Shown here piece after piece: positions 1 through 44,012 of a stretch of 44,012 bases of DNA. The notes beneath the pieces were generated by a model that ran no database searches, was not told the DNA's origin, and saw nothing but the letters and a program-made list of their open reading frames with translations. This DNA comes from a virus. The DNA is taken from IMG/VR virus record IMGVR_UViG_3300035670_000425, positions 1-44,012 of that record, one strand, 5' to 3'. How positions within the stretch are numbered: the stretch's first letter is position 1; each line of letters begins with the position of its first letter. The translations under genes and the position numbers were made by a program.

Positions 1-210
1 GAAGTAAACAGGCCCGCCAGAGCGGGCCTGAAGGATCATCTGAGAAGTAAACAGGCCCGCCAGAGCGGGCCTGAAGGATCATCTGAGAAGTAAACAGGCC
101 CGCCAGAGCGGGCCTGAAGGATCATCTGGAAGTAAACAGGCCCGCCAGAGCGGGCCTGAAGGATCATCTGAGAAGTAAACAGGCCCGCCAGAGCGGGCCT
201 GAAGGATCAT
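1..210. repeat. Left part of terminal hairpin repeat array (5 units)
   Basis: Five tandem units start at 1, 44, 87, 129 and 172, with period 43 or 42 depending on one A after 'ctg'. Each unit holds a perfect 9-bp stem (CAGGCCCGC / GCGGGCCTG) with a CAGA loop, plus one GATC site. Read on the minus strand the stem is followed by TTTACTTC, so each unit resembles a weak intrinsic terminator. The minus-strand clamp gene ends just to the right at 278, so the array would stop that transcript. The same units fill the right end of the window, which implies a circular molecule cut inside the array. Confidence 0.95.
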
Positions 211-277
211 GAATCATCGAACCAAATTTCAATCAGGTTAAAAATCAGTAGGATGAATTGAATCACAATAATGATAA

Positions 278-928
278 TCATCCGGAATACACCCAACTTG
301 GCGGCTTGCGAACGATAGTATCGTTTCCAACAAGAGGCATAATTACCCCAGCGAGATCGTCCCGACAAGTAAAGCTAACAAAAGCCACGGAATTAGGCTT
401 ACTTTGAGTGATTTCAACTTTCTCGTCGATCAGGTCGCCGATTGCATAGAATTTTGCTAATTGTTCCGGATGAAATCGTCCGTATCGGTTGACCTCATCA
501 GGGATATCGTTTCCTAATGGGTATACATCAGCAATGCAAGGAAATCTTCCCTGAACAGGGTTAGCCGATTGCGATTCCCCTCTTGCGCTAATTGTGATTA
601 TCTTCTCATCATAGCTTAAAAGCCTTGCGTGATTCGATTTTGTCGCCCCTTTTGCTGATCGTTCGATTAATTCCGAAGGAATTACAAAAGGTTCGAATTC
701 AAACGTAGTCGCTTGAACAAACAACATTGATATCAAACTCATACCATTGGTTGCTGATACGATAACCGATTCGCTTCCGGTTGATCTTACATGCAATCCA
801 GATAAAGCGTATCTAGTTGATGACTTGTCACAAAATTTTGATATCAGCTTCAAAAGCCGGATATCTGGAATCTTGAATACGACGCCATTCGAAACAATTC
901 CGGAATCGGCTACGTGTAATTCACTCAT
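278..928 (-). CDS. DNA polymerase III beta sliding clamp-like protein (short, about two domains)
   Basis: The 216-residue product resembles bacterial DnaN. An N-terminal stretch has the TRYALSG and ATNG pattern matching the clamp signatures TLPILSG and ATDG. A GRFPCIADVYP segment matches the clamp G-FPD---L-P linker. The C-terminal AGVIMPL matches the terminal VIMPM of clamps. DnaN has three domains in about 366 residues; this protein is large enough for only about two, the size of PCNA-type subunits. It would tether a polymerase or other clamp-binding enzymes to DNA. Start ATG at 928 follows AAGGGA with good spacing. It lies 27 bp downstream of the 956-1243 gene, likely one transcript, and runs into the hairpin array. 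Assignment rests on motif recognition only. Confidence 0.7.
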   Translation of the reverse strand: MSELHVADSGIVSNGVVFKIPDIRLLKLISKFCDKSSTRYALSGLHVRSTGSESVIVSATNGMSLISMLFVQATTFEFEPFVIPSELIERSAKGATKSNHARLLSYDEKIITISARGESQSANPVQGRFPCIADVYPLGNDIPDEVNRYGRFHPEQLAKFYAIGDLIDEKVEITQSKPNSVAFVSFTCRDDLAGVIMPLVGNDTIVRKPPSWVYSG

Positions 929-955
929 GATTATTTTCCCTTGCTAGTTGGTTGG

Positions 956-1243
956 TTAATTGTTGGTTGGTTGGTTGGTTGGTTGGTTGGAATCATCATC
1001 AGCATAATGACTTGCAATCTCTTGCCAGTTGATTTCAACGTACGCCGATGTCAAAAGGTCAAGCCAAAACCCTTCTAAGCCTTGCTCATAAGGGTCCAAT
1101 TCTTGGCATAAGAATTCAACGATCTGCCCTTGCCTTGCGTGGCTTCTTTCCAGTGCCTTGACAAGATATTCATCTTCCTGAATCCATGTGAACGCAAGCC
1201 AAGTTTCGTAATTGGTCCATCCGTTGTAATTCTCTTTGCTCAT
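956..1243 (-). CDS. Small WTNYETW-family phage protein
   Basis: The 95-residue product begins with a GWTNYETWLAFTWIQ motif typical of a small phage and plasmid protein family (DUF7249-like, from memory) that starts NWxNYETWLvxLW. The function of that family is unknown to me. Start ATG at 1243 is preceded by GGAAAG at good spacing. The C-terminus (NQPTNQPTNN) is encoded by a TTGG tetranucleotide repeat, so its length and frame could vary by slippage. It is upstream of the clamp-like gene and probably co-transcribed. A CAGTGGA-N5-TCCACTG inverted repeat at 1274-1292 sits in its upstream region and could be an operator. Confidence 0.7.
   Translation of the reverse strand: MSKENYNGWTNYETWLAFTWIQEDEYLVKALERSHARQGQIVEFLCQELDPYEQGLEGFWLDLLTSAYVEINWQEIASHYADDDSNQPTNQPTNN
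963..990. repeat. (TTGG)7 tetranucleotide microsatellite
   Basis: Seven uninterrupted TTGG units lie at the 3' end of the 956-1243 gene, with two further TTGG units at about 947-955. The unit length is not a multiple of three, so replication slippage would change the reading frame of the last residues and the position of the stop. Confidence 0.9.
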
Positions 1244-1380
1244 GACTTTCTTTCCTTTCTGTTGACTAGTTTCCAGTGGAACGGCTCCACTGTCACAAGT
1301 AATATACGCTGATTTTCAAGGTTTTGACCAACATTTATTTTCTTACTGCCCAAGAGTTTAGGTGCGTTTTTACGCACGAC

Positions 1381-1831
1381 TCCGAGGCCCGATCCACGTT
1401 GGCGAAAATCCATCTGTGGCAGTGTGTCACTGTGTCAGTGTGTCCCGATATCCTGCCTCACAGGCAGGTGGTCGTAAATCTGTAAGTGACAGTGTGTCAA
1501 TATGTTAAAGTGGCAGCGTGTGGCAGGGTGGCAGAGATGTGGCAGGGATTGACAGATTTTGAGGTGATTCTGAGCCAGTCTGGCGGGTCAACGACCCGCC
1601 GAAGACTGAGACTGATGAAGCTCATCTGGGTGAGCATGGGAGACCGTAACGAGGACGTTCTGGCGATGAACCAAAATATAACTGGTTGGTTATGCGTAAC
1701 TAAAGATTTTGGACTGGTCAATGATAATCCGATCTTACACGATTGGTCTAAAATGGCTGAAAAATGAGGGCGAAACCGGCGCGACTGGGGAGGGATAACC
1801 TGTTATTTTTTTGATTCAGTGGCAGTGTGTC
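1381..1831. other. Gene-free repeat and hairpin region, candidate replication origin
   Basis: Between the gene start at 1243 and the stop at 2036 I see no convincing gene. The 9-mer CAGTGTGTC occurs four times in direct orientation (1420, 1436, 1490, 1823), with related GTGGCAG/GTGTGGCAG words at 1510-1555. Two strong hairpins are present: CCTGCCT-CAC-AGGCAGG at 1452-1468 and GGCGGGTC-AAC-GACCCGCC at 1582-1600. Iteron-like repeats plus hairpins next to a clamp gene fit an origin of replication or partition site, but this is inference. The 93-codon frame at 1486-1767 has no ribosome site and a repetitive composition. Confidence 0.4.
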
Positions 1832-1940
1832 CATTACTCCCCCCACCCCTGATCTTCGATCAACCATCGCTCACAAAATTACACTAACTCTATACACCAC
1901 TTATACTTATGCACTGTAAGCACTTGCGCATGTCTATGGA

Positions 1941-1970
1941 CAAACAAAATCGCCCTCCGACCTGGAGGGC
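1941..1970 (-). terminator. Intrinsic terminator of the 2.0-2.8 kb genes
   Basis: On the minus strand a perfect 7-bp stem GCCCTCC-AGGTC-GGAGGGC (1970 to 1952) is followed by GATTTTGTTT. It lies 66 bp after the stop of the 2036-2257 gene. Confidence 0.75.
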
Positions 1971-2035
1971 TTAAAGGATTAATTAGGCGTTATTATTGCT
2001 TACTTAAGCACACCGATTAGTGTTACCTCAAGATC

Positions 2036-2257
2036 TCATTCTTCGGTGTTTCGATTAATAATCGAAAAGATTTTGTCGGCATAGGTTTGCTCAGGTTGCG
2101 TACCATCTGCTTCAGGCCCCTCGGCCTTCAGATCTTTGATCTTCTGGCCGATTGCACTGGCAAGCTCATAGGTATTCTTATAAGCCCCTGACAGCGACTT
2201 GTTAGGTATTTTGTTCAGAGCTTTCTCGGCTTCGATCAATAATTCGACGGTCGTCAT
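2036..2257 (-). CDS. Small hypothetical protein (73 aa)
   Basis: I do not recognise this protein. It is predicted mainly helical and charged (KALNKIPNKSLSGAY, IGQKIKDLKAE), with an acidic linker EGPEADGTQPEQ before a short C-terminal helix. Start ATG at 2257 follows a GAGAGGCAGACC stretch that provides a Shine-Dalgarno. It begins 10 bp after the end of the 2268-2768 gene, so the two are one transcript, closed by the terminator at 1952-1970. No membrane segment or cysteine is present. Confidence 0.65.
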   Translation of the reverse strand: MTTVELLIEAEKALNKIPNKSLSGAYKNTYELASAIGQKIKDLKAEGPEADGTQPEQTYADKIFSIINRNTEE

Positions 2258-2267
2258 GGTCTGCCTC

Positions 2268-2768
2268 TCAATCGTACTGCTTTTCGGTGTAAAACTTGAG
2301 ATTTACAATCGTGTTAAGCCTGTCATCAACCGGCTGACCAGACCGACAATCCCATGACCAGTTCATGTCAGTGTCAACTTCGCCCCAGTAATCGCTGGCA
2401 TCTTCAATAAATTCCAAGGCATGTTCAAAGTCAGAAACATCAAAATCCTCGAAATCCACTTCAAGCCCTGTCGGGTAGCCATGACTGACGAGCCAATAAG
2501 ACTTGATTTCGTTCTGCTCCATCCACTCCAGCAAGTCACACTGGCTTGAGACCACCTCAGTGATCTCAAGACTACCACTATCAAGATCGGCTTGATATCC
2601 GCTCAGGTCAGCACCTGCTGCTGCCTGATTATCCCAGTCTCTCAGATCACCGATCGACTTGAGTGCTGGATCTGCTGGATCATAAGCCCATCGGCTGGCG
2701 ATCTTATCGCCAACCAGCAGCAGAAGGTCTGTTGAGTTATTCGACTTGGCAATTGCTAACTGATGCAT
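2268..2768 (-). CDS. Acidic hypothetical protein (166 aa)
   Basis: Unrecognised soluble protein with a strongly acidic, aromatic-rich second half (EVDFEDFDVSDFEHALEFIE, then DYWGEVDTDMNWSWD). The net negative charge resembles phage DNA-mimic or inhibitor proteins, but no family match is claimed. Start ATG at 2768 follows AGGAGC (minus strand AGGATAGGAGCAAGAATT) at suitable spacing. It is the first gene behind the promoter at 2847-2875, whose -35 is embedded in the TTGACATGTCAA palindrome, so it belongs to the same regulon as the early and replication operons. It is followed closely by the 73-residue gene. Confidence 0.7.
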   Translation of the reverse strand: MHQLAIAKSNNSTDLLLLVGDKIASRWAYDPADPALKSIGDLRDWDNQAAAGADLSGYQADLDSGSLEITEVVSSQCDLLEWMEQNEIKSYWLVSHGYPTGLEVDFEDFDVSDFEHALEFIEDASDYWGEVDTDMNWSWDCRSGQPVDDRLNTIVNLKFYTEKQYD

Positions 2769-2846
2769 AATTCTTGCTCCTATCCTGAAGATGTTATGAG
2801 ATTAACTTGTCGCCTTATATAGGTCAATGTTTTCCCCGACATCAGT

Positions 2847-2877
2847 ACTATATATAATCTGTGTTGACATGTCAACA
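2847..2877 (-). promoter_or_regulatory. Minus-strand promoter with operator palindrome TGTTGACATGTCAACA
   Basis: The perfect 16-bp palindrome TGTTGACATGTCAACA occupies 2862-2877. On the minus strand its TTGACA (2875-2870) is a consensus -35, followed after 17 bp by TATAGT (2852-2847). It reads into the 2268-2768 gene. The same palindrome core recurs at 3416, 10739 and 14245. Confidence 0.75.
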
Positions 2878-2883
2878 ACTTTA

Positions 2884-3156
2884 CTAATTATTTAATTTTA
2901 TTTTTTTAGCCGACCTGCCTGAAACCACATCTACGTCAGGCCCGCTGGCCTGACTCCGATTCTCAGGAACCATCGACAGGATGTCTTCCACGACAGGATG
3001 TCCTTCAATGAGTATCCCTATCTTTTCGAGATCCCATACACCTAAAAATACCACTGTATTGACGATGTGCCTTCGGCACGAGTCGTGACTCTTCGCATTA
3101 TGTTTATCTTGAATTTTGACTTTAGAACATTCCATATATGTTACGACTTTCAACAT
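2884..3156 (-). CDS. Doubtful small ORF (90 aa) in the 2.9-3.5 kb control region
   Basis: An open frame from ATG at 3156 with a weak GAGAAG ribosome site. The product has scattered His/Cys/Lys early and a hydrophobic middle (VVFLGVWDLEKIGILI), and I do not recognise it. It sits between two copies of the operator palindrome (2862 and 3416), where a phage regulator would often be encoded, but I see no helix-turn-helix. Its stop is immediately next to the minus promoter at 2877. It could be a genuine small regulator or chance. Confidence 0.35.
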   Translation of the reverse strand: MLKVVTYMECSKVKIQDKHNAKSHDSCRRHIVNTVVFLGVWDLEKIGILIEGHPVVEDILSMVPENRSQASGPDVDVVSGRSAKKIKLNN

Positions 3157-3415
3157 TTCATAACTTCTCAGTCAATTTGTAATCTGGACTATTCTTAATT
3201 TCTCTTCTATCTATCTCTTGATTTAATAAAAATTTTGTTGCAAACAGGAAATTCATAATTAGTAGGTTTGCAAACCATGACGCTTACCCTATATGGAGAC
3301 ACCAAAACAGACAACATGACATGTATAAGCATGCAACTTTTTGTCAAAAACAAGCATAATCCACATCTTTAACCGACAACCAGACCATAATCCAAACTTT
3401 CCCATCAAATCAACA
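3157..3415. other. AT-rich control region with palindrome GGTTTGCAAACC
   Basis: About 345 bp without a credible gene separates the doubtful minus ORF from the plus operon starting at 3503. It contains the perfect 12-bp palindrome GGTTTGCAAACC (3265-3276), with a second TTGCAAAC at 3239 in direct orientation, and then the promoter at 3416. The palindrome and half-site look like a protein-binding site distinct from the TTGACATGTCAA operator. Confidence 0.5.
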
Positions 3416-3444
3416 TTGACATGTCAACATTAAGATGATAAATT
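3416..3444 (+). promoter_or_regulatory. Early promoter with operator TTGACATGTCAA
   Basis: TTGACATGTCAA is at 3416-3427. Its first half is a consensus -35, followed after 17 bp by TAAATT (3439-3444). The start of the first gene of the early operon is at 3503. The -35, spacing and -10 are the same as in the replication promoter at 14245. Confidence 0.75.
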
Positions 3445-3502
3445 CCTGTCGTTGTGAAACCGTGACACCACCTTTCAAGAAATGTAAAAGGAAAGTTTAC
3501 CA

Positions 3503-4300
3503 GTGAGCTATCAACCTCGACCCATCACATATAACACCAACCTTTCCGACAAACTGGAAACGCTCAAGAATGAGTGCCAAGCAATTGGCCCAGATTGGGA
3601 GTTCGACAAAACAGATCCTGAGACAGGCATCCATTGCTTCGCAATTGGCTACGGTATCGCCATAGCAGACTGGAGGACCATTTGGAGAAAAGTGGGATGG
3701 AAGGCTGTTAAAGACCACTACCCTTTATGCATATCAAAATCAAAAGTTGACCACACGACAAAGGATTACATCAACAAAAACATTCAGAACCTGTCAAGGT
3801 TCCACAAAAGCATGGTGAAAACAGCGGAATTGATTGCTGACATGACACATGAGTCTATTCACGCTGAGTCTGAACAGAAGAAAGCCCAACAGGAGCTTCG
3901 CAAAGCAGACAAAGAGGAAATCGAACGCCTAAAACTCGAACCTACTCCTGATGTTATCACCATTTCCGTTAGAAAGTTCCTTCAGGATAACCATTTGCAA
4001 TATCACAGGAAGATGTATCGGGATACCACAAGGCGATGCGGAGGAGGCGTCATATACGCCAACATCTTTCTCCCTCATTTTTACGGACACAGGATATTCG
4101 TGTTCTTAAGAGAACTTACTGACAAAGAAAAGTGGATGATCGAAAAGGGGAAACAAAAGAACCCTCGCATTATATCAGTTGTCATCCCAATCACTCTTTA
4201 CGACTCTGCATCCCTTAAACAAATCGCAGTCCTCGTTAAAGAAGAAATTACAAAGTTTGAGCCGGCAGTAAATTCCAAGCCAACACAGCAAGTTTCTTAG
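3503..4300 (+). CDS. First gene of early operon, hypothetical (265 aa)
   Basis: Unrecognised protein. The N-terminal 80 residues contain aromatic motifs (GPDWEFDKTD, ADWRTIWRKVGWKAV). The middle is a charged helical, probably coiled-coil stretch rich in E, K and Q (residues about 105-145, HAESEQKKAQQELRKADKEE). The C-terminal 110 residues are basic with a mixed alpha/beta pattern. The start is GTG at 3503, preceded by AAAAGGAAA; no nearer ATG fits a ribosome site. It is the largest and first product of the operon behind the operator-controlled promoter, so it would be made early or on derepression. No catalytic motif is visible. Confidence 0.75.
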   Translation: MSYQPRPITYNTNLSDKLETLKNECQAIGPDWEFDKTDPETGIHCFAIGYGIAIADWRTIWRKVGWKAVKDHYPLCISKSKVDHTTKDYINKNIQNLSRFHKSMVKTAELIADMTHESIHAESEQKKAQQELRKADKEEIERLKLEPTPDVITISVRKFLQDNHLQYHRKMYRDTTRRCGGGVIYANIFLPHFYGHRIFVFLRELTDKEKWMIEKGKQKNPRIISVVIPITLYDSASLKQIAVLVKEEITKFEPAVNSKPTQQVS

Positions 4301-4322
4301 AAACCCCACAGGAGACCAACTC

Positions 4323-4577
4323 ATGACTCAGCATGAAGCCGAAACAGCCAAAGCTATCCTCGACTCATTCGACATCCAATCCTCAGTCCACTGCTGCATC
4401 ACGGGTGAAGACTGGTATATCCATGTCAATGACAAACTCAAAGACAAAACAGTCCGCTTCGATATCTACGACTTCTGGACAGTCAGACAATCCCTCATCG
4501 AAGCTATGCCAGAAAAGATCCAAGCCAAACGTCCTCGACTGTCCATCATGAGACTCATCAAACCATCAACCAACTGA
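4323..4577 (+). CDS. Early hypothetical protein (84 aa)
   Basis: Unrecognised small protein. ATG at 4323 follows CAGGAG with correct spacing. The sequence (SSVHCCITGEDWYIHVNDKL, then YDFWTVRQSLIEAM) suggests a small alpha/beta fold with a basic C-terminal tail. It lies 22 bp after the 265-residue gene and 10 bp before the next one, in the same transcript. Paired cysteines at about residues 21-22 are its only notable residues. Confidence 0.7.
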   Translation: MTQHEAETAKAILDSFDIQSSVHCCITGEDWYIHVNDKLKDKTVRFDIYDFWTVRQSLIEAMPEKIQAKRPRLSIMRLIKPSTN

Positions 4578-4587
4578 GGACATATTC

Positions 4588-4884
4588 ATGATCACACCGA
4601 AAGAAAGATTCGAGCGAGACAAAACCATCCGCAAACACCAACTGGACAAACTCGACATCATCCAGTCCGACAGAAAGATCAAAGAGTTCCAAGAACTCGG
4701 CTGGTCAATCCATGTCGAAACCATTGTTCCATTCAAATCCTTTAGAGCCGATCTCAAAACACCCTCAGGTGTCTTTCATTCATCCACCTCATCAACCCGA
4801 ACCGATGCCATCGAATTGGCATTCCAGACCATCCTTACAACATTACAACAACAAGCCGATATGGCAACAGGTAAGAAATCATGA
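4588..4884 (+). CDS. Early hypothetical protein (98 aa)
   Basis: Unrecognised. ATG at 4588 follows GAGGACATATTC. The N-terminal 35 residues form a charged helix (PKERFERDKTIRKHQLDKLD). A beta-type section follows (WSIHVETIVPFKSFRADL), then a serine/threonine stretch and a C-terminal helix. Its stop overlaps the start of the next gene by ATGA, which indicates translational coupling. No domain or catalytic residues can be proposed. Confidence 0.7.
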   Translation: MITPKERFERDKTIRKHQLDKLDIIQSDRKIKEFQELGWSIHVETIVPFKSFRADLKTPSGVFHSSTSSTRTDAIELAFQTILTTLQQQADMATGKKS

Positions 4885-5339
4885 AAACAAGGGGTTCAAC
4901 CAGCCAAAAAACAAAACGACAACCTTCCAAGGTCAAATCTATCGACCAAACCTCGTCGCATGACAAAACAGGGGGTTCTTCCAGTCGTCCAGACGCTCAA
5001 ATCGGCTCCAACGGAGTTTCAATGAATGCCTTCGGCCAAATAACGGAAGAACAAAGGCAGGCAGGTCTCGAAAAAGCCCGTCAATCCCGTGAGAACCGCA
5101 AATCATGGCTAAGATCCTGCACAAAGACATACGAAGTCCTCGAAGCCAGGCATCCCAACCATGCCAACAAGATCAAACAATTAGAATCAGGTAGCCTAAA
5201 AGCTGCTATCAAACTCAAGTGCCTCGGTTGCACTCTGGGTCACATGGAAGAAATTAAGAACTGCTCAGTTGTCTCCTGTCCATTGTGGCCTGTCAGGCAC
5301 TGGAAGAACACCGAAGGGGTTACAGATGACCAATCTTAA
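4881..5339 (+). CDS. Early protein with four-cysteine C-terminal zinc-type motif (152 aa)
   Basis: The first 70 residues are low-complexity and rich in S, K, T and N (probably disordered). A basic helical part (EEQRQAGLEKARQSRENRKS) follows. The C-terminus carries CLGC-x10-C-x4-C followed by PLWPVR (cysteines near residues 114, 117, 128 and 133). A C-x2-C...CPLWPYR motif is frequent in small phage proteins and is likely zinc-binding; its role is unknown to me. It starts at an ATGA overlap with the preceding gene. Its 3' end overlaps the next start at 5326. Confidence 0.7.
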   Translation: MKTRGSTSQKTKRQPSKVKSIDQTSSHDKTGGSSSRPDAQIGSNGVSMNAFGQITEEQRQAGLEKARQSRENRKSWLRSCTKTYEVLEARHPNHANKIKQLESGSLKAAIKLKCLGCTLGHMEEIKNCSVVSCPLWPVRHWKNTEGVTDDQS

Positions 5340-5499
5340 GGACAACGTCAAAACATTCTTGGAATCAGCAAGTCTCAGCACCAAATACATGGTCGATTCT
5401 GCTGTGTCCAATGATTCCAAGGCTGTGAGAGCCAATGCCAGACAGATCATTCTAATGGCCGAGAAATTGATTCAGCAGATAGAGGGGGAGAGGGGATGA
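5326..5499 (+). CDS. Small early protein (57 aa)
   Basis: The frame is open from 5269, but ATG at 5326 has an excellent AAGGGG site five bases upstream, so I choose it. That gives a 57-residue helical protein with regular heptad-like hydrophobics (VKTFLESASLSTKYMVDSAV, then IILMAEKLIQQIEGERG). Its stop overlaps the next start by ATGA. It overlaps the tail of the zinc-motif gene by 14 bp. Function unknown. Confidence 0.6.
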   Translation: MTNLKDNVKTFLESASLSTKYMVDSAVSNDSKAVRANARQIILMAEKLIQQIEGERG

Positions 5500-5738
5500 A
5501 GATCTATAAAGTCACTGCGGTAAGAACTGCTGAGTACTACATTGCAGTCAAGGACAACCAGGTCTCGCTCGTTATAGCAGAGAACAACTTAGAAGATGCG
5601 TTTGATTTAGCTCAGACACGAAGCATAACAATGCGGGAAATGGATGTTTTTGATAAAAGGCTCGACGGGGTTGATATTTACGGACTTGACTTCGATGAGC
5701 TTGATGAAATCCGTGAACAGATGAGGGGTGAGAAATGA
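5496..5738 (+). CDS. Small acidic early protein (80 aa)
   Basis: ATG at 5496 lies directly behind a purine-rich GAGGGGGAGAGGGG site and overlaps the previous stop. The N-terminus has alternating hydrophobics (KIYKVTAVRTAEYYIAV) typical of a beta hairpin. The C-terminal half is acidic (VDIYGLDFDELDEIREQM). I do not recognise it. Its small, acidic character and early position would fit an inhibitor of a host protein, which is conjecture. Confidence 0.65.
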   Translation: MKIYKVTAVRTAEYYIAVKDNQVSLVIAENNLEDAFDLAQTRSITMREMDVFDKRLDGVDIYGLDFDELDEIREQMRGEK

Positions 5739-6157
5739 GTGATGAACAACCAACTTATGACGGAGTGGAATTGGTCGAAGCAATCTTTGCTGTTGAGCAA
5801 GCCATTGAGGCATTGGCTCCATTTGACATCAGTACAAGCCATTTACAACAAACCTTAGTGCAACTTAGATCAATCCAAGACCCTTGGCACGAAGCCAAGC
5901 AAGCAATGCAGCAGCATTTAGAGCTACAAGCGTCGAACAGAGTCAAGGGCGTTGCCCAGTACGCACAGCATCTTGAGCAGGAACTGGCTAACCGCAAACC
6001 ATTATGGATTGTCCTCCCTGCTGACGACAACCTGCATTTCCGGCCTAACGGTGCGATCGATCAATATGTGTTCGTGCAAAAAAAAGCCGCAGAACATCAT
6101 CGACAAAATGCGGCAAGTCCTGACGAGTATCGAGTTCAAGAGGTTTGGGGTAAATGA
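5735..6157 (+). CDS. Early hypothetical protein (140 aa)
   Basis: Starts at ATG 5735 in an ATGA overlap, with GAGGGG upstream. The sequence is helix-rich with many Q, E and A residues (VELVEAIFAVEQAIEAL, then HEAKQAMQQHLELQ), so a coiled-coil or helical bundle over residues 10-95 is likely. A short beta-like stretch follows (PLWIVLPADDNLHF). It is not a family I recognise. The next gene begins two bases after its stop. Confidence 0.65.
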   Translation: MSDEQPTYDGVELVEAIFAVEQAIEALAPFDISTSHLQQTLVQLRSIQDPWHEAKQAMQQHLELQASNRVKGVAQYAQHLEQELANRKPLWIVLPADDNLHFRPNGAIDQYVFVQKKAAEHHRQNAASPDEYRVQEVWGK

Positions 6158-6158
6158 A

Positions 6159-6461
6159 ATGAACATCGAAATCACAGAATCCAAGCTGGCTCAGTTCCAC
6201 AAACTTTTGAAATATTCGGGACTAGAAGCCTCTGTTTCTCCAAAGGATATTAAGTATGTTGCTGAATGCCTTGTTAGGTCCAATATCGTCAACCATTACT
6301 CTGATGACTTAACAGCAGCGTATATGGCAGGCGTAGAGAACGGGAAGCATCGGTCAGAAGTTGAGATTAAGAGATTGCATCAGGAAAATCAGTCTCTGAA
6401 GAATGTTGTGAAGGAACTTATAGGCAATACTCTTAAGTGTGACGAGGATGTGGAATCATGA
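6159..6461 (+). CDS. Early hypothetical protein (100 aa)
   Basis: I start this gene at ATG 6159, two bases after the preceding stop. The frame is open further upstream, but that part only shadows the 5735-6157 gene. The product has an N-terminal section (ESKLAQFHKLLKYSGLEA) and a C-terminal coiled coil (EVEIKRLHQENQSLKNVVKE) with leucine at heptad positions. It ends in an ATGA overlap with the following gene. Function unknown; the coiled coil suggests oligomerisation. Confidence 0.65.
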   Translation: MNIEITESKLAQFHKLLKYSGLEASVSPKDIKYVAECLVRSNIVNHYSDDLTAAYMAGVENGKHRSEVEIKRLHQENQSLKNVVKELIGNTLKCDEDVES

Positions 6462-6697
6462 GTACACTCGAAGAGCAAAACAACACCCTCCGAAAAATCA
6501 TCGGCGAAATCTGGTGGATGGCTCAGAGGTATGCCAATGGCCGAAGCACTTATGCACCCTCTATGTACAACCAGATGATAGACCTCGCCATCAAAAACGG
6601 TGTTAAACTTGAAGCAGACGAGATTTACGCTGAAGACGGCGATTTTGGTAAATGGATTCCAGAGCGTCAGTGTTTTGAAAAGGAAAGGATAAGGTAA
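6458..6697 (+). CDS. Early hypothetical protein (79 aa)
   Basis: ATG at 6458 overlaps the previous stop and follows GAGGATGTGGAATC. The N-terminal EEQNNTLRKIIGEIWWMAQR is an amphipathic helix with a WW pair. A YANGRSTYAPSMYNQ segment follows, then an acidic C-terminus. A similar layout is seen in small phage proteins of unknown role. It is the last gene of the tightly coupled chain; the next gene has its own upstream gap. Confidence 0.65.
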   Translation: MSTLEEQNNTLRKIIGEIWWMAQRYANGRSTYAPSMYNQMIDLAIKNGVKLEADEIYAEDGDFGKWIPERQCFEKERIR

Positions 6698-6715
6698 AAA
6701 TTTCACAAACACCGC

Positions 6716-6744
6716 TTGCGCATTCGCAAGAGACATACTATAGT
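6716..6744 (+). promoter_or_regulatory. Possible promoter for the 6788 gene with short hairpin
   Basis: A CTTGCG-CATT-CGCAAG inverted repeat (6715-6730) lies in the 90-bp gap before the 6788 gene. TTGCGC (6716-6721) and TATAGT (6739-6744) are 17 bp apart and could form a promoter. The -35 is imperfect and lies inside the hairpin. Confidence 0.35.
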
Positions 6745-6787
6745 TTCTCTGTTGTCAGTTGATTAACTTCTAGGAAAGGAAACGATA

Positions 6788-7030
6788 ATGGCCGAGTTTC
6801 AGTTGTTTGATGACACAGAGCAAGGGTACAAAGATTTTGTTCAACTGGTTCACGACAACTTTTTTGAAAAGCGTGACGTTGACAGGGCTATCAAAAGAGC
6901 GATAGAAAATGTCAGATTGTACCTCAAAGACATGGGTCCAAACGATGTTTTCTTTGATGATGCAGAGCATCAGTCCATAGTCTTTTGTAAGTACCTTGCC
7001 AATGAACTCGCTCGAACTTGGAATGTCTAG
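6788..7030 (+). CDS. Early hypothetical protein (80 aa)
   Basis: ATG at 6788 is preceded by AGGAAAGGAAACGATA, a strong ribosome site. The product is acidic and helical (TEQGYKDFVQLVHDNFFE, then RDVDRAIKRAIENVRLYLKD), ending in a helix LANELARTWNV. Unrecognised. It is separated from the preceding operon by 90 bp that may hold its own promoter. It is followed within 34 bp by a strong intrinsic terminator, so it is the last plus-strand gene before the convergent terminase operon. Confidence 0.65.
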   Translation: MAEFQLFDDTEQGYKDFVQLVHDNFFEKRDVDRAIKRAIENVRLYLKDMGPNDVFFDDAEHQSIVFCKYLANELARTWNV

Positions 7031-7063
7031 GATCTGTAAGAAAAACAACCCAATATTCCTTAC

Positions 7064-7093
7064 GCCCCGAAGTCTCTTCGGGGCTATTTTATT
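7064..7093 (+). terminator. Intrinsic terminator of the early operon
   Basis: A perfect 9-bp stem GCCCCGAAG-TCT-CTTCGGGGC (7064-7084) is followed by TATTTTATT. It lies between the convergent early operon and the HNH gene whose stop is at 7092, and probably acts for both directions. Confidence 0.9.
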
Positions 7094-7538
7094 AATGCCC
7101 ATGAATTCTTTTGTGGCATCGTCGGCACACTGCTTTCAAGTCTTCAGGAGTCTCTTTCTGTCGTATAGACTCACCCTTCTCGTCAAAGTATCTCAGGTGG
7201 TGCATGTCTAGTGAACTATCAATGTGGCTTACGCCACACACTTCGCACTTGTAACCAGCCCTCTGCAATACTGCTTTTCTTACACTGGGATAGATGAATT
7301 TTTCGTCGTACCCGAAGTGCTTGGCTTTCTCGAAAGCCCAATAGTCATTGATCTCCGACTCCCTCTTCGCCTTGGCCTCTTTATGCTCTCTTAACACCTG
7401 TTCGGCTTCTGCGAGGATATCTTCTAAGATACACCCCTCTCTCTCAGCCTGTTCTCTTGTCGGTGGTTTTACATTTGGGTCAAAGAGTTGCCAGTAAGGA
7501 TATTGTTTTACGCTAAAAAAGGCGTCGAACTTACTCAT
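7092..7538 (-). CDS. HNH endonuclease family protein
   Basis: The 148-residue product has a helical, charged N-terminal half and a C-terminal HNH nuclease core. Visible elements are CEVCG (C98, C101), SLDMHHLRY (H113, H114) and CRRCHKRIHGH (C138, C141, H142, H146). This is the zinc-stabilised HNH fold that nicks or cuts DNA. HNH proteins next to terminases in HK97-type phages assist packaging (established for HK97 gp74); others are free-standing homing nucleases. Here it is last in the terminase-methyltransferase operon and starts in an overlap with the preceding stop. The packaging role is an inference from context. Confidence 0.85.
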   Translation of the reverse strand: MSKFDAFFSVKQYPYWQLFDPNVKPPTREQAEREGCILEDILAEAEQVLREHKEAKAKRESEINDYWAFEKAKHFGYDEKFIYPSVRKAVLQRAGYKCEVCGVSHIDSSLDMHHLRYFDEKGESIRQKETPEDLKAVCRRCHKRIHGH

Positions 7539-7890
7539 CGCTCACAACTCCATCACCTACACCGTAAGGCATATAATCCCTTTGTGGAAGAATTGGTCGA
7601 TGCTGACCAGCATCGACAAGCTCGTCAAAAGTAGGGTCGTAAACAGTATCGTTACCGTCTATCCCGTGATGCTCATTACGTCTTTTGATTTCGGCCAAGA
7701 ATACTCGTTCCGCAGGCTTCCCTAAGACTTTTCGAGCATCCGTAATTTTGCAGATCTCGCAGATTGTCGCCGTGTTCCCAGCAGTTGATTCTGTTGAGCC
7801 ATCAATCACAATAGTAAATAGCGGTGGCTCATCGTCACCGCAGTAAAGGCACTGATTTTTGTCACGACTGAGGATCTTTGACCATCTCAT
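7531..7890 (-). CDS. HNH-like zinc protein, catalytic histidine not visible
   Basis: 119 residues. The start (RWSKILSRDKNQCLYCG) and the later NTATICEICKITDARKVLG match the frame of small HNH proteins: C-x2-C, then N-x2-T-x-C-x2-C-x6-K. The DH-type catalytic position between the knuckles reads IVIDGSTEST, so the first histidine appears to be missing. The rest is a proline- and acid-rich tail. It could be an inactive HNH fold used for binding, or a pseudoenzyme. It overlaps the methyltransferase stop by ATGA and the next HNH gene by 8 bp, so all three are coupled. Confidence 0.55.
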   Translation of the reverse strand: MRWSKILSRDKNQCLYCGDDEPPLFTIVIDGSTESTAGNTATICEICKITDARKVLGKPAERVFLAEIKRRNEHHGIDGNDTVYDPTFDELVDAGQHRPILPQRDYMPYGVGDGVVSDE

Positions 7891-8579
7891 AATGCCGAAT
7901 CCTTAAAAACAAGGCATCGAGTCTCTTTTAACCTCTTAATAGCCTTCTGGCATGTTTCAGGATCGGATTCGCATGCAACTGTTTTTATCCCCAATTCCCT
8001 TGCTGCCACCGCAATCGAGCATCCACCAGCAAAGGGATCTGCAATTATATTAGGCTTGAGCCAATACAAAAGATCCTTAATCAACTCAACTGGCTTCCCC
8101 CAGCAACCCATGATTCCAGAAACATTTCTGGGGTATTCAAGCACACTGTTTAACGCTTTACGTTCTTTAGGTTTATAAATCCTTTTTGCCATTCTGTCTC
8201 GACCAACGCAGCCAAAACCTTTGCTTCTCGGAGTCCTATCCTTATTCAGTTCTCCCACATAGACCGAGTCGGTTTTCCCGTAAACCAGAATAGATTCATG
8301 GGTGATTCTTGGCAGGTTGTGGCTAACCCATCGACCGTCTTTGAAGTGCCAGATCAATTCTGATCTTGGCCTCCCATAAGCAGACTCAACAAAAGACCTG
8401 TTCTGCCAGTTTGTAAAACAAACCTTGTTCTCAAAATCCCATGGCTCATGATATTTCCAGATATCAAAAGGCGGGTCCAAGAAAAGCACATCCGCTGAAC
8501 TGAATACATCCTTGATTTCCAGCGAATCGCAATTGTAAAGCGTTACATACTCATCCTTGTAGCAGGGTTCATGATCCAT
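7887..8579 (-). CDS. Beta-class DNA methyltransferase (N6-adenine or N4-cytosine)
   Basis: Motif IV DPPF lies near the N-terminus (about residues 35-38) and the AdoMet motif I DPFAGGCS near the C-terminus (about 181-188), followed by the acidic ESD of motif II. This order (IV before I) defines the beta class. The enzyme would methylate an exocyclic amino group in a short DNA site, protecting phage DNA from restriction or marking it for regulation or packaging. The frame is open to 8618, but ATG at 8579 has a GAGGGCG site and is preferred. No restriction partner is visible. It lies 64 bp downstream of TerL in the same transcript. Confidence 0.85.
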   Translation of the reverse strand: MDHEPCYKDEYVTLYNCDSLEIKDVFSSADVLFLDPPFDIWKYHEPWDFENKVCFTNWQNRSFVESAYGRPRSELIWHFKDGRWVSHNLPRITHESILVYGKTDSVYVGELNKDRTPRSKGFGCVGRDRMAKRIYKPKERKALNSVLEYPRNVSGIMGCWGKPVELIKDLLYWLKPNIIADPFAGGCSIAVAARELGIKTVACESDPETCQKAIKRLKETRCLVFKDSAL

Positions 8580-8643
8580 TTCGCCCTCAATCTGCAGCCC
8601 GATACATTCTGTGTACATGGCAACAGATCATAACAAAGAGATT

Positions 8644-9864
8644 TTAAACCGCAATCACCTTTCGCATATTCCCGCACAAAAACGCATAGCCTAAAGAGAT
8701 TGAGTCCACGCAGTCATCATGGTCATCCGCTGTTGTGCCAGTAAAACTATCAATCTCATCGAAACAAGCTGATGTCCAATTGCCCTGCACGTAAAACACT
8801 TTTCCTGCTGCCGCAGCTTTAGCAAATGGCATCGCTCTGGTGATCTTGGATGAACCATGGCTTGACCAACTGACTCTGCGGCCCTGTAAAACATTAAGCT
8901 GATGGCTCAAGAGCCTCTTTCCAGCAGATCCTGGCTCAACTTCAATGCAGATCGTAACAGTCGTCCCATCCTCATCAGATGTCTTGACAATCTGTGGATC
9001 AACCTGATCCGCACTGTACTGCTGTCTTATCTGGTCGATCAGAATGACTTTGTCTGTGCCTGGGATCAGTCCCATGAGAGTTCCTACAGTGTAGTCTGAT
9101 CTCCGGCCAATTGTTGCTGCACAGTCCCACGCTCTGCACAGGATGAGTTTCTCAGGTATTGATCCTTCCCATGGTTTGATCCACGAGGACTTCATGAGTG
9201 TGCCTTCGGTATCGACAAACAGCCCTTCAACTTCTTGATTGTAAAACGCACCGTCATACGACGCCTTCAAAGACTGCACGAAAAAATCAGGATTGAACTG
9301 GTTGGAATATGTCGGCGCATGAATCATCTCGGCAACACCTGCCTGAATAACCCTGTAAGTCCAGTGGTTTTTGCCTCTCGGGGTGAATGTCATCCACATC
9401 TTTCCGGGCTGTTTACGGAGACGACCCAGAAGAACCTTGTATACATCTTCATCCGAGTAACTGGCCTCATCCATGTAAGCTGCACCAGCATTGGTTCCCC
9501 GCAGTCTGTCAGGCTTATCCGCAGATCTCCAGAGGATTGTCCGATCACCTTTGACACGTGTCTCCATATCTGTCCGGTTGTGACTGATAATCAGCCCAGA
9601 GCTTGAATATAGCTCTTCAAACATCCTATGGGTCGAGTCTTTGAGGATCGTGAATGTCGGTGCAACTACAATTGTAAGAGTGCCTTTCGGCTGATTCATT
9701 ACCTCAACAATGCCTGCACGGGTCTTACCTGCTCCAACACCTCCGACAAAAGCTCTCTGTTTGGCTGGCGAAGTCCAGAATTTTAGCTGTTGAGGTGTGA
9801 ATGTCTCAATGTTATGAACCTGTGTCCGACCCTTCTTTGTTCGCATCTGGTGGAAGATCGACAT
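8644..9864 (-). CDS. Terminase large subunit
   Basis: ATPase and nuclease motor that packages DNA into proheads. From the chosen start, Walker A GGVGAGKT is at about residues 41-48, Walker B AAYMDEAS at about 128-135, and the ATPase coupling motif near TFTPRG. The nuclease domain shows AWDCAA (Asp about 247), a further acidic cluster, and DDHDDCVDSISLG near the end. The frame is open to 10023, but upstream codons overlap TerS. ATG at 9864 has AAGGATGG just upstream and gives 406 residues, normal for this family; ATG 9873 is an alternative. It overlaps TerS by about 50 bp. Confidence 0.93.
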   Translation of the reverse strand: MSIFHQMRTKKGRTQVHNIETFTPQQLKFWTSPAKQRAFVGGVGAGKTRAGIVEVMNQPKGTLTIVVAPTFTILKDSTHRMFEELYSSSGLIISHNRTDMETRVKGDRTILWRSADKPDRLRGTNAGAAYMDEASYSDEDVYKVLLGRLRKQPGKMWMTFTPRGKNHWTYRVIQAGVAEMIHAPTYSNQFNPDFFVQSLKASYDGAFYNQEVEGLFVDTEGTLMKSSWIKPWEGSIPEKLILCRAWDCAATIGRRSDYTVGTLMGLIPGTDKVILIDQIRQQYSADQVDPQIVKTSDEDGTTVTICIEVEPGSAGKRLLSHQLNVLQGRRVSWSSHGSSKITRAMPFAKAAAAGKVFYVQGNWTSACFDEIDSFTGTTADDHDDCVDSISLGYAFLCGNMRKVIAV

Positions 9865-10549
9865 TTGATCCATCCTTGCCAGCTTCAGGTCTTCCCTCTC
9901 CAGATCCAGATTGCTCGAAGTACTTTCCGACACGTTCATGGTCCTTATACTGAGCCTGCATTTCCTGAGTGATCTCAGCGATAGTCTTGCCAGCAATCCT
10001 TTGCTCAACCGAGTCATTTGCAACCATGCGATCCCAATACTGGAGCTTCACTTCAGGTTTCGCAAATTCCATCCCTCGGGTTCTTTCCAGCCACCATGCA
10101 GCAGCAACCCAAACACCCTTTTGTGCCGCATCAAGCACAGCTTTCACGCACAAGTCCCTTGGTGTATTTTGGGCGTTATTGATTTCCCTGCGTTTCTCGG
10201 GGTTCTGCTTCAGGTACTCGTAAAAAATCTTTCGATTAAAGCCTAATGCCTTGCAGATTGCTGTAATTTCGTAGCCGAGATGGCAAGCCTCGATCACTTG
10301 TTTCCAATAGTTCTCAATCTTGATCTTGCCACGATACCTGCGGTTTTGGGCGAAGGCAGGGACAGATGTGATCCGCTCAAGGTTCTCTTCAAAGTTTTCG
10401 GACAAACCATAGCGTTCTTCAGGCGACAATCGCCCATGGGTTGACTCGGTTTTGACCTGTTTTGCAATGATCTTCTTCTTCCTGACTCGCTTAGGCTTTC
10501 CTTGCTCAGGCTTATCAGGTGATGGGGTTGAGTTGTCTTGCCCACTCAC
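9812..10549 (-). CDS. Terminase small subunit
   Basis: The product has a basic N-terminal tail (RVRKKKIIAKQVK), then a helix-turn-helix (YEITAICKALGFNRKIFYEYLK). A segment typical of small terminases follows (VLDAAQKGVWVAAAWWLERT), and the C-terminus is acidic and disordered. It recognises the packaging site and recruits TerL. The frame extends to 10642, but that part overlaps the preceding gene. GTG at 10549 has AAAGGGG six bases upstream and gives 245 residues, my preferred start. It lies directly before TerL with an overlapping end. Confidence 0.8.
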   Translation of the reverse strand: MSGQDNSTPSPDKPEQGKPKRVRKKKIIAKQVKTESTHGRLSPEERYGLSENFEENLERITSVPAFAQNRRYRGKIKIENYWKQVIEACHLGYEITAICKALGFNRKIFYEYLKQNPEKRREINNAQNTPRDLCVKAVLDAAQKGVWVAAAWWLERTRGMEFAKPEVKLQYWDRMVANDSVEQRIAGKTIAEITQEMQAQYKDHERVGKYFEQSGSGEGRPEAGKDGSNVDLPPDANKEGSDTGS

Positions 10550-10721
10550 GCATGGCCCCTTTGTAAATGCTGGTTTCAGCCGACTCGCTGTAGGCTTCGG
10601 CCATGATTTCTGGGATCTGACCCATGTCAACAGCGACATCAATAGCGATGTTTACCTCGACCGGATCATGGTCACTGAGGTTTAATTTATTCTGTTTTCT
10701 CGACTTACGCTTATTCGCCAT
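10515..10721 (-). CDS. Small basic/acidic protein heading the terminase operon, probably leaderless (68 aa)
   Basis: From ATG at 10721 the product starts with a basic MANKRKSRKQNK stretch. It continues with an acidic section (LSDHDPVEVNIAIDVAVDM) and a C-terminal helix ending in REWARQL. I do not recognise it; it might be a DNA-binding cofactor of TerS. ATG lies only six bases after a perfect TATAAT, so the mRNA would begin at or near the A of the start codon. The frame continues upstream through the promoter to 10745, which I reject as a start. It overlaps TerS by 35 bp. Confidence 0.6.
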   Translation of the reverse strand: MANKRKSRKQNKLNLSDHDPVEVNIAIDVAVDMGQIPEIMAEAYSESAETSIYKGAMREWARQLNPIT

Positions 10722-10727
10722 AAAACC

Positions 10728-10767
10728 ATTATAGCATGTTGACATGTCAGCATAAAGTTGGTAATCT
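10728..10767. promoter_or_regulatory. Divergent promoters sharing one operator (terminase / exonuclease)
   Basis: TTGACATGTCAG (10739-10750, one mismatch from the palindrome) serves both directions. Plus: TTGACA (10739-10744), 17 bp, TAATCT (10762-10767), toward the exonuclease gene. Minus: TATAAT (10733-10728) with a weak -35, so the operator lies between -35 and -10. A bound regulator would affect both operons at once. Confidence 0.75.
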
Positions 10768-10772
10768 CTGTC

Positions 10773-10850
10773 TGTCCGCTGGGAATCCGGTTATGGCAAG
10801 CTAAAGTCTACAACTATACGATTCGTATAGATCATATCCCCCAGCGGACA
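10773..10850 (+). promoter_or_regulatory. Structured 5' leader of the exonuclease mRNA
   Basis: TGTCCGCTGGG (10773-10783) is exactly complementary to CCCAGCGGACA (10840-10850). Between them CTATACGA-T-TCGTATAG (10814-10830) makes an inner 8-bp hairpin. TCTACAACT occurs as a direct repeat at 10807 and 10851. The predicted transcription start from TAATCT is about 10774, so the first stem begins with the first base of the mRNA. The ribosome site AAGGA follows about 15 bases after the structure. Confidence 0.65.
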
Positions 10851-10876
10851 TCTACAACTCTGCCAAGGATGGACTC

Positions 10877-11752
10877 ATGGTGGGGGATTGTTCGTTGGCA
10901 GAATTAGAACGAAATTTGTACTTAGGTGCTTCGGAAGTCGCTTGTGTCATGGGATGCTCACCGTTTGGTGATGCTCTCAAGGTCTACATGACCAAGGTTT
11001 ACCCACAGAGGGAAAGCGTTCCTACCGAAAGAATGCAAGTCGGATTAGACACAGAGGATTTCGTTTTAACCCAGTTTGAAAAGAAATTGGGTGTTAAAGT
11101 CACCAATAAACAGTATCGGATGACACACTGGCAGGAAGTCTGGGCTGGAGCAACTCTCGATGGAATGGCAGTAATTGACGGCAAAACTGCCGTTGTTGAA
11201 GCGAAAACGATATCGACTCCGCTCTATCTTGAAGCCCCTCTCTATTACGTCATGCAGGTGCTTTGGCAGCAGTGGATCAGCGGGGCCGAGAAAGGTTATC
11301 TGGCAGTCTGGTCAACAAAGGACATGCTCTTCCGGTATTACCCGATTGATGTTGCTGACCATCGTGAGCTTCTGGAAGAGTGTATCGCTAAGTGCAAATC
11401 ATTCTGGTTTAACCATGTTGTTCCCCAGAATCCTCCTGAAAAGCGAGTCGTAGAAAGATCCGAACAGGATTTGCCTGATGAACTTCTTGACCAGTACTGC
11501 TCAATTCAAGAACAGATCAAAGATCTCGATGCACAAAAGAAAGAACTGCACCAAAGGATCATTGAATCCGTTGGATCGCCCTCAGAGCTAAGAGCGAAGA
11601 ACAGTCGATTCCAGATGGATCTGACGACCCAGGTGTCAAGAAGGCTCAATACAAAGAGACTTGAGCATGATAACCCAGAACTAACTCAACAGTATTACGA
11701 ACAAAACAGTTCTCAGAGGCTGGTCATTAAAAGGCTTGGCGTCAAATTTTGA
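10877..11752 (+). CDS. YqaJ-like / lambda exonuclease-fold recombination nuclease
   Basis: 291 residues. The N-terminus YLGASEVACVMGCSPFGDAL matches the GGSDIAaImG-sP motif of YqaJ viral recombinases. A GATLDGMA motif and VVEAKTIST carry the D-x(n)-E-x-K catalytic centre of the PD-(D/E)XK exonuclease fold, followed by YYVMQVLWQQWI. It should chew 5' ends of double-stranded DNA to create 3' tails for phage recombination. A C-terminal coiled-coil (about 205-235) is present. ATG at 10877 follows AAGGATGGACTC. It stands alone behind its own promoter and ends 11 bp inside the convergent gene at 11742. No annealing partner is adjacent; the SSB-like protein at 15882 is the nearest candidate. Confidence 0.85.
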   Translation: MVGDCSLAELERNLYLGASEVACVMGCSPFGDALKVYMTKVYPQRESVPTERMQVGLDTEDFVLTQFEKKLGVKVTNKQYRMTHWQEVWAGATLDGMAVIDGKTAVVEAKTISTPLYLEAPLYYVMQVLWQQWISGAEKGYLAVWSTKDMLFRYYPIDVADHRELLEECIAKCKSFWFNHVVPQNPPEKRVVERSEQDLPDELLDQYCSIQEQIKDLDAQKKELHQRIIESVGSPSELRAKNSRFQMDLTTQVSRRLNTKRLEHDNPELTQQYYEQNSSQRLVIKRLGVKF

Positions 11753-12146
11753 ATGCCTTACGGAATAGGGCAGCACCAGACGGTCTTTGATAACCTGATT
11801 CGGTTTTGGGAGTGGTAACAACCTTTGCTTCGGTCTTATAGTCTTGGTTCAGAATCTCTGGCCCAGAATAAACAATCGAAGTAAAGCTAAAACTGGTCGA
11901 AGCGTTGTGTTCAGTAGTCGGTGTGGCGGCAGTCGGAATGGCCCGTGAGGTGGGTACGGGTTTGCTGGACACAATTGCTTCGATCTGGTTTTCCTCGGCC
12001 TCACCATAAACTTTTTTACAGGCTTCAACAATCAGATCGTTTGTGGTTCCACCGTGTTCGGTGGAGTAGATCTTAAGAGCCGCCCAGACGGACTCCGGCA
12101 AAACAAGGTTGTATCTTCTTAGCGGAATTCGTTTGGGCTTCTTCAT
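11742..12146 (-). CDS. Ribbon-helix-helix-like DNA-binding protein with long tail (134 aa)
   Basis: The N-terminal 45 residues (KRIPLRRYNLVLPESVW, then AALKIYSTEHGGTTNDLIVE) fit a ribbon-helix-helix fold: a beta strand with alternating polar residues, then two helices. Such proteins act as dimeric repressors or antitoxins. The remaining 85 residues are rich in T, S, P and A and look disordered, ending in ALFRKAFKI. ATG at 12146 follows GGAGACACAAC. It lies near the integrase and could be one of the phage regulators. No toxin partner is seen. Fold assignment is by pattern only. Confidence 0.6.
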   Translation of the reverse strand: MKKPKRIPLRRYNLVLPESVWAALKIYSTEHGGTTNDLIVEACKKVYGEAEENQIEAIVSSKPVPTSRAIPTAATPTTEHNASTSFSFTSIVYSGPEILNQDYKTEAKVVTTPKTESGYQRPSGAALFRKAFKI

Positions 12147-12181
12147 AGTTGTGTCTCCGGCCTTGTATCTCCAGCCAAAAT

Positions 12182-12508
12182 TTACACTAATAAATTCAAC
12201 AAATCAACAAGAGCATCCCACGCATCATAAGGCACATAAGGGTCGCTGCACTCAGAACCGTCAAAATGCAAAAGTCTGCCGTCTAAAGTTGGAGTCTGAT
12301 AAGTGATTTCATCGTCTGGCTTGAAGCTGTTAGACTTGCCGTTTTCAAGATAGTCCTTGAGCCACAACCTTGGAAGAGACGCATTATCAAAACCATCAAC
12401 AATAATTTTGGCGAAATGTGGGCAGAAATCGCCTTCATAATCCCAAGAACCAATTACCCCAGCACCGTTATTCACCGAAAACACTGAACCGTTTCTTACT
12501 ACCGTCAT
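12182..12508 (-). CDS. Hypothetical protein with its own palindrome promoter (108 aa)
   Basis: Unrecognised soluble protein rich in D, G, Y and L (GSVFSVNNGAGVIGSWDYEG, then DYLENGKSNSFKPDDE). It ends in a hydrophobic helix ALVDLLNLLV. ATG at 12508 has AAAGGAG eight bases upstream. The promoter at 12545-12573 would transcribe it independently of the integrase. It sits in the region between integrase and recombination nuclease where lysogeny accessory genes are common. Expression from the prophage is a possibility, but nothing in the sequence proves it. Confidence 0.65.
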   Translation of the reverse strand: MTVVRNGSVFSVNNGAGVIGSWDYEGDFCPHFAKIIVDGFDNASLPRLWLKDYLENGKSNSFKPDDEITYQTPTLDGRLLHFDGSECSDPYVPYDAWDALVDLLNLLV

Positions 12509-12544
12509 GTCAAAACTCCTTTAGTAATAGGTCACAACGGAACA

Positions 12545-12573
12545 AGAATAATGCACGTGCATACACTAGTCAA
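12545..12573 (-). promoter_or_regulatory. Promoter with palindrome ATGCACGTGCAT in the spacer
   Basis: On the minus strand TTGACT (12573-12568) and TATTCT (12550-12545) are 17 bp apart. The perfect 12-bp palindrome ATGCACGTGCAT (12551-12562) fills most of the spacer. It reads into the 12182-12508 gene. Confidence 0.55.
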
Positions 12574-12593
12574 TCCCGTTGTGGTGAAAATTC

Positions 12594-13607
12594 TTACAGT
12601 CCTTTTGCCTTCTGTGCTGCTGAGAGCATAAACTCTTTGTTCTGCTGGATTTGAGCATAAACACGATTAACCATCGTGAGGTCAGTATGACCCATGAGTT
12701 TGCTGAGAGTGATCGGATCAACACCGTTTTGAAGTGCCTCAGTGCAGTAGCCTTTGCGGAACGCTCCAAGGTGAGTCTTGATCCCTGTTTTTGTTGCCAT
12801 CCTCTTTAAAGCACAGATCAGGCTGTTTTTGCAGTACGGATCGCCTTTCGTGTTAAGAAAGATTGGCCCTGTCGGGTTTTCTTCACACAATTGTTCAACA
12901 ATTTCAACAGCCCTGTCTGTACCGAGGTAAATGGTTCTTGGTTGTCTCTTGCCTTTGGCCTCCTCACGTGGAAAAACAATGCAGCGGAAGTCTTTGTTGT
13001 AATGCCTTGCTTCAATACGGGTCAGCTCCTGTGGTCTCATTCCTGTGTCCCAAGCCAATTGAAGAAGCATCTTGAAATTTGACTGAGGAACCAGTTCTTC
13101 GATCTTCGCCATCTGTTCGGCAGTGATGTAATCAGTCCTGGCTTCAGTTGGTGGCTTAACCAGATGCTGAATAGGATCTTTCTGGATGTGGCCCTCGATT
13201 GCAGCCCAGCGGTAAAGCCTCTTGCAAGCTCTCGCAAAGTTGTGTTTCGTGTTGAGTTTCCAGTCTTTATGAGTGGAAATAATGCGATTAATATCACTTA
13301 CTCTGACAAGTTCTGCCGCCGTAAACTCATCCAGCCCAAGGACTAAGTGACCCAAAAACAGGTTGTACCACTGCCATGTGTTCTCAGAACTGGTCCGAGA
13401 AAGGTCATCCATGAACAACTCAACGAGCTTCTTAACAGTAAGAATCTCTTTGGATGTTTGGTTGGCAGGAAGTCCTTCAGACATAATCTCATGCCATTTG
13501 CGGAACGCTTCTGCCTTGTCTCCTGCCAGTTTTACTTGGGTTTTTCCAACCTGTAAGTACCAAGCATTTCTGGCTTTACGATAAAACGGCTGATTGATCC
13601 TATCCAT
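12594..13607 (-). CDS. int: Tyrosine-family site-specific integrase
   Basis: 337 residues with a SAM-like core-binding domain (about 55-150) and a C-terminal catalytic domain. Catalytic residues seen are R191 in TGMRPQEL, H279 and R283 in THLGAFRKG, H307 in LMGHTDL and the nucleophile Y317 in RVYAQI. The N-terminal 30 residues (FYRKARNAWYLQVGKTQVK) resemble an arm-binding beta segment. It would catalyse recombination between attP and a host tRNA-Val gene. ATG at 13607. attP lies about 100 bp upstream of the gene, an arrangement typical of temperate phages. Confidence 0.95.
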   Translation of the reverse strand: MDRINQPFYRKARNAWYLQVGKTQVKLAGDKAEAFRKWHEIMSEGLPANQTSKEILTVKKLVELFMDDLSRTSSENTWQWYNLFLGHLVLGLDEFTAAELVRVSDINRIISTHKDWKLNTKHNFARACKRLYRWAAIEGHIQKDPIQHLVKPPTEARTDYITAEQMAKIEELVPQSNFKMLLQLAWDTGMRPQELTRIEARHYNKDFRCIVFPREEAKGKRQPRTIYLGTDRAVEIVEQLCEENPTGPIFLNTKGDPYCKNSLICALKRMATKTGIKTHLGAFRKGYCTEALQNGVDPITLSKLMGHTDLTMVNRVYAQIQQNKEFMLSAAQKAKGL

Positions 13608-13707
13608 GGGAAAACCTCAATAATTCTGCCAGTAGCAGTCTTAGTGAGTCTCTCTGCCAATTTTCCTGTTTTTCATAACTTATTACAGGATATAATCTTA
13701 CAAGGAA

Positions 13708-13750
13708 ATGGGCGGTGAGGGATTCGAACCCCCGACATCCTGCTTGTAAG
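13708..13750 (-). other. attP: attP core: 3' half of tRNA-Val (UAC)
   Basis: Read on the minus strand, 13750 to 13708 gives the anticodon loop CTTACAA, the 3' anticodon strand GCAGG, the variable part ATGTC, the T arm GGGGGTTCGAATCCCTC and acceptor ACCGCCC of a tRNA-Val. The 5' strand expected for the anticodon stem is absent (TGCAC instead of CCTGC), so only the 3' half is carried. This is the usual design of attP sites that restore the tRNA after integration. Confidence 0.85.
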
Positions 13751-13768
13751 GTGCAGATAAACTCAACG

Positions 13769-13821
13769 GACTACAGGGTTTAGGAAATCCGGCAATCATT
13801 TTTGACTGCCGGCGACTACAG
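13769..13821. promoter_or_regulatory. Putative integrase arm sites and hairpin next to attP
   Basis: GACTACAG occurs twice in direct orientation (13769-13776 and 13814-13821), 45 bp apart, on the side of attP away from int. CCGGCA...TGCCGG (13789-13812) forms a hairpin between them, which may instead end the 13869-14117 transcript. The 118-bp stretch up to 13868 holds no gene. Confidence 0.4.
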
Positions 13822-13868
13822 TGATATTGATATCGACACGATTCGGATCTGTCAATACTTTTCAGAAA

Positions 13869-14117
13869 TTAATCTGAAGATTTTTCCAGCTCCTCTTCGA
13901 GGAGTGCTAACGCTGGCTTGATGAACGCCAGTTGAGATTTGTAATCGAGATCCAGATAAGCTGACAGGATTGCACTTACCAGACATTCTGCCGAGACAGG
14001 GCGACCTTCAAAGCTGCAACCCGAGTCAGTCAACTTTTGACAATGGTCTTTAATTCCACGATGGATTCGTGGCAATGTTCGGGCGTTGATACGTGGACCT
14101 AGTGATAAACTTGCCAT
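13869..14117 (-). CDS. Small protein beside attP, possible regulator (82 aa)
   Basis: The frame is open to 14159, but ATG at 14117 has a near-perfect GGAGAGGAACAA ribosome site. The product is basic at the N-terminus (GPRINARTLPRIHRGIKD) and continues with two cysteines. A helical C-terminal half follows (AECLVSAILSAYLDLD, ending in LLEEELEKSS). It could be a small DNA-binding protein, an excisionase-like factor or a repressor, judged by its place between attP and the replication promoter and its own promoter with a degenerate operator. No family is recognised. Confidence 0.6.
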   Translation of the reverse strand: MASLSLGPRINARTLPRIHRGIKDHCQKLTDSGCSFEGRPVSAECLVSAILSAYLDLDYKSQLAFIKPALALLEEELEKSSD

Positions 14118-14165
14118 TTGTTCCTCTCCATGGGATTGAAAAATCTGCTTTTTCAGCACGTCCTT

Positions 14166-14196
14166 AGTATCGGTAAAATATTGACATAGATCAATA
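14166..14196 (-). promoter_or_regulatory. Promoter with degenerate inverted repeat for the 14117 gene
   Basis: On the minus strand TTGATC (14194-14189) and GATACT (14171-14166) are 17 bp apart. The inverted repeat TATTGA-N6-TCAATA (14179-14196) covers the -35 and resembles a relaxed version of the TTGACATGTCAA operator. Confidence 0.5.
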
Positions 14197-14242
14197 CTGT
14201 TTTTGTGTATAGTCTAGATCTTTTTATTTTTTTTGAAGTTAA

Positions 14243-14273
14243 TGTTGACATGTCAACACATCCGACATAAATT
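14243..14273 (+). promoter_or_regulatory. Replication-operon promoter with operator TGTTGACATGTCAACA
   Basis: The perfect palindrome lies at 14243-14258. TTGACA (14245-14250), 17 bp, TAAATT (14268-14273) form the promoter of the 14330-21580 operon. Sequence and geometry are the same as at 3416. Confidence 0.8.
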
Positions 14274-14329
14274 GGGTCAGTCCAGTTCGGACAAGGCGTA
14301 AGACTTTTTAGATCACGGAAAGGGTATTG

Positions 14330-14827
14330 ATGGATAACCATAATCCTGCGGTTGTAACTGTTCGAGCAGGGATTGCAAAGCGGGTTGGAAGACCTAATTT
14401 CAGTTCTTACGAGGCGAATTTGCAACTGGAAATGACCTTGGATTTGGGTGCGGTTACTGACGACAAGTTTCCTGAGTTTCTCGCTGAATTATACGGCAAG
14501 ATTCAAACGGAAGTCGATGCTCAGATCGCCACGGAAATCTACAGACAGGACAACACTAAAAACGATTTGCCGATGGCAAAGACGGTTGCTCCTGCTGTTG
14601 TAACCCCTTATATGCCAACCCAGAAGTTTGGTGATTTCCTTAGAGAAAAGTCTTCTGAACTTTCTGTTGAGCCAGAAGCCCTTGTAAGGCACTGGTACAA
14701 ATCTCACGTTGGTGGCCCTCTGACGCTGTTCCCAGAGCAGGGCAAGATGCTCAATGAGCTTTGGAACGCCGGTGTAATCAAGACTGAAGACTTAACAAGA
14801 TCAGTGGAAAAATGTCCCGCTTACTAA
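14330..14827 (+). CDS. First gene of replication operon, hypothetical (165 aa)
   Basis: ATG at 14330 follows GGAAAGGG at good spacing. The N-terminal half (KRVGRPNFSSYEANLQLEMT, then a long acidic helix) resembles a small phage and cyanobacterial protein type with a YxS-x-E-x-x-L strand followed by helices. I cannot name a family. The C-terminal half has a helical segment (FGDFLREKSSELSVEPEALV) that may be a small DNA-binding or adaptor fold. It stands directly behind the operator-controlled promoter and immediately before csrA, so it is among the first replication-module products. Confidence 0.7.
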   Translation: MDNHNPAVVTVRAGIAKRVGRPNFSSYEANLQLEMTLDLGAVTDDKFPEFLAELYGKIQTEVDAQIATEIYRQDNTKNDLPMAKTVAPAVVTPYMPTQKFGDFLREKSSELSVEPEALVRHWYKSHVGGPLTLFPEQGKMLNELWNAGVIKTEDLTRSVEKCPAY

Positions 14828-14846
14828 GACGACAGGAGGTCGAACA

Positions 14847-15044
14847 ATGCTGGTTGTTACACGCAAAATCGGTGAGTCGTTAGTGCTACAGGACAAGTCA
14901 ACAGGTGCAGAGATTGCAAGAGTCTTTATTGCTTCTGTTGACAGGGGACAGGTCAAGGTTGGAGTCAAAGCTCCGACCAGTCTCGCTATCTGGAGGACCG
15001 AATTGATCGAAACACCAGATGGCACAAAACGAACTCACAGTTGA
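14847..15044 (+). CDS. csrA: CsrA/RsmA-family RNA-binding regulator
   Basis: 65 residues: MLVVTRKIGESLVL matches the canonical CsrA start (MLILTRRVGE), and VDRGQVKVGVKAP matches the conserved VRIGI-AP core. The last strand carries IWRTEL in place of the usual VHREEI. CsrA dimers bind GGA motifs in mRNA leaders, often over the ribosome site, and repress or stabilise the target. ATG at 14847 has a strong AGGAGG site. Its end overlaps the PrimPol start. A phage copy may reprogram host carbon and motility control or regulate phage mRNAs; that role is inferred. Confidence 0.93.
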   Translation: MLVVTRKIGESLVLQDKSTGAEIARVFIASVDRGQVKVGVKAPTSLAIWRTELIETPDGTKRTHS

Positions 15045-15879
15045 GTGGGCAAAAGTCCTTTTGGATCACGGGATCAAACTGGTTCCGATGTGCCTTGAGG
15101 ACAAAATTCCCATGCTATCAATTAACGCTTTCCCTACAGGTTTACCGTTGGCAGCTATCCAAGACCTCGCACCGCAGAATATATCGGCTCTGACGGGAAT
15201 GGATTCTCGACTTATGGTGTTGGACCTCGATGGTCCAAAGGAGCTTGTAAATGAGTGGTTCAAAGACAAACCGTCCCTTCCTCGGACTTGGATGGTGCGC
15301 ACTGGCGGCGGTGGCCTGCATGTGTGGCTACGGTATCCTCACTGGGTTACCCGTGCTGTTCCCAATTGTCAAGTCTGGCGTGGTGCTGGAAAGCACGAAG
15401 AACTTGCTGTTCTGGGTAGCCGAAAACTTGCTACCTGCCCTCCTACACGATATGGGCCGAAAAAAGTGTATCGGTGGACGGGTTCGGTTAATCCGCTCAC
15501 GGGCAAATGTGGTGTTGCGCCTTATTGGTTGCTACAAGAAATCTTTAAGACCCAGATAAAACAGGTCTCCAACAAAGTTGCCAGTGGTCAAAGGTTCTCA
15601 ACCTTTAATTTTGCACCATCTGATGAAATACCCGATCGTTTGCAAATTCTTGTAAGTGCTGGTCTCAGACTGGCTCAAAACAAACCTAACAGTTCTGGTT
15701 GGATCAGCTGCTACAGACCTGGGGACGATTCCGACAGGAGACCAAGTGCTTCTGTGTACATGGACGGGTCTCGGGTCTGGGTGGCTGGCTCTGGGACGCT
15801 TGATTTCTGGGGTGCATTGGTTGCACTCAAAGCATTTCCAACAGTTGAAGCCGCTGTTGCGGCAATTCGAGGCATATAA
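15019..15879 (+). CDS. Primase-polymerase (PrimPol, archaeo-eukaryotic primase fold)
   Basis: The 286-residue protein has the bifunctional DNA primase/polymerase domain: LDLDG at about 68-72 supplies the metal-binding aspartates. RTGGGGLHVWLR at about 94-105 is the nucleotide-binding G-G-x-H motif. A CPPTRYG segment then precedes the end of the domain at about 190. A further C-terminal domain of about 90 residues includes DSDRRPSASVY, perhaps a PriCT-like part. It should make primers or extend DNA in phage replication. The helicase is a separate gene at 17030. Start ATG 15019 overlaps csrA by 26 bp. Confidence 0.87.
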   Translation: MAQNELTVEWAKVLLDHGIKLVPMCLEDKIPMLSINAFPTGLPLAAIQDLAPQNISALTGMDSRLMVLDLDGPKELVNEWFKDKPSLPRTWMVRTGGGGLHVWLRYPHWVTRAVPNCQVWRGAGKHEELAVLGSRKLATCPPTRYGPKKVYRWTGSVNPLTGKCGVAPYWLLQEIFKTQIKQVSNKVASGQRFSTFNFAPSDEIPDRLQILVSAGLRLAQNKPNSSGWISCYRPGDDSDRRPSASVYMDGSRVWVAGSGTLDFWGALVALKAFPTVEAAVAAIRGI

Positions 15880-15881
15880 AA

Positions 15882-16556
15882 ATGAACTTCTCAACAACAG
15901 ACTATTCGCAACAAAACAGCACTTTCACACAAATCCCAGTCGGACTGCACAATGCCCGTATTTTTATGATTGCATTGGTCGGGACGATTAAAAACACCTA
16001 CTACAACTCCGAACAATTGACACTGACAATCGGCCTTGAGATCGCTCCAGTTGTGCCTGGTGGCAGAAACGAGATCCGGTATCACCATGTCACTGCGTCA
16101 ATGGGTTCAAAAGCTGAACTTAGAAGGATCATTGAAGGGATTGAAAGAAAGACTCTGACTCAGGAAGAGGCTGGTGCTTATTCCATGGAAAGTCTTCTGG
16201 GCAGATTTGTTCAGGTCGAATTTCTGCATAACCCGTCAAAGAAAGATCCATCTAAGGTCTACGAAAAGATTTCCAAATTCTTCCATACAGAACGTGAGTT
16301 TCCGACCAAGAAGTCTACTTTTATGTGGGATTTTCACAAGGATGAACTTTCGCAATTGCCACAGTCTGTGCAACAGAAGGTGATGCAAACCAAAGAATAT
16401 CAGGAAAAATACGCTCACACACCACAACCTCAGACCGCTCTTGGACAGACTGTCCATGTGGCGAACCAAATGGTTCAGCCACCGCCAGCACCTGTTCAAT
16501 CAGCACCCGTCCCATCTGCACCAGTTCAACAAACCCAGTCGTTTGACTGGGAATAA
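15882..16556 (+). CDS. SSB-like single-strand DNA-binding protein (224 aa)
   Basis: The first 145 residues alternate strands in an OB-like pattern (VGLHNARIFMIALVG, LTLTIGLEIAPVV, LLGRFVQVEF). Conserved-looking charged stretches (HNPSKKDPSKVYEKIS) follow. The C-terminal 60 residues are P, Q, V and A repeats ending in SFDWE, a short acidic-aromatic tip like the tails by which SSBs recruit partners. I think it is a phage SSB or DUF669-type ssDNA-binding protein. ATG at 15882 lies two bases after the PrimPol stop. Family assignment is moderate. Confidence 0.6.
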   Translation: MNFSTTDYSQQNSTFTQIPVGLHNARIFMIALVGTIKNTYYNSEQLTLTIGLEIAPVVPGGRNEIRYHHVTASMGSKAELRRIIEGIERKTLTQEEAGAYSMESLLGRFVQVEFLHNPSKKDPSKVYEKISKFFHTEREFPTKKSTFMWDFHKDELSQLPQSVQQKVMQTKEYQEKYAHTPQPQTALGQTVHVANQMVQPPPAPVQSAPVPSAPVQQTQSFDWE

Positions 16557-16623
16557 CGATTCGCTCCTTGCCCACGGATGGGCCTTTTATTTCATTAAAG
16601 AACACACAGAAGGATACCCGCCG

Positions 16624-17037
16624 ATGGATTTTGATACCCACCTGAAGAAGTGCATCGAAGAAGCAGAGAAAAGCACACCAGAGGTTGAGACTAAAGCCTC
16701 AGTCCTGTCAATGACAACGGAAGACTTTATTTCCGAAGAAGAAGCTCGGTACATCCACATGTACCAACACCTTCCTGTTCATAACAGGAGAAAACTGGCT
16801 CACGATTACAACGCCTACTGTGATCTTAAAGAGGCTGTTTCTCAATTCCTTGCAATTGCCAGTGCATCTGTTCAGAACGCAACAGAAGAAGAATCAGGCC
16901 CATTACTGACAAAAATAAAGAGACCTGTCATTCGCAGTCCGAAGTACTGGCGTATTTGCGGTTACTGCAATGGTTCTGGTAGCTCGGATGAAATTGGTAA
17001 ATGTAACAGTTGCGGGGGGCATGGCTACCATGTCTAG
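16624..17037 (+). CDS. Protein with DnaJ-type zinc knuckles at its C-terminus (137 aa)
   Basis: The frame is open back into the SSB gene, but ATG at 16624 has AGAAGGA nine bases upstream. The N-terminal two thirds is acidic-helical (EEAEKSTPEVETK, HLPVHNRRKLAHDYNAY). The end carries CGYCNGSG and CNSCGGHG, two C-x2-C-x-G-x-G knuckles as in the DnaJ cysteine-rich domain, likely holding one zinc ion. Similar knuckles are used for protein or nucleic-acid contact. It overlaps the helicase start by 8 bp, so it may be a helicase accessory factor. Confidence 0.6.
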   Translation: MDFDTHLKKCIEEAEKSTPEVETKASVLSMTTEDFISEEEARYIHMYQHLPVHNRRKLAHDYNAYCDLKEAVSQFLAIASASVQNATEEESGPLLTKIKRPVIRSPKYWRICGYCNGSGSSDEIGKCNSCGGHGYHV

Positions 17038-18616
17038 TCTGACATTCACAACTCTTGGAAAAACAAATTTCAGTCTCCATCCTTATCAGCAAGAGTCTGT
17101 TGACAAGACAACAGAGCATTTCTACGTTTCGCATAAACCTAGTGCAATCATACAGTTAGCGACTGGTGCTGGTAAGACTGTAACAGTGGGAATGCTAATC
17201 AGGAAACTGGTCGAGGAAGGGAAGGCTAATCGCACTCTCTTTGTTGTCCACAGAACCGAACTGGTTAAACAGGCGATAGACACTTTTGAGCTTTGCGGTT
17301 TGGATGTTGGTAGGGAGCAGGGTTCTGAGCGAGGTTTTTCCCTGTCGGATCCTCATGTTGTCTGCTCAACAGTCCAGACGATGAGCCGAAGGCTCAAACA
17401 GTACAAACCAACAGACTTCGATCTGATCATTTGCGACGAATGCCATCACAGTGCTGAGGGGATCAAAACTTACAACGACATCTACGACTATTTTTCAGAA
17501 GCCAAACTTCTCGGCGTCACTGCGACTATCGACAGGGCTGATAGGAGATCATTGGAACGGTTTGGGGAAGTGATTTGCAATTACTCTCTGTATGACGCAA
17601 TCCATGATCCTGCTGGGCCATTTCTTTCACCAGTGAAGTTTGTTCGGTGTTCTCTCGGTGTTGACTTAAGAGGTTGCAAGACTACGGGGAAGAAAGGGGA
17701 TTTTGATGCGGGAGATCTTGCAAGAAGGATTCAACCTGCGGTTGAACTGTTTGCCAATGCGATCGAAAAGGAAACGAGAGGCCGGAAAAAGATTGTTGTC
17801 TTTATGCCCGATGTTGGCTCTTCCCAGGCCATGGCAAATGCTCTTAAACAACTTGGTCATGCTGCCGACTGGGTCTCAGGGGAAAAGGACGATCGGGATC
17901 AGACGATTTACAGATACAAGAAGGGACTTCTGAGATATCTGGTTAATTGCCAGATCCTGACAGAAGGCTTTGATGATAAGCCAACAGACTGCGTTGTTCT
18001 TAAGCCGACAAGATCACGGATTGCTTATGCTCAGATGGTCGGCAGAGGGACAAGGATTGCTCCTGACAAAGATGATTGCCTCATTGTTGATTTCAGCCAC
18101 ACAACAGACCTTGACCTGATTGGGCCTGCTTCGCTGGCAGACTGTGACATCGCTGATCGGGATGAGGTTCAGACAATTGTTGATCAGGGAGTGGATCTCT
18201 GGGAAGCAGTCGAGAGAGTCAAGAAAGAGAAACAGCAGAGGCTTGAGATGCGGGTTCCGGTTTCAAGACTGGAACTTCAGTACCGACGGGTTGAAATCAA
18301 TCCTTTTAATGTTTCGGTCAATCTCGGTCTTGTTAAGCAAATGAACTCCAGCAAAAACAGGTTCGGTGAACCACCGACTCCGGCTCAAGCCAAGGTGCTT
18401 GAAAATGCTGGTATTAAAGATCTTTCTGGAATCACAAAGCGACAGGCAGGGGAGATCATCGGAAAGATTTTTGCCCGAAGGGAATCGGGTCTCTGCACTG
18501 TGAAGCAGTTGAACTTCCTTGTTTCCTGTGGCCTAAAGCCTGAAACCGTTCGGCAATGGTCTTTCCAGCAAGCCAGCAATGAAATCACCAAGATTTTAGG
18601 GGATAAAAATGGATAA
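17030..18616 (+). CDS. Superfamily II DNA/RNA helicase (DEAD/DEAH, COG1061-like)
   Basis: 528 residues from ATG 17030, which overlaps the preceding stop; ATG 17021 is an alternative. Motifs: Q-type LHPYQQESV, Walker A ATGAGKT (about 44-50), DECHH (about 136-140), GVTAT (motif III, about 162), then LTEGFDDKPTDCVV and QMVGRGTRIAP (motif VI). The C-terminal 150 residues hold helical repeats (TPAQAKVLENAGI...TVKQLNFLV), probably a DNA-binding extension. It should unwind DNA at the replication fork or remodel recombination intermediates, acting with PrimPol. Confidence 0.92.
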   Translation: MSSLTFTTLGKTNFSLHPYQQESVDKTTEHFYVSHKPSAIIQLATGAGKTVTVGMLIRKLVEEGKANRTLFVVHRTELVKQAIDTFELCGLDVGREQGSERGFSLSDPHVVCSTVQTMSRRLKQYKPTDFDLIICDECHHSAEGIKTYNDIYDYFSEAKLLGVTATIDRADRRSLERFGEVICNYSLYDAIHDPAGPFLSPVKFVRCSLGVDLRGCKTTGKKGDFDAGDLARRIQPAVELFANAIEKETRGRKKIVVFMPDVGSSQAMANALKQLGHAADWVSGEKDDRDQTIYRYKKGLLRYLVNCQILTEGFDDKPTDCVVLKPTRSRIAYAQMVGRGTRIAPDKDDCLIVDFSHTTDLDLIGPASLADCDIADRDEVQTIVDQGVDLWEAVERVKKEKQQRLEMRVPVSRLELQYRRVEINPFNVSVNLGLVKQMNSSKNRFGEPPTPAQAKVLENAGIKDLSGITKRQAGEIIGKIFARRESGLCTVKQLNFLVSCGLKPETVRQWSFQQASNEITKILGDKNG

Positions 18617-18803
18617 GCGAGACGATTTGGTCTTGAGGCTAACAAGGTCACTCAAGGATATGCATGAGGTCGTCAAAAAGGCTGAGATTGAAGGATTTCC
18701 TTTGCCCAAAGGGTGCGAAGAAAAGATCCGTGAATCCCATATCCAGTATCACATCGCCAGAAACCATTTGAATATGGCTGGCCTCTCCGTAGAGGAGTTG
18801 TGA
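18609..18803 (+). CDS. Small hypothetical protein (64 aa)
   Basis: Starts with ATGGATAA overlapping the helicase stop. The product is helical and charged (RLTRSLKDMHEVVKKAEIEG, IQYHIARNHLNMAGLSVEEL). Unrecognised; too short for an enzyme, and possibly an accessory factor of the helicase because of translational coupling. Its stop TGA overlaps the next ATG. Confidence 0.6.
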   Translation: MDKRDDLVLRLTRSLKDMHEVVKKAEIEGFPLPKGCEEKIRESHIQYHIARNHLNMAGLSVEEL

Positions 18804-19042
18804 TGCGGATCAAAAAACCAAAGTCAATTCTGAAGTTTGAACTGGAAATCGCTTCTAAGACTGATGTTTTAGAAGTGACTGCCCATCCATCTGAGACTGG
18901 GCCAAGAGAGTTGTGGATGTTTTTTCTGCAACTGACAGAACGGGTTGAACTGGTCTTTTACCTGACAGGCAAAGATGCGGAAGACCCTGTGATTCGTGAG
19001 GACATTATTTCGTGGATATCATCTCAGGAGCCAACAAAATGA
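18803..19042 (+). CDS. Small hypothetical protein (79 aa)
   Basis: ATG 18803 shares bases with the previous stop (TGATG) and has GAGGAG upstream. The sequence has a beta-rich pattern (ILKFELEIASKTDVLEVTA, then LWMFFLQLTERVELVFYL) and a C-terminal helix. I do not recognise it. The hydrophobic stretch FFLQLTERVELVFYL is interrupted by charges, so it is not a membrane segment. Its stop overlaps the next start by ATGA. Confidence 0.6.
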   Translation: MRIKKPKSILKFELEIASKTDVLEVTAHPSETGPRELWMFFLQLTERVELVFYLTGKDAEDPVIREDIISWISSQEPTK

Positions 19043-19290
19043 GAGAGCCAATCTGGAGTTCAATTGACGGTCAATCTTGGCAATTAGTTATTGTCGAGCC
19101 ATTTCGATGCAGTATTGTTTTGATCGACACGGAAATCCGCTGTTATCGGCCAAGTGTTGTCAACATGGAAACAAATGAGAGCGTTTCTTCAGACTTTTTT
19201 GACCTTGAGAACGCAAAGGAATGGTGTGTACAGAGATCCAAGGATCTTGCAGCCAAACTAAACGAAAACACTTTTGAGATCGAGGTCTAA
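19039..19290 (+). CDS. Small hypothetical protein (83 aa)
   Basis: The frame is open from 19012, but ATG 19039 overlaps the previous stop and has CAGGAG eight bases upstream. A beta-sheet-like N-terminal half (SWQLVIVEPFRCSIVLID) is followed by a helix (DLENAKEWCVQRSKDLAAKL). It resembles small phage proteins with a strand-rich core and a terminal helix, function unknown. The stop codon shares its last A with the next ATG. Confidence 0.6.
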   Translation: MREPIWSSIDGQSWQLVIVEPFRCSIVLIDTEIRCYRPSVVNMETNESVSSDFFDLENAKEWCVQRSKDLAAKLNENTFEIEV

Positions 19291-19472
19291 TGGAAATTGT
19301 TGAAGTCATTCTGCTCGGGTTTATCGTGTTCCAGTGCTGGTTTAATTACAAAACCGACAAACGCATTGGAATGCTTTATGACATTTTTGTTCAAGGTATT
19401 TTGAGGAGCATAGCACATGGTGAACTGGATAACAGAACCGAAAGTCATGGTACTTGCGGCAAGCAAGATTGA
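19290..19472 (+). CDS. Small membrane protein (60 aa)
   Basis: ATG 19290 shares its A with the previous stop. Residues about 2-19 (EIVEVILLGFIVFQCWFNY) form one membrane segment, followed by a short positively charged turn (KTDKR). This suggests an N-out, C-in single-span protein. Its 3' third overlaps the ThyX gene, so the last 18 residues are constrained by another frame. Coupled position supports it being real; function unknown. Confidence 0.5.
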   Translation: MEIVEVILLGFIVFQCWFNYKTDKRIGMLYDIFVQGILRSIAHGELDNRTESHGTCGKQD

Positions 19473-20244
19473 TGACAATCGTCTCATGGCAGATCGCCTT
19501 AATGATTACACAGATGGATGGCTGGGATCCTTTGGTTTTGGTACAAGCGACCTTGACATAATCCCTGAGTTTGCAGGGAGAGTTTGCTATCAGTCGTTTA
19601 AGAGTCGCAGACCTGGGGGCAATGAGTCTTATATACAGCACATTCTTCAGGAGGGGCATGGAAGCGTCGCCGAACACTCTGTTGTCACTCTTTTGATTAC
19701 AGGCGTTTCACGGTCATTGACACATGAACTGATCCGGCATCGTGCCGGAACAGCATTCTCTGAGCTTTCTCAGCGTTATTACGACGTCACTAGTGGGAGG
19801 CTTGGCTTTGTTCTGCCACCTGATGCGATCGGGAATGAAGTCGTTACCGAAGCAATGACCGCAGAGGTTGAGAGTGCAATCAAAAAGTATGATGAAATCT
19901 CGACCCTGTTGACATCTCAGATGTCAGCAAAATGGATGGATGCTCATCCTGAGCAAAAGCCATCAAGAGCGGATCTCACTTACATCAGGAAGTCTGCAAG
20001 GCAAGCTGCAAGGGCGATCCTACCAAACTGCACAGAGACCCATATTGTGATGACAGGCAATCTTCGAGCTTGGCGAAATATCGTTGAGCAAAGAGGCTCT
20101 GTACATGCTGACAAAGAAATCAGGAGGCTGGCCTGTGCTATTGGAAACGTAATGTATTCGATGGCTCCTAACTGCTTTCAGGATCTTCGGATTGATTTGA
20201 CTGATGGGTTCCCATCAGCAGGTTTTGAATATCGAAAGGTTTAA
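19417..20244 (+). CDS. thyX: Flavin-dependent thymidylate synthase
   Basis: 275 residues. The signature RHRAGTAFSELSQRYYDV (RHR at about 107-109) is the dUMP/FAD-binding motif of ThyX. Further conserved elements are GRVCYQS, GHGSVAEHSVVT and, late, a RAWRNIVEQRGS-type segment. It converts dUMP to dTMP using methylenetetrahydrofolate and FAD, replacing ThyA, and supplies dTTP for phage replication. ATG 19417 follows GAGGAGCATAGCAC. The motif has eight residues between RHR and SQRY where many ThyX proteins have seven. The next gene (MazG-like) follows after two bases. Confidence 0.95.
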   Translation: MVNWITEPKVMVLAASKIDDNRLMADRLNDYTDGWLGSFGFGTSDLDIIPEFAGRVCYQSFKSRRPGGNESYIQHILQEGHGSVAEHSVVTLLITGVSRSLTHELIRHRAGTAFSELSQRYYDVTSGRLGFVLPPDAIGNEVVTEAMTAEVESAIKKYDEISTLLTSQMSAKWMDAHPEQKPSRADLTYIRKSARQAARAILPNCTETHIVMTGNLRAWRNIVEQRGSVHADKEIRRLACAIGNVMYSMAPNCFQDLRIDLTDGFPSAGFEYRKV

Positions 20245-20246
20245 CA

Positions 20247-20558
20247 ATGACAATAGATGAGCTTGCGAAGAAATGCTTTGAGTCTGCCAAGGCTAAGGGT
20301 TTCTGGGATGAGGATCGGAACTTCGGAGAATCCATCGCACTGATGCACAGTGAGCTTTCTGAGGCTCTTGAAGGCTACCGGAAGGACCGTAAAGACGACC
20401 ATCTTCCACAGCACGATCAGTGGCAGGTTGAATTGGCTGATGCAATCATCAGGATTCTGGATTGGTGCGGAGCCAAGCAGGTTCCTATCGGCCAGATTAT
20501 TGACGAGAAAATGGCTTACAACGCAAACCGACCATACCGCCACGGAGCTAAGTTTTGA
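20247..20558 (+). CDS. MazG-like nucleotide pyrophosphohydrolase
   Basis: 103 residues with the all-alpha NTP pyrophosphatase pattern: HSELSEALEGYR provides the E-x2-E helix and WQVELADAIIRILDW provides E-x2-D in the second metal-binding helix. The end MAYNANRPYRHGAKF matches the MazG-like C-terminus. It would hydrolyse NTPs or dNTPs to monophosphates, for example producing dUMP for the adjacent ThyX, or lowering a host nucleotide signal. It begins two bases after thyX. Confidence 0.88.
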   Translation: MTIDELAKKCFESAKAKGFWDEDRNFGESIALMHSELSEALEGYRKDRKDDHLPQHDQWQVELADAIIRILDWCGAKQVPIGQIIDEKMAYNANRPYRHGAKF

Positions 20559-20842
20559 AGAAGTCGAAGAAACTGAAGAATGAGTATATGAACGTGAGAA
20601 GGATCATTCAGGGAATGAAAGACGGCAACGATGGCCTCATTGGGATTTACGAGCAGAAACTCAAGGGAAGGAGGTCTTACATCTGCCGGTTGCCAAGGAT
20701 GCTAAAACGGAAGCATGCTTATTTTGATAACCCTATCGAGGCATGTGTACATTACAATGAAACAGTGAAATACTACTTTGGCAGCGACGCTGTTTTTTGT
20801 GACCCTTTGGCTGTTGTGAGGCGGTTTATTCTCAATGTCTAA
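20555..20842 (+). CDS. AP2-like DNA-binding domain protein (95 aa)
   Basis: The start is probably TTG 20555 overlapping the previous stop (TTGA) with ACGGAG upstream; ATG 20588 is the alternative. After a basic N-terminus (KKSKKLKNEY) comes YICRLPRMLKRKHAYFDNPI followed by EACVHYNETVKYYFGSDAV. This matches the AP2/ERF layout of three strands, then a helix with EAA-x2-YN-x2-A-x4-G. AP2 domains in phages usually belong to HNH homing nucleases; here the nuclease part is absent. Assignment is by pattern and moderate. Confidence 0.5.
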   Translation: MKKSKKLKNEYMNVRRIIQGMKDGNDGLIGIYEQKLKGRRSYICRLPRMLKRKHAYFDNPIEACVHYNETVKYYFGSDAVFCDPLAVVRRFILNV

Positions 20843-21200
20843 ATGTCCAGACTACTACCTTCTTTCTGATGGCAGATCCTTCCTAGAGTATTCCGAGGTG
20901 TTGACAAGGATATTATGGCATGGTGGGATCACGGGATTGCCTTACCATTGTGCCTTGTCTGCCTTAGAACACCTCTTTCGGCTCGGTAAGAAGGAAGGCG
21001 AGGCTGAGACAGACTGGGAATCATTCAAGTTCTGGTGGAATAAAGTTCCTGATCTTTCCGGCAAGGATGCCGCTCTCAAACATGTCTTTTCCGAAAGACA
21101 GAAGCTGGGGGATGTGCAATGGCTTGTTTCGCAGGAGTGGACCCAGGTTTACGGGGCGGCATTGCCATTGTGGATGAGGCAGGAAAAATTCTTGCCCTAA
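20835..21200 (+). CDS. DUF3310-like small phage protein (121 aa)
   Basis: The sequence DYYLLSDGRSFLEYSEVLTR, followed by a helix and HLFRLGKKEGEAETDWESFK, fits the DUF3310 pattern. That pattern is HYq...G.e-x-id-x-i, then KYl-R--KK--E-Dl-K, found in many phage early genes without known function. The conserved KYL-R is replaced by HLFRLGKK. ATG 20835 overlaps the preceding stop by ATGTCTAA. The last 82 bp overlap the RuvC-like gene, so the C-terminal 27 residues may not be conserved. Confidence 0.55.
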   Translation: MSKCPDYYLLSDGRSFLEYSEVLTRILWHGGITGLPYHCALSALEHLFRLGKKEGEAETDWESFKFWWNKVPDLSGKDAALKHVFSERQKLGDVQWLVSQEWTQVYGAALPLWMRQEKFLP

Positions 21201-21580
21201 AGCCTATGCCGACAAGCAAGCAGGGTGATAAAAAAGTCATTAACTTTGCTGCTGTTGCTGGGTTCCTGAAGGAGTGGGAGCCGGATCTCGTTGTGATTGA
21301 GAAGGTTTCTGCGATGCCTGGTCAGGGCGTTGTCTCCATGTTCTCATTTGGATATGGGTATGGTGGCCTTGTCGGTGTTGTTGAGACTATGGGTATGCCT
21401 TACGAACTGGTTCGGCCTCAAGTCTGGCAAAAGACGACTATTGCAGGAATCGACAAGAAACTTGGTAAAGCCAGATCTGTTGTTTACTGTCAACATTATT
21501 ACCCAGAGGCGGAAATTACCAAGGATGGTATTGCAGATGCTGTCTGTATGGCTATAGTAGCTAAAGACAGGTTATCATGA
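21119..21580 (+). CDS. RuvC-like Holliday junction resolvase
   Basis: 153 residues with the RNase H-fold resolvase motifs: GVDPGLRGGIA (D8), VVIEKVSAMPGQGVVSMFSF (E61), and a C-terminal KDGIADAVCMA pair of acidic residues at about 137-143. The PGQGVVSMFSFGYGYG stretch is characteristic of phage resolvases of this type. It would cleave branched DNA formed during recombination and replication before packaging. It is the last gene of the replication operon; convergent late genes begin on the other strand 108 bp later. Confidence 0.88.
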   Translation: MACFAGVDPGLRGGIAIVDEAGKILALKPMPTSKQGDKKVINFAAVAGFLKEWEPDLVVIEKVSAMPGQGVVSMFSFGYGYGGLVGVVETMGMPYELVRPQVWQKTTIAGIDKKLGKARSVVYCQHYYPEAEITKDGIADAVCMAIVAKDRLS

Positions 21581-21687
21581 TTTCCTGTTTTGCGTGAAAG
21601 GTGTTGGTGTTCGGCTGAGTGTTCTTATTCCTTTATGTCACGTTGAAGCCGGACAACCATGATCCATCTGAGAGCCTTTCACGTGCT
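21567..21687. terminator. Convergent intergenic region with inverted repeats
   Basis: ACAGG-N12-CCTGTTTT (about 21568-21590) could end the plus operon. CGTGAAAGG (21593-21601) is exactly complementary to CCTTTCACG (21675-21683), giving a 9-bp stem over a 73-base loop. It separates the replication operon from the late operon and may act as a terminator in both directions. Confidence 0.45.
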
Positions 21688-22032
21688 TTATAAACTTAAA
21701 TAATCCGTACATCTTCTTTCGCAATTTCCTTCTGCCTGTCTGGGCTGAGGATGATTGCACTCAAAAAGATAAATCTGGCTAGCTTGCCCACCACACCCAC
21801 AGGTTCTGCGGAATTTATGGTTGCCAAACTCATCGAGAACCGCTGGGCCTTTCCATGCACATCCAGCCATTCGGCCTTTCTTTCTCAGGGCAGATCTGTA
21901 CCATGAACCGACAATTGCCGCTCTCTGGGGGTTGTTAAAGCAGTTTTGGCAGACCTGAAAGTCTTCTTCGGACTGTTCACGATCAAATTTGTCGCAGAAT
22001 CCTGCCTGTGTACATGTGCAAGTGTGGCTCAT
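21688..22032 (-). CDS. Cysteine-rich zinc-binding-like protein (114 aa)
   Basis: Last gene of the late operon. The short protein contains twelve cysteines arranged as CTCTQAGFC, C-x2-C in QVCQNC, CGCGG, and later ECNHP and CERRC, with several histidines. This suggests two or more bound zinc ions or disulfides. A start of the type HTCTCTQAGFCDKF occurs in phage-associated proteins that I cannot name. It begins three bases after the upstream structural gene, so it is part of the tail transcript; the role is unknown. Confidence 0.65.
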   Translation of the reverse strand: MSHTCTCTQAGFCDKFDREQSEEDFQVCQNCFNNPQRAAIVGSWYRSALRKKGRMAGCAWKGPAVLDEFGNHKFRRTCGCGGQASQIYLFECNHPQPRQAEGNCERRCTDYLSL

Positions 22033-22035
22033 GGG

Positions 22036-23502
22036 TTAAATGTCCAGAACTTCAACCTCGACCGTGCCAAGTGTAATGTTCTGATATGGTGCACCGGTGA
22101 CCGTCTGCTGCACAAAGTTTGCTGTCGTATTGGCTCCAACGGTATTAGCCAGCTTGGGAGTGGTTGCCTTGAACACATAGTTTGTTGTGCTGACTGGTGT
22201 CCCATAGGTCTGATAGTACAGGCTGTTGTGTATGTAAGAAAAGCTCAGGGTGAGATCGTATGCTGTTCCGTTGGCATCGCTTGTTGACTGATTGGCTGAG
22301 CTGGTCAGGCACGCATTGACAATCCTGTAGTCGTAGTCTTCCTGATAGAGTCTGGTTGCCGGCCCTGTTCCTGGTGGAGCCGTTGCACTCCAGAAGAGAT
22401 TCCGGAGTCTTGTAAATCCGGATAACACGAACTTACTTCCTGAGCCTTTCACGCCAGCGTAACCGTATCTCCCAGCCAAATCTCCAATTTCAATCGGGTA
22501 GGTTGCATTGCCGCCTGATATTGTTGCATTGCCAAGAAACGTCGCTTTGATCAGGTTGTGCTGGGGCCACGGTTGGATTGTGAGTTGGCTGGAGTCCATG
22601 GTGTCGTAATAGGTTGCCGAGACGTTAGATGGTAGATTAAAGACAGGGTCAATAGAATAGATATTGGAAACCCCTGCCGATGTTCTAACGGGAAGCAGTC
22701 CTGAGCCTGTGATATTACCACCCGTATTTGGTGTCCCATCGGCATTGCTTGGACCGTCTGGAATATATCCTGTGTAAGAGATCGTGACGTTTCCGGATGA
22801 CTGCTGAGTGGTTGACCAGCTAAGATTGTAATTAAAAGACTCGGTGACCGTGTTTCCGTTGGTGTCTGACCATGTGAGATTGTTAACAGGTATCAGGATT
22901 GAGCCTGAATCGTTTGCAGTTGGATCAAGCTGCTGTTTGTTTGTCTGGAAGTATTGATAATAACCGCTGCCGTTTAGCCATGTACCAAATGCAGCCAGCC
23001 TGTTTTGCCCTGATATGCTGACGCTGTAATACTTGTTGTACCAATAGTAGAAGTTTCCACCCGGTGTCTGCGGTGTGTTCTGGTATTGATACGCAAAACA
23101 AGTCTTTTTGACATCAAATGTGCCGTGAGCCGTTGTATTGCCCCATCCAGCTGAATACTCGTAGGCATAAGGCAAACTGCTGGGTTGATCGTATACAAGA
23201 CCTTTGCTGCCAACTGTCTGCCATGATGGGGAAAGGGTGTTGTTGCCGTAGAGCGTATTATCAGCATGCCAGTTAACCGTAATCGGATAGGCAGGATAAG
23301 GCCGTGGATAGAATAGCCCGTACTCTCTCCACAGACCCTCGTAGGCGTCCCATTCAAAGTAAGCCTGATGTCCTGCTGTTGTAGCTGAAACACCCTGAAT
23401 TGTCGTTACCGGAAAATTGGTAGTTACAAGATTGCCAGCTGGGGCAGAGATCCATTGGCGAAACTGATAATAAACATAGCAGCCGGGATAAGGGTCAACC
23501 AC
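22036..23502 (-). CDS. Tail/baseplate-type structural protein (488 aa), possibly C-terminal part of a split gene
   Basis: Long aromatic- and glycine-rich beta protein (many Y, N, G, T, S; almost no Lys clusters), typical of tail tip or baseplate proteins; no family recognised. Its nominal start is GTG 23502 with only AAGAG upstream. A one-base slip at the T10 run (23515-23524) would join it in frame to the 23513-23962 ORF with no intervening stop, giving one protein of about 640 residues. It ends three bases before the cysteine-rich gene. Confidence 0.7.
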   Translation of the reverse strand: MVDPYPGCYVYYQFRQWISAPAGNLVTTNFPVTTIQGVSATTAGHQAYFEWDAYEGLWREYGLFYPRPYPAYPITVNWHADNTLYGNNTLSPSWQTVGSKGLVYDQPSSLPYAYEYSAGWGNTTAHGTFDVKKTCFAYQYQNTPQTPGGNFYYWYNKYYSVSISGQNRLAAFGTWLNGSGYYQYFQTNKQQLDPTANDSGSILIPVNNLTWSDTNGNTVTESFNYNLSWSTTQQSSGNVTISYTGYIPDGPSNADGTPNTGGNITGSGLLPVRTSAGVSNIYSIDPVFNLPSNVSATYYDTMDSSQLTIQPWPQHNLIKATFLGNATISGGNATYPIEIGDLAGRYGYAGVKGSGSKFVLSGFTRLRNLFWSATAPPGTGPATRLYQEDYDYRIVNACLTSSANQSTSDANGTAYDLTLSFSYIHNSLYYQTYGTPVSTTNYVFKATTPKLANTVGANTTANFVQQTVTGAPYQNITLGTVEVEVLDI

Positions 23503-23512
23503 ATTATGTCTC

Positions 23513-23962
23513 TTAAAAAAAAAAGAGTTGCCCAGTTAAGGGGTCTCTTACGACTGAAAGCACTCCTGACACAATTTTTTCCGCTGAGAACACATATGGT
23601 TCCACTGTTGAAAGCGGTATCTGTATCGTTGGGTCATAGGACATGAGCGGGTCATCGTCAGCGTTTCCTGACCTTCCTGTCTTTGTCCAAACCCCGTAAG
23701 CCCTGTTAAACTGGACTTCAGTCCAGTCGTACTTGTAAATCGTTCTAGAGTCTCCACCGTTTGTGAATGTTGTCTCGTATTCCTTGTCAACAGAGACCCA
23801 GAACGACTCAACGGAAGCAGACTGAGGTTCGCCTATAACCCAGTTCTTTCCAGACCTCATCAGTGATCCTGAACCGTTGTAATCCACAAATGCTGTAGCA
23901 GCACTGGAACGGTTTAGTTTGGCAGCGGAAAGCGGTTCGCCTTGTTTCCAATCATCTCTCAT
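23513..23962 (-). CDS. Tail protein ORF ending at a T10 run (149 aa)
   Basis: The N-terminus MRDDWKQGEPLSAAKLNRSS matches the W-x-GE-LSAAKLN start common to phage fibre and baseplate proteins. The frame ends LTGQLFFF immediately in the T10 run, just before TAA. This is unusual for a full domain end and supports fusion with the next ORF by slippage or by a base-count error. It begins in an ATGA-type overlap with the tape measure gene. It is probably a tail tip component. Confidence 0.7.
   Translation of the reverse strand: MRDDWKQGEPLSAAKLNRSSAATAFVDYNGSGSLMRSGKNWVIGEPQSASVESFWVSVDKEYETTFTNGGDSRTIYKYDWTEVQFNRAYGVWTKTGRSGNADDDPLMSYDPTIQIPLSTVEPYVFSAEKIVSGVLSVVRDPLTGQLFFF
23515..23524 (-). other. 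T10 homopolymer, possible transcriptional or translational slippage site
   Basis: The minus strand reads CTC, ten T, then AAGAGACATAATG. In the upstream frame TAA follows at once. Loss of one T (or a +1 shift) enters the frame of the downstream ORF with no stop before its GTG. It could be programmed slippage or a sequencing indel. Confidence 0.6.
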
Positions 23963-26271
23963 GGTGCAGCAATCCCCCCAGCTATCGCAAGACCTGGGTT
24001 AACAGGGTTCTTCATTCCGGCCAAAGCAATGTTTCCAGCAATGGCATTAAGAACTTCCACTGTTGCCCTTGTGTTCTGTGCGGTTTCTTCAGCAGCGTTA
24101 ACCTGTCTTGTCTGAACTTCGTCACGATAGGCTTCTGGCTTAAAGAACTGTGACAACGCTCCAGCCTTCTGCCCTATCTCAACAGGTTCGGCAAAGTCAG
24201 GTGGTGCACCAATTCTTCTTGCCATAAAGTTCTTAACCAGTTCCTGAAAAAATGGTGCATTAGGCTGGTTGTTAACCTTGTCTTTGGCTTTCTGGGCGAT
24301 GTTGTCAATATTTTTTATAAGGTCATTGATTTGACCGACCGCTACCCCCATGTTGTTAACACCGTCTTCGATGTTTTCAGCCACGGTTTTCTTTCTATTC
24401 TTCGGATCTACTCCGATACCAAGCCTCCGCTCAAGCCATGGACCGAAATTCATTGGTGGCACTATCATACCGGAATCTGCTGCACCCTGAAGTTCTGGCG
24501 TAGCCTCTGACTGGGGTATCCAATCGATAGTTTTAGCCATTCTTGCGGCGATCTTGGACATGGTCATGGCAACAGAAATCATGGAAACGCTGATGTTCAG
24601 AAGAGATTTCGCTAATGAAGCAATCGTATTTACAAACTCTTTTGCCCCATCAAGAATCTGCCATCTCGCATCATAAACCGTTTTAGCAAATTGCAATAAG
24701 AAATCAGCACCAGCAGCCACAGATTGAGCAAACTTCATGATGCTCTCTTCAATCCATCCACCCCTAATGCCTCTTCTCAGGTTCTCCACAGCGGTCTCAA
24801 CCTCATCCGCAAACAACTTGATCTTATCGACGAAGAGCTTGAGCAGGTTATTTGTTGCGATCACAAGGAGTTTTGCAAACGGTTCTAACGCCCGACCCAC
24901 ATGCGTAAAGATAGCCTCAAGCTGGCCCATCAACTTCCGCTGCTGGTTGGCAAACTCGTACTGGGTTGCCTGAAGGTCACCGATAAAAGGTTTCGTCTGT
25001 CTTCCGATCTCGAAGATCAGTGCTTTTGTTCTGGCTTCAAAAGGCGTTTTTGCGTCTTTGGCAAATCCCATCTGTGCTGCAACAGCGTCAAGGTAGGGGG
25101 CCGATACTGCAACACCAATTCTTCTCAGCGGAGTATACCTTCCGGCCAGTGCAGACTGCACTGTCTTGCCCATATCGTCAAGGTTCATGTTGAGAACCGA
25201 TCCGGCATCAGCAACGGCCTTGAAAATAGTCTCAGCCTGCTTTGCAGCATCATCACTGCCAGCCCCTGTCGTCTGTCTGTACTGACCTGCAATTCTCGTC
25301 ATGAGTCTCAATGAATCGGAAGCCGAAAGGCCAAACTGCTCCTGATACTGCATTGATGTGTTAAGTAGAGACCGTCCTCCTACCTGACCAACATAGATTG
25401 AGGCAGCGTTTTTGAGTTCTGTAAGATTTGATGCCGCTTGAACGGCACGATATGCGAAACCGGACAAACCCAGTGCCAAAGTGCCCATTGCCGTGATGGT
25501 GTGACCGACTGCAACAGAAAGAGAATCAAAAATCTTAAGACCGGCCTCCGTGACGAGTCCGATGACCTCTGTGAGTGCTGCAACAACCTTTCCGGCGGTT
25601 CCACCAAGTTTTGCAATCGAAGAGACAACAGAGAGTGACACTTGGGCAATACCAGAGAAAGCCCTTATGACATCGGAACCTAAGTTGGTAATCCCTGTGA
25701 ACGCCGCCTTAGCACCGGCAAAAGTGCCATAAATGGCATTATTCAGAAGATTGCCAGTGTCGCCCAAAGCAAAAGGATTTCTTTCCGAGCCGGGGAATGG
25801 ACGCTGAAACACCCTGAATCTGGTATAAAGTGGCATATCGCCGGGATTGCCAAACTTACCGATCCAAGATGAACCTGCTCCTCCAGATTTCATTCCTGTC
25901 TTGAAGTTAAAAATGTCTTCCAGAGTCTTTCTTTGGAAAAACATTCTTCGTCTTTGAGCGACAAGAGGGTCCAGAAGATTGGTTACTCCAGACTGAGAAG
26001 ACGATGCCGATGAACCACCTTGTCTAGGTGTTTTCACATTAACATTTAGCTTTGAAACCATCTTTAGCGTTGACGCTAAATTAGATGTTCTTGCGTTTGC
26101 TAAGGCAAGTTTCGTATTGAGTTTATCAATCGACCCAAAAATCGGCGACCCTGAAAAATCTGTGTTAAAAATCTTACTAATCGACTTAAAAGCAGCATTG
26201 GCTCGGTTCTTCACCTTGTTGATTGCTGCTTCAAGGCTGGCAAAATTTGATCCCGTTATCCCTACAGCCAT
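23959..26271 (-). CDS. Tape measure protein
   Basis: 770 residues, the longest tail gene, in the expected place after the chaperone and one further tail gene. The N-terminus is helical and polar (AAINKVKNRANAAFKSISK). The middle has alternating helices and hydrophobic segments (GHTITAMGTLALGLSGFAYR, SLAKSLLNISVSMISVAMTM). Residues about 280-450 follow the tape-measure pattern of long amphipathic helices (SASDSLRLMTRIAGQYRQT). It sets tail length and helps DNA entry. Its ATG 26271 follows AGGACGCATAAC, and its stop overlaps the next start. Confidence 0.9.
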   Translation of the reverse strand: MAVGITGSNFASLEAAINKVKNRANAAFKSISKIFNTDFSGSPIFGSIDKLNTKLALANARTSNLASTLKMVSKLNVNVKTPRQGGSSASSSQSGVTNLLDPLVAQRRRMFFQRKTLEDIFNFKTGMKSGGAGSSWIGKFGNPGDMPLYTRFRVFQRPFPGSERNPFALGDTGNLLNNAIYGTFAGAKAAFTGITNLGSDVIRAFSGIAQVSLSVVSSIAKLGGTAGKVVAALTEVIGLVTEAGLKIFDSLSVAVGHTITAMGTLALGLSGFAYRAVQAASNLTELKNAASIYVGQVGGRSLLNTSMQYQEQFGLSASDSLRLMTRIAGQYRQTTGAGSDDAAKQAETIFKAVADAGSVLNMNLDDMGKTVQSALAGRYTPLRRIGVAVSAPYLDAVAAQMGFAKDAKTPFEARTKALIFEIGRQTKPFIGDLQATQYEFANQQRKLMGQLEAIFTHVGRALEPFAKLLVIATNNLLKLFVDKIKLFADEVETAVENLRRGIRGGWIEESIMKFAQSVAAGADFLLQFAKTVYDARWQILDGAKEFVNTIASLAKSLLNISVSMISVAMTMSKIAARMAKTIDWIPQSEATPELQGAADSGMIVPPMNFGPWLERRLGIGVDPKNRKKTVAENIEDGVNNMGVAVGQINDLIKNIDNIAQKAKDKVNNQPNAPFFQELVKNFMARRIGAPPDFAEPVEIGQKAGALSQFFKPEAYRDEVQTRQVNAAEETAQNTRATVEVLNAIAGNIALAGMKNPVNPGLAIAGGIAAP

Positions 26272-26272
26272 G

Positions 26273-27814
26273 TTATGCGTCCTGTGTTGGCCTGTTGTTG
26301 TCGCCTACAAATCCGTAGTAAAGCAGTCCTGGGAACGTCGGGTCATTGAAGTTCATGTAAGGATACGGATACAAAGCAGTCCACTCTGGCGGGTCAGTGT
26401 CTTTGAGTTTAATCCTGTAAATGGGGTCCAGAACCGTGTCGCCAGTCACCTCGTCCTGATAAAGATAGACTTTATTTGTTCTGACAATGAATCCTGTCTG
26501 CCAAGTGACTCCCGGGTTCTGTGCATCGGCGTTAGGTTCATGGTTCGGATTGTATGTCCCGTTGTACCTGACCTGATTCCATTCCATCGTTGGATTCGCC
26601 ATGAACTCATGGGTGACCTTAAAGCCGATCTTGCCAGTAACAGGACTCACAACTTCTGTCAGTTCGCATCCTGAATAAAGAACACGCCCTCTGGAATACC
26701 CCAGAAATGACTTCAGGTTGACAGCACCAAGATACATGCCCGGGGTAATTTCAAATGGCTCGACAATCCCAAGCCCACCACCGCTGACTAACTGCTGAGG
26801 GTTTCCAATTGGGCCTGCGGCAAGAAGTTTGTCGAGCGGAACCCATGGGTATGTGATCCTGTATTCAATCAGCGTTTCCCTGATGGGGAAACCTGTTGTC
26901 AGGGGATCAAGGATTCCTGGGCCTGTCTGAGGTTTTACTGGATCCGCATTGGCTGGGTCACTGTAAACAGCATTAAAGGCTGGCTGACCCGTATTATCAG
27001 TAGGAACAATTGCACTTGGGACGTTCTTGAGTGCCTGCATGCGTACAGCAGGGCGAGTGTCAACCTTTGCGTATCTAATATTAAACCTGTTGACATAAGG
27101 GTCTCTTTGGAACCGAATGTTGACCTGCCAGTACTGAGACCGGATTCTCGGGAAGACCTGTCTTGCTGCCGTGTATTCCGTGCCGTTCTTATTCCATACC
27201 GTAAGGTTCTTTCTGACTTTGCTTAGGTAGTCGCCAAAATTCCAGACAGCACCCGTACCGCTTGTCCACTGTGAATCATTAGCAGGAACCCTTGATAAGA
27301 CAGAAAGCGTTGTTCCTGTTAAACCTCTGCCGACATCCTCGTAAACCTGATCCATTAGGTCAGGCCTTGGCAGGATATCGACTGATGTCGGCACGAGAGG
27401 ATCTGAGAGGTTGTATGCAATAGGTTGACCCGGTTGAGGGTTCCCCAGCGTGTAGGACTCGTTGTAACCAGAATCAAAGAACGTAGCCCATTGGGCATAC
27501 AGTTCCCTGTTCCAGCTTTGCAATTGCCTTACTGCCATTGGGAGCTGTGTGTCAACTGTAGTGTCGTTCAGGAGAGTCTGTGCATAGAAAGGGGCAATCC
27601 ATGACTGGGTCGCTGTGTTTACGCCCTGATCATCATAGTTGATTGTCCACCCCGACATCTCTGGAACCCAGAACTTAGTATGAGAACTGACAATATTAGA
27701 GTTAACATAAAGGGGCTGGAATGCTGCAAGATCGCCGGAGATTTGCGGCAACAGGTTCCAATCGTTTCCTGCTGAAACAGGAATAGGGGCATTAGCTATT
27801 GTTAAGTTAGGCAT
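26273..27814 (-). CDS. Tail-associated structural protein (513 aa)
   Basis: Sits between the tail chaperone and the tape measure gene, where an extra tail tube, tip or hub protein can occur. The product is aromatic-rich (WTINYDDQGVNTATQSWIAP, NFGDYLSKVRKNLTVWNKNG) with many N, P, Y and W residues. It has no signal peptide or membrane helix. I cannot assign a family. It starts at 27814, eight bases after the end of the frameshifted chaperone frame (27822), and ends two bases before the tape measure ATG. Confidence 0.65.
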   Translation of the reverse strand: MPNLTIANAPIPVSAGNDWNLLPQISGDLAAFQPLYVNSNIVSSHTKFWVPEMSGWTINYDDQGVNTATQSWIAPFYAQTLLNDTTVDTQLPMAVRQLQSWNRELYAQWATFFDSGYNESYTLGNPQPGQPIAYNLSDPLVPTSVDILPRPDLMDQVYEDVGRGLTGTTLSVLSRVPANDSQWTSGTGAVWNFGDYLSKVRKNLTVWNKNGTEYTAARQVFPRIRSQYWQVNIRFQRDPYVNRFNIRYAKVDTRPAVRMQALKNVPSAIVPTDNTGQPAFNAVYSDPANADPVKPQTGPGILDPLTTGFPIRETLIEYRITYPWVPLDKLLAAGPIGNPQQLVSGGGLGIVEPFEITPGMYLGAVNLKSFLGYSRGRVLYSGCELTEVVSPVTGKIGFKVTHEFMANPTMEWNQVRYNGTYNPNHEPNADAQNPGVTWQTGFIVRTNKVYLYQDEVTGDTVLDPIYRIKLKDTDPPEWTALYPYPYMNFNDPTFPGLLYYGFVGDNNRPTQDA

Positions 27815-27821
27815 GATACCC

Positions 27822-28450
27822 CTATCGCTTTATCTCAAGAAACTCTTTGATGTCGATGTCGCCCGGATCTGTTGACTTTTCAGCCATGATCGCCGCAACC
27901 TGATAAGGAGTCAGGTCCAGTACATCCTCATACCGCATGTGACCATCCACTACGAGATTTCTGATCAACTGCTGGTAGTTCAGGTTGTCCTTTCTTCCAT
28001 CGTCCCTGTCTCCGCTTTTGGGTGATCTGCCTCCGAAACTGGATCTTCACCAGATATTGCAATGCTTGCCACTCTCATAAATGTCTCAAAGTTGAGTTCG
28101 TCAAGGATTGCATCTGCTTCTTCGTCGTTAACCTTGAGACCGCATTTCAGAAGTGCCTTTTGACCCTCGTATTCCGATACAAGAATCTCCATACCTTCTG
28201 ATGAAGTCACTGAAGAGGGCCATCTTTTCCTGTCTACACGGGCGGATTCAATGACCTTGTCAGCAACCTCTTTTGGCAGTGACTTCACTGCCTCAACCGC
28301 TTCCAGATAGGGATTGGGTTGAATTTTTCTGATTACACCCTGTAATACGGCTTGGTCACGCATGGAAAGCTGTTTTATCACGTATTCCTTACCAGCGATG
28401 CTTACAGACGTTCCCGTGTTAGCCAGTTTGTCGATATAAAACGTAGCCAT
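27822..28450 (-). CDS. Tail assembly chaperone, -1 frameshift product (G-T fusion)
   Basis: In the 28450-27980 frame, CCCAAAA (28022-28016) is read C-CCA-AAA. A -1 slip there moves into a frame that stays open for over 60 codons to TAG at 27822. That extension reads LNYQQLIRNLVVDGHMRYED then VLDLTPYQVAAIMAEKSTDP, a pattern typical of the T part of G-T tail chaperones. Such fusions act with the short form on the tape measure protein during tail assembly (known for lambda G/GT). The extension fills the otherwise empty gap between genes. Confidence 0.8.
27980..28450 (-). CDS. Tail assembly chaperone, short form (G-like)
   Basis: 156-residue unshifted product starting MATFYIDKLANTGTSV. Acidic and helical (residues 35-75 and 95-130), ending in PKAETGTMEERTT just after the slippery site. 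It lies directly after the major tail tube gene and before the tape measure region, the standard place for this pair. It would be the abundant chaperone form; the fused form is made by frameshifting at 28016-28022. Confidence 0.8.
   Translation of the reverse strand: MATFYIDKLANTGTSVSIAGKEYVIKQLSMRDQAVLQGVIRKIQPNPYLEAVEAVKSLPKEVADKVIESARVDRKRWPSSVTSSEGMEILVSEYEGQKALLKCGLKVNDEEADAILDELNFETFMRVASIAISGEDPVSEADHPKAETGTMEERTT
28016..28022 (-). promoter_or_regulatory. -1 ribosomal frameshift slippery heptamer CCCAAAA
   Basis: On the mRNA, C-CCA-AAA fits X-XXY-YYZ with correct phase. The alternative frame is open for the next 200 bases, and the preceding and following genes are those that use this mechanism in tailed phages. 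Confidence 0.8.
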
Positions 28451-28474
28451 TTACCCCACCTTTCTCGGATTTGA

Positions 28475-29002
28475 TCAATAAGTTGCAGAAGCGACTGCCA
28501 TGTAGCCAGTCATCGACTGTGCGCCGGACAACTCGATTGTGAAATCAATCTTTACGGAGTCGTCTGGGGAGATTGAAACATTGGTCGTCTTGAAGAATCC
28601 GTTCACCGGATTAGCAACTGTTCCTGTTAGGACAAACGGACTATCTTCTGATGCAGCCCCAGGCTGAGTCACAGATTCAACCGCAACGGAGCAGAATCCA
28701 GCCATGTATTTAAGCATGTTAAGTGCGCCTGCTTCAGTCGAAGAGGCAATGCTGGATGCAATATACCCAGAACCTGTCACCGTACCACCGATAAGCCCCG
28801 GCAGTTTGATCTTCCATCCACCCTGACAGTTGCTGGGGACCTCAATTGTATCTGTATCAATTGACACAGAACCTTGGCTCATACAAATTGTCACAGAGAT
28901 GTCGTAAGCATCAGTAACAGAGTTGTAGAACCCGAGGGTTAGCGTACTGTTACGCCCTAAAGCGTACTTGTTTGGAGGAGTTGTGGTTACTGATGTCGGC
29001 AT
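28475..29002 (-). CDS. Major tail tube protein
   Basis: 175 residues, beta-rich with many S, T, G and V (NSTLTLGFYNSVTDAYDISV, WKIKLPGLIGGTVTGSGYIA). It ends in VKIDFTIELSGAQSMTGYMA. Size, composition and position before the chaperone pair fit the tail tube protein of a siphophage. It would polymerise in rings around the tape measure. ATG 29002 follows AGGAGATAAACAACT. Family identity is inferred from position and pattern. Confidence 0.7.
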   Translation of the reverse strand: MPTSVTTTPPNKYALGRNSTLTLGFYNSVTDAYDISVTICMSQGSVSIDTDTIEVPSNCQGGWKIKLPGLIGGTVTGSGYIASSIASSTEAGALNMLKYMAGFCSVAVESVTQPGAASEDSPFVLTGTVANPVNGFFKTTNVSISPDDSVKIDFTIELSGAQSMTGYMAVASATY

Positions 29003-29016
29003 AGTTGTTTATCTCC

Positions 29017-29385
29017 TTAGTGCCTGACCCTGAACTCAATACTAGACATCCAAATCCTGTTCCCTGTTAACCCTGGCTGGTCGCTGTATGATATTGATCT
29101 GTTGATCAGGGTCATGTCAGCAACGGATTCAAAATCAACTTTGTCAAAAAGCTGTATCGTCTGGTCAGAAAGTGTTTCTGATGCGGCAAGCGTTTCTGTG
29201 ACTGCGGAAAACTGCAAAAGAGTCTCATTCCAACAGGTCACATTGCTTGTCAAAACAACCGGATTGCTTTGAACTACATTAATACACCCGTAAGGGGGCA
29301 AAGTGTCTTCTGGCACAGAACCCACATAAACAGGGATTCCGCTTCCGGTTTGCCACCTTGATTGAATGATATTGAACGGAATCAC
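29017..29385 (-). CDS. Tail terminator / completion protein
   Basis: 122 residues. The sequence IPVYVGSVPEDTLPPYGCIN followed by NETLLQFSAVTETLAASETL fits the gpU/DUF3168-like pattern: a P-Y strand, then a helix counting through 'ETLA..ETL'. It ends in a strand IEFRVRH. It would cap the tail tube and join it to the head. The start overlaps the preceding gene by 4 bp. Position between the gp10-like and tube genes supports this. Confidence 0.7.
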   Translation of the reverse strand: MIPFNIIQSRWQTGSGIPVYVGSVPEDTLPPYGCINVVQSNPVVLTSNVTCWNETLLQFSAVTETLAASETLSDQTIQLFDKVDFESVADMTLINRSISYSDQPGLTGNRIWMSSIEFRVRH

Positions 29386-30227
29386 AGGATATTCCTATTT
29401 TGAGACGCAAACGGAACCCTGAGACCTCTCTGATACGTGATTGTCAGAACAGCCTGATCAGCAAGGTGCTTCATGCCGTTTGGGAGCCTAACCCTTAAAG
29501 CACTCTTGTACACACCAAGCAGATAGGCTTTGTTCACGTTGTACGTCAGTTTCCTGAGATACGGTCTTGGCGGATTGTACTTTGTGCCTAGAGAAAGGCT
29601 CTTTTTGCCACGTTTTCTTTTAACAATCCCCCTCTGCTTGGAGGTTGTCCCCTTGTCGTTAAACTGTTTGTTGGGGCGTGAGAACCAGCCTGTTTCAAGA
29701 TAGTAAGAGTAATACTCAAGACGTTGCCTGTCTGACTTGTCGGCAAACCTTGGATTGACCTCGATCACCCTTGTGGCAGACAAAAACTTGTCTTTCGATG
29801 GGTATGGATTGATGATTGAGTTGTTGCTGTAAGCGTTGTTCTGAATGTTCTGATACCACTGGTACGCTTGCGTTGTCTTCGGGTTCGCCCGTGCGGAAGC
29901 TGATGGTGGCGTTGGTGAAGGGAACTGACGTGAAGCTCGTCCTTTGCGGAAATGAATGGAATCCATCAGGTTGCCGTCACGTCTTCGAGGCGATTCACCG
30001 GGTCTTGAAGAACCATTGCCCGTATAAGGGACGCTTAACCACTTTTTCACCATATTTACTGCTTCCTCGGCCACGACATCCAGAGCGGCATTATTTGCTT
30101 TATCAAATTCCTTTTTGTTCATAATGTAATTCTTGCCGCCAGCCGAGTACACACCTGAAGCGTTAGTGCTGACAGTTACACCTTGAGACATCTGAGCCAG
30201 AAGATTCAGTGCAGCGTCAATACTCAC
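29382..30227 (-). CDS. HK97 gp10-like head-tail component
   Basis: 281 residues. The stretch AEEAVNMVKKWLSVPYTG followed by RPGESPRRRDGNLMDSI is the gp10-like signature (A...A...P-x-G-x-L-x-S-I), here near residues 50-95. A long basic part follows (GIVKRKRGKKSLSLGTKY, PPRPYLRKLTY) that is larger than usual for this family (about 150 residues). It would sit at the neck between connector and tail. Start ATG 30227 touches the next upstream gene's stop. Confidence 0.75.
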   Translation of the reverse strand: MSIDAALNLLAQMSQGVTVSTNASGVYSAGGKNYIMNKKEFDKANNAALDVVAEEAVNMVKKWLSVPYTGNGSSRPGESPRRRDGNLMDSIHFRKGRASRQFPSPTPPSASARANPKTTQAYQWYQNIQNNAYSNNSIINPYPSKDKFLSATRVIEVNPRFADKSDRQRLEYYSYYLETGWFSRPNKQFNDKGTTSKQRGIVKRKRGKKSLSLGTKYNPPRPYLRKLTYNVNKAYLLGVYKSALRVRLPNGMKHLADQAVLTITYQRGLRVPFASQNRNIL

Positions 30228-30560
30228 TCAGGATGTCTCCAGAACGCATTCCACCGTCGTATGATGCCCCAAGGAATTCCAGTCATTACATCTTATCACG
30301 TTGTAGACATGTACACCTACATGAATCTGATTCTTGGCAGAGAGACTGAAACTACCACCCAGTAGAATGTTATGCGTTGCCGCAGAACCGTCTTTCGCCT
30401 CGTCTCTGTCAATGCCACCACTGATCGGTTGCACAAGGCATTTGGCTGAAGCCACCGTGTTCCACGTCTGGTAAACACCACCCTGAGCGTCTTTAAGCGG
30501 AACCAGTTCCTTGATGGATGCCGTTTGCTTAAGAAAGCTGTTAAAGGCCATTGATGCCAA
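30228..30560 (-). CDS. Head-tail adaptor / stopper protein
   Basis: 110 residues in the position of the SPP1 gp16-like stopper. The pattern FLKQTASIKELVPLKDAQGG, then VYQTWNTVASAKCLVQPISG resembles the small beta-barrel adaptor with the usual 'G...W..v....c.i.p' core. It ends in strands YNVIRCNDW. It overlaps the connector gene by 20 bp and is followed directly by the gp10-like gene. It would seal the connector after packaging. Confidence 0.7.
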   Translation of the reverse strand: MASMAFNSFLKQTASIKELVPLKDAQGGVYQTWNTVASAKCLVQPISGGIDRDEAKDGSAATHNILLGGSFSLSAKNQIHVGVHVYNVIRCNDWNSLGHHTTVECVLETS

Positions 30561-31188
30561 ACCTCACGTAAGGCCGAAGGGTCTGACAAACAGAAGAATT
30601 CGGGTCGATGAGCAACTGGTTTGCAGATTTTGAATACGAGTAATCTCCGATCCGCTCACTGGAAAGGCTCGGGTCAAGTCTGGATTGCGAATACATAGCC
30701 TCTGTCAACATCGAAATAGCCAGTTTCACAGGAGATGGGCAGACATCAAATCCACCTGTGTACGAAATCTCGTAGTAACTGCTGTCAGGATAAATGATGC
30801 TCATGGGAGCATTGATAATATTCAGGACACCACTGAACGGGTTAAGGTTATACTGGACAACCTCAGCCATTTTGACTGCTGTTGAATTTGTTGTTTCGGA
30901 GTCAAAACCAGTGACGTTGTTGCAGCTGTCCATTAGGGCAGGGCTTGCCAGATTATATAGGGAAATGCTATCAACAGAGGCAACAGGAATACGTCTGAGA
31001 TAAATTCTTGGGAATCTGTTTACGCTGTATTTTTCGGTTGTGTTTTGGAGCAGGAAATAACGATTGCAATACTTTTCAACCAGCCTTGTCGCAGACTCGA
31101 TCATTGCCTCAACAGTTGCTGCTGGAGCATCTGCAAGACTTGGTGAGAACGTGATGACTTCATTTGTTGTGACAAGTACTTCGGCCAT
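30541..31188 (-). CDS. Head-tail connector protein (gp6-like)
   Basis: From ATG 31188 (GAGGTG upstream; the frame extends to 31206) the product has 215 residues. The N-terminal part ADAPAATVEAMIESATRLVE followed by KYCNRYFLL matches the connector fold with two helices. Later come RIYLRRIPVASVDSISL and SYTGGFDVCPSPVKLAISML, typical of gp6/gp15-like adaptors where 'Y-GG-..iP..ik-A...l'. It forms the ring under the portal. Confidence 0.8.
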   Translation of the reverse strand: MAEVLVTTNEVITFSPSLADAPAATVEAMIESATRLVEKYCNRYFLLQNTTEKYSVNRFPRIYLRRIPVASVDSISLYNLASPALMDSCNNVTGFDSETTNSTAVKMAEVVQYNLNPFSGVLNIINAPMSIIYPDSSYYEISYTGGFDVCPSPVKLAISMLTEAMYSQSRLDPSLSSERIGDYSYSKSANQLLIDPNSSVCQTLRPYVRFGINGL

Positions 31189-31257
31189 AAGCACCTCAAT
31201 CCCCAACCCAAAGAGATGGACCGAAGTCCACCTCGATGGGCCGAAAGGTGGGGTTTA

Positions 31258-31749
31258 TCAGTTCGTGCCCTTGACTTCAGGCAGGATAAAGTCAGGTTGA
31301 GCCACTGGCGTCATGTCAGCATTGTGCTTCAGGGCGACAACATAGGTCGTAGCACCGCTGGAAACCACAACACGCAGATAACGCTTGCTGGACAACGCTG
31401 CTGTAACCGCTGGTACACTGGAGTCCTTGCCTGGTCGGTTGACCGAGATAGCGAAGAACTTGTTCGCAGTGCCAGCAGCAGCAGTCGTGGAAAGTTGTAG
31501 AACAGACGTTCCCGCGGTTCCCGCAGTCACTACACCGTCCTTGTAGTAGGAGACGATCAGGTCTGTGAAATCGCCATCCGTTGTGGTGGCAGACTCCTGA
31601 ACCTTCAGAGTGATCGTTCCAGATGTGCTGGAGAAATTGGCAAGGAATGTGACTGAGTCAAAACCCAGCATATCAACCGCATCGGACTTGGTAGAGGTGA
31701 TGGCAAGGTGATCAACCTGTACCGCATTGAGGAGTTGGTTATTCACCAT
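31258..31749 (-). CDS. Probable capsid decoration / head protein (163 aa)
   Basis: Beta-rich protein directly downstream of the major capsid gene (3-bp gap) with a threonine-, serine- and valine-rich composition (SVTFLANFSSTSGTITLKVQ, YLRVVVSSGATTYVVALKH). Similar unnamed ORFs lie between capsid and connector genes in HK97-type phages and often encode decoration or head-completion proteins. No specific family recognised. ATG 31749 follows AAGGTGCGTAATCC, a fair ribosome site. Confidence 0.6.
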   Translation of the reverse strand: MVNNQLLNAVQVDHLAITSTKSDAVDMLGFDSVTFLANFSSTSGTITLKVQESATTTDGDFTDLIVSYYKDGVVTAGTAGTSVLQLSTTAAAGTANKFFAISVNRPGKDSSVPAVTAALSSKRYLRVVVSSGATTYVVALKHNADMTPVAQPDFILPEVKGTN

Positions 31750-31752
31750 GGA

Positions 31753-33099
31753 TTACGCACCTTTGATCTTGATGAACTTGTGGTATTGTTCCTGAACCAG
31801 TTGTCCACCCCAACGCAGACGGAACAGGTAAACACGACGGTTTTGAATTGCTTCAATCTCGTTCAGGACTCGGATGGTGAGGCCCAGACGGACTGGCATG
31901 AAGTAGCCTTCCAGAGACCCGAAGATCGCAGCATACGCATCGTTCGCCACATCAGGAGCAAACTGGCAGTAGCTGATCGGGAAACCGTCAATCTGGTCAG
32001 GGGTTGGCTCAACGATGCCTGGGTAAACCTGACCACGCTGGAAGAGGTATTCACCACCCGTTGCCTTAAGCAGGCTGATGGCTTTTGCGGACTTCTGATT
32101 CATGATGAAACTGAAGTTGCGTCGGGCATACTGGGGCAGGATCTCAAACCGCATGGACTTGACTGTGTCTGCGTCAAAAGCACCTGTTGAAGATGTCTTA
32201 ACCCAGCCAGCCAGACCTGCTTTGGCAACACCGTTGGCATCGTCCGTAATGGAGCTCCAAAGACCACGGGGTTGACCAATCCCTGTACCGAAAGCGATGT
32301 GCTTCTCGAAGTGCAGATCCATCCAGCGTGACAGTTCTTGGTTGAGATAACCTTCGAGGTTAAATCCACTGTCTTCCAGAAGCGTATTGGAAAGGCTCAT
32401 CCGGCCCATGTACTCATGAACAGGAATTTGCACTTCGCCAAATGTTGGCTCAGGGCTGGTAGCAGGATTGCCGCCTTCACCTGTCCACATCCCATTAATC
32501 GGGCTGGTATGGATATCATCACGATAGGTCGTGCGAAGCATATGGACACGGTTGCTACCAGTCGTGATCTGGCGAACACGTCCACGAAGAGTGGTCGGAG
32601 CAGGTTGCCGCTGGATCAGTTCGCTCAACATCTCTGGTGGTACGAAATAGCCAGCACCTTCATCAATACCCTCAACGAGAGTCTTGTAAGTGCGTGGATA
32701 GCTATTCTTGACCTTGTCTTCGCCGTAGTGCAGATAAGCCTTGAAGGCTTTTGAGTACTCTGGACGGGAGATCTTATCGACCTGCTTTTCAGTCAGACTA
32801 CCAATTCCTTCATCCAGCATTTCGCCGTTTGAGGAAAGGGCTACAGAACCTGCCTGACGGACAGGAGCAGAGTAGGGCGTACCAACAGACTTGTTGGACA
32901 GATCTTTGTAGGAATCGAGGCTCAGGGAATCCAGAGCGTCTTCAGACTCAATCTTGCTCTTGAGAGCAGGAAGAATCTCGGTGGCGAGTTGCTTGAGTCG
33001 GGCAGATTGGTCTTCATTGCGGTCGTCATTGACCTGCAAAGCCTCGGCCTCAGCCAAGGCTGATTTAAATTCAGCGCGAAGTTTGGCAGATGCTGCCAT
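31753..33099 (-). CDS. Major capsid protein, HK97 fold
   Basis: From ATG 33099 (AAGGAG eight bases upstream; GTG 33108 is an alternative) the product has about 448 residues. An N-terminal charged coiled coil of about 100 residues (RAEFKSALAEAEALQVNDDR) is the delta domain removed by the protease. The mature part begins before GAGYFVPPEMLSELIQRQPA and contains WTGEGGNPATSPEPTFGEV, typical for HK97-fold capsids, then MNQKSAKAISLLKAT. It builds the icosahedral head. It starts a few bases after the protease stop. Confidence 0.95.
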   Translation of the reverse strand: MAASAKLRAEFKSALAEAEALQVNDDRNEDQSARLKQLATEILPALKSKIESEDALDSLSLDSYKDLSNKSVGTPYSAPVRQAGSVALSSNGEMLDEGIGSLTEKQVDKISRPEYSKAFKAYLHYGEDKVKNSYPRTYKTLVEGIDEGAGYFVPPEMLSELIQRQPAPTTLRGRVRQITTGSNRVHMLRTTYRDDIHTSPINGMWTGEGGNPATSPEPTFGEVQIPVHEYMGRMSLSNTLLEDSGFNLEGYLNQELSRWMDLHFEKHIAFGTGIGQPRGLWSSITDDANGVAKAGLAGWVKTSSTGAFDADTVKSMRFEILPQYARRNFSFIMNQKSAKAISLLKATGGEYLFQRGQVYPGIVEPTPDQIDGFPISYCQFAPDVANDAYAAIFGSLEGYFMPVRLGLTIRVLNEIEAIQNRRVYLFRLRWGGQLVQEQYHKFIKIKGA

Positions 33100-33104
33100 A
33101 ATGT

Positions 33105-33872
33105 TCACTCCTTGGATGCTAAAAACTGACGAAATGCGTCTAGCAGTTCCATTGTTGGATCTGGTTCAGAACTTTGGGTCGCTTCAGCATCCACAGCTTC
33201 GGCAACATCATCTTCCGCTTTCATCCCTGCTTCCTCCAGCAGGGACTCCAGCAGTTCGTAGGATATTTTGATCTGTTGACAGACCTGATTCAGGATCTCA
33301 ACCGATGTCTTGGATAGTTTACGTCCAGCTTTGTAACTCAGAATTTCTGACTGTTCGTTCGCAGCAAGTGCAACAGGGGAGACTTCCAGAAGTTTTGCTC
33401 TCTTAACAATCCTTGCACCGTTCTCAGCACGCATTAACTCTTCTTCGGTGGGATTGTGGCCGACTGATGCCCAGTACTCCTGAACCTGCTTCTTTGACGA
33501 AAGTCTTTTGACCTGAAGTGGCAAAATGCCAACAGAAAGCTCTTTGACAACACCAGACGAGATCAGTTTGCGATCTTCCTGAGCCTTGGACGTGTCAACA
33601 AACTGAGCAACAAGGAAAAGCCCCTTGGAATCCTCGAAAAGCTCGACGGGCTTGCCTATCGGGTTGTTGTGGTCGTGTCCGACCCCACCGATAAAGCCTT
33701 TATTCAGGAATCTTGGGATGTCTGCCTTGTATGCACCTGGTGCAATAATATCGTTATGGTAATCCAGAAAATTGAATGTCGAAGCGTAACCAGAGAGACC
33801 ACCGAAATCGGTTTGATCTACGGCTGGCACTGGTGCAAATTTGTAAACCAGAGACAAACTGTCTTCTGTCAC
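33105..33872 (-). CDS. Prohead maturation protease (HK97 family)
   Basis: 255 residues. The GGLSGYASTFNFLDYHNDII motif, GHDHNNPIGK (catalytic His) and VVKELSVGILPL (catalytic Ser) mark the U35/S78-type prohead protease. It cleaves the capsid delta domains before packaging. The C-terminal 70 residues are helical and acidic, which may act as a scaffold segment. The start is GTG 33872 with AAGGAG at good spacing. It is the first gene after the promoter at 33911-33938. Confidence 0.92.
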   Translation of the reverse strand: MTEDSLSLVYKFAPVPAVDQTDFGGLSGYASTFNFLDYHNDIIAPGAYKADIPRFLNKGFIGGVGHDHNNPIGKPVELFEDSKGLFLVAQFVDTSKAQEDRKLISSGVVKELSVGILPLQVKRLSSKKQVQEYWASVGHNPTEEELMRAENGARIVKRAKLLEVSPVALAANEQSEILSYKAGRKLSKTSVEILNQVCQQIKISYELLESLLEEAGMKAEDDVAEAVDAEATQSSEPDPTMELLDAFRQFLASKE

Positions 33873-33910
33873 TGCACACTCCTTACTGGACGCTGTTTTC
33901 CATACTCCAT

Positions 33911-33938
33911 ATTATCATGTACACATTGACATCTGCAA
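33911..33938 (-). promoter_or_regulatory. Late promoter of the head-tail genes
   Basis: TTGCAG (33938-33933), 16 bp, GATAAT (33916-33911) on the minus strand. GTGTAC sits two bases upstream of the -10, the same spacing as in the promoters at 43.4 and 36.8 kb. It reads into the protease and capsid genes with a leader of about 35 bases. Confidence 0.55.
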
Positions 33939-33943
33939 AACAA

Positions 33944-34231
33944 TTATTTATCCGTCATTGCCATCGAACTTGATACTGACACTGCCTTTATGTAAATGTC
34001 ATGAGTGTTATCCAAAAGCAATTGCTTGATTTGATGCCGGATTTCATCCAAAACCAGTTCATCACTTTCACACATCTCTTTATCAAGCACGTTCACCCAT
34101 GCTTCAAGCAGCAGTTTGAGCTTGCCCTGATGGAGATGGAAAGCGGTGAACCCTGGATCATCCTCGAGGATGACTGGCGAATCATCAAACTTCTTAAGAT
34201 CGTTCTCGCCGTCTGGTTGATCTGATGACAT
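33944..34231 (-). CDS. Small acidic hypothetical protein (95 aa)
   Basis: Unrecognised. The N-terminus is acidic and disordered (SSDQPDGENDLKKFDD), followed by a helical segment (GKLKLLLEAWVNVLDKEMCE) and a second helix (LDEIRHQIKQLLLDN). It lies between the lysis-like cluster and the protease promoter. It overlaps by 38 bp the short membrane-peptide ORF upstream. It might be a scaffold or lysis regulator; context only. Confidence 0.55.
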   Translation of the reverse strand: MSSDQPDGENDLKKFDDSPVILEDDPGFTAFHLHQGKLKLLLEAWVNVLDKEMCESDELVLDEIRHQIKQLLLDNTHDIYIKAVSVSSSMAMTDK

Positions 34232-34319
34232 GACTGATTGATCCTATTGCAAGATGGACGGTTTCAAGAACAACGTAAGTCAGTACACCAAATCCGCAGA
34301 CGATCAAAATGTCTTTCAT
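34194..34319 (-). CDS. Tiny single-span membrane protein (41 aa)
   Basis: ATG 34319 lies 13 bp after the stop of the peptidase gene. Residues 3-19 (DILIVCGFGVLTYVVLE) form a membrane segment, and the tail STRRRERS is strongly basic. Such N-terminal anchors with basic tails occur in holins, antiholins and spanin-like proteins. The ribosome site is weak (GAAAGAC). It overlaps the 33944 gene by 38 bp. Confidence 0.4.
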   Translation of the reverse strand: MKDILIVCGFGVLTYVVLETVHLAIGSISHVIRSTRRRERS

Positions 34320-34331
34320 GCGACATGTCTT

Positions 34332-35126
34332 TCAAGCGATTCTCGGTGCAGGATCTTGAGGATCATATGCAACCGCCATGACGGTGTAGGCATCAAAACC
34401 GCTGCCCTGAATGTTCTTCTCGCCGACGCTGCAATAACCTTTGCGTCCCCAAACGACATCCCAACTGTTTTGCATTCCAACCACCCAGTCACCTGTAGGC
34501 AGTTTCTTCATGTACATACCACCAGTGACCGCATGATTATGCCAGCCAGATCTATTCTGGGGACGGTCGTACTGATCCAGACTGTTGAAGCTGCTGTTGA
34601 CAGGAACTGAGAAGTTAAACGGCATTCGCAGCTGGGCCGCTATGCACATTTCCCTGAAGTTGTTGATCCTGTAGCCAATTTCAATTTTGTATCTTTTAGC
34701 GTTCTCTCGGGCTGCTGACGGGATTCGGCTAGGGTTAATTGTGCCGTAAGGAACAAGACTGTCTTCGCATGTGCCACGGTTTTGAAGCTGAACTAATGCT
34801 TCTGCAATGACCGACCCTCGGTCCCATCCACCACACAGATCCGCATACACCATCCACCCGGACAAACCCGCATAGTCAAGGCCGGCGATATAACGGGCTA
34901 TCTCAAGGCTGGATGCCGCAGCAAAGCCATTACACGCCCCATACCGCCCCTGATTCTTGATTTTAATGGGATAGGCTTGATCGTCTCTTAAATCAAACTC
35001 TTTCCACTCAGACTCAGGAATATCAGGCAGATTGCCACGAACAGGGATGAAAGTATCAGGTTGAGGAGCATGATTGCCGAGAAACGTCTCGGAACCATCT
35101 GGGAGGATCCATTTGTTGAGATTCAT
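34332..35126 (-). CDS. Papain-like (C1A) cysteine peptidase
   Basis: From ATG 35126, which overlaps the previous stop and has GAGGG upstream, the product has about 264 residues. The catalytic set is visible: IKNQGRYGACNGFAAASSLE (Q59 oxyanion, C65 nucleophile), NHAVTGG (H198) and MQNSWDVVWGRKGY (N220 with the NSWG-type motif). No signal peptide or propeptide is seen. It sits among small membrane proteins between fibres and head genes, so it may be a lysis endopeptidase acting on wall or S-layer peptide bonds, or a virion protease. The catalytic family is clear; the role is inferred. Confidence 0.85.
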   Translation of the reverse strand: MNLNKWILPDGSETFLGNHAPQPDTFIPVRGNLPDIPESEWKEFDLRDDQAYPIKIKNQGRYGACNGFAAASSLEIARYIAGLDYAGLSGWMVYADLCGGWDRGSVIAEALVQLQNRGTCEDSLVPYGTINPSRIPSAARENAKRYKIEIGYRINNFREMCIAAQLRMPFNFSVPVNSSFNSLDQYDRPQNRSGWHNHAVTGGMYMKKLPTGDWVVGMQNSWDVVWGRKGYCSVGEKNIQGSGFDAYTVMAVAYDPQDPAPRIA

Positions 35127-35740
35127 TTGAGACCCTCGTAGAAGATTGTCCAATCCATGGCGTCAGTGATTTTGCGGGAGGCGATGACCGAACCATCCTT
35201 ATCCTGAGTGATCACCATCGGCAATCCAATTTGTTGAACAATCTGCTGGAAACCAAGCTCGGCTATATCCTGTTCGTTTGCCAAATAGGTGCGGTATTCA
35301 ACGCCCAGCCTGTTAAAGACCAGTCTCGCTTGTGGATCAGTGCGAAATGATGCTCCAACAGAATCAGCAGGATCCACAATCAGGGAAACCCATGCGACCT
35401 TTCGGGATGGGACTGGTGGTGGATTTGGGGTTGGTGCTGGCCCAGGATTGGGATTTGGGGCTGGTGAATTGCCACGAATGACCGTGACAGAACCTGTTTC
35501 TTTACCAACAAAATACTGATTGCCTGCGTCCTGAAATACCCATGACTCTTCCTTAAGTGGGGGAACGGACTGCGACTGGATCACGCCTTGCGGGGCAGGT
35601 GGTGGTGGTATGGGTTGTGGGTCTTGCCCTGCAAAGATGACAGCAATGAATGGAATGATGTATTTCAAGGCGAGACCCACCCCTGTTCCTACTATGAAAA
35701 CCTTAAGATTCGAGACCCAGTTGGCTTTTGATGGCAGCAA
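35123..35740 (-). CDS. Membrane-anchored proline-rich protein (205 aa)
   Basis: Residues about 11-37 (NLKVFIVGTGVGLALKYIIP, then FIAVIFAG) form a membrane anchor. Proline-rich linkers (PIPPPPAP and PNPNPGPAPTPNPPPVP) flank a small module, followed by a globular C-terminal domain (VAWVSLIVDPADSVG...LPMVITQDKDG). The layout resembles a spanin-like or periplasmic adaptor protein. The start is TTG 35740 inside the preceding small ORF; a GGAGG lies upstream but is distant. Its stop overlaps the peptidase start, so both are translated together. Confidence 0.6.
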   Translation of the reverse strand: MLPSKANWVSNLKVFIVGTGVGLALKYIIPFIAVIFAGQDPQPIPPPPAPQGVIQSQSVPPLKEESWVFQDAGNQYFVGKETGSVTVIRGNSPAPNPNPGPAPTPNPPPVPSRKVAWVSLIVDPADSVGASFRTDPQARLVFNRLGVEYRTYLANEQDIAELGFQQIVQQIGLPMVITQDKDGSVIASRKITDAMDWTIFYEGLK

Positions 35741-35870
35741 TGACTGCTAACTGTGCCTCCTTCTGGATCTCGGCCCTTTGGGCCTCCAGTTGGGCAGCAG
35801 CATCGGCTTGAGCCTTAGATTTAGCATCAGAAACCAACTTATCAATCTGCGTCTGAATCTCTGGGTCCAT
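35703..35870 (-). CDS. Small helical protein (55 aa)
   Basis: ATG 35870 follows GAGGGGTATTACG. The product is one continuous amphipathic helix rich in Ala, Gln, Glu and Lys (DKLVSDAKSKAQADAAAQLE, AQRAEIQKEAQLAVIAAIKS), probably a coiled coil. It overlaps the next gene by 38 bp and the previous membrane peptide by 29 bp. Function unknown. Confidence 0.55.
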   Translation of the reverse strand: MDPEIQTQIDKLVSDAKSKAQADAAAQLEAQRAEIQKEAQLAVIAAIKSQLGLES

Positions 35871-35949
35871 CGTAATACCCCTCTAGCACGACAAAATACA
35901 GGAAGACGATCCATGTCAATGAAAATCCGACAATCACGCCAAGAATCAC
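35842..35949 (-). CDS. Very short membrane peptide (35 aa)
   Basis: The start GTG 35949 overlaps the previous stop (GTGA). Residues 2-22 (ILGVIVGFSLTWIVFLYFVV) form a membrane span; the tail LEGYYDGPRDSDAD is acidic. Position in a string of coupled small genes supports expression, but the ribosome site is weak. Confidence 0.35.
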   Translation of the reverse strand: MILGVIVGFSLTWIVFLYFVVLEGYYDGPRDSDAD

Positions 35950-36131
35950 TCTCTTGGAACTTTCATCCCATGAATTGCCGTTGCGACACGTGTTTCTCGT
36001 GCCATCATGGCTGTTCTGACAGACTGCTCGTCAATCTGTACAGGTTGACCTGTGGCAAGCTGCTCTAATAGCTCCTTGATCACCTCAACGATGATGGGAG
36101 TGAGCAGTCTGATGATCAGTTGGGTCAGCAT
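35946..36131 (-). CDS. Small membrane-active protein (61 aa)
   Basis: ATG 36131 shares the previous stop (TAATG) and has AAGGG nine bases upstream. The N-terminal 25 residues (LTQLIIRLLTPIIVEVIKEL) are strongly hydrophobic or amphipathic. The rest is polar (QPVQIDEQSVRTAMMARET). It could be a membrane-attaching peptide such as a small holin or host-membrane factor. It belongs to the chain of coupled small genes ahead of the peptidase. Confidence 0.5.
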   Translation of the reverse strand: MLTQLIIRLLTPIIVEVIKELLEQLATGQPVQIDEQSVRTAMMARETRVATAIHGMKVPRE

Positions 36132-36310
36132 TAACGGCAACCCTTAAAGAGACGACAACCACCGAACAGGCGAAATGATTTACGGACTTTGACTTTGGCC
36201 TGAACAGCCACGGGCTGGGTTGCCACAATTTCGGGTGCTGTTTTGGTCGGTGCAGGGCATTGACCATTAACACAGGCTTGCTGAACGTAAACGATTGTCT
36301 CTACGAGCAT
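36131..36310 (-). CDS. Small cysteine- and basic-rich protein (59 aa)
   Basis: ATG 36310 has GAGGGGTGACTA directly upstream. The product starts LVETIVYVQQACVNGQCPAP. A repeated T/V/A/P stretch leads into a basic tail SFRLFGGCRLFKGCR with two cysteines. Similar Gly-Arg-Cys tails occur in small secreted-type proteins of Planctomycetota, which is only a hint at host. It is the first of the coupled small genes and follows a set of three hairpins at 36330-36417. Confidence 0.55.
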   Translation of the reverse strand: MLVETIVYVQQACVNGQCPAPTKTAPEIVATQPVAVQAKVKVRKSFRLFGGCRLFKGCR

Positions 36311-36329
36311 TAGTCACCCCTCTGAATTG

Positions 36330-36417
36330 CCGAGGAATCCTCGGTAGTTGGATGTTCCCGAAACCAATTTCGGGAAGTCAGGATAAGGAAGAACCCCGCT
36401 GTCTCACGACAGTGGGG
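36330..36417 (-). promoter_or_regulatory. Three tandem perfect or near-perfect hairpins
   Basis: CCGAGG-AAT-CCTCGG (36330-36344), TTCCCGAAA-CCAA-TTTCGGGAA (36355-36376) and CCCCGCTGTC-TCAC-GACAGTGGGG (36394-36417, one G-U pair) follow one another in 90 bp. In the minus transcript the first is followed by TTCTTCCTT, so it may be a partial terminator. The others may control translation of the small genes or protect the mRNA. Confidence 0.5.
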
Positions 36418-36429
36418 GAGGAACGGCGG

Positions 36430-36768
36430 CTAACGAACGTCAATTGTGTCTTCCCGTTCACCAGTCAATTGTGAACTCTTCGATGTCTCTTGATGGGTCG
36501 ATGATGTCTGGTTCTTCTCTCTGAGACTCTTGATCACTGCCGCAATGGCATACAGAACCGCTGCAACACTGTAAAGCATCTCTGCCCATGACAGATCCAC
36601 CTGAACAACATTCGCCTCGATCCACGATGTTGCCATGGCAACAGGACCTATGATCCAGCCCACATTCGGATTGAGATGATCGAACGTCTGTTGCATCAAA
36701 GATAGCCTCCGGCAATCTTCTGGGCGACCTGTGAGGTCTTTTGCTGACCCTGTGGCGACGGAAGACAT
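36430..36768 (-). CDS. Holin-like membrane protein (112 aa or 88 aa)
   Basis: Two hydrophobic stretches are visible: VGWIIGPVAMATSWIEANVV and MLYSVAAVLYAIAAVIKSL. A charged, serine-rich C-terminal tail follows (REKNQTSSTHQETSKSSQ), the usual layout of class II holins. ATG 36768 follows AAGGAAG; ATG 36696 with GGAGG is an alternative that starts right at the mature part. It is the first gene behind the promoter at 36794-36823. A holin would form pores that release the lysis enzyme; no holin family is recognised. Confidence 0.55.
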   Translation of the reverse strand: MSSVATGSAKDLTGRPEDCRRLSLMQQTFDHLNPNVGWIIGPVAMATSWIEANVVQVDLSWAEMLYSVAAVLYAIAAVIKSLREKNQTSSTHQETSKSSQLTGEREDTIDVR

Positions 36769-36793
36769 CTTTGTACTTCCTTTTCATGTCTCT

Positions 36794-36823
36794 ATTTTAA
36801 CGTGTACGTACACCATCTCGCAA
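36794..36823 (-). promoter_or_regulatory. Late promoter with palindrome GTGTACGTACAC
   Basis: Minus-strand TTGCGA (36823-36818), 18 bp, TAAAAT (36799-36794). The perfect 12-bp palindrome GTGTACGTACAC (36802-36813) ends two bases upstream of the -10. It lies inside the last codons of the 36797-37066 gene and drives the lysis-like cluster. Confidence 0.55.
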
Positions 36824-37066
36824 AAACTTTGATCCAATCTTTCGAGCGGTCAAAAGTCCTGCAAGTGCTGACAGTATCGGAACTACAATCTCAGGGTTTG
36901 GACCTGTGTAGATCGTGCCAGCGTTGGCAATCAAAGCATTAAGAATTTCAAGTGCGAATTGCGTTATGGTTGTTGCGCCTAGAGTGGCAAGGATAACCCT
37001 TTGAATCTCAGGTACATTGAGATAGCCTTCGACAGATGGAAGAGTTTTAAACTTTTCTGGCATCAT
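36797..37066 (-). CDS. Small membrane-associated protein (89 aa)
   Basis: Hydrophobic stretches VILATLGATTITQFALEILN and VVPILSALAGLLTARKIG indicate one or two membrane helices, with a basic end (SKFLRDGVRTR). Small proteins of this type occur in phage lysis regions. Its stop lies within the promoter at 36794-36823. The start ATG 37066 overlaps the previous gene's end by 4 bp. Function not known. Confidence 0.55.
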   Translation of the reverse strand: MMPEKFKTLPSVEGYLNVPEIQRVILATLGATTITQFALEILNALIANAGTIYTGPNPEIVVPILSALAGLLTARKIGSKFLRDGVRTR

Positions 37067-37560
37067 CTCACCTGTGGAGCTTTGGGGTTGTAAATATAAT
37101 CAGGGTTTTCCAAGTAGTATTTCAGGCTTGGCGGGTGCGGAAGTGGTCTGAACGAGTTCTTTGGCGCGTTGTTATAGATCTTCATGTCCCTTGACCATCG
37201 CTCCCGAGCCTTAATCAACGCCTCATCCTCTTTGGGGATCGGTGTTGGCTGTGGGATTGGCTTGGGAGGCTGTACAGGCTTTTCAGGGTTTGGCTGGTGC
37301 GGATCCCACACATAGTCAGGGTGAGCCATGTACCAGTCAACTGATGGTGGAGCCGGTGGCAGAAACCCTGTGGACATGGCCTCGGACTGATATTTCTTGT
37401 ATCTCAGGCCATCCACGGCACGCCGGTTCATCGCATCGGCACGTCTCTTGGCATACTCAGGGTCGATTGGAGGTGGCCCCGGAGGTGTGACAGGAGTTGG
37501 TGTTGGCCTTGGAGCCGGAGTTGGTCTAACTCGGTTTCTGATCCAGTCCCAGATACTCAT
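37063..37560 (-). CDS. Proline-rich protein with internal duplication (165 aa)
   Basis: Pro-rich runs (PTPAPRPTPTPVTPPGPPP, PVQPPKPIPQPTPIP) separate two similar modules: APPSVDWYMAHPDYVWDP (about 70-87) and HPPSLKYYLENPDYIYNP (about 142-159). The duplicated P-S-x-x-x-Y-x-x-x-P-D-Y-x-x-x-P module is clear by eye. No signal peptide. It may be a flexible linker protein in the virion or lysis complex. It overlaps both neighbours by 4 bp. Confidence 0.65.
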   Translation of the reverse strand: MSIWDWIRNRVRPTPAPRPTPTPVTPPGPPPIDPEYAKRRADAMNRRAVDGLRYKKYQSEAMSTGFLPPAPPSVDWYMAHPDYVWDPHQPNPEKPVQPPKPIPQPTPIPKEDEALIKARERWSRDMKIYNNAPKNSFRPLPHPPSLKYYLENPDYIYNPKAPQVR

Positions 37561-37799
37561 TGGCCTTGCTCCTTCTCAGTTGTTGCATTTTTTGCCATAA
37601 CTGCCTTGGGTACGGTTAAACAATGTCCGCATGTCAGACCAACGCCAAACGCCACCGCTAATGTCATTTGGTTCACTTCCCAGATCGCTTCTGACCATGT
37701 CTGTTGACCGCTCTGCCATTTGATGAGATCCACAATCAGCAGCACAAAAGCCACTGTGATGAGGAACACAAAGTTCTTGGCGGCTTGCGAGAATGTCAT
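37557..37799 (-). CDS. Two-span small membrane protein, holin-like (80 aa)
   Basis: Two hydrophobic helices, NFVFLITVAFVLLIVDLIKW and MTLAVAFGVGLTCGHCLTV, are followed by a basic tail. The size and topology fit small holins, like the 36430 gene, so this cluster may contain a holin pair. It overlaps both neighbours by 4 bp, so the transcript is continuous with the fibre genes. No family is named. Confidence 0.6.
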   Translation of the reverse strand: MTFSQAAKNFVFLITVAFVLLIVDLIKWQSGQQTWSEAIWEVNQMTLAVAFGVGLTCGHCLTVPKAVMAKNATTEKEQGQ

Positions 37800-38371
37800 A
37801 TCGTTCCATTGCTGGGAAGGTTGCCGTTGTCAGGAGGAGCAGGCTGAGGCCACAGGGGCGGCAAACTGGCAAACCAATCATCTACTGTTGGCAATGGCGT
37901 CGTGCCGGCCTGAACACCTGCGATAAGATTGTCAAACTCAGTCCATACCATGTCTCGGTATGCTGCTGCCTGTGCCCCCTCATCCTTGTACAGGGTGATA
38001 TTCGATAGGTTCCACGATGTAGCAGAGACGATCGTATCGTACTTTTTGACTGCAACCTGCTGATTGAGGTAACCGCTGATCCTGTCGCCGATCTCATTAA
38101 TTCTGGCCGTGGCAAATGCAATTTGCTCTTCAGGAGTCAGGTCAGTGACATGCCATGTCTGAAAGACTTCTGCATCCCCTAGAGTCAGTGCTTCCGTGAG
38201 CTTCTGCGTCCTGTCGTCATATGCCGGTTTTTCGCTTGTGTGACATGGGAACCAGCCATAGGTCGCCACAATTTCGGGAGCCAACAAGTAAAAGTTGCTG
38301 ATGTTGTCCCAGTTGCGTGGCAGTGCCTGCGGGCGGCCAATTACATTATCTTTGACTAGGCAGTATTGCAT
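37796..38371 (-). CDS. Tail fibre-associated protein (191 aa)
   Basis: The N-terminus MQYCLVKDNVIGRPQALPRNW followed by NISNFYLL resembles proteins found after tail fibre genes in many phages (a pattern YCIV-nG-vi-gp-alP-nW-nvSnl). These are thought to be fibre-assembly or fibre-tip proteins. The middle helix (EEQIAFATARINEIGDRISG) may trimerise. The C-terminus is Pro-rich (PPLWPQPAPPDNGNLP). It is three bases after the LamG gene, within the fibre cassette. Confidence 0.6.
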   Translation of the reverse strand: MQYCLVKDNVIGRPQALPRNWDNISNFYLLAPEIVATYGWFPCHTSEKPAYDDRTQKLTEALTLGDAEVFQTWHVTDLTPEEQIAFATARINEIGDRISGYLNQQVAVKKYDTIVSATSWNLSNITLYKDEGAQAAAYRDMVWTEFDNLIAGVQAGTTPLPTVDDWFASLPPLWPQPAPPDNGNLPSNGTI

Positions 38372-38374
38372 GTG

Positions 38375-39739
38375 TTAGCTCGCAGGAAATGGGCCGGTGG
38401 GAGGCGTGAAATTAGCGGTATAACGGGCGATACCCTTTGTGATGCGGGTGGGGCCGATGAGGCCGTTGAAGAACCTTGCATTTCGTGGGTAGTCTGTCCC
38501 AAACAGTAAGGCTCCGTCTGTAAAGCTGTTTGATGTTGTCCATGTGCTGCCGATCTGGCTGCCGTTTAGATACATTTTGACAGACGTGCCGGTTCTAACA
38601 ACTGCTACGTGTGACCACTGATTCAACGTCCTTGTTGGGCCGATAATTTTGTTTCCAGCTTGATATACAACCCACTGAAGAGACGAGTTTAACCCTATTA
38701 CAAACCCATTACCATTGGGAGAAGTTTCGTTAAGTCTAGAATCATACAAACTAAAAAGATTAGACCCGATTGGGTAAACCCACATCTCAACCGTAAAATC
38801 ACCTGTGCCAAAATTAAAAACCGAATTCACCGCCGAGTCAATATAATCCCCGCTCCCATCAAATGACGCCACCGTGCCAAAAGTTGCATCGCTCACGATT
38901 TGAGCATCACCTACCGCTGTCACAGCAAGGGCATTCGGCGAGTCATCCTCAAAGGTTGTTGACCCCGGCGTGCCGTCCATGTTGAGGATGAGTGAGTTGC
39001 GTGGATCATAAGCAGGGTAACCCTGCACGACTGGAAACATGTCTTGAGAAGGTGTGAAATTGCTGGTGTATTCTGCCCATGGGGAGATGCGGAGAGGGCC
39101 GAGGAGGCCGTTGATCGTGTGTGCGGCATTGTCTGTGTTGCCACCAAGAGTTAATTGGCCTTGGGCAAAATTTGTTGAATTGGTTGCTGTGCCAATTTGT
39201 GCGCCGTCTAGAAACAAACGCATTGTTATACCGGATCTTGTGACGGCGTAATGATACCATTGCGTTGTGCTTAACGGTTGAGCAACCATCAGTAAACTAA
39301 CCTGCCGGTTAGAAACGACCACGCTGTAAGCAGGAATGCCAAAATAACCAGAAGCACCCGTGTAATAAAGACTAAACCCGCCGGACACAGCCACATTTGG
39401 GCCAAACTGCATGTAGTTTGCATTAAAAGAATTGAAATTAAACCAGCCTTCCACGGTAAAATCGCCCGTGCCAAATGCAAATAAAGGGCTAGAAGCCGAG
39501 TTCAATCTGTCCCCGCTCCCATCAAAACTCGCAACACTCCCGAACGTCCCATCCGATACAATCTGGGCATTGCCATAAGGCGTAACTGCCAGAGCATTGG
39601 GGCTGGAATCATTGAAATTGCCGTCAAAGTTGAGAATCAACGACCGATAAGCGTAGTATGGATCTGTCGAAGGTATAACAATGCCTCCACCACCGCTCTG
39701 AACCGTTCTTTTTATGCCCAACAATCTCTTGGATATCAC
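38375..39739 (-). CDS. Tandem LamG-domain adhesin (receptor-binding protein)
   Basis: The start is probably GTG 39739 overlapping the previous stop (GTGA), although the frame continues to 39769. Two LamG (concanavalin-like) modules of about 210 residues are arranged in tandem. Each has an SLILNFDG/SLILNMDG start, an SPNALAVT...GDAQIVSDATFG core, then FGTGDFTVE-x-W-x-x-x and NQWSHVAVVRTG. The second copy is a close duplicate of the first, with many identical words. LamG domains bind glycans, so this is a receptor-binding or fibre-tip protein directly after the collagen-like fibre. Confidence 0.85.
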   Translation of the reverse strand: MISKRLLGIKRTVQSGGGGIVIPSTDPYYAYRSLILNFDGNFNDSSPNALAVTPYGNAQIVSDGTFGSVASFDGSGDRLNSASSPLFAFGTGDFTVEGWFNFNSFNANYMQFGPNVAVSGGFSLYYTGASGYFGIPAYSVVVSNRQVSLLMVAQPLSTTQWYHYAVTRSGITMRLFLDGAQIGTATNSTNFAQGQLTLGGNTDNAAHTINGLLGPLRISPWAEYTSNFTPSQDMFPVVQGYPAYDPRNSLILNMDGTPGSTTFEDDSPNALAVTAVGDAQIVSDATFGTVASFDGSGDYIDSAVNSVFNFGTGDFTVEMWVYPIGSNLFSLYDSRLNETSPNGNGFVIGLNSSLQWVVYQAGNKIIGPTRTLNQWSHVAVVRTGTSVKMYLNGSQIGSTWTTSNSFTDGALLFGTDYPRNARFFNGLIGPTRITKGIARYTANFTPPTGPFPAS

Positions 39740-41553
39740 AGATTTTGCCCCGCCACAAAGATATCCCAAGTTGTGCCATCATCATCCGTATAAGCCACCA
39801 GCACATCTTTCTTGCCGTTTGTCGATGTCAATGTCGGTGCTGTACCGGATGGGAACTTGAATGACGCAGGCCATGTTACAGACCTTGCTGTACCGTCTGC
39901 TGTTAGCTCCAATGTCAACGATGTCACAACACCTGTAGGCACATTGGAGATCGTCAGAGTCGTGATATCTGCATTCAGCGATACGGCAAAGAAATTGGCT
40001 GCATTGAGGTCTAAAGTCAGGACGTTTGAAGCAATGCTTGGCGTTGCCTTTGTCTCTCTGACAGACTGCAACCGTGGCTTATCAATGATGTTGCCACCGA
40101 GAGACTGTGTGCCTGTAAAGGTGTTTGTGCTTAATGTGGCATAGCTACCGATGGGCTGGTACGTTGACGCTGCAGCAGATGTGGTCAGATAGCTGGAAAG
40201 ACTGCTTGTTGTCGCATAGGTCGATGCAGCAGTTGAAATCGTCAGGTAGGTCGATGCAGCAGTTGAACTGGTTAAATACCCAGAAAGATCAGGCTTTCCC
40301 GTGAGATCCGCATAAGATCCTGATGTGGCAACCGTAGCAAGGCTTGGAAAGTCTGTGATCTGGCTGACCGTGTGGTTGTGTGCCGATGGTGCAAATGTAG
40401 CCGGAATGTTGGTTAAACTGGTGTACGAACCGTCAAACAATGTCGGCAGATTGGTTAAATCATTGTAACTACCCGATGTTGCAACTGCGGAAAAGGTGGG
40501 TTTACCTGTGATATTCGACCAAGTGAGATCGGCTGAAGTCGTGTAATTGCCAATAGGCTGATATGTCGATGATGCTGCACTTGTTGTCAAATAGACAGAG
40601 AGATCTGGCGTGCCTGAAAGGTCGGAATAAGCACCACTCGTGGCAACAGCAGATAGAGTTGGAGTTCCGGTCAGGTTTGCATAGGTAAAGTTTGCAGTAA
40701 GCAGATACCGACCATCGGCATAGCTCTTGATCAGGAAACTGTTGTTTGTCCACTCCTTGGCTGGTAATGCTGGCCCTGAAAAGTAAGTCTCTTTCATGTA
40801 AATGTCACGGGGAGAGATACCGATCCCACGACCGTAAGCCTCGCCAGCACCAAAGTTCAACGAGTAATTCGTGGACAGTGACATTTCTGGACGGGTTGCA
40901 TCTGTCGTATTGGCATCTAACCCAATGCCGCCCCAAGTCCAGTTATAGATCCCCGTGTTAGGCTTAAGGATCCACTGAATATTGCCAAACTTCCCTGTGT
41001 TTGCCAGCCAGTCGTTTCGCACGGAGTTTGTGCTGTTTGCACCTGTAGCAGTCAGGGTCAATGCTGCATAATTAAACCCACTGATTGAGCTTTCCGAATA
41101 GCTGTATGTGCTGTTTGCCGTGCTGTTGTTAAGGTAATTCGTGTTGACACTGATTGTGCCGTTATTTACCGATACACCACTCCCAACAATCACTCCACCC
41201 AATGTGCTATTTGTGGCTTCAGGGAGAGTGTAGCTATTCACGCCACTCAAAACACCATTAGCAGTGATTGTCAGGTTATCTCCAACAATAATCCCGCCAA
41301 GGGTAGAGTTTGTAGCAGCAGGCAAAACATAGCTATTACCCGCACTTAGCACACCATCACCATCAATCGTCAGGTTGTCCCCGACCTTAACCCCGCCAAG
41401 AGTTATATCTGTTGCAATCGGTAATGTATAACCAGCACCTGGTATGCCTTGCTCACCCTGTGGACCCTGTGGGCCAACCGGACCTTGCGCTGCTGTTCTA
41501 ACCTTGATCTGATAAGGATTGCCACCCGATACTTTGATCCGGTAATTAGCCAC
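39736..41553 (-). CDS. Collagen-like tail fibre protein
   Basis: 605 residues. A short G-x-y collagen stretch (GPVGPQGPQGEQGIPG) near the start is followed by repeats of the type TLGGVKVGDNLTIDGDGVLS (three copies). Next comes a long stretch with YADLTGKPDLSGYL-type repeats and S/T-rich SAASTYQPIGNYTTS units. The C-terminus is a beta region (LTLDLNAANFFAVSLNADIT). It is a trimeric tail fibre, with the LamG gene next in line as the likely tip. The repeats make it prone to recombination. Confidence 0.85.
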   Translation of the reverse strand: MANYRIKVSGGNPYQIKVRTAAQGPVGPQGPQGEQGIPGAGYTLPIATDITLGGVKVGDNLTIDGDGVLSAGNSYVLPAATNSTLGGIIVGDNLTITANGVLSGVNSYTLPEATNSTLGGVIVGSGVSVNNGTISVNTNYLNNSTANSTYSYSESSISGFNYAALTLTATGANSTNSVRNDWLANTGKFGNIQWILKPNTGIYNWTWGGIGLDANTTDATRPEMSLSTNYSLNFGAGEAYGRGIGISPRDIYMKETYFSGPALPAKEWTNNSFLIKSYADGRYLLTANFTYANLTGTPTLSAVATSGAYSDLSGTPDLSVYLTTSAASSTYQPIGNYTTSADLTWSNITGKPTFSAVATSGSYNDLTNLPTLFDGSYTSLTNIPATFAPSAHNHTVSQITDFPSLATVATSGSYADLTGKPDLSGYLTSSTAASTYLTISTAASTYATTSSLSSYLTTSAAASTYQPIGSYATLSTNTFTGTQSLGGNIIDKPRLQSVRETKATPSIASNVLTLDLNAANFFAVSLNADITTLTISNVPTGVVTSLTLELTADGTARSVTWPASFKFPSGTAPTLTSTNGKKDVLVAYTDDDGTTWDIFVAGQNL

Positions 41554-41890
41554 GAGTGATGACCTCCACCTTGCCAGTGATCGGGGTCCAATCGTAATCG
41601 CCCTGAGTGATTTGCAAGTACCAAGGTCTCGTCAAGTTCGCCAAGGAAGTCGTCTGAGTCTGATTCCACGTCACTTTGAGACTTCCATTGGCTGAATTTG
41701 CCGTATCAATCGCACCCATTACCGACAAATTGCCATTAATGATCGTGGCTGTGATATTGGCTGACGAGAGATTGACATACGTTGGGTTCAAGCAATCAGA
41801 TGACGACTCAAACAACAGGTTCAAGACCAGATCATCTCCAGCCAAAACCCGAACGTCCAATGTCTCTGGGAGCAAATCAATCAGTGCCAT
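41546..41890 (-). CDS. Small beta-sandwich structural protein upstream of the fibre (114 aa)
   Basis: From ATG 41890 (the frame extends to 41941) the product begins MALIDLLPETLDVRVLAGDD. It continues with strands typical of the small phage protein with pattern G-D-l-x-l-x-f, ...ln-G-i-..lt...t-a...w.Y.l...dg...pl-.G.v.v, as found before or beside fibre genes (BppU-N-like). It may anchor the fibre. It overlaps the portal stop by 14 bp and the fibre start by 8 bp. Confidence 0.6.
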   Translation of the reverse strand: MALIDLLPETLDVRVLAGDDLVLNLLFESSSDCLNPTYVNLSSANITATIINGNLSVMGAIDTANSANGSLKVTWNQTQTTSLANLTRPWYLQITQGDYDWTPITGKVEVITRG

Positions 41891-43400
41891 AGCCAGCCGT
41901 TGCCTCAATGGTGGTCGATCCATCCGACTCCACACGCTCAAATTCCGCTAACCACTCTAGAAGATTCTTGTTGATCAGATTCTTGTCGATCCCAGACCGT
42001 GAAGGACTCAAAGCGTCGCTATTACGCTCACTCTCCAGTTTGGACCTCTCCTGATTATCTGCCGGAACCTTGACTGACCCCAAGTTTGACCCTTCAGGAA
42101 CCTTCTGGTTCATTGGATTCACTACCGGATTCACTTCCGGCATCACTTCCGAACGGATCTTGTCTCTTGCCACACCCACCGAGTCTGCATCAGGGCTATC
42201 TGATTTGCCGTAGCCAACAATATCCCGAGACTCATTAAGAGAGAGAACTCCACCGCCGTATAGACGTATCGCCCTATTTGCTGCAATCTGCTCACGATCA
42301 TCTAGCTCCTCAACAGGCGAATAATCAAAGCTGAACCGAATCCGACCATTACGCACTTCATCAGGGTCTTCAAAATCGACCAGTAACTGATGCGTCAACT
42401 CCTCAGCAAAGACCTTCTGTAGCGGGATCAGCCCATGCACATAAGCCGCCCTGATCGCTTCGGCATAACTGCCATACGCTCCGGACTTCTCAACATTCAA
42501 GCTCAAGACATCTGCATTCAAACCCATTGCCGACAGAACTGTTGCTGTTGCCATCTTGGGGATATCATTCAACCCCACTTCTTCCGGCGTCATTCCCAAT
42601 TTCTGCAAGTCATATGGGCCAGTTAAGACAATCGGCTCATGCCGATTGTCACCTGTCATGGAATCCTTAAGTTTGCTCTTGATCGCCAAAGCATCATCTT
42701 CAGCAACTGTAAAATCACCCTTCGGGGTTGCAATCAGTCCTGGTACTGCAAAATTCCTTAGCAATGCTGCCGTATATGTGCTTGCCTCATTGAGAACAGC
42801 AATTTCCCGAACAACCGACTTCAAAGGAGTCCAACCGATCCGCTCCTGACCAAGGTCCATGTACCGACGCACATGAATCACTCTCTCGGGCGAAATCTCC
42901 AAGGATTCCCCATTGACCATATAACGCCAGCTTGTTAGGTATTCCGAACCATCCGTAGGGTATAACGGGCTAACCTGATCAGCCCTCCAGATCCGCAACT
43001 CCTTGGGATCACCCAATCCATCTGTCACCTTCTCGATCCAGCAGTTCCCGTAGCACAACAAATCCCGAACAAATGTGCCAACAAATGCCGCTTCGGAAAC
43101 ATAAGGATGAGGGCGTCTCAGGAGGTCCAGAGCCGGATGCCGGCGAAGAGGCTCCTCAATGCCATCGTCATCCACCCGCACAACCTGAAGCTCAGGAACC
43201 AGCCAGTTTCGACTTAGCCAGTCAATCCCTGAAGCCACTACTGCATTCTTCCACAATCCTGCCCGTAATGTCTCTGAATAGTCATAAGACGACCCAGGCA
43301 TGTAAACGGTGTAAGGATTCCATCCACCTCCGCCACCACCCCATCCTCGATGGGGTGTGGGACCGCTGAACAATGCTTTGAAAGTGCTGTAGATGCTCAT
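41877..43400 (-). CDS. Portal protein (HK97 family)
   Basis: 507 residues. Conserved portal words include WVSRNWL-like GIDWLSRNWL, HPALDLLRRPHPYVSEAAF, LLCYGNCWIEK, SPERVIHVRRY and the crown region SMTGDNRHEPIVL. A glycine-rich stretch (HRGWGGGGGGWNPYTVYMPG) opens the N-terminus, and the C-terminal 100 residues are charged and disordered. It forms the dodecameric vertex through which DNA passes. ATG 43400 lies six bases after the -10 of its promoter, so the mRNA may be leaderless. It is first in the late operon, far from terminase. Confidence 0.95.
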   Translation of the reverse strand: MSIYSTFKALFSGPTPHRGWGGGGGGWNPYTVYMPGSSYDYSETLRAGLWKNAVVASGIDWLSRNWLVPELQVVRVDDDGIEEPLRRHPALDLLRRPHPYVSEAAFVGTFVRDLLCYGNCWIEKVTDGLGDPKELRIWRADQVSPLYPTDGSEYLTSWRYMVNGESLEISPERVIHVRRYMDLGQERIGWTPLKSVVREIAVLNEASTYTAALLRNFAVPGLIATPKGDFTVAEDDALAIKSKLKDSMTGDNRHEPIVLTGPYDLQKLGMTPEEVGLNDIPKMATATVLSAMGLNADVLSLNVEKSGAYGSYAEAIRAAYVHGLIPLQKVFAEELTHQLLVDFEDPDEVRNGRIRFSFDYSPVEELDDREQIAANRAIRLYGGGVLSLNESRDIVGYGKSDSPDADSVGVARDKIRSEVMPEVNPVVNPMNQKVPEGSNLGSVKVPADNQERSKLESERNSDALSPSRSGIDKNLINKNLLEWLAEFERVESDGSTTIEATAGYGTD

Positions 43401-43406
43401 TCATCC

Positions 43407-43436
43407 ATTGTAAAGTACACGTGTACACAGAGGCAA
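43407..43436 (-). promoter_or_regulatory. Main late promoter with palindrome GTACACGTGTAC
   Basis: Minus-strand TTGCCT (43436-43431), 18 bp, TACAAT (43412-43407). The perfect 12-bp palindrome GTACACGTGTAC (43415-43426) ends two bases before the -10. The portal ATG follows at 43400, six bases after the -10. Confidence 0.6.
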
Positions 43437-43596
43437 GGAAGAAGGTCTAAATAGTTACAGCAAAAGGAGAAAGTCTTTTTTCTTGTTTTTGATTTTTTTG
43501 TTTGTTGCCAGTGTGGGGGGTGCCGGTACACCTGGGGTCCGATCCTCTGAAAATCCGCGAAAATATGTCAGAAAATCCAAGTGTCCGATATCAGAA
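43437..43596. other. Gene-free stretch between promoter and hairpin array
   Basis: About 160 bp without an ORF, containing T-rich runs (43472-43503) and a G-rich GTGTGGGGGGTGCC. I see no gene. It may hold binding sites for a late activator, or be the junction where array units were gained. Confidence 0.5.
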
Positions 43597-44012
43597 CAGG
43601 CCCGCCAGAGCGGGCCTGAAGGATCATCTGAGAAGTAAACAGGCCCGCCAGAGCGGGCCTGAAGGATCCTCTGAGAAGTAAACAGGCCCGCCAGAGCGGG
43701 CCTGAAGGATCCTCTGGAAGTAAACAGGCCCGCCAGAGCGGGCCTGAAGGATCATCTGAGAAGTAAACAGGCCCGCCAGAGCGGGCCTGAAGGATCCTCT
43801 GGAAGTAAACAGGCCCGCCAGAGCGGGCCTGAAGGATCCTCTGGAAGTAAACAGGCCCGCCAGAGCGGGCCTGAAGGATCCTCTGGAAGTAAACAGGCCC
43901 GCCAGAGCGGGCCTGAAGGATCCTCTGGAAGTAAACAGGCCCGCCAGAGCGGGCCTGAAGGATCATCTGAGAAGTAAACAGGCCCGCCAGAGCGGGCCTG
44001 AAGGATCCTCTG
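43597..44012. repeat. Right part of terminal hairpin repeat array (1 partial and 9 full units)
   Basis: Units begin at 43632, 43675, 43717, 43760, 43802, 43844, 43886, 43928 and 43971; a partial one starts at 43597. Two variants alternate irregularly (GGATCATCTG and GGATCCTCTG), and the extra A that makes 43-bp units occurs in some. Units end exactly at the window edge in phase with the left array. The 42-bp period equals about four helical turns, so hairpins lie on one face of the DNA. Confidence 0.95.

Follow-up and report, generated by a model that had tools for sequence, protein, structure and literature searches.

Does a short palindrome that recurs in the promoter regions of a phage genome mark the operators of a single regulator and, if so, which gene would encode it? 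The question is raised by the 44,012-bp virus record IMGVR_UViG_3300035670_000425, which was analysed at its full length and is called here the window. The record represents an uncultivated tailed phage, temperate in that it carries a tyrosine integrase and a tRNA-like attP core (Table 1), and a major capsid protein is encoded alongside the terminase, exonuclease and replication genes. The attP core gave 10 matches to tRNA genes, which were spread over several phyla and thereby did not pinpoint the host, and a search of a genome collection with the large terminase found no relative. The near-identical record 3300034073_004892 (99.995%) was left out as independent evidence.

Occurrence of the palindrome

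A sequence-only reading of this DNA had placed the palindrome at four sites, called here operators A to D. This is confirmed by the presence of exact TTGACATGTCAA copies at 2864-2875 (A), 3416-3427 (B) and 14245-14256 (D), and of a copy with one mismatch (TTGACATGTCAG) at 10739-10750 (C). At A and D, the palindrome extends to the perfect 16-bp TGTTGACATGTCAACA (2862-2877 and 14243-14258). Base composition predicts 0.003 exact copies, and 199 out of 200 first-order Markov replicas had none and the other one a single copy, so that the motif does not occur at the same density in DNA of like composition. Moreover, TTGACATGTCAA is the sole 12-bp palindrome occurring more than once in the window. 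The genome-wide scan that had been proposed was run as a mismatch count: at three or fewer mismatches it yielded 36 occurrences versus 31 expected, which is chance level. Since degenerate copies are at chance, the regulon would consist of these four sites, without a larger hidden set. A literature search for the motif found nothing. These results show that the palindrome is real and far above chance.

Promoters and genes at the four sites

TTGACA is the sigma-70 -35 consensus, and the palindrome therefore offers a -35 automatically, so that it is the -10 that can serve as independent evidence. A spacing of exactly 17 bp to a good -10 was found for 3 of the 7 palindrome TTGACA arms and for none of the other 55 TTGACA in the window (Fisher P 0.0009), and all four sites fall within promoter regions. 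The leftward TTGACA-17-TATAGT at 2875(-) scores best within the first 20 kb (11/12). The reading had claimed a 17-bp spacer in at least one direction, which is borne out by good -10 elements at A, B and D and by a weaker one (TAATCT, 3/6) at 10739. It had also held that the palindrome is always the -35; this stands for one direction per site but not on the terminase side of 10739, where the palindrome lies within the 17-bp spacer. Site C is thus composite, with a weak plus-strand exonuclease promoter and a minus-strand TATAAT separated from its upstream element by the operator, and the start codon of 10515-10721 coincides with the predicted transcription start of the terminase-side promoter.

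Table 1. Operators, promoters and genes of the window
Feature	Position	Strand	Remarks
Operator A, TGTTGACATGTCAACA	2862..2877	.	16-bp perfect palindrome; its TTGACA on the minus strand serves as -35 for the leftward promoter
Leftward promoter, TTGACA-17-TATAGT (11/12)	2847..2875	(-)	Precedes gene 2268-2768
First gene of leftward unit	2268..2768	(-)	Under operator A; 166 aa, no family
Operator B, CATTGACATGTCAACA	3414..3429	.	Perfect 12-bp core 3416-3427
Early promoter, TTGACA-17-TAAATT with TGn	3416..3444	(+)	Precedes operon starting at 3503
Early operon	3503..7030	(+)	Under operator B; small genes without significant family matches
Terminase, small (9812-10642) and large (8644-)	8644..10642	(-)	Small: weak Sf6-type Pfam match, E 0.0028
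Terminase-side -10, perfect TATAAT	10728..10733	(-)	17-bp spacer occupied by operator C
Operator C, TGTTGACATGTCAGCA	10737..10752	.	One mismatch within 12-bp core
Exonuclease promoter, TTGACA-17-TAATCT with TGn	10739..10767	(+)	Weak -10 (3/6)
YqaJ-type recombination exonuclease	10877..11752	(+)	Under operator C; Pfam E 9.6e-16
Best regulator candidate	11742..12146	(-)	Predicted Arc/Mnt-type RHH N-terminal domain; conserved C-terminal FRKAFKI
Tyrosine integrase	12594..13607	(-)	Pfam E 7.5e-19; member of leftward lysogeny-type gene group
attP-like core	13717..13750	(-)	Same sequence as the 3' portion of tRNA genes; anticodon, read from the sequence, TAC (Val)
Second regulator candidate	13869..14117 (ORF 13869-14159)	(-)	Conserved, 82 aa, no recognisable fold; divergent from replication operon
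Operator D, TGTTGACATGTCAACA	14243..14258	.	Divergent region, gene 13869 / replication operon
Replication promoter, TTGACA-17-TAAATT	14245..14273	(+)	-10 at 17 bp from operator D TTGACA
Replication operon	14327..21580	(+)	14327, CsrA (14847), prim-pol (15019), helicase (16970), ThyX (19417), RuvC-like (21119)

Among the genes said to be controlled, the early operon, the exonuclease, the terminase side and the replication operon were correctly named. No gene of 2.7 kb exists, and the one at operator A is 2268-2768(-), with further genes leftward of it. There is good support for an operator common to the promoters of the early operon, exonuclease, small terminase side, replication operon and leftward gene, and it is fair to say that one regulator would gate nearly all non-structural genes. 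The arrangement, in which the same operator overlaps promoter elements at several lytic promoters, is that of a dispersed-operator regulon. Given that the four sites are above chance and show the -10 spacing, we consider one common regulator very likely. In the leftward group 13869 - attP - integrase - 12182 - 11742, which looks like a lysogeny unit, no palindrome serves as its own -35, although operator D is located in the divergent region that this group shares with the replication operon. Gene 11742, at the distal end of the group, has no palindrome of its own and no autoregulation is visible, which counts against it as the repressor.

Half-sites

The 16-mer can be read as TGTTGACA followed directly by TGTCAACA, that is, as a pair of TGTNNACA boxes with no gap between them, an arrangement that would fit two ribbon-helix-helix (RHH) dimers. 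Among the octamers of the window, TGTTGACA shows the strongest over-representation (20 copies versus 4.5 in an order-3 model), and it occurs 14 times inside genes, versus 3.6 +/- 1.7 in synonymous codon shuffles (0 of 1000 reached 14). With a cruder set of ORFs, the figures were 11 versus 3.3 in the window, with no clear excess in its relatives. We found no second half beside the coding TGTTGACA half-sites, and their orientation is inconsistent (8 sense, 6 antisense). Their role may be that of weak repressor sites, comparable to the L5 stoperators, or a different one. The general form TGTNNACA was also considered as the box and discarded, as only TGTTGACA clearly, and TGTACACA less so, were above expectation.

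Syntenic relatives

More than 12 IMG/VR contigs share the gene order of the window, with identities of about 77% for the large terminase, 58-60% for the primase and 52-55% for the integrase. Genes 13869 and 11742 are conserved in synteny with the integrase, exonuclease, terminase and replication genes, the former at 56-61% identity in all relatives covering the region and the latter at about 33-40%, and the small gene 12182 that adjoins 11742 is conserved at about 31-35%. No exact or one-mismatch copy of the palindrome was found in these relatives, nor any repeated perfect palindrome of their own at promoters. TTGACA is kept at both their replication promoter and their exonuclease promoter and runs on into an asymmetric sequence that is shared (TGTTGACATGTTTTGCG and TGTTGACATATTCTGTG), and the position of the exonuclease promoter of the window matches that of their TTGACA-17-TACATT promoter. 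TTGACAT-N-TTYTG is present in 2-6 copies per relative record (0.00-0.07 expected).

Thus, the two promoters that allow a comparison are conserved, and each of them has another sequence at the putative regulator site, a pattern that a joint divergence of repressor and operators would produce. Three promoters of the relatives, those of the replication operon, the exonuclease and 13869, also retain TGTTGACA, and a conserved regulator may read this half-site. With the same gene order and promoters and a different operator, these phages offer a natural comparison for how phage operator specificity changes.

Candidate regulators

No classical repressor gene had been recognised in the sequence-only reading, and a Pfam scan of 40 window proteins (nearly all non-structural genes) agrees with it, with no HTH or S24 match reaching the cut-off. 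A CI-type repressor system was accordingly set aside, as these 40 proteins include neither an HTH nor an HTH plus S24 protein beside the operators. Three small ORFs had been put forward instead, and they fared differently: 11742 gained an Arc/Mnt-type RHH profile match, 13869 is conserved with its fold unrecognised, and ORF 2884-3156, for which we found neither a relative nor a PHROGs match, is probably not a gene and was dropped.

When 66 window proteins were compared (hhalign) with a profile of six Arc/Mnt proteins from phage records, the 11742 product was the best (P 9e-5; next, 0.0094), and 0 of 100 column shuffles of its family reached its score. The alignment is gap-free across the DNA-reading strand, helix A, turn and helix B, a low-confidence model depicts helices at 18-30 and 35-47, and 7 of the 8 members of the family weakly matched a PHROG Arc-like repressor (E 0.04). 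The RHH domain is followed by a long variable middle and the conserved C-terminal FRKAFKI, and it had no significant match in Pfam, NCBIfam or PDB. The AlphaFold models of the 11742 and 13869 products (pLDDT 42 and 63, respectively) were too poor for a fold search, as often happens when the alignment is shallow and a protein that forms intertwined dimers is modelled as one chain. Since neither model is good, the RHH call rests on sequence and, by profile comparison, the 11742 product is a predicted Arc/Mnt-type RHH protein.

We propose that a single repressor, encoded by the phage, uses the palindrome as its operator. In the form of dimers, it would in the prophage cover the -35 boxes at A, B, C and D and keep RNA polymerase off, with the repressor at C blocking both the exonuclease and the terminase directions, and loss of the repressor would switch on the replication and early genes together. 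The repressor would most likely be the Arc/Mnt-type RHH product of 11742-12146, which belongs to the same leftward gene group as the integrase, with two RHH dimers on the abutting TGTNNACA boxes of each 16-bp site. We give this explanation as a whole an even chance. That the shared regulator is phage-encoded is probable, and the 11742 product has somewhat less than an even chance of being that regulator.

Alternatively, the same regulon could be repressed by the 82-aa protein that 13869-14117(-) encodes, which would be a divergent DNA-binding protein whose fold is not recognisable. This gene and the replication operon are transcribed away from each other on either side of operator D, and CI-type lysogeny repressors usually sit, as this gene does, beside operator and integrase, a classical position that counts against 11742. 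Its conservation and the TGTTGACA kept by the relatives, also at its own promoter, point the same way. On the other hand, it had no convincing family match, its model had no PDB match, and its similarity to the Arc/Mnt profile is weak (P 0.013) and was reached by 2 of 100 shuffles. Furthermore, its segment PRINAR/PRVNAR is conserved between window and relatives, and if this PRxNAR reads DNA, the relatives should keep the palindrome, which is absent there. The predicted DNA-contacting strand of 11742 reads RRYNLVLP in the window and RRASIVMP in the relatives, and a change in 11742 with none in 13869 mildly favours 11742. However, TGTTGACA is conserved in both groups and argues the other way, so that the strand comparison is not decisive. 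We consider it rather unlikely that 13869 encodes the regulator.

The absence of a CI-type repressor among the scanned proteins would also suit a host regulator, for example LexA, that recognises the palindrome and links the phage to the DNA-damage signals of its host. Bacillus phage GIL01 uses host LexA (PMC4551915), and the binding sites of LexA differ greatly from phylum to phylum, with palindromes of this size among them (PMC8565304). Nevertheless, the syntenic relatives, probably infecting related hosts, do not have the palindrome, which is also unlike the LexA motifs it was compared with (PMC8565304), and we regard this possibility as improbable. We judge equally improbable that 11742, with its RHH and a disordered tail, serves as the antitoxin to a partner encoded by 12182 and has nothing to do with the palindrome. 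The domain arrangement of 11742 and the adjacent small conserved gene are compatible with it, and the long tail would also suit an antitoxin, but 12182 had no significant match in Pfam or PHROGs and the order 11742/12182 is the reverse of the usual antitoxin-first arrangement. Finally, that the four sites are strong sigma-70 promoters, with a palindrome that is accidental or promoter-linked without any regulator, is very improbable, for although the relatives keep the -35 consensus at both compared promoters without the palindrome, the right half TGTCAA is unneeded by sigma-70 and yet exact in three of the four sites, two of which extend to 16 bp.

Comparison with known systems

The Arc and Mnt proteins of P22 act in the immI region on a secondary switch. 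The 11742 product aligns with them over the RHH without gaps, but the window has four dispersed promoters and different operator sequences. The dispersed sites have a parallel in mycobacteriophage L5 and its Cluster A relatives, in which one repressor acts on dispersed operators and stoperators, some of them inside early promoters, and the site sequence diverges along with the repressor between related phages (PMC6550527). The L5-type sites, however, are asymmetric, 13 bp long and 20-30 per genome, mostly outside promoters, and the repressor has an HTH, whereas in the window the full sites number four, are near-perfect palindromes and all lie at promoters, genes carry isolated half-sites in addition, and none of the 40 scanned proteins matched an HTH repressor. 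In the archaeal virus SSV1, the RHH lysogeny regulator F55 binds short tandem boxes at several early promoters and so holds the virus in lysogeny (PMC5569661). This case differs in that virus and promoters are archaeal, the boxes are ATAGATAG and F55 also binds its own promoter.

The identical 16-mer TGTTGACATGTCAACA is found upstream of genes, in many cases more than once, in several actinophage-like records of 60 kb. There it belongs to the extended start-associated sequences (ESAS) of Cluster K, which are inverted repeats of 17 bp associated with the start-associated sequence GGGATAGGAG and with translation starts in high-GC phages (PMC3203893). The four window sites have no GGGATAGGAG beside them and do not show the ESAS combination of 17-bp inverted repeats and GGGATAGGAGCCC. 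A weak helicase match is the only link between the window phage and those records, and the TGTTGACATGTCAACA common to the window and the cluster-K-like actinophages is probably a convergence.

The sequence-only reading had also suggested a new type of regulator. The operator logic gives no sign of one, being usual among temperate phages, and systems of this kind are known; the unusual part would be the RHH master repressor, which with this operator would be new in a bacterial phage. If true, it would put forward for testing a repressor that is not of the usual HTH type and would define the immunity circuit of a group of uncultivated phages to which none of the cultured phages searched is closely related. 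We tentatively envisage, as a possibility that is less than probable, a bacterial temperate phage whose Arc-like RHH master repressor acts on tandem 8-bp boxes in four -35 regions, with lone boxes in genes and a specificity switched with respect to its nearest relatives.

Half-sites and promoter-associated elements

Lone copies of the octamer TGTTGACA, the half-site of the putative operator palindrome, occur 14 times within genes, a frequency about four-fold over that expected from synonymous codon usage. In the syntenic relatives without the palindrome, the recurrent element (C/T)GTTGACAT-N-TTYTG was found not only at the replication and exonuclease promoters but also at several places in the early region (examples in the table). 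On the terminase side of operator C, a perfect TATAAT lies ahead of the gene at 10515-10721, and its position predicts a leaderless transcript starting at the ATG of that gene.

Positions of features in the phage record and its relatives (L006, L014, L041)
Feature	Record	Position	Strand
Lone TGTTGACA, coding sequence	phage	10632 to 41142	
TATAAT	phage	10721-10733 region	minus
CsrA gene	phage	14847-15044	
Cysteine protease gene	phage	34332-35153	
Terminal repeats	phage	1-210, 43595-44012	
(C/T)GTTGACAT-N-TTYTG	L006	17431, 18954	
(C/T)GTTGACAT-N-TTYTG	L014	11715	
(C/T)GTTGACAT-N-TTYTG	L041	10776	

Other features and comparison with actinophages

The phage encodes CsrA early in the replication operon (Pfam E 3.7e-12), as does one relative (L110), and a papain-family (C1) cysteine protease adjoining the structural genes (Pfam E 3.1e-9). 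Both record ends carry a 42-43 bp unit (about 15 copies), each with the hairpin CAGGCCCGC-TCTG-GCGGGCCTG; the genome is probably circular or permuted, the contig presumably being broken within a single array. Repeated GC hairpins also end the relative G004. In the cluster-K-like actinophages sharing the identical 16-mer (L019, L020, L026, L030, L031 and L037), TGTTGACATGTCAACA precedes the start-associated sequences GGGATAGGAG, frequently in more than one copy.
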